From assembly GCA_029568545.1 (NCBI GenBank), contig JAKQAH010000084.1, positions 1 through 32,511 of the forward strand: a stretch of DNA of 32,511 nt, in the 5' to 3' direction. Each line of letters starts with the position of its first letter. The stretch's first letter is position 1. Below the pieces are notes generated by a model, which worked only from the letters and a program-made list of their open reading frames with translations, searched no databases and had not been told where the DNA came from. Position numbers and translations under genes: made by a program. Shown piece by piece: positions 1 through 32,511 of the stretch. The DNA comes from Candidatus Omnitrophota bacterium (GTDB lineage: Bacteria > Omnitrophota > Gorgyraeia > Zapsychrales > Zapsychraceae).

Positions 1-222
1 GGCGTGAAGATCATCGGGGCGACCAGCCATTATGTGACGGAAGAGCTCGACGGCGGGCCGATCATCGAGCAGGATACGGTGCGCATCAGCCACCGCGACG
101 CGCTGACGGACCTCATGCGCAAGGGCGAAGATCTCGAAAAAGCCGTTCTGAGCCGCGCGCTCCGGCTGGCGCTGCAGAAAAAGATCTTGAACTACGGCAA
201 CAAAACGGTTGTCTTTGATTAA
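1..222 (+). CDS. purU: Formyltetrahydrofolate deformylase, C-terminal fragment
   Basis: This is the last 73 codons of a gene that begins upstream of the window. The frame is open from base 1 and ends at TAA 220-222. PurU hydrolyses 10-formyl-tetrahydrofolate to formate and tetrahydrofolate in the cytoplasm, balancing one-carbon pools. The visible part holds the family signature [19 protein letters not shown] and the conserved end [20 protein letters not shown]...YGNKTVVF, which separates PurU from methionyl-tRNA formyltransferase and PurN, two relatives sharing the formyl-transferase fold. The N-terminal ACT domain and most of the catalytic domain lie outside the window. The metabolic theme matches the gcv cluster downstream, which makes 5,10-methylene-tetrahydrofolate. 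The gene ends 11 bases before the macro-domain start, so the two are probably co-transcribed. Confidence 0.9.
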
Positions 223-233
223 AGGGGTTGACG

Positions 234-749
234 ATGCCGGCGCAGATCAAAGCGATCCAAGGCGATATTACGGCGCTGGAAGTTGATGCGATCGTCAATG
301 CGGCGAACACGTCGCTTTTGGGCGGCGGCGGCGTCGACGGAGCGATCCATCGGTCGGCCGGGCCGAAGCTGTTGGAGGAATGCCGGGGGCTCAACGGTTG
401 CGAGACGGGCGACGCGAAGCTGACCAAAGGCTATAACCTTCCGGCGAAATACGTGATCCACACGGTCGGGCCGGTTTGGGGCGGCGGGAAGAACCGGGAG
501 CCGCAAAAGCTGGAAAGCTGTTATCGACGCTGCATGGACATTGCACAGGAAAAACGCCTTCGGTCTGTCGCGTTTCCTTGTATCAGCACGGGCATCTATC
601 GGTTCCCCAAGGAGCAGGCGGCGCGGATCGCTTTCAAGGCTGTTCAGGAGAGCATCAAGCGGATTCCGGGGATCGATCAAGTCATTTTTTGCTGTTTTTC
701 ATCGGAAGACCTAACGCTTTACCGGAAATTATTATCTGAGAATGAATAA
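234..749 (+). CDS. Macro-domain protein, O-acetyl-ADP-ribose deacetylase (MacroD/YmdB type)
   Basis: A single-domain macro protein of 171 residues, the usual size for the bacterial YmdB/MacroD group. These enzymes bind ADP-ribose and remove O-acetyl-ADP-ribose or mono-ADP-ribose from acidic residues. The sequence shows the N-terminal GDIT, the nucleotide-binding [20 protein letters not shown] near residues 17-36, IHRSAG, the conserved [25 protein letters not shown] block, and the [12 protein letters not shown] ribose loop. All expected motifs are present, so it should be active. I chose ATG 234 because AAAGGGG at 222-228 is correctly spaced; a TTG two codons earlier is also in frame. It overlaps xseA by 8 bases, indicating translational coupling. 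Confidence 0.9.
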
Positions 750-2076
750 AGAATTCTTGCGCGTATCGGAATTAAATCTGCTGATCAAAGACGTGATCCA
801 TGCCGGCTTCCCGCAGCCGCTGTGGGTCTGTGGCGAGATCCAGGGCTATGACCGCAACCGCGGCAAGAACCATATCTTTTTCGATCTGATCGAGAAGGAC
901 TCGAAATCCAAGGACATTATCGCCAAGATCGGCCTTGTGCTTTTTGCCGGGAAAAAAGAATACATTCAGGATATTTTAAAACGCAGCGAGAACGCTTTTG
1001 AGCTAAAGGATGACATTGAGGTCAAATTTGCCTGCGCGATCGATTTTTACCCGCCGCACGGCGCCGTCCGCCTGATCGTCGAGAGCATCGATCCGACGTA
1101 TACGCTTGGAAAACTTGCGCAGGAAAAGCAGAAACTGATTGCCCTTCTCAAAGAGAAAGGCGTGCTCGATAAGAACAAGCAGCGGGAGCTTTCGCCCGTG
1201 CCGTTGCGGCTCGGGCTTGTGACGGCCGATGATTCGGCGGCGTACAATGATCTCCGGTCCGAATTAAAGAGGAGCGGATTCGCCTTCGAGGTTTATTTGC
1301 GCAATGCGCTCATGCAGGGCAAATCGGCGGAAAAAGATATTTGCGCAGCGATCGATCAGCTCGCCAAGATCGAAAAATTAGATGCGATTGTGATCACGCG
1401 CGGCGGCGGTTCGATCGCGGACCTGAGCTGTTTTGACAGCCAGATGATCGCCGAAAAGATCGCCGCTTGTCCTTTGCCGGTCTTAAGCGGGATCGGCCAC
1501 GAGATCAATATTACGATCACCGATCTGGCGGCCCATACGTATGCCAAGACGCCGACGGCGATTGCCCAGTTCCTGGTGAACCGGGTGCAGGCGTTTCTGG
1601 ATGAGATCGATCTAAAGCTGGAACAGGTGGTGGAAGGGGCCCAAGCCAAGATTAACGAGGAGCAGCAAAAGCTCAAGGACCATGCCGTGAGCCTGCAGGA
1701 GCATACGCGCAGTTACTTGAAGGACCATAACGAAAAAATGATCCGCTGGCAGGAGATTATTCGCCAGCGGCCGGCGGTTCTTCTGAGAAATTATGCCAAG
1801 GTCCTCGCGGAAAAGCAGGAAACCGTCCGGAAAACGGCAGAAAGGTCCTTGGTCAACAGCAGCAGAAAGCTTAACGGCTATCAGAAGATGATTGACATTG
1901 TCCATCCGGCGCATACAATAAAACGCGGTTTCAGCATCACCCGGACGCAGGACGGAAAGGTCCTCAAGCATGTTTCCGGCCTTCGGCCCGACGGCAGGTT
2001 GACGACCGAAGTTGCCGATGGGACCGTCACAAGCGAGATCAAAAAGATCCAATCCATATCGGGAAATGAAGTTTAA
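742..2076 (+). CDS. xseA: Exodeoxyribonuclease VII large subunit
   Basis: The catalytic large subunit of exonuclease VII, 444 residues, a normal length. It degrades single-stranded DNA from both ends to short oligonucleotides and needs XseB, encoded immediately after it. The N-terminal OB-fold covers about residues 5-105 ([28 protein letters not shown]). The catalytic domain contains [32 protein letters not shown] near 218-233 and [25 protein letters not shown] near 249-273, the family's active-site blocks. The C-terminal third is charged coiled coil, expected for the subunit that carries multiple small subunits. The start ATG overlaps the end of the macro-domain gene. The role is mismatch repair and general DNA end processing. 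Confidence 0.93.
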
Positions 2077-2092
2077 CAAATGAGGGGATATT

Positions 2093-2287
2093 ATGGCGGA
2101 CGTCAAATACGGCAAATCGATCAAGAAGCTTGAGGAGATCATCGAGAAGATCGAGCGCGAGGAAATTGATGTTGATGAGCTTTCCGAAAGCGTCAAAGAA
2201 GCGGTCGCGCTGATCAAGACGTGCAAGGGCAAGATCGAGAAGGCCGAGATGGAGATCAAGAAAGTCGTCGAGGATTTCGACGGCTAA
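2093..2287 (+). CDS. xseB: Exodeoxyribonuclease VII small subunit
   Basis: A 64-residue small subunit of exonuclease VII, the standard size. The sequence is a highly charged two-helix protein whose first half matches the family pattern (SIKKLEEIIEKIE followed by DELSESVKEAVALIKTCK). It has no catalytic residues; several copies coat the coiled-coil arm of XseA. The start ATG follows xseA by 16 bases and is preceded by GAGGGGATATT, a good ribosome binding site. The identity is strongly supported by both sequence and adjacency. Confidence 0.9.
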   Translation: MADVKYGKSIKKLEEIIEKIEREEIDVDELSESVKEAVALIKTCKGKIEKAEMEIKKVVEDFDG

Positions 2288-2305
2288 GGAGTGAAAGGCG
2301 AAACG

Positions 2306-3214
2306 ATGCTATCAATCTCGACGGCATGGAAAGATGATAACACCAGCATGAAGGATTGGCTGCTCCAGGTCAAGGAAATAGGGTTTGATGCGGTGGAGTT
2401 CAGTTATAAGGTTCCCGAGAGGCAGCTCAAGGAAGCAGAGCCTCTTTTGGAAGATTTGGGCCTCAGCGTTTCCAGCGTCCATAATTTTTGTCCGGTCCCT
2501 AATGACGGCCCCAGCCCGAGGCATCTGTCCAATTACTACCGCTTATCTTCGATCGACGAAAAAGAGCGCCAGCTGGCCGTGAAATGGACCAATATCGCGA
2601 TCGATACGGCGGAGCATCTCGGCGCCGGTGTTGTTGTGATCCATGCCGGGACGCTGGATTTTGAGGATGAGCGGTCGCCGCGCCTATTTGAGCTGTATGC
2701 GGCCGGACGAAAAGATACGAACATTTACCTTGATGAGCGCAGGCGCATTCTGGAATTGCGCGAGGCGAAAAAAAGACCTTACATCGCGGCTTTGGAGCAA
2801 AGCTTGACGGAGGTGATCGGCTACAGCCAAAGAAAAAATATCAAGATCGGGCTGGAGACGCGCTATTATCCGATTGAGATCCCGAATTTTGAAGAGATCG
2901 GTTATTTTTTGGGGCTTTTTAATGCGGATCAAATGGGATACTGGCATGACGTCGGGCATGCGGAGATTAACGGCCGCTTGGGGATCCGGCCGCACGTTGA
3001 TTTCTTGGAAGCCTACAAGGACCGGATGATCGGCGTTCATCTGCACGGGATGAAGGGGGCCAGAGATCATTGGGCTCCGTTCGAAGGCGATCTGGACCTG
3101 AAAAAATATCTGCCGTATTTCGGCCCGGATGTTCTGCGCGTGGTGGAATCAAAACCCTTCGCCTCGCTATCGGCGATGCGGGTGGCAGTTTATGAGTTAA
3201 ATGAGAAGGAATAA
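2306..3214 (+). CDS. Sugar phosphate isomerase/epimerase-like TIM-barrel protein (AP endonuclease family 2 fold)
   Basis: A 302-residue TIM-barrel protein of the xylose isomerase-like/AP endonuclease 2 superfamily. These enzymes use a divalent metal held by Glu, Asp and His at the ends of the barrel strands. Visible strand-end motifs are VVVIHAGTLDF, IGLETRYYP, YWHDVGHAEING, GVHLHGMKGARDHW and VVESKPF, which give the expected metal ligands. The substrate cannot be inferred; sugar phosphate or inositol-type chemistry is typical, and DNA repair is less likely for this branch. I prefer ATG 2306 because the first barrel strand (LSISTAW) begins there and AAGGAG lies at 2286-2291. A GTG at 2291 is in frame but has its Shine-Dalgarno directly abutting it. 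This is the last gene of the purU-xse run, followed by a strong hairpin. Confidence 0.78.
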   Translation: MLSISTAWKDDNTSMKDWLLQVKEIGFDAVEFSYKVPERQLKEAEPLLEDLGLSVSSVHNFCPVPNDGPSPRHLSNYYRLSSIDEKERQLAVKWTNIAIDTAEHLGAGVVVIHAGTLDFEDERSPRLFELYAAGRKDTNIYLDERRRILELREAKKRPYIAALEQSLTEVIGYSQRKNIKIGLETRYYPIEIPNFEEIGYFLGLFNADQMGYWHDVGHAEINGRLGIRPHVDFLEAYKDRMIGVHLHGMKGARDHWAPFEGDLDLKKYLPYFGPDVLRVVESKPFASLSAMRVAVYELNEKE

Positions 3215-3226
3215 AAGTTAGAGATA

Positions 3227-3265
3227 GCGCCCGTACCCTGAGTTGATAGATGGGGTACAGGGCGC
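3227..3265 (+). terminator. Strong GC-rich hairpin after the xse/isomerase operon
   Basis: A 12-bp stem: 3227-3232 pairs with 3260-3265 (GCGCCC/GGGCGC) and 3233-3238 pairs with 3253-3258 (GTACCC/GGGTAC). There is one bulged A at 3259 and a 14-nt loop. It starts 12 bases after the isomerase stop codon, where a terminator is expected. No clean T-run follows (AAATTTAAC), so it may be a weak terminator or a 3'-end stabiliser. Its right arm can instead pair with the 5' end of the tRNA gene. Confidence 0.5.
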
Positions 3266-3302
3266 AAATTTAACGAGATATTAACTGCGGGAATTTGCGC
3301 CC
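3260..3302 (+). repeat. Perfect 11-bp inverted repeat overlapping the 5' end of the tRNA
   Basis: GGGCGCAAATT at 3260-3270 is exactly complementary to AATTTGCGCCC at 3292-3302. The right arm contains the first six bases of the mature tRNA, and the left arm is the right arm of the preceding hairpin. The two hairpins and the tRNA acceptor stem therefore compete for the same bases. The nine bases GCGCCCGTA also occur twice, at 3227 and at 3297. Confidence 0.8.
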
Positions 3303-3369
3303 GTAGTTCAATGGATAGAGCACATGGCTTCGGACCATGGAGTTGGGGGTTCGAGTCCTCCCGGGCGCG
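3297..3369 (+). tRNA. tRNA-Arg (anticodon TCG)
   Basis: A complete 73-nt cloverleaf. The acceptor stem GCGCCCG (3297-3303) pairs perfectly with CGGGCGC (3362-3368), with discriminator G at 3369. The D stem is GTTC/GAGC. The anticodon stem is CATGG/CCATG with loop CTTCGGA, giving anticodon TCG, which reads CGA arginine codons. The variable loop has 5 nt. The T stem GGGGG/CCTCC (one G-T pair) carries a TTCGAGT loop. CCA is not encoded; TTC follows the discriminator. The 5' acceptor arm also takes part in an 11-bp inverted repeat with upstream sequence. Confidence 0.95.
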
Positions 3370-3411
3370 TTCTTTTTCCGGGGGCTGTTTTCGTGGCCCT
3401 CGGAAAAAGAA
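3370..3411 (+). other. Long hairpin immediately downstream of the tRNA
   Basis: A 16-bp stem: 3370-3385 pairs with 3396-3411. It consists of TTCTTTTTCCG against CGGAAAAAGAA, extended by GGGGC/GCCCT with one G-T pair, and has a 10-nt loop. It begins at the base after the tRNA discriminator, so it probably marks the 3' end of the tRNA transcript or blocks exonucleases. It lacks a trailing T-run on either strand, so I do not call it a standard intrinsic terminator. Confidence 0.6.
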
Positions 3412-3556
3412 GAAGAACCTATCACGAAGCGATAGGCTTGCAGCATTCATCTTTCATATTTGTTTAGATAAGATCAATGCAGTCCTTGAGGCGGAGCCTC
3501 AAGCAAGTCCTCCCGAGGAAATTTCTCGCTATTGTCAGTAATTCCCCGGAAATTGA
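3412..3556 (+). other. Gene-free spacer with two further small hairpins
   Basis: There is no coding frame I can support between the tRNA hairpin and the gcvT promoter. Two short inverted repeats are visible: CCTATC 3418-3423 with GATAGG 3431-3436, and a tight one, CTTGAGGC 3485-3492 with GCCTCAAG 3496-3503, closed by a GGA loop. I looked for a glycine riboswitch before gcvT and did not find its conserved core. Confidence 0.5.
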
Positions 3557-3585
3557 TTTACAACATAAAAAGATTTTTGTAAGAT
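3557..3585 (+). promoter_or_regulatory. Probable sigma-70-type promoter of gcvT
   Basis: TTTACA at 3557-3562 and TAAGAT at 3580-3585 are separated by 17 bases. The predicted start of transcription, about 7 bases after the -10 box, falls at about 3591-3593, directly at the gcvT ATG (3594). No ribosome binding site lies between them, so the transcript would be leaderless or nearly so. Confidence 0.5.
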
Positions 3586-3593
3586 AAGCCGTT

Positions 3594-4703
3594 ATGCTCA
3601 CCGAAGAAAAATTATTGCGCACTCCGTTGTATGAAGAACACCTGGCTTTGAACGCGCGCATGGTCCCGTTCGGCGGCTGGGAAATGCCTGTCCAGTACGA
3701 GGGGATCCTCAGCGAGCACGCGCAGACGCGCCAGGCCGCCGCGATCTTTGACATTTCCCACATGGGCGAATTTATCGTCGAGGGAGATTGCGCCGCAAGC
3801 GGGCTGGACCGCATTGTCACCATGGCCTTAAAGGATCTTCCGGTTCAATCCTGCCGGTACGGCTGTATTCTCAATGAAAAAGGCGGCGTGATCGATGACC
3901 TGATCGTGTTCCGTCTCGAGAAAAATAAATGGTTTATTGTCGTCAACGGCGCAACGACCGAAAAAGATGCGAAGCACTTCCGGCATCATCTTACAAAAGG
4001 AACGCCGTTCCGGGACGTCTCGATGCAGACCGGAAAGATCGACCTGCAAGGGCCGCTTTCCTTAAAAGTTTTAAGTTCTTTTGTTGCGGATGCTCAGAAA
4101 TTAGAATACTATACCTGTGATTATTTCGATCTTTTAGGCGAGCGCGTTCTCATCAGCCGGACAGGCTACACGGGCGAGCTGGGCTATGAGATCTATTTCC
4201 CGTGGGATAAGACACGAGATCTTTGGAAAGAATTGATCGCGCAGGAGTCGGTGAAGCCGGCCGGGTTGGGCGCGCGGGATGTTTTGCGCCTTGAGATGGG
4301 ATACAGCCTTTACGGCCATGAGCTGGAGGAAGCCATTTCTCCGCTCGAATCCGGACTTCAGCGCTTTATCGATTTTGAAAAAGATTTTATCGGGAAGGAC
4401 GCTCTTTTAAAGCAGCAGAAGGTAGGGCTTCAGCGTAAGGCCGTCGGCATCAAGTCGGAAAGCCGGCGGGCGCCGCGGCAGGGGCAGAAGATCTATTTAA
4501 CTTCCGGCGAACAGATCGGTATGGTGACCAGCGGAACATTTTCGCCGAGCCTCGGCCGGGGGATCGGTTTGGGGTTTGTCTCAATGCCTCATGCGCAAAC
4601 AGGCGCAGCGGTTCTCTTCGGCGATGAGACGAGCAGAAACCCCGCCGTCCTTACGCCGCGCGCGTTTTATAAAGGCGGATCGCTGCGCGCAAAGAAATCG
4701 TAA
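3594..4703 (+). CDS. gcvT: Glycine cleavage system T protein (aminomethyltransferase)
   Basis: 369 residues, full length for GcvT. In the cytoplasm it takes the aminomethyl group from lipoylated GcvH and transfers it to tetrahydrofolate, releasing ammonia and giving 5,10-methylene-tetrahydrofolate. The N-terminus LLRTPLYEEHLALNARMVPFGGWEMPVQY is the standard GcvT opening. It is followed by FDISHMGE, CILNEKGGVIDDLIVFRL (the conserved acidic folate-site region), RTGYTGELGYEIYF and GARDVLRLEMGYSLYGHEL. The C-terminal barrel domain has GMVTSGTFSPSLGRGIGLGFV. The first ATG has no Shine-Dalgarno but sits at the predicted transcription start of the promoter above. It is the first gene of the gcvT-H-PA-PB-lipoate ligase run. 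Confidence 0.95.
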   Translation: MLTEEKLLRTPLYEEHLALNARMVPFGGWEMPVQYEGILSEHAQTRQAAAIFDISHMGEFIVEGDCAASGLDRIVTMALKDLPVQSCRYGCILNEKGGVIDDLIVFRLEKNKWFIVVNGATTEKDAKHFRHHLTKGTPFRDVSMQTGKIDLQGPLSLKVLSSFVADAQKLEYYTCDYFDLLGERVLISRTGYTGELGYEIYFPWDKTRDLWKELIAQESVKPAGLGARDVLRLEMGYSLYGHELEEAISPLESGLQRFIDFEKDFIGKDALLKQQKVGLQRKAVGIKSESRRAPRQGQKIYLTSGEQIGMVTSGTFSPSLGRGIGLGFVSMPHAQTGAAVLFGDETSRNPAVLTPRAFYKGGSLRAKKS

Positions 4704-4709
4704 AAGTGT

Positions 4710-4737
4710 TTGGCAGGCGGCGGATTTTCGGTAGAAT
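4710..4737 (+). promoter_or_regulatory. Probable promoter before gcvH
   Basis: TTGGCA at 4710-4715 and TAGAAT at 4732-4737 are separated by 16 bases, 60 bases upstream of the gcvH start. Each hexamer differs from consensus at one position. If used, it would let gcvH and gcvPA/PB be expressed separately from gcvT, which ends only 7 bases earlier. Confidence 0.5.
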
Positions 4738-4796
4738 AAACCATTTGATAAACACGGCATCTTAAGGTAAAAATATTTCAGGACCAGGAGAGAGAA

Positions 4797-5183
4797 ATGG
4801 ATATTGCAGAGCATCTGTTATACACCAAAGAGCATGAATGGATCAATATCGACGGCAACGAGGCGACGATCGGGATTTCGGATTACGCGCAGGAATCGCT
4901 GGGCGATATTACCTTTATTGAGCTTCCCGAGGTCGGCGACGAGGTCGAGCAATTCGAGGAATTCGTTTCTCTCGAGTCCGTAAAAGCGGCGAGCGACATT
5001 TTTGCGCCGATGTCGGGCGAGATCATTGCCGTCAATGACGATCTGGCCGACCATCCCGGGCTGATCAACAAATCCCCTTACGATAAGGGATGGATCGCCC
5101 GGATCAAGATCTCCGACCCCGAAGAGCATTCGAACCTCATGACGGCGGAAGAATACGGCAAGTTCCTGGAGAGCATCGGATAG
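4797..5183 (+). CDS. gcvH: Glycine cleavage system H protein (lipoyl carrier)
   Basis: 128 residues, the usual GcvH length. It is a small lipoyl-bearing shuttle that carries the aminomethyl intermediate between the P, T and L proteins. The sequence opens with LYTKEHEWINIDGNEATIGISDYAQESLGDITFIELPEVG. It carries the lipoylation site at Lys63 in the family context LESVKAASD, then APMSGEIIAVND and NKSPYDKGWIARIKI. All conserved features are intact. A ribosome binding site (AGGAGAGAG) precedes ATG 4797. The lipoate-protein ligase gene at the end of the cluster is the likely source of its cofactor. Confidence 0.95.
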   Translation: MDIAEHLLYTKEHEWINIDGNEATIGISDYAQESLGDITFIELPEVGDEVEQFEEFVSLESVKAASDIFAPMSGEIIAVNDDLADHPGLINKSPYDKGWIARIKISDPEEHSNLMTAEEYGKFLESIG

Positions 5184-5309
5184 CGCGCCTCCGGACATTA
5201 GCGCCGTTTCCCTCCCGAAGCAAAGTCATCGATCAACAAAAAGCGCAACGCTCACGATCCCCGAGAAGGTCGTTCCTTAAAGCAGCAAAGAACATCGAAG
5301 GTTTTATCC

Positions 5310-6653
5310 GTGATTCCTTACATTTCCAATACGCCAGATGATATTAGCGCCATGCTCAAGACGGTTGGCGTGTCTTGTATTGATGATCTTTTCCGCGATA
5401 TCCAGCCTCACCAAAAGCCCAAATCCTTTGATCTTCCCGACAGCAAGTCCGAATTTGAAGTGATCGAGCGCATGAAGCGGCTGGCGGCCAAGAACGCGAC
5501 GAACTTGATCCCGTTCATCGGCGGCGGCTATTATGACCATTATGTTCCTTCCGTTGTGCCCGCGCTTGTTTCCCGGGGGGAATTTTATACGGCCTACACG
5601 CCCTACCAGCCGGAATGTTCGCAAGGTACGCTGCAGGCGCTTTATGAATATCAAAGCGCGATCTGCGCCTTGACCGCCATGGAGGCCGCCAACGCGTCTC
5701 TTTATGACGGAGGAACGGCCCTTTACGAAGCGGTCATGATGGCGATCCGCATTACTGAGCGCAAGAAGGTCATCATGGACGGGGGCGTGAGCCCGATCTA
5801 CCGCAAGATCATCAAGACCTATACCGGCAATCTTCATTACGCATTCGAGGAAACCCCGGTCCTGCACGGGCAAAGCAGCCGGGACGAGATCGAAAAGCTG
5901 ATCGATGAGGATACGGCGGCCGTGATCCTGCAGAACCCGAATTTTTTCGGGGCGGTCGACGATCATTCCGATATTGTCGAAAAAGCGCATGCGCTGGGAT
6001 GCCTGGTGATCGAGAGCGTCTATCCGATTTCGTTGGGATTGCTCAAAACGCCGGGGGAGATGGGCGTGGACATTGTGACGGGCGAAGGGCAAAGCCTGGG
6101 GCTGCCGCTGAATTTCGGCGGGCCGTATCTCGGGTTCATGGCGACGCGGAAAAAATATATCCGCAAAATGCCCGGGCGCATCGTCGGCGAGACGGTTGAC
6201 GCCCAGGGCCGCCGGTGTTTTGTCAATACGCTGCAGGCGCGCGAGCAGCATATCCGACGGGAGAAAGCGACGTCCAATATTTGCACGAACGTCGCTCTGT
6301 GCGCGGTCCAATCCGCGATCTACCTATCGTTGCTGGGCAAGCAGGGTTTCAAGGAGCTTGCGCAGCTGAACCTCGACAAGGCGGAATTCGCCCGCCGGGA
6401 GATCGGGAAGATCGACGGCGTGGAAGTGAAGCGCAGCTCGCCGACCTTTAACGAGTTCACGGTGCATTTGCCGGTCGACGCTTCGATCGTCGTCGAAGCC
6501 ATGATCGACAGAGGATTTGCCGCGGGATTTCCGTTGGGACGTTACTATAAGGGGATGGAACGCTACATGATCGTTGCGGTCACGGAAAAGCGGACGAAAG
6601 AAGAAATTCTGGCGTATGTACGGGCGTTGAAAGAGGTTTTAAAGAACGTGTAA
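5310..6653 (+). CDS. gcvPA: Glycine dehydrogenase (decarboxylating) subunit 1
   Basis: 447 residues, the N-terminal-type subunit of the two-subunit P protein. With GcvPB it decarboxylates glycine using pyridoxal phosphate and passes the aminomethyl group to lipoyl-GcvH. It begins with GTG (IPYISNTPDDISAMLKTVGV), preceded by GAAGG. Family blocks include FIGGGYYDHYVPSVVP, AYTPYQPECSQGTLQALYEY, NASLYDGGTALYEA, GEGQSLGLPLNFGGPYLGF and RRCFVNTLQAREQHIRREKA. PLP binding is carried by the partner subunit. GcvPB starts 43 bases downstream, so the pair should be translated from one message. A 126-bp spacer separates it from gcvH, with no promoter I can identify. Confidence 0.95.
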   Translation: MIPYISNTPDDISAMLKTVGVSCIDDLFRDIQPHQKPKSFDLPDSKSEFEVIERMKRLAAKNATNLIPFIGGGYYDHYVPSVVPALVSRGEFYTAYTPYQPECSQGTLQALYEYQSAICALTAMEAANASLYDGGTALYEAVMMAIRITERKKVIMDGGVSPIYRKIIKTYTGNLHYAFEETPVLHGQSSRDEIEKLIDEDTAAVILQNPNFFGAVDDHSDIVEKAHALGCLVIESVYPISLGLLKTPGEMGVDIVTGEGQSLGLPLNFGGPYLGFMATRKKYIRKMPGRIVGETVDAQGRRCFVNTLQAREQHIRREKATSNICTNVALCAVQSAIYLSLLGKQGFKELAQLNLDKAEFARREIGKIDGVEVKRSSPTFNEFTVHLPVDASIVVEAMIDRGFAAGFPLGRYYKGMERYMIVAVTEKRTKEEILAYVRALKEVLKNV

Positions 6654-6695
6654 ATGGAGGGGCGCGCCGCGCTCCAATGTAGGGAAAATGGTTTT

Positions 6696-8150
6696 ATGGA
6701 TTTAATATTCGAAAAGAGCGTTGCCGGCCGCCGGGGATTTGAGAACCCCCGGTCCGATGTCGGGATCGCGGGTGAAATTCCCGCAAAATACCGCCGGAAG
6801 GAAGAATGCCCGCTGCCGGAGGTTTCCGAGCTGGATGTGGTGCGCCATTTCACAAAACTTTCCCAAAGGAATTTCTCCGTCGATACGCAATTTTACCCGC
6901 TGGGCTCCTGCACGATGAAATACAATCCCAAATTCACGGAAACAGTCGCGGCCATGGAAGGCTTCAGCTGCCTGCATCCGTTGCTGCCGCAATTGAAGCA
7001 GGGGGAGCGGCTGGTCCAGGGGGCGCTGGAAGTCATTTATGATCTGGAACAATTACTCTGTGAAATCACCGGCATGGACCGTTTCACGATGCAGCCGTTA
7101 GCCGGGGCTCATGGCGAGCTGACCGGCGTCATGATGATAGCGGCGTATCATAAGGCCAAGGGCAACAAGAAAAAATATATCATCGTTCCCGATTCGGCGC
7201 ACGGCACCAATCCCGCCACGGCCGCCATCGCCGGCTATGAAATCATTTCCGTCCGTTCCAATCAAGACGGCGGGATGGACCTGGCCGAGCTGAAGGACAA
7301 GATCACCGATGAGGTTGCCGGATTGATGCTCACGTGCCCGAATACGCTGGGGCTGTTCGATCCCGGGATTGACAAGATCGCGGCCATGATCCACGCGGTG
7401 GACGGGATCATGTACTACGACGGGGCCAATCTCAACGCGATCCTGGGCCGCTGCCGGCCGGGAGATATCGGGTTCGATGTCATGCACATCAATGTGCATA
7501 AAACGTTCAGCACGCCGCACGGCGGCGGAGGCCCGGGCGCCGGGCCCGTCGGGGTCACTCAAAAATTGGTCCCGTTCTTGCCGGTCTCGCTCGTTGATAA
7601 GCGCAAAGGCGGCACGTATTATCTGAATTACGATTATCCCCAATCGATCGGGTATATCGCGTCGTTTTACGGGAATTTCTCGATCTTGCTGCGCGCGTAT
7701 GCGTACATTCTCATGGCCGGCAAAAAAGGGCTTGAGGATGTCAGCAATCATGCGGTCTTGAACGCCAACTACATGAAAGAGCGCTTAAAAGAGCGTTTCG
7801 CATTGGCTTATGACCGCATCTGCATGCACGAATCTGTTTTTTCAGCGTCGCGCCAAGCGGAGCGGGGCGTGCACGCCATCGATATCGCGAAATTCCTGAT
7901 CGACCAGGGCCTGCATCCGCCGACGGTCTATTTCCCGCTTTCGGTCAAAGAATCCATCATGGTCGAGCCGACGGAAACCGAGTCGAAAGAGAGCATGGAC
8001 CGCTTCATCGCGTGCATGTTCGAGGCCGACGAGCTGAGCCAAACGCATCCCGAGACCTTCCAGGGCCTTCCCAAGACGATGCCGATCGCGCGCCCCGACG
8101 AAGTTAAAGCCGCGCGCGATATCAATACCAGTTATTTCCAAAGCCGATAG
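6696..8150 (+). CDS. gcvPB: Glycine dehydrogenase (decarboxylating) subunit 2
   Basis: 484 residues from ATG 6696, the standard length of the PLP-binding subunit of a split P protein. The start MDLIFEKSVAGRRGF matches the family opening. An in-frame ATG at 6654 would add 14 atypical residues, and AGGGAA at 6681-6686 suits 6696 better. Visible blocks are FYPLGSCTMKYNPK, DSAHGTNPATAA, YYDGANLNAILG and the PLP-lysine motif HINVHKTFSTPHGGGGPGAGP, with the Schiff-base lysine at about residue 269. The C-terminal domain contains PPTVYFPLSVKESIMVEPTE. The lipoate ligase follows after three bases. No lipoamide dehydrogenase (L protein) is encoded nearby. Confidence 0.95.
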   Translation: MDLIFEKSVAGRRGFENPRSDVGIAGEIPAKYRRKEECPLPEVSELDVVRHFTKLSQRNFSVDTQFYPLGSCTMKYNPKFTETVAAMEGFSCLHPLLPQLKQGERLVQGALEVIYDLEQLLCEITGMDRFTMQPLAGAHGELTGVMMIAAYHKAKGNKKKYIIVPDSAHGTNPATAAIAGYEIISVRSNQDGGMDLAELKDKITDEVAGLMLTCPNTLGLFDPGIDKIAAMIHAVDGIMYYDGANLNAILGRCRPGDIGFDVMHINVHKTFSTPHGGGGPGAGPVGVTQKLVPFLPVSLVDKRKGGTYYLNYDYPQSIGYIASFYGNFSILLRAYAYILMAGKKGLEDVSNHAVLNANYMKERLKERFALAYDRICMHESVFSASRQAERGVHAIDIAKFLIDQGLHPPTVYFPLSVKESIMVEPTETESKESMDRFIACMFEADELSQTHPETFQGLPKTMPIARPDEVKAARDINTSYFQSR

Positions 8151-8153
8151 CTC

Positions 8154-8879
8154 ATGCTGTTAAAAGATGTTTCTTTCCCTAGTCCCGAAGAAAATATCCT
8201 TTATGACGAGGTCTTGCTGCATCTGGCCGAGCAGGGGAAAAGCGGGGGCGTGTTGCGCTTTTGGGAATCGCCGGAAACATTCATTGTTTTGGGGCGCATC
8301 GGCAAGGAGCAGGACGATATCAAGATCGATGCCGCGCGCAAGGACCGCGTCCCGGTCCTGCGGCGCGCCTCCGGCGGCGGAACGGTCGTTCAGGGCAAAG
8401 GATGCCTCAATTACAGCCTTGTTTTACCGAAACCCCCGGGATCTCCGCTTGCGGACCTGCGCGGATCCTATGCCTATATTCTCGGGAAAGTGATCGCCGC
8501 GTTGAAGATGCTTGATGTCGAGACCGTATTCTGCCCGATTTCGGATATTGCCTTGGCGGAAAGCCTAAGAAAGGTATCCGGCAACGCGCAAAAACGCGGG
8601 CGGCATTTCTTTCTCCATCATGGCACTATCCTTTATGATTTTGATCTCACCGCCATGGAGCGCTATTTGCATCTTCCCAAAGATATTCCCGAATATCGCC
8701 GGGGCCGGACACATCCGGAATTTGTGGCCAATATCCCCCGGGCGGTAGCGGACATCAAGAATGCCTTAAGCGATGTTTTTGGCGTTGACCGCCGGGAATG
8801 CGATCTGGACACGGACGAAAGAGATGGCTTAAAGGCATTTTTAAGCCGGAGGAATGCTGCCGTGAAACTTGTCGCATAA
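8154..8879 (+). CDS. Lipoate-protein ligase A family protein, short form
   Basis: 241 residues of the biotin/lipoate ligase fold. It most likely attaches lipoate (or octanoate) to Lys63 of the GcvH encoded three genes upstream. The family substrate-binding motif RRASGGGTVVQGKGCLNYSLV lies at residues 70-90, the conserved lysine motif RKVSGNAQ at 139-146 and HHGTIL at 155-160. It is shorter than E. coli LplA (about 337 residues) and lacks the C-terminal accessory domain. It could therefore be a two-part ligase needing a partner, or a LipM/LipL-type transferase; the sequence alone does not decide. The ATG is three bases after the gcvPB stop, so it is part of the gcv transcript. Linkage to gcv supports GcvH as substrate. 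Confidence 0.82.
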   Translation: MLLKDVSFPSPEENILYDEVLLHLAEQGKSGGVLRFWESPETFIVLGRIGKEQDDIKIDAARKDRVPVLRRASGGGTVVQGKGCLNYSLVLPKPPGSPLADLRGSYAYILGKVIAALKMLDVETVFCPISDIALAESLRKVSGNAQKRGRHFFLHHGTILYDFDLTAMERYLHLPKDIPEYRRGRTHPEFVANIPRAVADIKNALSDVFGVDRRECDLDTDERDGLKAFLSRRNAAVKLVA

Positions 8880-8933
8880 TTTTCCGAGCCTCTGATATGC
8901 GGATAAAAAATTTTTCTCAACACGAGGCGAACC

Positions 8934-9893
8934 ATGAAAAAAATAATTTCCTTCCTGTTTTTTGCCGCTGTTCTCATGGGTTTATCCGTGCCGGGTGCGC
9001 AAGCGCAAGAAGTTGCGGGGACGTTTTTCGGGCAACCGGTCCCGATGGAGAACTACAATTTTGTTCTCAGAACCGTTTTATCCTTCAACTCTCCGTGGGG
9101 CGGCATTCCGCATAATCGCGAAGAGCTGGAAAAGCGTATTTGGGACGATCTGTTTCTTTCTTATGAAGCGCATCGCCGCGGGATCGCGGTCACGGACGAG
9201 GAATTAGAAGCGAAGATCGCGGAAACGCTCACCGGCAGTTCCGCTTCGTTTGACCGAAAGAAGGATCCTGAAGCGTACGCGAAATGGGCGCGCGATACGA
9301 TCGGCGTATCGGTCGCGGTTTTCGAGAATCAAATGCGCCATCTTGTTCAGGTCAAAAAATTGCAGGATCAGATCCTTGCGGGCATCGAGACTCCGGTGAC
9401 CGAAGAAGAAGCGTTTCAGGAATTCCTGAACGAATACAATAGTCTTAGCGTTGAGTTGGCCGAGTTTGAAAAAATAGAAGACGCTCAAAAGTTTTATGAA
9501 CAAGCGATGGCCGATCCTCTGTTCTGGCAACAAGAGGCCGATCAAGATCGGCAAAAAGAGCGAGAGGCAAGAGCGTTCCGCCAGCCCGGATTCGTCGCGT
9601 TGGAATTCTTGATCGAGATGTGGAAATTTCCTAAGAACGCCGTTTACGACATGATCGAAATGAAGGCGGGCAGCATTTATCCCCCGCAGCCGATCTACAA
9701 AGGATATGGTGTTTTCAGAATTCTCGAGGTCCGTCGCGCTGACGAATCCCTTTTCTCTTTAAAACGCGAATCTTATTTTGAACAGCTAAGGGCGCGGAAA
9801 AGATATCAAGGGTTCAGAGCGTGGCTGGAAAAACAAAAAAGTGATGCTGATACTCAGGTCTATAGAGATCCGCCTGCCGGGGTTCTTCCATAA
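8934..9893 (+). CDS. SurA/PpiC-like periplasmic chaperone
   Basis: 319 residues with a clear signal peptide (KKIISFLFFAAVLMGLS...AQAQ, cleavage near residue 24). The mature part is helical and charged. It resembles the N-terminal chaperone domain of SurA/PrsA-type peptidyl-prolyl isomerases: REELEKRIWDDLFLSYEAHRRGIAVTDEEL corresponds to the usual 'leave no cysteine/helix then VTDEEV' pattern, and a second VTEEEAFQEF follows. I see no convincing parvulin catalytic domain; the segment around 210-290 (ALEFLIEMWKF, AGSIYPPQPIYKGYGVFRILEVRRA) may be a degenerate one. The likely role is folding outer-membrane or secreted proteins in the periplasm, which fits the secretin genes that follow. GAGGCGAACC precedes the ATG. 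Confidence 0.65.
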   Translation: MKKIISFLFFAAVLMGLSVPGAQAQEVAGTFFGQPVPMENYNFVLRTVLSFNSPWGGIPHNREELEKRIWDDLFLSYEAHRRGIAVTDEELEAKIAETLTGSSASFDRKKDPEAYAKWARDTIGVSVAVFENQMRHLVQVKKLQDQILAGIETPVTEEEAFQEFLNEYNSLSVELAEFEKIEDAQKFYEQAMADPLFWQQEADQDRQKEREARAFRQPGFVALEFLIEMWKFPKNAVYDMIEMKAGSIYPPQPIYKGYGVFRILEVRRADESLFSLKRESYFEQLRARKRYQGFRAWLEKQKSDADTQVYRDPPAGVLP

Positions 9894-10359
9894 AACTTTT
9901 TATTTAAGCTGAAATCTATTTATTTCCAATAGGTTAGAGACTTCTTGAAGGATTCTGGTTTGTGGCTTTTAACTTGCGGTTGGTGATGGAGCATCATAAT
10001 GCCGATAGCTTTTAGAACGGAAATCGCTTTAAGCGAAACGAAGGATTTTAATAACCAACTTTTGATTCGGGTTGAAAAAGCAAGGCCCAAAAATCCTCAA
10101 AGATGAACGTTTTTTCCCAGAGCGGTCATCACTTTTTTAAAGGAATCATAAAAAAATGTAAATCGTTTTGAGAATGGGCCTTTTGCTCTGCCTGCGCATC
10201 ATATTCCTTTCTTTCTAAGTTCATTCTTTTCAAAAACTTTCGCAAATTTCCCTGATTTGTCTTGACACCCTTTTTAGGTTTTGATAACTTATTTATAGTT
10301 ATAAATATTAGTGTTTCCGCGGCGGATCCTGACCGTTAATCATTCGTGACAAAGGAACT
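9894..10359. other. Gene-free stretch with a possible decayed minus-strand frame
   Basis: This 466-bp stretch has no intact ORF. Its last 100 bases hold the promoter of the secretin operon. Read on the minus strand, about 10258 down to 9917, it shows protein-like frames broken by a frameshift and a stop (for instance GNLRKFLKRMNLERKEYDAQ, then in another frame FKKVMTALGKNVHL, a stop, and STRIKSWLLKSFVSLKAIS...ending TYWK). This could be a pseudogene relic, possibly of a mobile element, but I cannot name a family. Confidence 0.3.
10262..10290 (+). promoter_or_regulatory. Candidate promoter of the AAA ATPase-secretin operon
   Basis: A perfect TTGACA at 10262-10267 is followed in an AT-rich stretch by possible -10 boxes, GATAAC (10283-10288, 15-bp spacer) or TAACTT (10285-10290, 17-bp spacer). 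The region continues as ATTTATAGTTATAAATATTAG, so a -10 farther downstream is also possible. The leader to ATG 10360 would be about 60-70 nt. Confidence 0.4.
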
Positions 10360-11235
10360 ATGAGCTATTATAAAGTTCTTGGATTCGAGAAAGAGCCATT
10401 TTCCACAAGTCCCGATCCTCATTTTTTTTATCTTTCCCGAGAGCACGAACAGGCCCTCACCAACACGATCATTGAGTTGCGTTTGCGAAGGGGCTTAAGC
10501 GTGATCTTAGGTGACATCGGCACCGGCAAAACAACATTATCCCGCAAATTGATCCAGGAGCTTAAATCCCGCCGGGATGTCATTTTCCATATCATTCTTG
10601 ATCCAACCTTTGAGAGCGAGCGCGATTTTCTTTATTCGTTGGCCCGCAATTTTCAGATCTCTCTCAACGACATGTCCGGCGCCATGTCGTTGGATATCCG
10701 CGAAGCCCTCGAGAAATTCCTTTTTCAGAAAGGCGTGACGGAGAATCAATCCGTCGTGCTGATCATTGACGAAGCGCAAAAATTAAGCGACAGGTCTTTG
10801 GAGATGCTGCGCGTCCTGCTGAACTACGAAACCAACGAATACAAGCTGCTGCAGCTGGTCCTGCTGGGGCAGACCGAATTGCACGAGAAGATCATCCATA
10901 TCCCGAATTTTTTTGACAGGATCAGTTTTAAATATACGCTCAACCCCCTCAGCCTCGAGGAGACGGAAGAGATGATCGGCTTCCGCATCGAGCGGGCCGG
11001 GTACACGGCGCGGATGCATTTGTTCTTAAAGGACGCAATCGCGGAAATTCACCATGTCACACAGGGCTATCCCCGACGGATAACGATGCTGTGCCACAAG
11101 GCGCTCAAGGAATTGGTCATGCGCAACAAATCTGTGGTCGATGCCGGTGTGATCGAAGATATCGTTCAAAATGAAATGCGGACCGGATGGCACAGGAAAG
11201 ATCCACTACTCCTGAAAAACAGTTACTCGACTTAA
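10360..11235 (+). CDS. ExeA-like AAA ATPase
   Basis: A 291-residue AAA+ ATPase of the ExeA/GspA group. It begins with the typical YKVLGFEKEPFSTSPDPHFFYLSREHEQAL. Walker A is GDIGTGKTT at residues 51-59 and Walker B is VVLIIDEAQ at 132-140. The sensor-1 region is LVLLGQTEL (167-174) and a probable arginine finger lies in FFDRISF (R187). In Aeromonas, ExeA works with ExeB to insert or assemble the type II secretion secretin at the peptidoglycan. Unlike ExeA, this protein ends without a TM segment or a peptidoglycan-binding domain. The neighbouring membrane-anchored protein and secretin support a secretin-assembly or pilus-type role. Its end overlaps the next gene by 49 bases. Confidence 0.85.
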   Translation: MSYYKVLGFEKEPFSTSPDPHFFYLSREHEQALTNTIIELRLRRGLSVILGDIGTGKTTLSRKLIQELKSRRDVIFHIILDPTFESERDFLYSLARNFQISLNDMSGAMSLDIREALEKFLFQKGVTENQSVVLIIDEAQKLSDRSLEMLRVLLNYETNEYKLLQLVLLGQTELHEKIIHIPNFFDRISFKYTLNPLSLEETEEMIGFRIERAGYTARMHLFLKDAIAEIHHVTQGYPRRITMLCHKALKELVMRNKSVVDAGVIEDIVQNEMRTGWHRKDPLLLKNSYST

Positions 11236-11885
11236 TAGAGGACCCGAGAGAACAGGATGTCAGCCAGCAAAAGATCAAGCGGCGGTCTTTTAGCCTGTTT
11301 TCGTTTTCGGCCTTGAGGGGCCGTCTTTCTTTTTTATTGGAGCGCGCCCGTTCGGGGCCGATTTTTAAAAAAGCCCTCCCTGATATCAAAGGGCTCAATA
11401 AGATCCTGAAGGTTTGCATCTTGGCGTTGGCGGTTTATCTCGTTGGGAATTTCCTGATGTCGTTGAGCAGGATCAAAAAAATTCCCGAATTCGGGGATAA
11501 AAATTCCCGGGCCGCCAAAGAAATACCGTTGGCGGGTTTATCGAGCAAGAAGGTCAACTATTATCTCGATGGGCCACGCGGACGCGATATTTTCAAGTTT
11601 GGCGACTTTGGGGCCATTGCGGAAAAAGGGGCGGATGAAACGGACGAAGTAACGGCCCCTGTCGTTGAAACCCTCTCGCAATCGGAAATCCTCGCTCAGC
11701 AACTGGGATTGGTGGGGATCGGATGGTCCGACGATCCGGACGTGATGGTGGAGAACACGGAGACCAAAAAGATTTATTTCCTCAAACGAGGGCAAAAAAT
11801 CGAAGGGCGGATCAAGGTCGAAGCGATTTTTGAAGACAAAGTGGTTTTGACCTATGACAACGGCAAAGAAATGGAATTGCGCTGA
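11187..11885 (+). CDS. PilP/GspC/GspB-like inner-membrane protein
   Basis: 232 residues: a charged cytoplasmic N-terminus, one transmembrane segment at about 72-93 (ILKVCILALAVYLVGNFLMSL), then a periplasmic part. The last 60 residues (LGLVGIGWSDDPDVMVENTE...IYFLKRGQKIEGRIKVEAI...VVLTYDNGKEMEL) have the pattern of the small beta domain of PilP/GspC, which contacts the N-domains of secretins. Position between an ExeA-like ATPase and a secretin supports this; GspB, the usual ExeA partner, is the alternative. Translation from ATG 11187 overlaps the ATPase gene by 49 bases in a different frame. The exact start is less certain than the identity of the domain. Confidence 0.65.
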   Translation: MAQERSTTPEKQLLDLIEDPREQDVSQQKIKRRSFSLFSFSALRGRLSFLLERARSGPIFKKALPDIKGLNKILKVCILALAVYLVGNFLMSLSRIKKIPEFGDKNSRAAKEIPLAGLSSKKVNYYLDGPRGRDIFKFGDFGAIAEKGADETDEVTAPVVETLSQSEILAQQLGLVGIGWSDDPDVMVENTETKKIYFLKRGQKIEGRIKVEAIFEDKVVLTYDNGKEMELR

Positions 11886-11905
11886 AGCATAACGGGCATC
11901 ATCAT

Positions 11906-13840
11906 ATGAAAAAATACCTGATATTTATTTTCGCGCTTATTGCGGTGTTTTGCGGCCAATCGGCGTTGCGCGCCCAGGACGCCATGGAACCGGATGATCC
12001 TGAAACGATTGTCGCCGGAGATGAAGGGTTATTTGACACAACGGCGCCGGCGGCCGGGAACCTCGAAAATTTAGGCGCAGCTGAGGAACAAGAAAATGTT
12101 CAGGATGTTCCGGCAGACTTAAGAGATGAGCAAGAGAGCGCGGGCTTCGGGGAGCCTGCGGAAGAAAAAGCCGCCGCAACGATCGATCAGGCCGCGAAAG
12201 AGGAAACAGCGAGCGAAACTGAACAAACGCTCCCGAAATCCATCCGGCCCCGCCACGTCGATATGAACCAGCGCATCACTTTGGATTTGCGCAACATGGA
12301 TGTCAATGATGCCTTCACGTATCTATCCCTGAGAAGCGGGGCCAATATCGTTACCAGCAAGGCCGTGAGCGGGCGCGTCACGCTTCAACTGAAGGAGATT
12401 TCCCTGCAGGATATTTTCGATATCACTTTGCTTACGAACAATCTGGCATACGAAAAAAGAGGGGATATTTTCTATATCATGACGTCGGCCGAGTACGAGG
12501 AGCGTTACGGCCGCAGTTTCGGTGATATCCGCAAGGTCGAAATGTATCAATTGAAATATGCTATTCCCGAGAAAGCCTTCGACCTCCTGGATACGCTGAA
12601 AAGCAAGATCGGCCGCATCCTTGTGGACCAGGAATCCGGAACGGTCCTGATGGTTGACACGGTGGAAAAGATCAAGGAAATGAAAGAGGCGCTGGTGGTT
12701 TTGGAACGGAAAAGCGAAGTTACGGTTTTCAATCTGCAGTATGCCGTTGCGACCGATGTCGAGGAGCGGTTGCGGGGCGAGCTCAATGAGAAGAATGTGG
12801 GATCGATTTGGGCCGATGAGCGCAGCAACCAGGTGGTCGTCGAGGCCTTACCGGACCGCATGGAAGACATGAAAAGGATCATTGCGGCCTTGGATCAAAA
12901 GACCAAAGAGGTCTTGATCGACGCCAAGATCATTAAGGTGGATTTTTCCGATACGTTGGAGACCGGCGTTGAATGGGAAGGGATGTTTAAAAGTCTTGTC
13001 GGCAGCGGCTCATTCCTGGGCAGCCATCCGCTTGAGCCTGTCGTGCGTGCCGGACAAACATTCATCGATGATTTCACGGAGATTGCGCCTGAGGACGAAA
13101 ATCCGCCCGCCGGGGCAAAAACTACTTATGCGGAACGCATCTTTTTCGGGAAGATGGAAGAGGGAAGCACGAATTTTGAAGTAATGATGAAGTTTTTAGG
13201 AACATTGGGCGAGACGAAGCTTCTTTCCAATCCTAAATTGGCCGTTGTCAACAATCAGGAGGCGCGGATCCACGTCGGGCGCAAGGAAGCCTATATTACG
13301 ACGACCACAACCTCCGGTTCGACAACGACAACAACCGCGGAAGATGTCAACTTTGTCGATATCGGCATCCAGCTTTCTGTCACACCGACGATCAATGATG
13401 ACGGTTATGTCACGATGAAGATCAAGCCCGAGGTCAGCAGCCGGGTGGATACGCTGATCACGCCCAGCGGCAACCAGATCCCGATCATCGACACGTCGAT
13501 GGCCGAAACGACCGTGATGGTGGAAGATGACGCGACGATCATCATCGGCGGATTGCGCCGCGACGAAGAGACCGAAATCTCGAAACGTTTTCCGATCTTG
13601 TCCGACATCCCTCTGCTCGGGAATATTTTCAAGAACCAGAGCAAGCGGACGCAGCGTTCCGAACTGCTCGTCATGATCTCCCCGCACATTGTGGATGGCA
13701 CAATGGTGACGACCGGGGATGTGGACCCCGGCGAAGACGGAACGAAAGAATTCAAGGATTATAAGACCTTTGAAGGCATCGATGACGAAGTCTATGGGCC
13801 GGAGTTCGGGAAGCTGGAGTATAAATCTTTTCGTGACTGA
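11906..13840 (+). CDS. Secretin (type II secretion/type IV pilus outer-membrane channel)
   Basis: 644 residues with a signal peptide (cleavage near AQ, residue 24). An acidic, Ala/Glu-rich low-complexity stretch of about 90 residues follows. The STN/N0-type domain is at about 120-195 (QRITLDLRNMDVNDAFTYLS...GRVTLQLKEISLQDIFDITL). Two N1-like KH folds lie at about 212-265 and 273-330 (VEMYQLKYAIPEKAFDLL; VFNLQYAVATDVEERLR...ADERSNQVVVEA). The secretin barrel is at about 425-597, with LLSNPKLAVVNNQEARIHVG, VDIGIQLSVTPTI, ETTVMVEDDATIIIGGLR and the end motif FPILSDIPLLGNIF...ELLVMISPHIV. It forms a multimeric gated outer-membrane pore. A Thr-rich run near 465-477 lies in the gate region. No separate GspE/F/G genes are present, so the exact system (T2SS, T4P or a stand-alone secretin) cannot be fixed. 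Confidence 0.92.
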   Translation: MKKYLIFIFALIAVFCGQSALRAQDAMEPDDPETIVAGDEGLFDTTAPAAGNLENLGAAEEQENVQDVPADLRDEQESAGFGEPAEEKAAATIDQAAKEETASETEQTLPKSIRPRHVDMNQRITLDLRNMDVNDAFTYLSLRSGANIVTSKAVSGRVTLQLKEISLQDIFDITLLTNNLAYEKRGDIFYIMTSAEYEERYGRSFGDIRKVEMYQLKYAIPEKAFDLLDTLKSKIGRILVDQESGTVLMVDTVEKIKEMKEALVVLERKSEVTVFNLQYAVATDVEERLRGELNEKNVGSIWADERSNQVVVEALPDRMEDMKRIIAALDQKTKEVLIDAKIIKVDFSDTLETGVEWEGMFKSLVGSGSFLGSHPLEPVVRAGQTFIDDFTEIAPEDENPPAGAKTTYAERIFFGKMEEGSTNFEVMMKFLGTLGETKLLSNPKLAVVNNQEARIHVGRKEAYITTTTTSGSTTTTTAEDVNFVDIGIQLSVTPTINDDGYVTMKIKPEVSSRVDTLITPSGNQIPIIDTSMAETTVMVEDDATIIIGGLRRDEETEISKRFPILSDIPLLGNIFKNQSKRTQRSELLVMISPHIVDGTMVTTGDVDPGEDGTKEFKDYKTFEGIDDEVYGPEFGKLEYKSFRD

Positions 13841-13881
13841 GAAGGACTCGTAAAAAAGGGAAACGATAGGAGAAGGCGGGC

Positions 13882-15006
13882 ATGAATCGAATCTTACATT
13901 GGGCCGTGTTGACGACAGCTTTAGCTGCGCTGGGCGCTTCCCCTGCCGATAGCGCTTCGTTCTCAGATATGTTCGGCGGGAAGAAAGCCCAGGAATACAA
14001 GGCCGTTCTCGAGGAGAAAGAGCAGGAATGCCAGGCTAAGCTCGCCGAGAAGGACCGCCTTTATCAGCAGCTGTCCAATGACAGCGCCGGCGCTTTTCAG
14101 ACCATTCAGGGTCTGCGGGATAAGAACGCGACGCTGATGCAGGCTTACGAGAAGTTGAAAGTGGACCAAGGCAGCGTCACGGAGCAGATCACGCGTTTGC
14201 GGCGGGAAAACCAAGCGTGCAGTGACATCAAGAGCTCGTATGATAAGATGACCCAGGAGAACCAGGCGTTCATGGGTGAAAAGCAGTCGTTGGCCCAAAA
14301 GGCCCAGCAGAACGAAGCTACCGTGGAAAACCTCAAGAAGCATTTGAAGGAAGTGACGGCGGAAAAAGACCAACTCGCCGTCTTTCTCGCGGAAGCGCAG
14401 GAAGACGAGGATGTCAAGATCAAGAACATCCGGGACCAGGTGAAAGCGGAGATGGATGGCCTCAAGAAGCAAGTGGCGATGCTGACGCAGGAAAACAGCG
14501 CGGTGGCCAAACAATTAGCGGAAGCGCAGAAGCAATTGCGGTCCTCCCAGAACGAAGGCGTCGATCTCGTAAAAAAGATGGATCTTCTGAGGGCTGAACT
14601 GGAGGCCTCCGAGAAACGGCAAGAAGAGATCAAGAAAGAAAATATCTATCTCGCGAAAGAAGCCACGCAATTTCCCCAGAAATTTGCCGATTTGGCCCGC
14701 CATAACCGGAAACTTGTCAGTGAGACGGCGGACATGCATTATAATCTTGGGGTGTCGAATATCAAAAACAAAGAGTACAAACGCGCAATCAAGGAGTTCG
14801 AAAAGGTACTTGAGCTCAAGCCCGACGATGCTTATGCCAACTACAACCTGGGCTATATCTATGCTGAGCATCTGGTCGACCGGGAGAAAGCGATCGAGCA
14901 TTTCAAGAAATATCTTACTTATGCGCCCAACGAAAAGGATGCCAATTGGGTCAGAAAATATGTCCTGACGTGGCAAACATGGTACAAAAAGAATATTGCT
15001 AAATAG
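13882..15006 (+). CDS. Exported coiled-coil protein with C-terminal TPR domain
   Basis: 374 residues. A signal peptide covers about the first 25 residues (WAVLTTALAALGASPADSA). Then comes about 240 residues of nearly uninterrupted heptad-rich coiled coil (dense in Glu, Lys, Gln, Leu). A TPR unit pair lies at about 283-352 (MHYNLGVSNIKNKEYKRAIKEFEKVLELKPDD, AYANYNLGYIYAEHLVDREKAIEHFKKYL). The strong ribosome binding site AGGAGAAGG precedes ATG 13882, 41 bases after the secretin. I do not recognise a named family. The architecture suggests a periplasmic scaffold, possibly a pilotin/assembly-type partner of the secretin. That role is inferred only from operon position and from the general use of TPR proteins in secretin assembly. 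Confidence 0.75.
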   Translation: MNRILHWAVLTTALAALGASPADSASFSDMFGGKKAQEYKAVLEEKEQECQAKLAEKDRLYQQLSNDSAGAFQTIQGLRDKNATLMQAYEKLKVDQGSVTEQITRLRRENQACSDIKSSYDKMTQENQAFMGEKQSLAQKAQQNEATVENLKKHLKEVTAEKDQLAVFLAEAQEDEDVKIKNIRDQVKAEMDGLKKQVAMLTQENSAVAKQLAEAQKQLRSSQNEGVDLVKKMDLLRAELEASEKRQEEIKKENIYLAKEATQFPQKFADLARHNRKLVSETADMHYNLGVSNIKNKEYKRAIKEFEKVLELKPDDAYANYNLGYIYAEHLVDREKAIEHFKKYLTYAPNEKDANWVRKYVLTWQTWYKKNIAK

Positions 15007-15057
15007 GCCGATGACCATCGCCATCCAAAAATCACTTTTACCTTTGAGGTCAGCATC

Positions 15058-18000
15058 GTGAAGAACAAACGTATTCTCATTCTTTTGGGCTTTGTCTTTT
15101 TTTCTTTTGCCCTGATATTATCCCCGCGGCCCGGATCTGCCGAGGGTGAGGTTATTATCCCGGGTATTGTCGAGGTTGAAGAAAATCATCTCTACATGGT
15201 TCCGATCGGGACGGATGACGGCGTCAAGAAAGGCGATACCGTCGAGATCATCCGCAACGATCAGAAAATCGCCGATGCGCGGCTGATCTCCGTGCTGTCG
15301 GACAATTCGATGGCGGAGATCGTCGTGATGTTCATCCGCACGGATATCCTCGAATCTGATTCCGTCAAATTTACCGAGAAAAAGGACGAAGTAGCGCGGG
15401 CCGCAAGGCGCAAAACGCTGACGACAAGCGAGCGGACGGTCGTGGAAGAGGCCCCCGCCAGGGCGGTCACGGAGGTCAAAGCGTCGGAGGACAAACGCCG
15501 CGGCCTTCTGGGCAGCGAAATGCACCGCTATGAGGAGGTTGCCGCGGTGGAAGGCCCGCTTAAGCAGGAGATCGAACAGTTGAAAGCGGGGCTGGTCACG
15601 GTCCGGGACGAATATGAAGGGAAGATCGATACGATCCTCAGCTCTGTTCAAGGGTCCTCCAAGGATGCGTTGGCCGTCGAGAAAAAGTGGCAGGATAAAT
15701 TGATTTCGACCGAAAAGAGATATCAGGCGCAGTACAATGAGCGCAAAAAACTTTTGGAACGGGAATCGGCCAGGCTGGAGGCGAAAGTCGCGCAATTGAC
15801 GAATGAATTGAAGGTTGTCAACGAAGGAACGGACAAGCGCATCGAGCAGCTGCTGTCCGACCTTAAAGAGAAAGAGGCGGAGATCTCTTCCATAAAGAAA
15901 CAGTTTGTCGAGGAGCATTTAGCCGGCGAAAAACAATGGCAAGCAAAACTGGAGAATCTCGAGGCGCAGTATCAGGGCCAATTACGGACGCTGGAAGAAT
16001 CATTGAAGAAGGAATCGGCGACGAGCCAAGAGCAATCGCAAAAAGACATCAGCAGTTTGGCGGGCGAATTGGCCTCGGTAAGGGAGCAGGCCCGCAGCGC
16101 AACCGATAATTTTCAAATACGGCTCAAAGAGCGGGAAGATCTCATTGATGCCTTGCGCCAAGACCAGATCGCGCTGGAATCTGACCTGAGCCGGGAACGC
16201 GAGCGGGCCAATAAGCTGGAAGGGGATATTGTCACCTTAAAAGATGTGATCGCCGCAGCCAAAAGGGTTCATGAGAAAGAGCTTGCGTTTGCGCAAAAAC
16301 CGCTCGAGAAAAAAATCGAGGATATGAGCGTCGATTTTATTGCTACGAAACATCAATATGAAAACGAACTCAACGCCCTTCGCCAAGGCGCGCAAGAAGA
16401 CCTGCTCAAGAACGAATCCCAATGGGTCGAAAAACTTGCGTCCGTGGAACAGAATTATCAAACACAACTCAATGATTTGAATGTCAAAACTGCCGCGCAG
16501 GTGAACCAATTGCGGGCCGAGTTGGAAGGCCAAAACAACGTCATCGATTTGCTCAAACAAAATAACGCGGAGCTTGCGGCTAAGCTTCAGGCCAGCGAAC
16601 AGGCCTTTGCGCTGGCCCACAACGATATCAAAACCCTGGAAAAGCAGATAACAATTGACCGGGCGACCCGGACTGAAAAAATCAATCTGGCCAAACAGCC
16701 TCTTGAGGCGAAAGTTGCGGAACTCAGCGCCCAGATCGTGGTTCTCCAGAAACAACATGAAGCCAAGACCGGCGAGGACGCTTCGGTGATCGAGTTTCTT
16801 AACGGAAGCATGGCGGAGTTGACCAGTGACTTGGAAGCCCGGGAAAAGCAGCTGGGCGAGCTTCAAGAGCGTTTTTCAATTTCACAGAATGAGCTCGAGG
16901 CTTTGAAAAAATCTTATACGGATGGGATTGCGCTTGCCAAAAAACCTTTAGAAGATCAGATGGAAGATCTTTATGCTCAAAGTGTTGCTCTTAAAGCGGA
17001 CTATGAAAACCAGATCAAGACGCTCCAAGAAAATGCCAGTCGGGATCTTTTGGCGTCGGAAGAGAAATGGCAGATGCAGTGGGCGGCCAAAGAAGCGGAA
17101 ATGGACACAGCCAAACAATCTCTGGCAGATCAGGTTCTTGCGCTGCAGGCGTCGATGGATTCATTGAATAAAGAGCATGATGCCAAGGTGCAGGAAATGG
17201 CAGCTATCGCGGAAAAAGATCAAGCTTCGGTTAATGAGCAATGGCAAGCGAAATTGGCTCAGTTGCAGGACGATCATCAGAAAGAGCTTGCGTTGAAACT
17301 TCGGGAGAGGCAAGGTGTTATCGATGGATTGGAGAGTGAGAAGCTCGAATTAGCAAGACAGATTCCGGCGTTGCAGGAAGAGTACGAGAAAAAGATGAAA
17401 GCGGTTGAAGACGAATTTGCGCAAAATCAGAGCGTCAGTGATCAAAAGTGGCAGGAGAGGTTAGCTCAAATCCAGAATGATTATCAAGGGGAGCTTGGAA
17501 CGAAGTTGCAGGAGAAGCAAGTTGCTATTGACCGGTTGGAGAGTGAGAAGCTCGAATTAGCAAAACAGATTCCGGCGTTGCAGGAAGACTATGAAAAGAA
17601 GATAAAGCTTCTTATCGAAGAATCCGGCAGGGATCGGGCGGTTAGTGATCAGCAATGGCAAGCGAATTTGGCTCAGTTGCAGGACGATCATCAGAAAGAG
17701 CTTGAGACGAGACTGCAAGAGAGGCAGACTATTATTGACCAGCTGGAGGATGAAAAGTTTGAGTTGGCAAAACAAATCCCGGTTTTGCAGGAAGAATATG
17801 AGAAGAAAATGAAGGTCATTGCGGATGAATTTGCCCAGAATAAAACTTCCAATGATCAGCAATGGCAGGCGAAACTGGATGAAAAAGATACGGCGATTGC
17901 TTTATTGGAGAATGAGCGCCTTGGCCTGACAGAGCAGTTAAGCGCTCTGAAGAAAGACAGCAGCAGCGTGATCGAAGAATTGCAGGTCCAATCCTCGAGA

Positions 18001-20799
18001 AAGCAAGAGGAAATTGATGCCTTGACGACGGCCAAATCCGATCTGGCCTCTCAATTGGCCCAGACGGGCAGCCTTTTGGCCAAAGCGCAGAACGATATCG
18101 CTGTTCTCAAGAGCCAGATCAGCGAGACGGAAGCGGCCCGCGCGACGTGGATCACTTCTGTCAAAAAACCGCTGGAAGATGAAGTCAAGAAATTGAATGA
18201 CGAGATCGTCCAGCTCAACGAGGCTCATAAAAACGAGATTCAAGCGATCGAACAAAACGCCGCGGCGAATGCGGAAAGTTTGGATAAGAAATGGCAGGAA
18301 AAATTGGCTGAGAAAGATGGCGAGATCGCCGAGCTTACGAAAGCATCCGAGATCGCGTCGCAATCGAGGATCGCGGAAAATGACCAGGTCTGGGCCGATA
18401 AAATGGCGAAGGCCGAACAGGCGTATCAGGAACAGTTGAAGAAACAAGAAGAGGGGCTGCAGGCAAAGATCGCCGATCTTAGCCAAGCTCTTGAGGTTTT
18501 GCGCAAAGACAGCGGGAGCGTGATTGTTCAATTGCAGACCGACCTCAAGGCCAAGCAAACCGCTATTGACGCGCTGGAAAACACGAAATCCGGATTTGAG
18601 ACGGCTATCACCCAGAAAGAGGAGGAGCTGTCGGGATTGCGCGACGAAATAGCTCAATTGAAGAAAGATCTCAAAGCCAGCGATTCTTTGAAGGACAATG
18701 CGGCTAAATCTTCGGCGGAAATCGCCCGTTTAAAAGACCAAATGCAGGAATTGAAAGGGGCCAATGCCCGCGAGGAAGAGGCCCTGAAGAAAGATTTAGA
18801 GATCGAACGGCAGACTGTCGCTGATCTCGAGAAAAAGCTTGCCGAGCAGGAATCGTCGAGCATTCAACGCGCGCAGCTGGCCAAAGAATCTTTGGAGGCC
18901 GAGATCAAGACGCTGAAAGCGGAACTGGCTTTCACGAAAAGCCAGCATGAACAAAAAACGACTGCCTTGCTGGAAAGAGCGAGTGAAAATCAAACGGTTT
19001 CGGAAAAGGAAGGGCAGGCGAAATTAGCGGCTAAAGAGGCCGAATGGCAGGCGAGATGGGCGGCGCGCCAAGCCGAGCATCAGGAAGAGCTCAATGCCGA
19101 GCTGGCGGCCTTGGAACAAAAATTATTCGGCGGGAAAAAAGAAGTGCGGCAAACGGTTGTCGATCTCAATAACCGTTTGAGCATGCTCAAGAACAGCAGT
19201 GACAGCCAGATCAGGGAACTGGAAGCGGAATTGGCGGCCCAGCAATATCAACTATCGATCAAGGAAAGCGAAGCTCAAGAGCGGCTGATCGAGGCTGAGA
19301 AAAAATGGAAAGACAATGCGGCGTTATTGGAGAAAGCCTATCAGGAGAAACTTGAGCAGGAAAAACGCGCGCTCAACGAGAATTTCCTCGCCGAGAAGAA
19401 AGAATTGCGCGAAACCGTCGTGGACCTCACCCGGCAGTTCAGCGAATTGCGCGACGGCAGCAACAGCCGCATCAAAGCTCTTGAAACCGAAATTGAGAAA
19501 AGGGATTATAAGATCAGCTTGCTTGAGAATAGCTCCGAGCAGAATATTGTCGGGACGGAAGAAAAATGGCAGGCCAAGCTTACCGCGCTAGAGGAGAAAC
19601 GCCAAAGGGAATTGCTGGAGCAGAAACGGGATATGCAAAACCAGTCTCTCGTGATGCAGGAAAAGTTGCAGGCAACAGTCGCCGATCTTACGAAACAGCT
19701 TGATGCGATGCGGGACCAATCCAGGCTGGACCTTGCGATGAAAGACGAGGAGCGGGCGGCGGAGGTCGCGCTTCTGGAACGCAAATATCAGGACCAGCTC
19801 TCGACGGCTAAAACGGGAACAAGCAATGAGGTGGCGCAACTTTCCGCGAAAGTCCAATGGCAGCAGGATTTGATCGATTCCCTGAAAACGGAGAAAAGCG
19901 GGTTGACGCTTGATCTCGAGGAGAGGGAGCGCGAACTGGCAAGGTATCGGGCTTCGATCGAAGATTTAAAGAAAGAATCGAAGATGGCGGAATTGACCCA
20001 GTCGGAGAGGGTGAGGCTATCCAAGCAGTCGCTGGAGTCCCAAATCCAGGACCTGACCGCCCAGCTGAGCATCGCAAATAAGAAAGCCGAACAGGATCGG
20101 GCCGCATTGGAGGACCTCTGGAAGAATAAGCTGGCAAGGGCGGAGGAAGAGTATCTGCAAAAACTGAAGCTTCAGCGCCAGAGCATGGAGCAGGAGAAGG
20201 CGGATTTGAATAATAGGGTCGGATCCTTGGCCAGCACTCGCGATGAAGAGATCAACGAAATCCGGGCGGAGCTGGAAGACAATCAAACCCTTATCCGGCT
20301 GCTGAGCAAGGAAAAATACGATCTCGCCGATAAACTGGAAGCCAAAAGCCGGGAGATCGTCCGGCTCAACGAGGAGATCATTGACCTCAAAGAGGGGCTG
20401 GAAACATACAAGGACCTGGCCTCGTCCGGAACCGCCGGCGGATATGATATAAAAAGCGATGGGAATATCGCGTCCGAAGAAAAATCACGGTACGGAAATA
20501 ATACGATAGCCACGACGGAAGATTATTACACAGTTGTCCGCAAGGCGATCTTAGACAAATTCAAAGAATCCGATTTCTCGAAATATGAAGGCCGCGAGGA
20601 TGTCGTGAAGATCGATTTTGAGCTTTTCGCCAACGGTTCGCCTAAGAAAGGCCCGGAGTTTTTCGGAACGGAGGATGAAGGGCTCAAGGACCTATTAACC
20701 CAGTGCTTTGAAGACGCGTTGCCTTTTCCGCCGTTCCCGGAGAATTTAGGAAAAGAATCTCAGCGGTTTTCCCTGGGGATTTCTTTTAGGAAGAAATAA
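15058..20799 (+). CDS. Giant exported coiled-coil protein with SH3-like N-terminus and TonB-like C-terminal domain
   Basis: 1,913 residues from GTG 15058, preceded by GAGGT. A signal peptide covers about residues 1-28. A small beta domain at about 30-110 (GIVEVEENHLYMVPIGTDDGVKKGDTVEIIRNDQKIADARLISV) has the 'GV..GD' pattern of SH3-like/FlgT-C-type domains. Residues of roughly 165-1770 are almost entirely coiled coil, with a recurring W-Q-x-K-L motif and a block of near-identical 69-residue tandem repeats. The last 96 residues (about 1818-1913) form a TonB C-terminal-type domain: DYYTVVRKAILDKF, VVKIDFELFANGSP, then ALPFPPFPENL and FSLGISF. No classical TonB proline-rich region is seen. It may bridge periplasmic components, but it could also be an extracellular or periplasmic structural rod. 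The function is unknown. Confidence 0.85.
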   Translation: MKNKRILILLGFVFFSFALILSPRPGSAEGEVIIPGIVEVEENHLYMVPIGTDDGVKKGDTVEIIRNDQKIADARLISVLSDNSMAEIVVMFIRTDILESDSVKFTEKKDEVARAARRKTLTTSERTVVEEAPARAVTEVKASEDKRRGLLGSEMHRYEEVAAVEGPLKQEIEQLKAGLVTVRDEYEGKIDTILSSVQGSSKDALAVEKKWQDKLISTEKRYQAQYNERKKLLERESARLEAKVAQLTNELKVVNEGTDKRIEQLLSDLKEKEAEISSIKKQFVEEHLAGEKQWQAKLENLEAQYQGQLRTLEESLKKESATSQEQSQKDISSLAGELASVREQARSATDNFQIRLKEREDLIDALRQDQIALESDLSRERERANKLEGDIVTLKDVIAAAKRVHEKELAFAQKPLEKKIEDMSVDFIATKHQYENELNALRQGAQEDLLKNESQWVEKLASVEQNYQTQLNDLNVKTAAQVNQLRAELEGQNNVIDLLKQNNAELAAKLQASEQAFALAHNDIKTLEKQITIDRATRTEKINLAKQPLEAKVAELSAQIVVLQKQHEAKTGEDASVIEFLNGSMAELTSDLEAREKQLGELQERFSISQNELEALKKSYTDGIALAKKPLEDQMEDLYAQSVALKADYENQIKTLQENASRDLLASEEKWQMQWAAKEAEMDTAKQSLADQVLALQASMDSLNKEHDAKVQEMAAIAEKDQASVNEQWQAKLAQLQDDHQKELALKLRERQGVIDGLESEKLELARQIPALQEEYEKKMKAVEDEFAQNQSVSDQKWQERLAQIQNDYQGELGTKLQEKQVAIDRLESEKLELAKQIPALQEDYEKKIKLLIEESGRDRAVSDQQWQANLAQLQDDHQKELETRLQERQTIIDQLEDEKFELAKQIPVLQEEYEKKMKVIADEFAQNKTSNDQQWQAKLDEKDTAIALLENERLGLTEQLSALKKDSSSVIEELQVQSSRKQEEIDALTTAKSDLASQLAQTGSLLAKAQNDIAVLKSQISETEAARATWITSVKKPLEDEVKKLNDEIVQLNEAHKNEIQAIEQNAAANAESLDKKWQEKLAEKDGEIAELTKASEIASQSRIAENDQVWADKMAKAEQAYQEQLKKQEEGLQAKIADLSQALEVLRKDSGSVIVQLQTDLKAKQTAIDALENTKSGFETAITQKEEELSGLRDEIAQLKKDLKASDSLKDNAAKSSAEIARLKDQMQELKGANAREEEALKKDLEIERQTVADLEKKLAEQESSSIQRAQLAKESLEAEIKTLKAELAFTKSQHEQKTTALLERASENQTVSEKEGQAKLAAKEAEWQARWAARQAEHQEELNAELAALEQKLFGGKKEVRQTVVDLNNRLSMLKNSSDSQIRELEAELAAQQYQLSIKESEAQERLIEAEKKWKDNAALLEKAYQEKLEQEKRALNENFLAEKKELRETVVDLTRQFSELRDGSNSRIKALETEIEKRDYKISLLENSSEQNIVGTEEKWQAKLTALEEKRQRELLEQKRDMQNQSLVMQEKLQATVADLTKQLDAMRDQSRLDLAMKDEERAAEVALLERKYQDQLSTAKTGTSNEVAQLSAKVQWQQDLIDSLKTEKSGLTLDLEERERELARYRASIEDLKKESKMAELTQSERVRLSKQSLESQIQDLTAQLSIANKKAEQDRAALEDLWKNKLARAEEEYLQKLKLQRQSMEQEKADLNNRVGSLASTRDEEINEIRAELEDNQTLIRLLSKEKYDLADKLEAKSREIVRLNEEIIDLKEGLETYKDLASSGTAGGYDIKSDGNIASEEKSRYGNNTIATTEDYYTVVRKAILDKFKESDFSKYEGREDVVKIDFELFANGSPKKGPEFFGTEDEGLKDLLTQCFEDALPFPPFPENLGKESQRFSLGISFRKK
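17239..17859 (+). repeat. Three tandem 207-bp repeats inside the giant coiled-coil gene
   Basis: Units begin at 17239, 17446 and 17653, each exactly 207 bases (69 codons), and a fourth partial copy starts at 17860. Each starts with a WQ-containing segment and contains LESEKLELAKQIPALQEEYE or a close variant. Some sub-segments are almost identical at the DNA level, for example GAGAGTGAGAAGCTCGAATT in units 1 and 2. This implies recent tandem duplication and a site prone to copy-number change. Confidence 0.9.
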
Positions 20800-20871
20800 A
20801 AGACGCAACTTTTAGTCATAGTCAGTGTTTGTTAGTGGTGAGCGCAAACTAATTTAACCAAGGAGATTAAG

Positions 20872-21495
20872 ATGAAAAAAAACGGGATATCAATGAAATT
20901 TTTAACACTGATAGGATTGTTTATTGGGGCTTTTTTCATGCTCTCGGGGTTCGCGGCCGCTCAAGAGGAGGAGGCTGAAAAGGTCCCTTTGGAATTGGAC
21001 GGTTCCAAATGGGCGATTGTGCAGACATTGGTTGAAAAAAGCGGAAAAACGAGTACCGTTGAAGATACGCTGAATTTTGAAAATAAGAAATTCTACTCGG
21101 AAGTATTCCGTGATAAAGAATATGAGCCGACGAACTATTCGGTGTCTTTGAATGACGATGGGACGACAAAGTTCGGTACCATGCAAAACAAAGACGAAGA
21201 AACGGTTTATTGGGAAGGGCGGGTCAAAGGCGAGACGATTGACGGAACGATCAATGTTTACTCAAAGAAAGCAAAAGGGATTAGAGAAGAGTATTATTTT
21301 AACGGCACTCGTTTAAGCGGGGAATTGAAGCCTAAGGTCATGCCAAAACCCACGGCAGATGGCCCTGTTCAGGTGGCGCCGTCGTTAATGTCTAAAACTC
21401 CTGGTGTTCAGGAGGAGGCGGTTCAACCCATTATTGAAGATGCCCAAGAGCCGGCTGCTCAGACGGAAGATCTTCAATTAATTGGCAATGAATAA
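20872..21495 (+). CDS. Small exported protein of unknown function (beta domain shared with the downstream RAYT fusion)
   Basis: 207 residues with a signal peptide (LTLIGLFIGAFFMLSGFAAAQ). A predicted beta-rich domain lies at about residues 42-150 (LDGSKWAIVQTLVE, VEDTLNFENKKFYSEVF, NYSVSLNDDGTTKFGTMQ, EETVYWEGRVKGETIDGTI, KGIREEYYFNGT). A Pro/Ala/Gln-rich tail with no clear fold follows. The perfect AAGGAG at 20860-20865 sets ATG 20872. I do not recognise a named family. The domain aligns by eye with the C-terminal domain of the protein encoded at 21975-23246, so the two are paralogous. It lies 72 bases after the giant coiled-coil gene and just before the riboswitch-controlled operon. Periplasmic or lipid-interacting roles are possible, but none can be claimed. 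Confidence 0.8.
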   Translation: MKKNGISMKFLTLIGLFIGAFFMLSGFAAAQEEEAEKVPLELDGSKWAIVQTLVEKSGKTSTVEDTLNFENKKFYSEVFRDKEYEPTNYSVSLNDDGTTKFGTMQNKDEETVYWEGRVKGETIDGTINVYSKKAKGIREEYYFNGTRLSGELKPKVMPKPTADGPVQVAPSLMSKTPGVQEEAVQPIIEDAQEPAAQTEDLQLIGNE

Positions 21496-21586
21496 GTTAC
21501 AGGCGTAGCAAGAGATTTGATCGTTGCAACCGTTAGTGAAGTCAAGCTGACGTCAAGTTATTGTAAAATTTTCTTTGGGGGAGCCC

Positions 21587-21615
21587 TTGACAATAGCTGA
21601 TTTATCAGGTAACCT
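21587..21615 (+). promoter_or_regulatory. Promoter of the riboswitch-controlled operon
   Basis: A perfect TTGACA (21587-21592) is followed by a 17-bp spacer and TAACCT (21610-21615). The predicted transcription start is about 21622, about ten bases before the riboswitch aptamer. The order promoter, aptamer, terminator is coherent. Confidence 0.65.
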
Positions 21616-21631
21616 TTTAGTGAACAAAATA

Positions 21632-21719
21632 TATGACTCGAAAAGGCAAACTCAGAGCGATCTGAGGGCGCAAAGCTGTGCATCCTTTTCCCGTAAGGAA
21701 CGGCAAGCTACCGAAATCG
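21632..21719 (+). promoter_or_regulatory. Cyclic-di-GMP-I (GEMM)-like riboswitch aptamer
   Basis: The conserved GEMM elements occur in order. AAAAGGCAAAC is at 21641-21651. A hairpin of CTCAGA and TCTGAG is closed by a GCGA (GNRA) tetraloop (21651-21666). GGCGCAAAGC is at 21667-21676, matching the invariant CGCAAAGC core. A second hairpin, TCCTT/AAGGA, lies at about 21683-21699, and the closing ACGGCAAGCTACCGAAATCG ends at 21719. The fold and motifs match the class I c-di-GMP riboswitch family. Some GEMM variants bind cGAMP, and I cannot settle the ligand by eye. An intrinsic terminator follows 12 bases later, so the switch probably controls transcription termination into the genes starting at 21975. 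Confidence 0.8.
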
Positions 21720-21731
21720 TAAAAAACACAG

Positions 21732-21758
21732 ATCCAGGCAAACTGCCTGGATTTTTTT
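21732..21758 (+). terminator. Intrinsic terminator of the riboswitch expression platform
   Basis: ATCCAGGC (21732-21739) pairs perfectly with GCCTGGAT (21745-21752) across a 5-nt AAACT loop. A run of seven T follows (21752-21758). It is a textbook rho-independent terminator directly downstream of the GEMM-like aptamer. Confidence 0.9.
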
Positions 21759-21773
21759 ATGTTCATTAACAAG

Positions 21774-21784
21774 GTGCCAGGCAC
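21774..21784. repeat. Palindrome GTGCCAGGCAC, copy 1
   Basis: An 11-bp palindrome (GTGCC-A-GGCAC) preceded by AAG. The same element recurs 72 bases downstream, and a half copy overlaps the start codon of the next gene. Short palindromes of this kind commonly accompany REP-associated transposases. Confidence 0.7.
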
Positions 21785-21794
21785 AAGGGTTCAA

Positions 21795-21830
21795 GTTGGG
21801 AAAAAATGAGATTTTCCCAACGGTTTTTTT
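21795..21830 (+). terminator. Second terminator-like hairpin in the operon leader
   Basis: GTTGGGAAAA (21795-21804) is perfectly complementary to TTTTCCCAAC (21812-21821), with a 7-nt loop. GG and then seven T (21824-21830) follow. It would require a second read-through event, or reduce basal leakage, for transcription from the riboswitch promoter. Confidence 0.7.
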
Positions 21831-21845
21831 AGGTTTTTGGCGAAA

Positions 21846-21856
21846 GTGCCAGGCAC
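21846..21856. repeat. Palindrome GTGCCAGGCAC, copy 2
   Basis: An exact second copy of the 11-bp palindrome, in context AAAGTGCCAGGCACT. The nine bases AAAGTGCCA recur at 21972-21980, where the GTG is the start codon of the transposase-like gene. Confidence 0.7.
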
Positions 21857-21882
21857 TCCGTTGAAAATAGCTCAAATCCTTC

Positions 21883-21947
21883 GTCATTCTGAGCGAAGCG
21901 AAGAATCTCAATAGGCCAGATCCTTCGCCCTTCGGGCTCAGGATGAC
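21883..21947. repeat. REP/MITE-like imperfect inverted repeat
   Basis: The left arm GTCATTCTGAGCGAAGCGAA... (21883-21908) is an imperfect inverted copy of the right arm AGATCCTTCGCCCTTCGGGC...GATGAC (21918-21947). The outer 12 bases match at 11 of 12 positions. TCATTCTGAGCGAAGCGAAG is a dispersed extragenic palindrome I recognise from many bacterial genomes. Its position just upstream of a RAYT-like gene gives a REPtron-like arrangement. Confidence 0.75.
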
Positions 21948-21974
21948 AATGGAGAGCAAAAAAGGCGGGTTAAA

Positions 21975-23246
21975 GTGCCACGGGAGCCAAGAATATATTT
22001 AGAAAACGCCTTATACCTCGTTACCGCGAAGGGTGATGAGGAGCGCGATTTGTTCTATGACGCGGAGGATTTCAACGCGTATTTCAAGGCGTTAAGCGAA
22101 TACAAGCGAGAATATGGCTTCAAGCTGTTTGCGTTTTCGCTTCTTCCGAAAAGCCTGTATCTGTTGATCGAGTTGAGGAACAACGTGACCATCTCTCAAA
22201 TCATGCATGATTTGAACTCCGGGTACACCAAAGCCTACAACGGCCGTTATGGGAAAAAAGGCCATCTCTTCCAAAGCCGTTTCAAATCCGTCATTGTCCA
22301 GAAAGAAAATTATCTTCTGCGCCTGACCAGATACATCCATCTTCTTCCCAAAGATTCCGAGCATCCTGATCCTTCCAAATATCCTTACAGTAGCTGTTCC
22401 CTATATATATCGGACGGGCAAGGGCATCCGAGGAATCCCGAGATGCCGGAGATGAATTTCGAAATCAACGAGGTCTTAAGCCAGTTCGCCGATATGGAAA
22501 CGGAAACGAATCGACGCCGGGCCTATGAAAATTACGTGCATGCGGCTGAGGATCAAGAAGTCGCCGCGGTAGCAAAACTTCTTCACCGCAAGGCCTTTGT
22601 CGGGTCGAACGAGTTCATCGAAAAGGTTGAGGATGAGGTCAAGCAGCATGTGATCGAAGAAGAGCAGACACGGATCGTTCGCAAGACTAATCCTGTTTTT
22701 GCGGTGGCCGGCGCATTGATCATTTTGTTCTTGGGATTTGTCGCCTACAATTTTTATAACAATCAGTCAGAGCTCCAGCAGACGCTGAATAAGACGGCCA
22801 GCGGTTTTGAAACCGCCCGGGAGGATCTTGCCCGGCGGGTGACAACTTTGCAGAGTCAAGTATACGGATTCGAACAAAAAGAAAATTACGGGCTCGGCGG
22901 TTTTGCCTGGGAACTTCAATTCATGCCGGTGGCGCAAGGGGCGCCAGGCGAAACCTTCACGGACCGCCTGCAATTCAAGGGCGGGAAGATTATTTCTTCG
23001 GGGCTTGTGGCGCGCGGTTTTTCGCCGTTTGATTACACGATCACTCAGGAATCGCATGGAAAAATGATCTGGAAAACGAGCCAGACGAACGCCGAGGGCA
23101 CGACCGTGCGCTGGTACGGCGTCGTCACAGGCGATCAGATGCGGGGAGTTTTGAGTGAAATCCCGGTTCAAGGTCAGAACCGGGATTTTGCTTTTGTGAG
23201 TTTAGGGCGGGTCAAAGAGGCTGGGAGGACCGACAATGCAATATAA
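21975..23246 (+). CDS. RAYT-like (IS200/Y1 transposase) domain without HUH histidines, fused to a membrane anchor and periplasmic beta domain
   Basis: 423 residues from GTG 21975, with GGCGGG before it. Residues 1-145 clearly follow the REP-associated tyrosine transposase pattern: MPREPRIYLENALYLVTAKG, EYKREYGFKLFAFSLLP, GHLFQSRFKSVIVQKENYLLRLTRYIHLLP. At 58-66, where the family has PNHVHLLIE, this protein has PKSLYLLIE, so both HUH histidines are replaced (by Ser60 and Tyr62). Tyr120, in the catalytic-tyrosine neighbourhood, is kept. After a charged linker, a transmembrane segment covers about 239-261 (NPVFAVAGALIILFLGFVAYNF). A short coiled coil (265-300) and a beta-rich domain (306-412) homologous to the protein encoded at 20872-21495 follow. 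The catalytic centre is lost, so it is probably a domesticated nucleic-acid-binding or structural module on the cytoplasmic side of a membrane protein. It is the first gene behind the riboswitch. Confidence 0.85.
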   Translation: MPREPRIYLENALYLVTAKGDEERDLFYDAEDFNAYFKALSEYKREYGFKLFAFSLLPKSLYLLIELRNNVTISQIMHDLNSGYTKAYNGRYGKKGHLFQSRFKSVIVQKENYLLRLTRYIHLLPKDSEHPDPSKYPYSSCSLYISDGQGHPRNPEMPEMNFEINEVLSQFADMETETNRRRAYENYVHAAEDQEVAAVAKLLHRKAFVGSNEFIEKVEDEVKQHVIEEEQTRIVRKTNPVFAVAGALIILFLGFVAYNFYNNQSELQQTLNKTASGFETAREDLARRVTTLQSQVYGFEQKENYGLGGFAWELQFMPVAQGAPGETFTDRLQFKGGKIISSGLVARGFSPFDYTITQESHGKMIWKTSQTNAEGTTVRWYGVVTGDQMRGVLSEIPVQGQNRDFAFVSLGRVKEAGRTDNAI

Positions 23247-23670
23247 AAGAACTTTTCAAAAATCTTTCTTGATGGTTTTGATGAGCTTATGCTTTTGTTC
23301 TCTTCTCTATATGGGGGTGTCCGAAGCGGCGCAAGGCGCAAAGGGCGGAGCAGGCGATGAAGTCAAAGAAAGCAAAACGATCAGCGGCAAGGTCGGGTTT
23401 ATTAACAATGAATTTATTTCGATCATTGACCAGAGCGACGAAGGCCAGGGGATCGAGCATGAGATCCTGATGTACCGGGATAAGGACCTTGAGGTCAAGA
23501 ATAAGGCGAGCCTTAATGAGATCAAGCCGGGAGATGTCATCCAGATCGAATATGAAAAATCCACCAAGACTTCGAAAGATGTGCGCAAGAGCAAGCAGAC
23601 TGTCAAGTCGGTCAAATTTTTAAGGGCGGCAGAGGAGAAGGATTCAACGCTGAGATCGGGAAAGAAGTGA
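23236..23670 (+). CDS. Small exported protein of unknown function
   Basis: 144 residues, overlapping the end of the RAYT-fusion gene by 11 bases. GGGAGG precedes ATG 23236, so the genes are translationally coupled. The N-terminus is a signal peptide or anchor (FLMVLMSLCFCSLLYMGVSEAAQ). The mature part (ISGKVGFINNEFISII, EHEILMYRDKDLEVKNKASLNEIKPGDVIQIEYE, VKSVKFLRA) reads as a small five-strand beta barrel of the kind in exported OB-fold/DUF5666-like proteins. The tail is Lys/Glu-rich. No enzyme motif is present. It ends 7 bases before the giant gene, so it may act as an accessory or chaperone-like partner of that protein; this is inference from gene order. Confidence 0.75.
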   Translation: MQYKRTFQKSFLMVLMSLCFCSLLYMGVSEAAQGAKGGAGDEVKESKTISGKVGFINNEFISIIDQSDEGQGIEHEILMYRDKDLEVKNKASLNEIKPGDVIQIEYEKSTKTSKDVRKSKQTVKSVKFLRAAEEKDSTLRSGKK

Positions 23671-23677
23671 ACCTAAA

Positions 23678-26600
23678 ATGAAACCGCATGTCTACATAGG
23701 CGATTATGTCCAAGGGAATAAAGGCCCTCTTGCTTCGAGGATCTGCTTCAAGGCCATTATTCATCTTCTGGTCATTTCGATGGTCGTTCTCGGCGTTCCT
23801 TTCCCGAGGATCCCGACCTATCTTCCGCCTGTGGTTCGTGAGCCGTTAGAACTTGCCCGCGAAACAGTTGAAACCAAAGAGGCCGAGGCCGTGCAGGCTA
23901 ACTTGGTTCAGGACGTTGGCTATGTAGATATCCTGGCAGGAGCTTATTTTGCCTCTATTGATAGTACCAGTAACGGAGATTTTGACACGGCCGTTAATAC
24001 GTCTAAATCGCTTATATTTACAACGTGGAAGTGCGACCAAGCTAACACTTATGTGAGAGGCGGAACCAACGAGTCCGGAGGCGAGGGGCCCGCGATATGG
24101 ACGTCCTATTTTGGGGATACGCAGAGCGTTGTTCTTCAGCGCAATATGTTGGAGCCGAGTACTACAGGCGGTACCAGTACGGCTGGCGCTTATGTTGTCG
24201 AATTTGGCTCCGGGGCGAGTACGGAGATGAAGAAATTTTCCGGAAGTACTGTTGTCCTTCCAACTATCTATATTAAAGAAGTTGGCCTTCCTGAACCTAT
24301 AGCGGCGAATAAAAGCTTTGTTATAATTGACAGGGCCATTGAGTTGGCCCAAGCTGCGGAAACAGAGGCCACGACTCCTCTTGCCACCCTTTATCGAAAA
24401 GATACCACTAATACCCCTGTCGGTTATGTTGACACATTGAAATTGGAGCGTTACCAGCTCCCAACGGGATATGCTGCTCTTAAGATCACCCACGATCCTC
24501 CTGCGATGACCGTGGGCTATCAGGTTGTCGAGCTCGACGGCCGGGTTAAGGTTCAGAGCGGTACGGCACAGATTGCGGCCGGCAGTACCTCGACAACGAC
24601 ACTAACACCTTCTTTAACTTCTGTGGATACTAATAAGTCCTTTTTGATTCATAATTTTGCCGGCGGATCAGGCACGGACGGTGTTGAGGGTATGATCTAT
24701 GTGCGCGGGACGATCACAAATGCGACGACTCTCACCTTTACCCGGGCCGCGAGCGGTTCGACAAACGATCATGTGAATATTTCCTGGTTTGTGATCGAGT
24801 TCACTGATGGGAGCAGGGTGCAGAAGGGCTCCACAACGATTGCTAGTGGCAGTTTGACGCCGGCAAGCCAACCGACCATAAGTACAGTTGACCTTGAAAG
24901 AGCATTTCCTGTTATTTCTGTTTCAGGCGGAGACGGTTCAGATAGCACAGATCTTAGCAATGTCTCCGTTCTAGCAAAGATAGCGAATGCCACCACTCTT
25001 AATTTGAGCCGTAAAACGACAACCGTGGCTTCGATTGTGGACTGGTTTGTCGTGGAGATGTCCCCGTTAACACTCAAGGTTCCCGATGGCGGCCAAACGT
25101 GGTATGTCGGCGATACGTATCAAATCACTTGGGAGCATGCGAACTCAACGCTGGTGCCCGACGATACTGTTTCCTTGCAGATCTCTACGAATGGAGGGTC
25201 GAGTTATATTGGAACAGCTCTGACCTGCGCGGAAGGGGCGCGCACGGCTGATGACGATATTTGTACCTGGCGTATCCCAGAAAAGGTCGGCGGCACGGAC
25301 ATCATGGGCACGAACATCAAGATCAAGATTACCGATACCACGCTGGGCAACGGTTATGACTTTGATGCGTCCAATACTCCTTTTGAGATTAGAGGAAAGA
25401 TTGATGTCACTTCGCCCGACGGCGATGAGGTATGGTACATCAAAGATACGTACCGCGAGATCACCTGGAATTTTAACGGCGATTTTGACACGGTGAATGT
25501 CCAGAGGGCAATTGACGGAGATCAAGAAACTCCGACGTGGGTGAATCTTGCCACAGGAGTGGCTATTGATAATAATTACTCTGGCAGTCACGACACATAT
25601 GGCGGCCAGGGTTCATGGGCCTGGAACCCGATTCCCGACCTTCCTTATGCGACGATGAAGGTCAGAATACAATCCACGACCAGCGCGAGCTGGACGCAAG
25701 TTGCCAACGCGTCGGATGATGTTTTTGAGATCAGGCCTAACATCACCGTGACCCAGCCGGCCTCCGGGGATCAATGGCTGGTCGGGCGCACTGAGACCGT
25801 TGAGTGGACATCATCGGGAACGGTTACCAGCGTCAATCTTTATTACAACCCGGCCGGTACCGGTTATGTGGTGCCTCCGGGGGTTACCAATCCCGTGACA
25901 GGATTTGTCGCGGCGGATTATCCGACTTACAAGCGGTCGGATGGAACGGCCTGCCCGGCGGACACTTTTTGTTATAACTGGCTTCTTGATCCCACGACGG
26001 TGTTGGCGGCCAGCGCGAAAGTAAAAGTCGAGAAGCCCGACAGCACGTCGGTCGCGGATGAGAGCGATGACTTTACGCTGATGCCGGCCTTGAGTCTCGA
26101 CAATCCGGCCACGACAACGACTCTTCGTGTTTATGATAATATTCTTGCGACGCAGGTTCCGATCGACTGGAGCCATCCGTCCAGCCCGGCGATGAGCAAT
26201 GTCGGTATCAAATATACAAAAAGTTACCTTGTCGGCGCTACGCCCTGTAAAGACCAAATAACCTCGCATTCCTGTTGGGAAGACATTTCCGTCAACCCGG
26301 GAGAAAATCCCGGTCTGACCGGTGGCACCTACTATTGGCAGGTTCCCCCGACGGCGATTGGAACGGACATCGGCATTAGGATTTATGAATTGGGCAAAGC
26401 TGACCTGGTCTTTGACCAAGACGGGCAATACACCGTCAAAGGAAGCATTACGATCGGCGCTCCGACGGGAGCCAACGTAGGCAAATTAGGGTCGATCCGT
26501 GTGGGTGACACCTTCCTGATCCAATGGACGCCGTACGGGGATTTCGGGCGGGTTTATATCGGGCTTTCGAAAGACAACGGGAGCAGCTATACCGTTCCGA

Positions 26601-29600
26601 TCGTTCATGAAAACTTATATACGGATTCCGGATGCAGTACATCATTCGTCCTGGATGAGAGTGCTCTTTCCTATAATTGGGGTAGGACGGACCTTTATGA
26701 AGATGATGGGTTAGGGGGGGCGTGCAATCCGACAACGCGGATCCCTGTCAGCGCTATTTGCGGCAATGAAGATGAATGCATGGTCAAGGTTTATAAATGG
26801 GATGAACCCAGCCCCGAAACCGGTACCGCAGGAGAATCGCAATCGTTCAATTTGACCGGAAACATTTCAGGCGCTACCCGAAATTCCAATGTTTATCTGA
26901 TCAATAATACGGCAACGATTACCTGGAGTGTCGCGCCGACCGGATGGACGCAACCGGTCAATCTCAAATGGTGTAAAAGCACGAGTTGCACCAGTCAAGC
27001 CCAATGGGACGCGCGCCCGGTTATTCCTTCAGGGCAATTAACACCTGCAACACCGATCGCGGGTGACGGTGCGACGGGTGTTCAATGGAGGATTCCTGAT
27101 GAAGCCGGCATTGTCCAGCCGGATATTGTTGTGCGGGTCGAACAAGCCACAAACCCGGCCGTTACCTATTCCGATACGAGTTCCATGCAAATCAAAGGAA
27201 GTGTCCAGCTTGCGGCAGGCACCCCTGCGAAAACCGGCGGGGTTATCTGGCGGATCGGAGAAGAGAAAGCTATTTCGTGGAACAAGAGCGGCGACATTGG
27301 GAATATTGTTCTTAAGTATTCGTTGGACGATGGTGTTGATAACTACGCCCGCACGATCGCGACGGTTGACGACGATGCTTCTCCTTACACCTGGTGCGTC
27401 GGCTATCCGGATGGATGTGTGGGGGAACCTACTTCCGGAGCGCATCATCCGGATCAAGTTATTAATACGGTTGACCGCAACGTCGATATCAAGATCATGA
27501 TCGTTTCGGCCAGTGATAGCGATATTAAAGATTGTACAGGAACAGCTTGCGCGGGTGATTCAACGTCTTTGACGATCCAAAAAAGATTTGCCGGCGTGTC
27601 TGTCGGCGCAACGACCTTGATCGTTGATGATACCAGCTCCAATGCGGACATTACCTGGGATACCTACGGATACCTGGCGGTTCCTCCGAACGTGAACCTG
27701 TTCTTTGACTATGATGACGAGCCGTTAACCTATCCCAATCAGATCAACGGGAACATTATCGATGTGGGGGCTTACACCAGCTGGCAGGTCCCGAACTATA
27801 TCAGCGAGACGGTGCGCATCCGCGTGGCCTCGGCGGCCGCTCCGACGACCGTGTACGGGGATATGACCGATGATTTTATTATCAAAGGAGATCTGGATGT
27901 TACATCTCCTGTCGGCACCGATGTTCTGGTTGTCGGACATCCCGCGAACTACAATTCCGCCGGGATCACGTATGTCAAGCACGGGTCGATCGGGAATTTG
28001 AGGATCGAAGATGTCCGTTCGGGCTGCGCTACGCCTTTATTGTTAACGCCGGGGCCTACTCCGGGGCCGGAAGGGACTGATCAAGCGACATCATTCACGT
28101 GGACTGTTCCCGCGACCGACGGTTGTGGCGCCAGCATTATCGACATCGGCGCGGCCAAAACCCATCAGTTGAGACTGACCGGCCTAACCCATGAGTTAAA
28201 CAATAATTTAAAAGTTATTAAGCTCACATCATCGTTCCAGATCCGCGGCGAGATCTACGATATTGAGCCGGGATTGACTTCTGAAGAAGTTTATCTGATC
28301 GGCGAGACGGCTTATATCAAATGGAAATCATACGGCAATATCGGGAACGTCAAGATCCGCGCGGACAAAAATAACAACAATACGTTTGATATTGTTGTGA
28401 CAGGGCCAGACCCGACTTATCCTAACGGCGAATCTGTTCCCTATAATTATAACGGCGGCGACGGGGCCGGAAGCTGGCTCTGGAATGTTCCGAATGATCC
28501 GTCCACGGCGTATCGTATCCGTGTCGAGAGCATTGATAATCCAGTCGGCGGTCTGGGTGGCGCCGCAATGGCGACGTATGACGATTCTCTGCAAACCTTC
28601 ACGGTCCGGGGTTCGATATCACTGACGGTTCCTAACACGGCTGTGATCTACAAAGTGAACGATACGATCAATATTAACTGGAGCACGACCGGCAATGTCG
28701 GTGACGTGGCTATTACCCTTTATTATGATAGCACTAACTCCGGAGACCCCTTGGATCTGGAATCTTACAGCAATACCGTTATTGTCACATCCGACAACAA
28801 CAGCGTTAAACCGTTTCCTTTCCAATTGCCTGTTGCATCCGTTTCTGATACGGCTGTCATCGGATTGGTCTCCTTGATCGACCCGGCTGTTAAGGACAAT
28901 TCCGCAGCCAATTTCAAGATCAAGCCGGTTTTAACTCTGACATCGCCGAACAATAATCTGGCTAACGTAGTGGTCGGCAGCAGTTACAGGATCGTTTGGC
29001 CTTTGCCGGTTGGTACTGCCTCGTCATTCAAGGTCAATGTATCGACAGACGGAGGAACGACATGGACCGATACGTCGCCGCCGACGCTTGTCGCTAAAGG
29101 CGGACTTGTTGCCGCTTCCGTCGCTGCTGGCAACCTTGGTGTTGACTGGAGCGTGCAAGATATCATGACCAACCAGGGCGTTATTCGCATCTGCAAGGAA
29201 GGGGATCCGGATGCCTGCGATAATTCCGATTCTTTCTTCTATGTAAAAGGTTCTATCACGAATGTGCATGTTAAGACTCTGGTGACCGATCCGGCCCCAG
29301 GTTCTCCGATCGACCTGCCGATTGCGACAGAAAAATATGTTACGTGGGATTATACCGGAACTTTGGGCAGCGTTAATGTCTATTATTCCACAGATGCCAA
29401 TCAAGGCTCGCCGACTTGGGTTCCGACAACTGGACAGTGTATGAATGTTTCTATTGATCCTGATGCGACCGGAAGTACGGGATACTGTCAATGGGACATC
29501 CCCGATGCGCCGTCGCCGTACGTGCGGGTCAGGGTCCAAAGTGTCACCAATGCCAACTGGCAGACCGTCGAAGGATTGTCACCGGCCTATAATGCGATTA

Positions 29601-32511
29601 TCGGAAGCATTTTGAATGTTTTGGTCGTTGATCAGGGAGCCCCGAATTATGACAATCTTGTTATGGGTGACTCTAAGACGATTCAATGGACGCCCAACGG
29701 GGCTATCACCGGTTACAAAATTGAGTATCGTATTAACAATGGTTCATGGGTTGATATCACCATTGATGATGTGAACGGAGACACGGGAACAGTCGCTTGC
29801 GGCGGAGCCTGCCGGCAGTGGACCTGGAATCCGATTCCGAGCACGATTGCACCTTCCAATGATATTGATTTCCAGGTTTCAGATTGGGACAATCCTACAA
29901 AGGTCAATAATCTTAACAATCAAACGGCAGGATTAGAATACACAATCAAAGGGCAGTTAAGTCTCGTCGCTCCCGACTCAGCGCTGGTTTATTCGATCAA
30001 TGATACAATCCCCATTACTTGGAACCAGACCGGAGCCATCGGCAATAAGAATATTACCTATACGGCGGTGGATGATTTCAGCGATGCCTTGCCGGCGATC
30101 AGCGCCAGTTATATTGCGAATGGGGATGGTCAGCATAGCTTGAGCCCGGTTTGGAACGCTCCGTATTCTGTTTCGGAAGAATACAGAGTGAAGATCCGGA
30201 ACAATACCGCCATCTCGGAAACGCAGCTGGAAGATATTTCCCAGACGACCTTTGCGGTGCGCCCGACATTTGAATCTCTGGTGTCTCCTGTCGGCGGCAG
30301 CACGGTCTGGAACGTCGGCAATACGGCCCTGATCCGGTGGACCGCGAAAAGCGCTATTGATGCAACGACATCCGCTTACCCCAAAGTCAAGATCGAATAT
30401 GACGTTGACGGCGGCGGATATCAGTTGCTTGAAGCGGGATCCGGCAATCTTGACGGGCAGAACTTGAGCAACGATTATGTTTGGTCATCCGTGCCTGATG
30501 TGAAAAGCGGCAATGTCATGATCAAGCTTACCTATACCAATCCGGCCTACGGCGGAACGATCACGATTGATACAGGATCGCCGATAGCGATCTATCCGGT
30601 GATCACTGTGGGGGACGTGACGCAAGATTCTCAATACACGGAACCGGTAACGGGGATCGTGGGGTTAAAGGCCGGGAGTACCTATAACAATATTGTGAAG
30701 TGGAGTTACACCGGGACAAAAATCAATACAGTTTCGCTACTCTATGATGCGAATGAAGACGGGACATATGAAGGTGTTATTGCGAACTCCGTGGCGGTAC
30801 CGATCGCGGTGGCGCAGGGAGCAACGGGGGTGACCTGGACATTGCCGAACACGATCGCTTTCACGGAAGCGGCGAAGATCAAAGTTGTTGACTCTCAAAA
30901 TGCAAATGTTTTCGGTGAATCGACGGTCGTATTCAAGACGCGCGGCGGCCTGACATTGAGCGCACCTATTGGAGGTCAGACATGGGTGGCGAACACGACA
31001 CAAAATATTACTTGGTCATATAACGGCAGCAGCATGGGAAACGTGAATTTATATTATGACTCAGACAGTGGTGATGGATACCAGTGGGGTGTGCCGATTG
31101 CGACTGTTGCGGCATCGGCGACGAGTTATCCTTGGTACGTGCCACAGGCAGTTACGAACACGGGAGCGATTAGGATCGCGGAACAAGCCGATGCGGATAT
31201 TTATAATATTGGGACCGATTTTAAGATCACGGCGACATTTAATATAACGGCGCCGGAGAACGGAGCACCGGTAAACCTGGCGGACGGCCAATACACGATC
31301 GCATGGAATACGCTCAAAGGCAGCGGCGTGACGGCGGTCAACTTGTATTACACAAACAATGGTGACGCGGGCACGCCGACGTGGATCCCGATCACGGGAT
31401 GTACGAACACATCGAACGATGGGCAATGCGCGTGGACGCTGCCGACAACGTATGCGGACATCAACAACTCGGTGCACAAGGTTAAGATTACGCAGGCGAT
31501 TCCGGCTAATGAAGGGAATGACACATTAAATACGGAGAAGATCGGGGCGGGATATTTTGAGATTGTCGGTGATCTTAACTTTACAACACCAGCGGCCAAT
31601 GATTCGTGGGATGTAAACACGACGGAAGATATTGTATTCACGAAGACAGGGGATATCCATTCGGCTAATATCCAGTATTCGGCGACCGGGGCGGCTCCTT
31701 GGACGACGATTAACGGAGCAGCAATCGACACGACAGCGGCAGGGCCGTTTACTTATCAATGGTATTTGAACCCTGCATCAACGGCATTAACCAGCGGTTA
31801 TGCGGGCAAGTTGCGCCTGGTGGCCGTGGATCCTTCGCCGCCGGTGGTGGCCAAGATTCTCTCTCCGAGTTTGGAAGTTAAGGGTTCGATCAGCTTAAGC
31901 GCGCCGAGTGCCAGCGATATTATCATGACGCGCGGCGGGGCGTCGTATCCGATCAGCTGGACGGTCTACGGGGCTATCACCAATGTGGATTTGCATTATT
32001 CCACAGATGGCGGCACAACATTTCCGCATGTGATCGAGTTGGGGCGGACCGCAAGCAGTGTGCCCTTGAACTGGACGGTGCCGGATGCCTTAGGCAATAA
32101 CCTAAAAGTGCGTGTGCGGGATAGCAACAACAATAACGTCGAGGCTGTTAGCGCGAATACTTTTGAGATTGAAGGGCAGATTACGCTGAACGTGCCGAAC
32201 AATCCCGGATTATCGTATGTGGTTGGTTCGACGATGAATGTTGACTGGAACCCGGAAGGGACCTATCCGACGGTCCAGATCCATTATGACCTGGACGGGG
32301 ATTTTGGAACGACCGGCGACACGTATCCGATCCTGCCGTTAAGCAGCGTGACCAACTGTGCGGAAGCGGTCAGCAATTGCACGGCTGTGTGGAACATTCC
32401 CGACTCCATCGGGACGACGGTGAAGATCCGGGTCAGGAATGCCGGGGATTACGATGTTGAGGATATTAGCGAAAATAATATCAGGATCAAGGGGCGGATC
32501 TTATCGATCAC
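23678..32511 (+). CDS. Giant exported repeat protein (adhesin/sheath-like), 3' end outside the window
   Basis: I read this frame codon by codon from ATG 23678 to the window edge and met no stop: 2,944 complete codons, still open. It was easy to miss because no stop falls inside the window. A hydrophobic segment at about residues 23-41 (CFKAIIHLLVISMVVLGV) is a signal peptide or anchor with an unusually long N-region. Residues of about 60-460 contain four diverged units ending in a (Y/W)xVVE(F/L/M) strand near residues 170, 279, 368 and 454. From about residue 462 onward there are 22 complete immunoglobulin-like units of about 113 residues. The pattern is I-x-L-x-x-P, W-x-V-G, I-x-W, V-x-x-x-Y, W-x-V-P, I-R-V and F-x-I-K-G, resembling bacterial Kre9/KNH ('SPNGGE') domains. 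Many units have an even number of cysteines. It is third in the riboswitch operon. A cell-surface adhesin or sheath is the likeliest role. Confidence 0.9.
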   Translation, partial: MKPHVYIGDYVQGNKGPLASRICFKAIIHLLVISMVVLGVPFPRIPTYLPPVVREPLELARETVETKEAEAVQANLVQDVGYVDILAGAYFASIDSTSNGDFDTAVNTSKSLIFTTWKCDQANTYVRGGTNESGGEGPAIWTSYFGDTQSVVLQRNMLEPSTTGGTSTAGAYVVEFGSGASTEMKKFSGSTVVLPTIYIKEVGLPEPIAANKSFVIIDRAIELAQAAETEATTPLATLYRKDTTNTPVGYVDTLKLERYQLPTGYAALKITHDPPAMTVGYQVVELDGRVKVQSGTAQIAAGSTSTTTLTPSLTSVDTNKSFLIHNFAGGSGTDGVEGMIYVRGTITNATTLTFTRAASGSTNDHVNISWFVIEFTDGSRVQKGSTTIASGSLTPASQPTISTVDLERAFPVISVSGGDGSDSTDLSNVSVLAKIANATTLNLSRKTTTVASIVDWFVVEMSPLTLKVPDGGQTWYVGDTYQITWEHANSTLVPDDTVSLQISTNGGSSYIGTALTCAEGARTADDDICTWRIPEKVGGTDIMGTNIKIKITDTTLGNGYDFDASNTPFEIRGKIDVTSPDGDEVWYIKDTYREITWNFNGDFDTVNVQRAIDGDQETPTWVNLATGVAIDNNYSGSHDTYGGQGSWAWNPIPDLPYATMKVRIQSTTSASWTQVANASDDVFEIRPNITVTQPASGDQWLVGRTETVEWTSSGTVTSVNLYYNPAGTGYVVPPGVTNPVTGFVAADYPTYKRSDGTACPADTFCYNWLLDPTTVLAASAKVKVEKPDSTSVADESDDFTLMPALSLDNPATTTTLRVYDNILATQVPIDWSHPSSPAMSNVGIKYTKSYLVGATPCKDQITSHSCWEDISVNPGENPGLTGGTYYWQVPPTAIGTDIGIRIYELGKADLVFDQDGQYTVKGSITIGAPTGANVGKLGSIRVGDTFLIQWTPYGDFGRVYIGLSKDNGSSYTVPIVHENLYTDSGCSTSFVLDESALSYNWGRTDLYEDDGLGGACNPTTRIPVSAICGNEDECMVKVYKWDEPSPETGTAGESQSFNLTGNISGATRNSNVYLINNTATITWSVAPTGWTQPVNLKWCKSTSCTSQAQWDARPVIPSGQLTPATPIAGDGATGVQWRIPDEAGIVQPDIVVRVEQATNPAVTYSDTSSMQIKGSVQLAAGTPAKTGGVIWRIGEEKAISWNKSGDIGNIVLKYSLDDGVDNYARTIATVDDDASPYTWCVGYPDGCVGEPTSGAHHPDQVINTVDRNVDIKIMIVSASDSDIKDCTGTACAGDSTSLTIQKRFAGVSVGATTLIVDDTSSNADITWDTYGYLAVPPNVNLFFDYDDEPLTYPNQINGNIIDVGAYTSWQVPNYISETVRIRVASAAAPTTVYGDMTDDFIIKGDLDVTSPVGTDVLVVGHPANYNSAGITYVKHGSIGNLRIEDVRSGCATPLLLTPGPTPGPEGTDQATSFTWTVPATDGCGASIIDIGAAKTHQLRLTGLTHELNNNLKVIKLTSSFQIRGEIYDIEPGLTSEEVYLIGETAYIKWKSYGNIGNVKIRADKNNNNTFDIVVTGPDPTYPNGESVPYNYNGGDGAGSWLWNVPNDPSTAYRIRVESIDNPVGGLGGAAMATYDDSLQTFTVRGSISLTVPNTAVIYKVNDTININWSTTGNVGDVAITLYYDSTNSGDPLDLESYSNTVIVTSDNNSVKPFPFQLPVASVSDTAVIGLVSLIDPAVKDNSAANFKIKPVLTLTSPNNNLANVVVGSSYRIVWPLPVGTASSFKVNVSTDGGTTWTDTSPPTLVAKGGLVAASVAAGNLGVDWSVQDIMTNQGVIRICKEGDPDACDNSDSFFYVKGSITNVHVKTLVTDPAPGSPIDLPIATEKYVTWDYTGTLGSVNVYYSTDANQGSPTWVPTTGQCMNVSIDPDATGSTGYCQWDIPDAPSPYVRVRVQSVTNANWQTVEGLSPAYNAIIGSILNVLVVDQGAPNYDNLVMGDSKTIQWTPNGAITGYKIEYRINNGSWVDITIDDVNGDTGTVACGGACRQWTWNPIPSTIAPSNDIDFQVSDWDNPTKVNNLNNQTAGLEYTIKGQLSLVAPDSALVYSINDTIPITWNQTGAIGNKNITYTAVDDFSDALPAISASYIANGDGQHSLSPVWNAPYSVSEEYRVKIRNNTAISETQLEDISQTTFAVRPTFESLVSPVGGSTVWNVGNTALIRWTAKSAIDATTSAYPKVKIEYDVDGGGYQLLEAGSGNLDGQNLSNDYVWSSVPDVKSGNVMIKLTYTNPAYGGTITIDTGSPIAIYPVITVGDVTQDSQYTEPVTGIVGLKAGSTYNNIVKWSYTGTKINTVSLLYDANEDGTYEGVIANSVAVPIAVAQGATGVTWTLPNTIAFTEAAKIKVVDSQNANVFGESTVVFKTRGGLTLSAPIGGQTWVANTTQNITWSYNGSSMGNVNLYYDSDSGDGYQWGVPIATVAASATSYPWYVPQAVTNTGAIRIAEQADADIYNIGTDFKITATFNITAPENGAPVNLADGQYTIAWNTLKGSGVTAVNLYYTNNGDAGTPTWIPITGCTNTSNDGQCAWTLPTTYADINNSVHKVKITQAIPANEGNDTLNTEKIGAGYFEIVGDLNFTTPAANDSWDVNTTEDIVFTKTGDIHSANIQYSATGAAPWTTINGAAIDTTAAGPFTYQWYLNPASTALTSGYAGKLRLVAVDPSPPVVAKILSPSLEVKGSISLSAPSASDIIMTRGGASYPISWTVYGAITNVDLHYSTDGGTTFPHVIELGRTASSVPLNWTVPDALGNNLKVRVRDSNNNNVEAVSANTFEIEGQITLNVPNNPGLSYVVGSTMNVDWNPEGTYPTVQIHYDLDGDFGTTGDTYPILPLSSVTNCAEAVSNCTAVWNIPDSIGTTVKIRVRNAGDYDVEDISENNIRIKGRILSI
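23920..25060 (+). repeat. Four diverged N-terminal units of the giant protein
   Basis: These units have a different pattern from the long array that follows. Each ends in a strand reading GAYVVEF, GYQVVEL, SWFVIEF or DWFVVEM. The later ones share a V-Q-x-G-x-x-x-I-A-x-G-S stretch (KVQSGTAQIAAGS; RVQKGSTTIASGS), a TISSVD-like stretch (LTSVDTNKSFLI; ISTVDLERAFPV), and an ITNATTLTFTR/IANATTLNLSR strand. Spacing between the closing strands is about 109, 89 and 86 residues. Confidence 0.7.
25061..32490 (+). repeat. Array of 22 Ig-like (Kre9/KNH-like) units of about 113 residues
   Basis: Unit boundaries are marked by recurring junctions, F-x-I-(K/R)-G followed by I-x-(L/V)-x-x-P: for example FEIRGKIDVTSP, YTVKGSITIGAP, FIIKGDLDVTSP, FTVRGSISLTVP, YTIKGQLSLVAP, FEIEGQITLNVP. 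I counted 22 complete units and the start of a 23rd (IRIKGRILSI) at the window edge, giving a mean unit of about 338 bases. Units are well diverged from one another, unlike the near-identical repeats in the coiled-coil gene. Confidence 0.85.

Follow-up and report, generated by a model that had tools for sequence, protein, structure and literature searches.

A c-di-GMP-I riboswitch with its own promoter as the probable attenuator of a conserved RAYT fusion and giant surface-type protein operon in Omnitrophota

Introduction

Which signal decides whether a bacterium makes a surface protein of several thousand residues? For the Omnitrophota we know of no genetics anywhere in the phylum, and to our knowledge neither the role nor the control of their giant proteins has been established. 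Giant open reading frames (ORFs) encoding predicted surface proteins were described in this phylum by Seymour et al. 2023 (PMC10066038), in a text in which neither c-di-GMP nor transposase occurs.

Here, we analyzed a stretch of 32,511 nucleotides (the window) that covers positions 1 to 32,511 of contig JAKQAH010000084.1 in the Candidatus Omnitrophota assembly GCA_029568545.1 (1.4 Mb, 78% complete). A first-pass annotation, made from its letters and reading frames, had placed a c-di-GMP-I-type riboswitch with a promoter and a terminator of its own ahead of genes for a RAYT fusion protein, a small exported protein, and a giant repeat protein. RAYT proteins are normally nucleases of the transposition type. 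The locus raises the question of what this switch senses, which genes it serves, and what a RAYT-derived protein does at the head of such an operon.

Results

Promoter, terminators, and genes of the window

The order of promoter, aptamer, terminator, RAYT fusion, small exported protein, and giant protein is as first described (Table 1), and with the leader palindromes included it recurs in three relatives, two of the same genus and one from a different one (G001, G004, and G020). The proposed TTGACA/TAACCT promoter is present at its place, and in the same three relatives we found TTGACA, a 17-nt spacer, and a -10 element of the form TAxxCT or TATTCT. It is on this conservation that the promoter call rests, in place of a sigma-70 consensus scan, which detected no promoter in the region because the -10 element of the window fits the consensus at 3 of 6 positions. 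Transcription is expected to start near 21622.

The terminator likewise stood up, as an 11-bp stem (21730-21754) with a U-tract follows the aptamer and is conserved in related genomes. Five terminator-like sites were observed in the region against 0.8 expected, and the leader folds with a z of -3.8, a stability equaled by none of 200 dinucleotide shuffles. A second hairpin with a T-run, not listed in the first-pass annotation and flanked by two REP-like palindromes, is also legible in G001, G004, and G020, where the two GTGCCAGGCAC palindromes enclosing it are separated by 71-74 nt. This second hairpin is not general among the other 40 fusion loci, whereas the aptamer-terminator pair is. About 90 nt of the leader (21866-21955) are unique to the window and absent in the three relatives; they contain GTCATTCTGAGCGAAGCGAAGAATC, which occurs 5 times in the assembly when up to 3 mismatches are allowed.

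Table 1. Positions of the features of the window discussed in the text.
Feature	Positions	Strand	Evidence
AAA ATPase beside secretin	10360-11235		Pfam
Secretin, type II/IV-pilus-like system	11906-13840	+	Pfam
TPR protein beside secretin	13882-15006		Pfam
Upstream exported protein, 207 aa	20872-21495	+	Domain related to fusion C-terminal domain
Promoter: TTGACA (21587-21592), 17-nt spacer, TAACCT (21610-21615)	21587-21615	+	Direct reading and conservation
Extended P1: AUGA (21633-21636) with UCGU (21717-21720)	21633-21720	+	Flank-pairing permutation test, weak here
c-di-GMP-I riboswitch aptamer	21635-21715	+	cmscan RF01051, 55.0 bits
Intrinsic terminator 1, GAUCCAGGCA AAC UGCCUGGAUUUUUUU	21730-21758	+	Reading, terminator scan, orthologue conservation
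REP-like palindrome 1, GTGCCAGGCAC	21774-21784		Motif scan
Second terminator-like hairpin with T-run, flanked by the two palindromes	21795-21828	+	Terminator scan
REP-like palindrome 2, GTGCCAGGCAC	21846-21856		Motif scan; also in relatives
RAYT-transmembrane-beta fusion, 423 aa	21975-23246	+	Pfam PF01797, conservation
Small exported protein, 144 aa	23236-23670	+	Signal peptide by inspection; homologues at same place elsewhere
Giant repeat protein, Ig/KNH-like repeats, at least 2944 aa	23678-32509	+	Pfam, ORF; runs off contig

Further upstream, on the same strand, the stretch 10360-20799 encodes the AAA ATPase, a 232-aa protein, the secretin, the TPR protein, and a first large protein (1913 aa). 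Judged by its genes, this may be a pilus- or secretion-like cluster, and other genomes also have members of it upstream of the fusion. The exported protein encoded next to the riboswitch promoter matches the C-terminal domain of the fusion at 24% (E 9e-4). Ordinary glycine-cleavage genes (T, H, P1, and P2) and a lipoate ligase gene occupy 3594-8879.

Class and ligand of the aptamer

The covariance-model scan that the first-pass annotation had proposed as the decisive check gave a significant match to RF01051, with 55.0 bits against a gathering score of 35 (E 2.6e-8 within the window), and thus bears out the c-di-GMP-I (GEMM-like) identity that had been read by eye. The cmscan alignment places AAAAGGCAAAC, GGCGCAAAGC, and CUACCGAA at the equivalents of Vc2 G20, A47, and C92, which we take to be the ligand-pocket residues, and all three are present. 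The core of the aptamer is CGCAAAGC, with G at the position equivalent to G20, and its P2 reads CUCAGA-GCGA-UCUGAG with a GNRA loop (GCGA). Going by this core, the ligand is probably c-di-GMP.

Two neighboring classes were rejected for the window. The c-di-GMP-I-GGC class (RF03167) has the consensus CGCGAA, i.e., G at the A47 position, where the window has CGCAAA; for overall shape, the RF03167 model still fits several relatives. A cGAMP-type GEMM-I aptamer would carry A at position 20, where the window has G. The fusion-linked aptamers of two other genomes, G119 (L116) and G273 (L125), do have A at the G20-equivalent position and, by that residue, might sense cGAMP.

P3 is of an RUGC...GGCA(G) subtype without the usual tetraloop receptor, unlike known c-di-GMP-I riboswitches: the CUAAG/UAUG receptor, which is common in this class but not required by RF01051 for membership, is gapped in the cmscan alignment of the window. 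The RUGC-type P3 is mostly common to the fusion-linked aptamers and was found in none of 33 unlinked ones, 8 of which have RUGA instead.

Recurrence of the unit across Omnitrophota

Full-length fusions turned up in many families, and in at least one further class, when we searched 384 Omnitrophota genomes with an alignment of the fusion. From these we took 44 fusion loci, mostly the best-scoring matches and not a random draw, with the locus of G203 and L079, which are the same organism, counted once. By cmscan, 34 of the 44 have an aptamer of the c-di-GMP-I clan directly upstream of the fusion, among them 33 that score at or above a gathering score and that of G001, accepted at E 6.5e-10; in G020, aptamer and fusion are separated by one gene. 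At seven more loci an aptamer is legible by eye below threshold, several of them with large P2 inserts, and in G210 it is located between the fusion and the small and giant genes. Two of the 44 loci, those of G255 and G102, have no aptamer. Of 19 ordinary RAYT loci, which lack the fusion, none had an aptamer; L079, scanned along with them as a twentieth, does carry one but encodes a fusion.

An ORF of at least 1000 aa follows the fusion at 30 of the 44 loci, and among the 14 without one, 13 end at a contig edge while G167 has 9 kb of downstream sequence. Giants that are complete measure 4111, 5078, 8471, and 10,669 aa. Homologues of the window's neighboring genes were found in other loci for the giant protein (33), the secretin (14), the AAA ATPase (17), and the TPR protein (18), and almost all of them lie on the side of the fusion that corresponds to the window. 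Local variants occur as well. At the G167 locus (L149, G167:C20), two RAYT fusions stand in tandem, a c-di-GMP-I aptamer accompanies each of them, and those 9 kb contain no ORF of 1000 aa. G020 has an extra exported-protein gene between the palindromes and the fusion and, between its upstream exported gene and the riboswitch promoter (L075 9861-10584), two small ORFs that by inspection resemble MNT/HEPN toxin-antitoxin genes.

This phylum-wide recurrence of the unit, together with G210, supports the link between switch and giant-protein operon that had been drawn from the window. Since the G210 switch lies between the RAYT gene and the small and giant genes, the giant's side of the operon is likely its target.

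Other c-di-GMP-I switches in the phylum

The assembly of the window has five RF01051 matches, four of them above cut-off, and seven GGDEF matches, i.e., domains for c-di-GMP synthesis. A hairpin with a T-run follows each of the five aptamers. One of them precedes the fusion operon, and the other four precede a response regulator, a type IV pilin, and two small ORFs, one exported and one Cys-rich. The pilin gene is preceded by a weaker c-di-GMP-I match (L009 3737-4520, G000:C1; 30.9 bits) with a terminator, and other genomes (L058 and L064) have comparable pilin targets. RF01051 matches occur in 55 of 55 genomes of the order-level set and in none of 14 well-known control genomes. For 34 sampled switches, the next genes often encode exported proteins or pilins, and 16 of the switches have a stringent terminator within 160 nt, while this was so for 1 control stretch and shuffles predict 0.1.

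The RAYT domain and its palindromes

The N-terminal domain of the fusion is a Y1_Tnp domain (PF01797, E 1.7e-8) that aligns weakly, but over its whole length, with E. coli TnpA-REP (4er8, E 0.018). A hydrophobic helix near residue 240 and an extracytoplasmic-type C-terminal domain follow. Close relatives of the protein are from Candidatus Omnitrophota metagenome-assembled genomes. When mapped onto 4er8, the HUH histidines of the window fusion are replaced by S and Y. Among the 44 fusions, both histidines are present in 24 and both with the tyrosine in 18, while 26 have lost at least one of these three residues. The RAYT part is nonetheless the most conserved of the protein, with 75% identity against 46-50% for the rest (the window's own fusion versus G001 and G004), and where dS is measurable its dN/dS is about 0.06-0.12, including a pair in which both members lack HUH. 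Purifying selection combined with HUH loss indicates that the window's domain is in use, but in this lineage not in the role of an HUH nuclease.

REP-like palindromes lie within 450 nt upstream of the fusion at 36 of 44 loci, against 2 of 44 in a background 3.5-kb stretch. Matches to GTGCCAGGCAC numbered 4, both strands counted, where 0.25 were expected by chance; the motif is limited to the fusion locus in the window genome, G004, and G020, and both copies in the window assembly are at that locus. CAGG, the core of the palindrome, is found in the terminator arm of 20 of 24 parsed fusion-linked switches. The leader palindromes are probable binding sites of the RAYT domain. We rejected a reading of the locus as a mobile element: there is a single Y1_Tnp gene and two GTGCCAGGCAC copies in the assembly, and synteny is conserved, which argues against recent insertion.

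Leader geometry and the direction of switching

Taken together, we consider it probable that the c-di-GMP-I riboswitch, driven by its own promoter, is a transcription attenuator of the conserved operon of RAYT-transmembrane fusion, small exported protein, and giant surface-type protein. RNA polymerase would start near 21622 and transcribe the aptamer; ligand binding would close P1, and the adjacent, compatible terminator would form, meaning that c-di-GMP promotes termination (OFF). When c-di-GMP is scarce, P1 would leave its 3' strand unpaired, and that strand could pair with the terminator base and so allow read-through into the operon. All three genes would presumably be controlled on one transcript.

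The distance from the end of the aptamer to the start of the terminator is 5-51 nt in each of the 24 parsed fusion leaders, so that the two do not overlap and can coexist as in an OFF geometry. Pairing between the 5' flank and the post-aptamer spacer beats 500 of 500 permutations across 23 leaders, from which it follows that P1 extends into the spacer. The spacer can also pair with the 5' arm of the terminator in an antiterminator-like way, which is clear in G001, G020, G203, and G281, weak in the window (pairing about 0.44), and borderline over the set (p 0.052). Because of this borderline pairing and the weak antiterminator of the window, we lean toward the OFF polarity with some reserve and hold the ON polarity to be unlikely. 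Two other forms of switching were tried and rejected: as a set, the leaders form a general antiterminator hairpin no better than shuffles (mean z -0.2), and pairing between the aptamer 3' half and the terminator arm does not exceed that seen with permuted partners (p 0.30).

Discussion

Alternatives to an attenuator that c-di-GMP turns off differ in what they make of the ligand and of the RAYT gene. If c-di-GMP instead relieved termination, it would turn the giant protein on, in keeping with the common link of this messenger with attachment and with Bc2, an ON switch ahead of the collagen adhesin gene cap (PMC4933901). ON geometry does occur within the same family, where in one switch of G020 (L048, G020:C49) the 5' arm of the terminator is the aptamer's own 3' strand. 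However, neither the window nor any of the 24 parsed fusion leaders shows such overlap, and with terminator and aptamer apart there is no evident route by which the ligand would block termination. G020 itself carries both this ON-geometry switch and an OFF-like fusion leader.

The ligand might also bind while the genes are hardly switched, with constitutive attenuation by two serial terminators and with an independent promoter or a processed transcript serving the operon. The weak antiterminator and the conserved position of the second hairpin fit this, and by analogy to Bacillus Bc1, where the second of two terminators (T2) masks the first (PMC11218506), the second terminator upstream of the gene could mask the switch. 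Yet it is the aptamer-terminator pair and not the second hairpin that is general at the other 40 loci, and different classes of the phylum have preserved the aptamer core, leaving this a rather improbable account. We give very little credence to the idea that the switch serves an inserted RAYT element and the giant gene is a bystander. The RAYT gene does come first in the operon and has REP-like flanks of its own, but phylum-wide the trio of fusion, small, and giant genes remains linked in one order, the G210 switch sits beyond the RAYT gene, and ordinary RAYT genes lack a switch. The preferred reading thus remains an attenuator for the whole operon, within which a form of two-input control can be tentatively proposed: the riboswitch would gate transcription, and the membrane-anchored, nuclease-dead RAYT would bind the paired GTGCCAGGCAC palindromes, either in leader DNA or in read-through RNA. 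If so, RAYT binding would feed back on operon expression or would tether the operon to the membrane beside the secretion machinery while a giant protein that can reach about 10,000 residues is synthesized and exported.

With known c-di-GMP-I riboswitches (GEMM-I, RF01051), e.g., Vc2 or Bacillus thuringiensis Bc2/cap, the window has in common the aptamer core, a transcription-terminator platform, and a surface-protein target, though Bc2 is an ON switch for one adhesin while the platform of the window has OFF-like geometry and precedes a RAYT-small-giant operon. Like Bacillus thuringiensis Bc1, it has a c-di-GMP-I aptamer followed by two intrinsic terminators, but in the window REP-like palindromes flank the second hairpin on both sides, and a RAYT-derived gene follows. 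REP-associated tyrosine transposases (RAYT/TnpA-REP, 4er8) similarly combine a Y1_Tnp domain with REP-like palindromes adjoining the gene; the window protein differs from them in its fusion to a membrane helix and an exported-type domain, in the lack of HUH, in its single copy, and in its control by a riboswitch. In the openly accessible journal literature, we found neither the operon nor its riboswitch, membrane-anchored RAYTs, or the locus-specific aptamer subtype. The combination, which the first-pass annotation had not seen described, is with 34 of 44 fusion loci not a single-genome curiosity. The aptamer belongs to a known class; the conserved operon and its fusion are, within that literature, new.

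A riboswitch kept before the giant-protein operon across families and classes names c-di-GMP as a signal in the control of these proteins. The switch also provides a cheap in vitro assay through which this control becomes testable. Beyond regulation, the locus shows a RAYT that has become a membrane-anchored component of a surface-protein operon and has kept its palindromes, after its catalytic residues were lost repeatedly.
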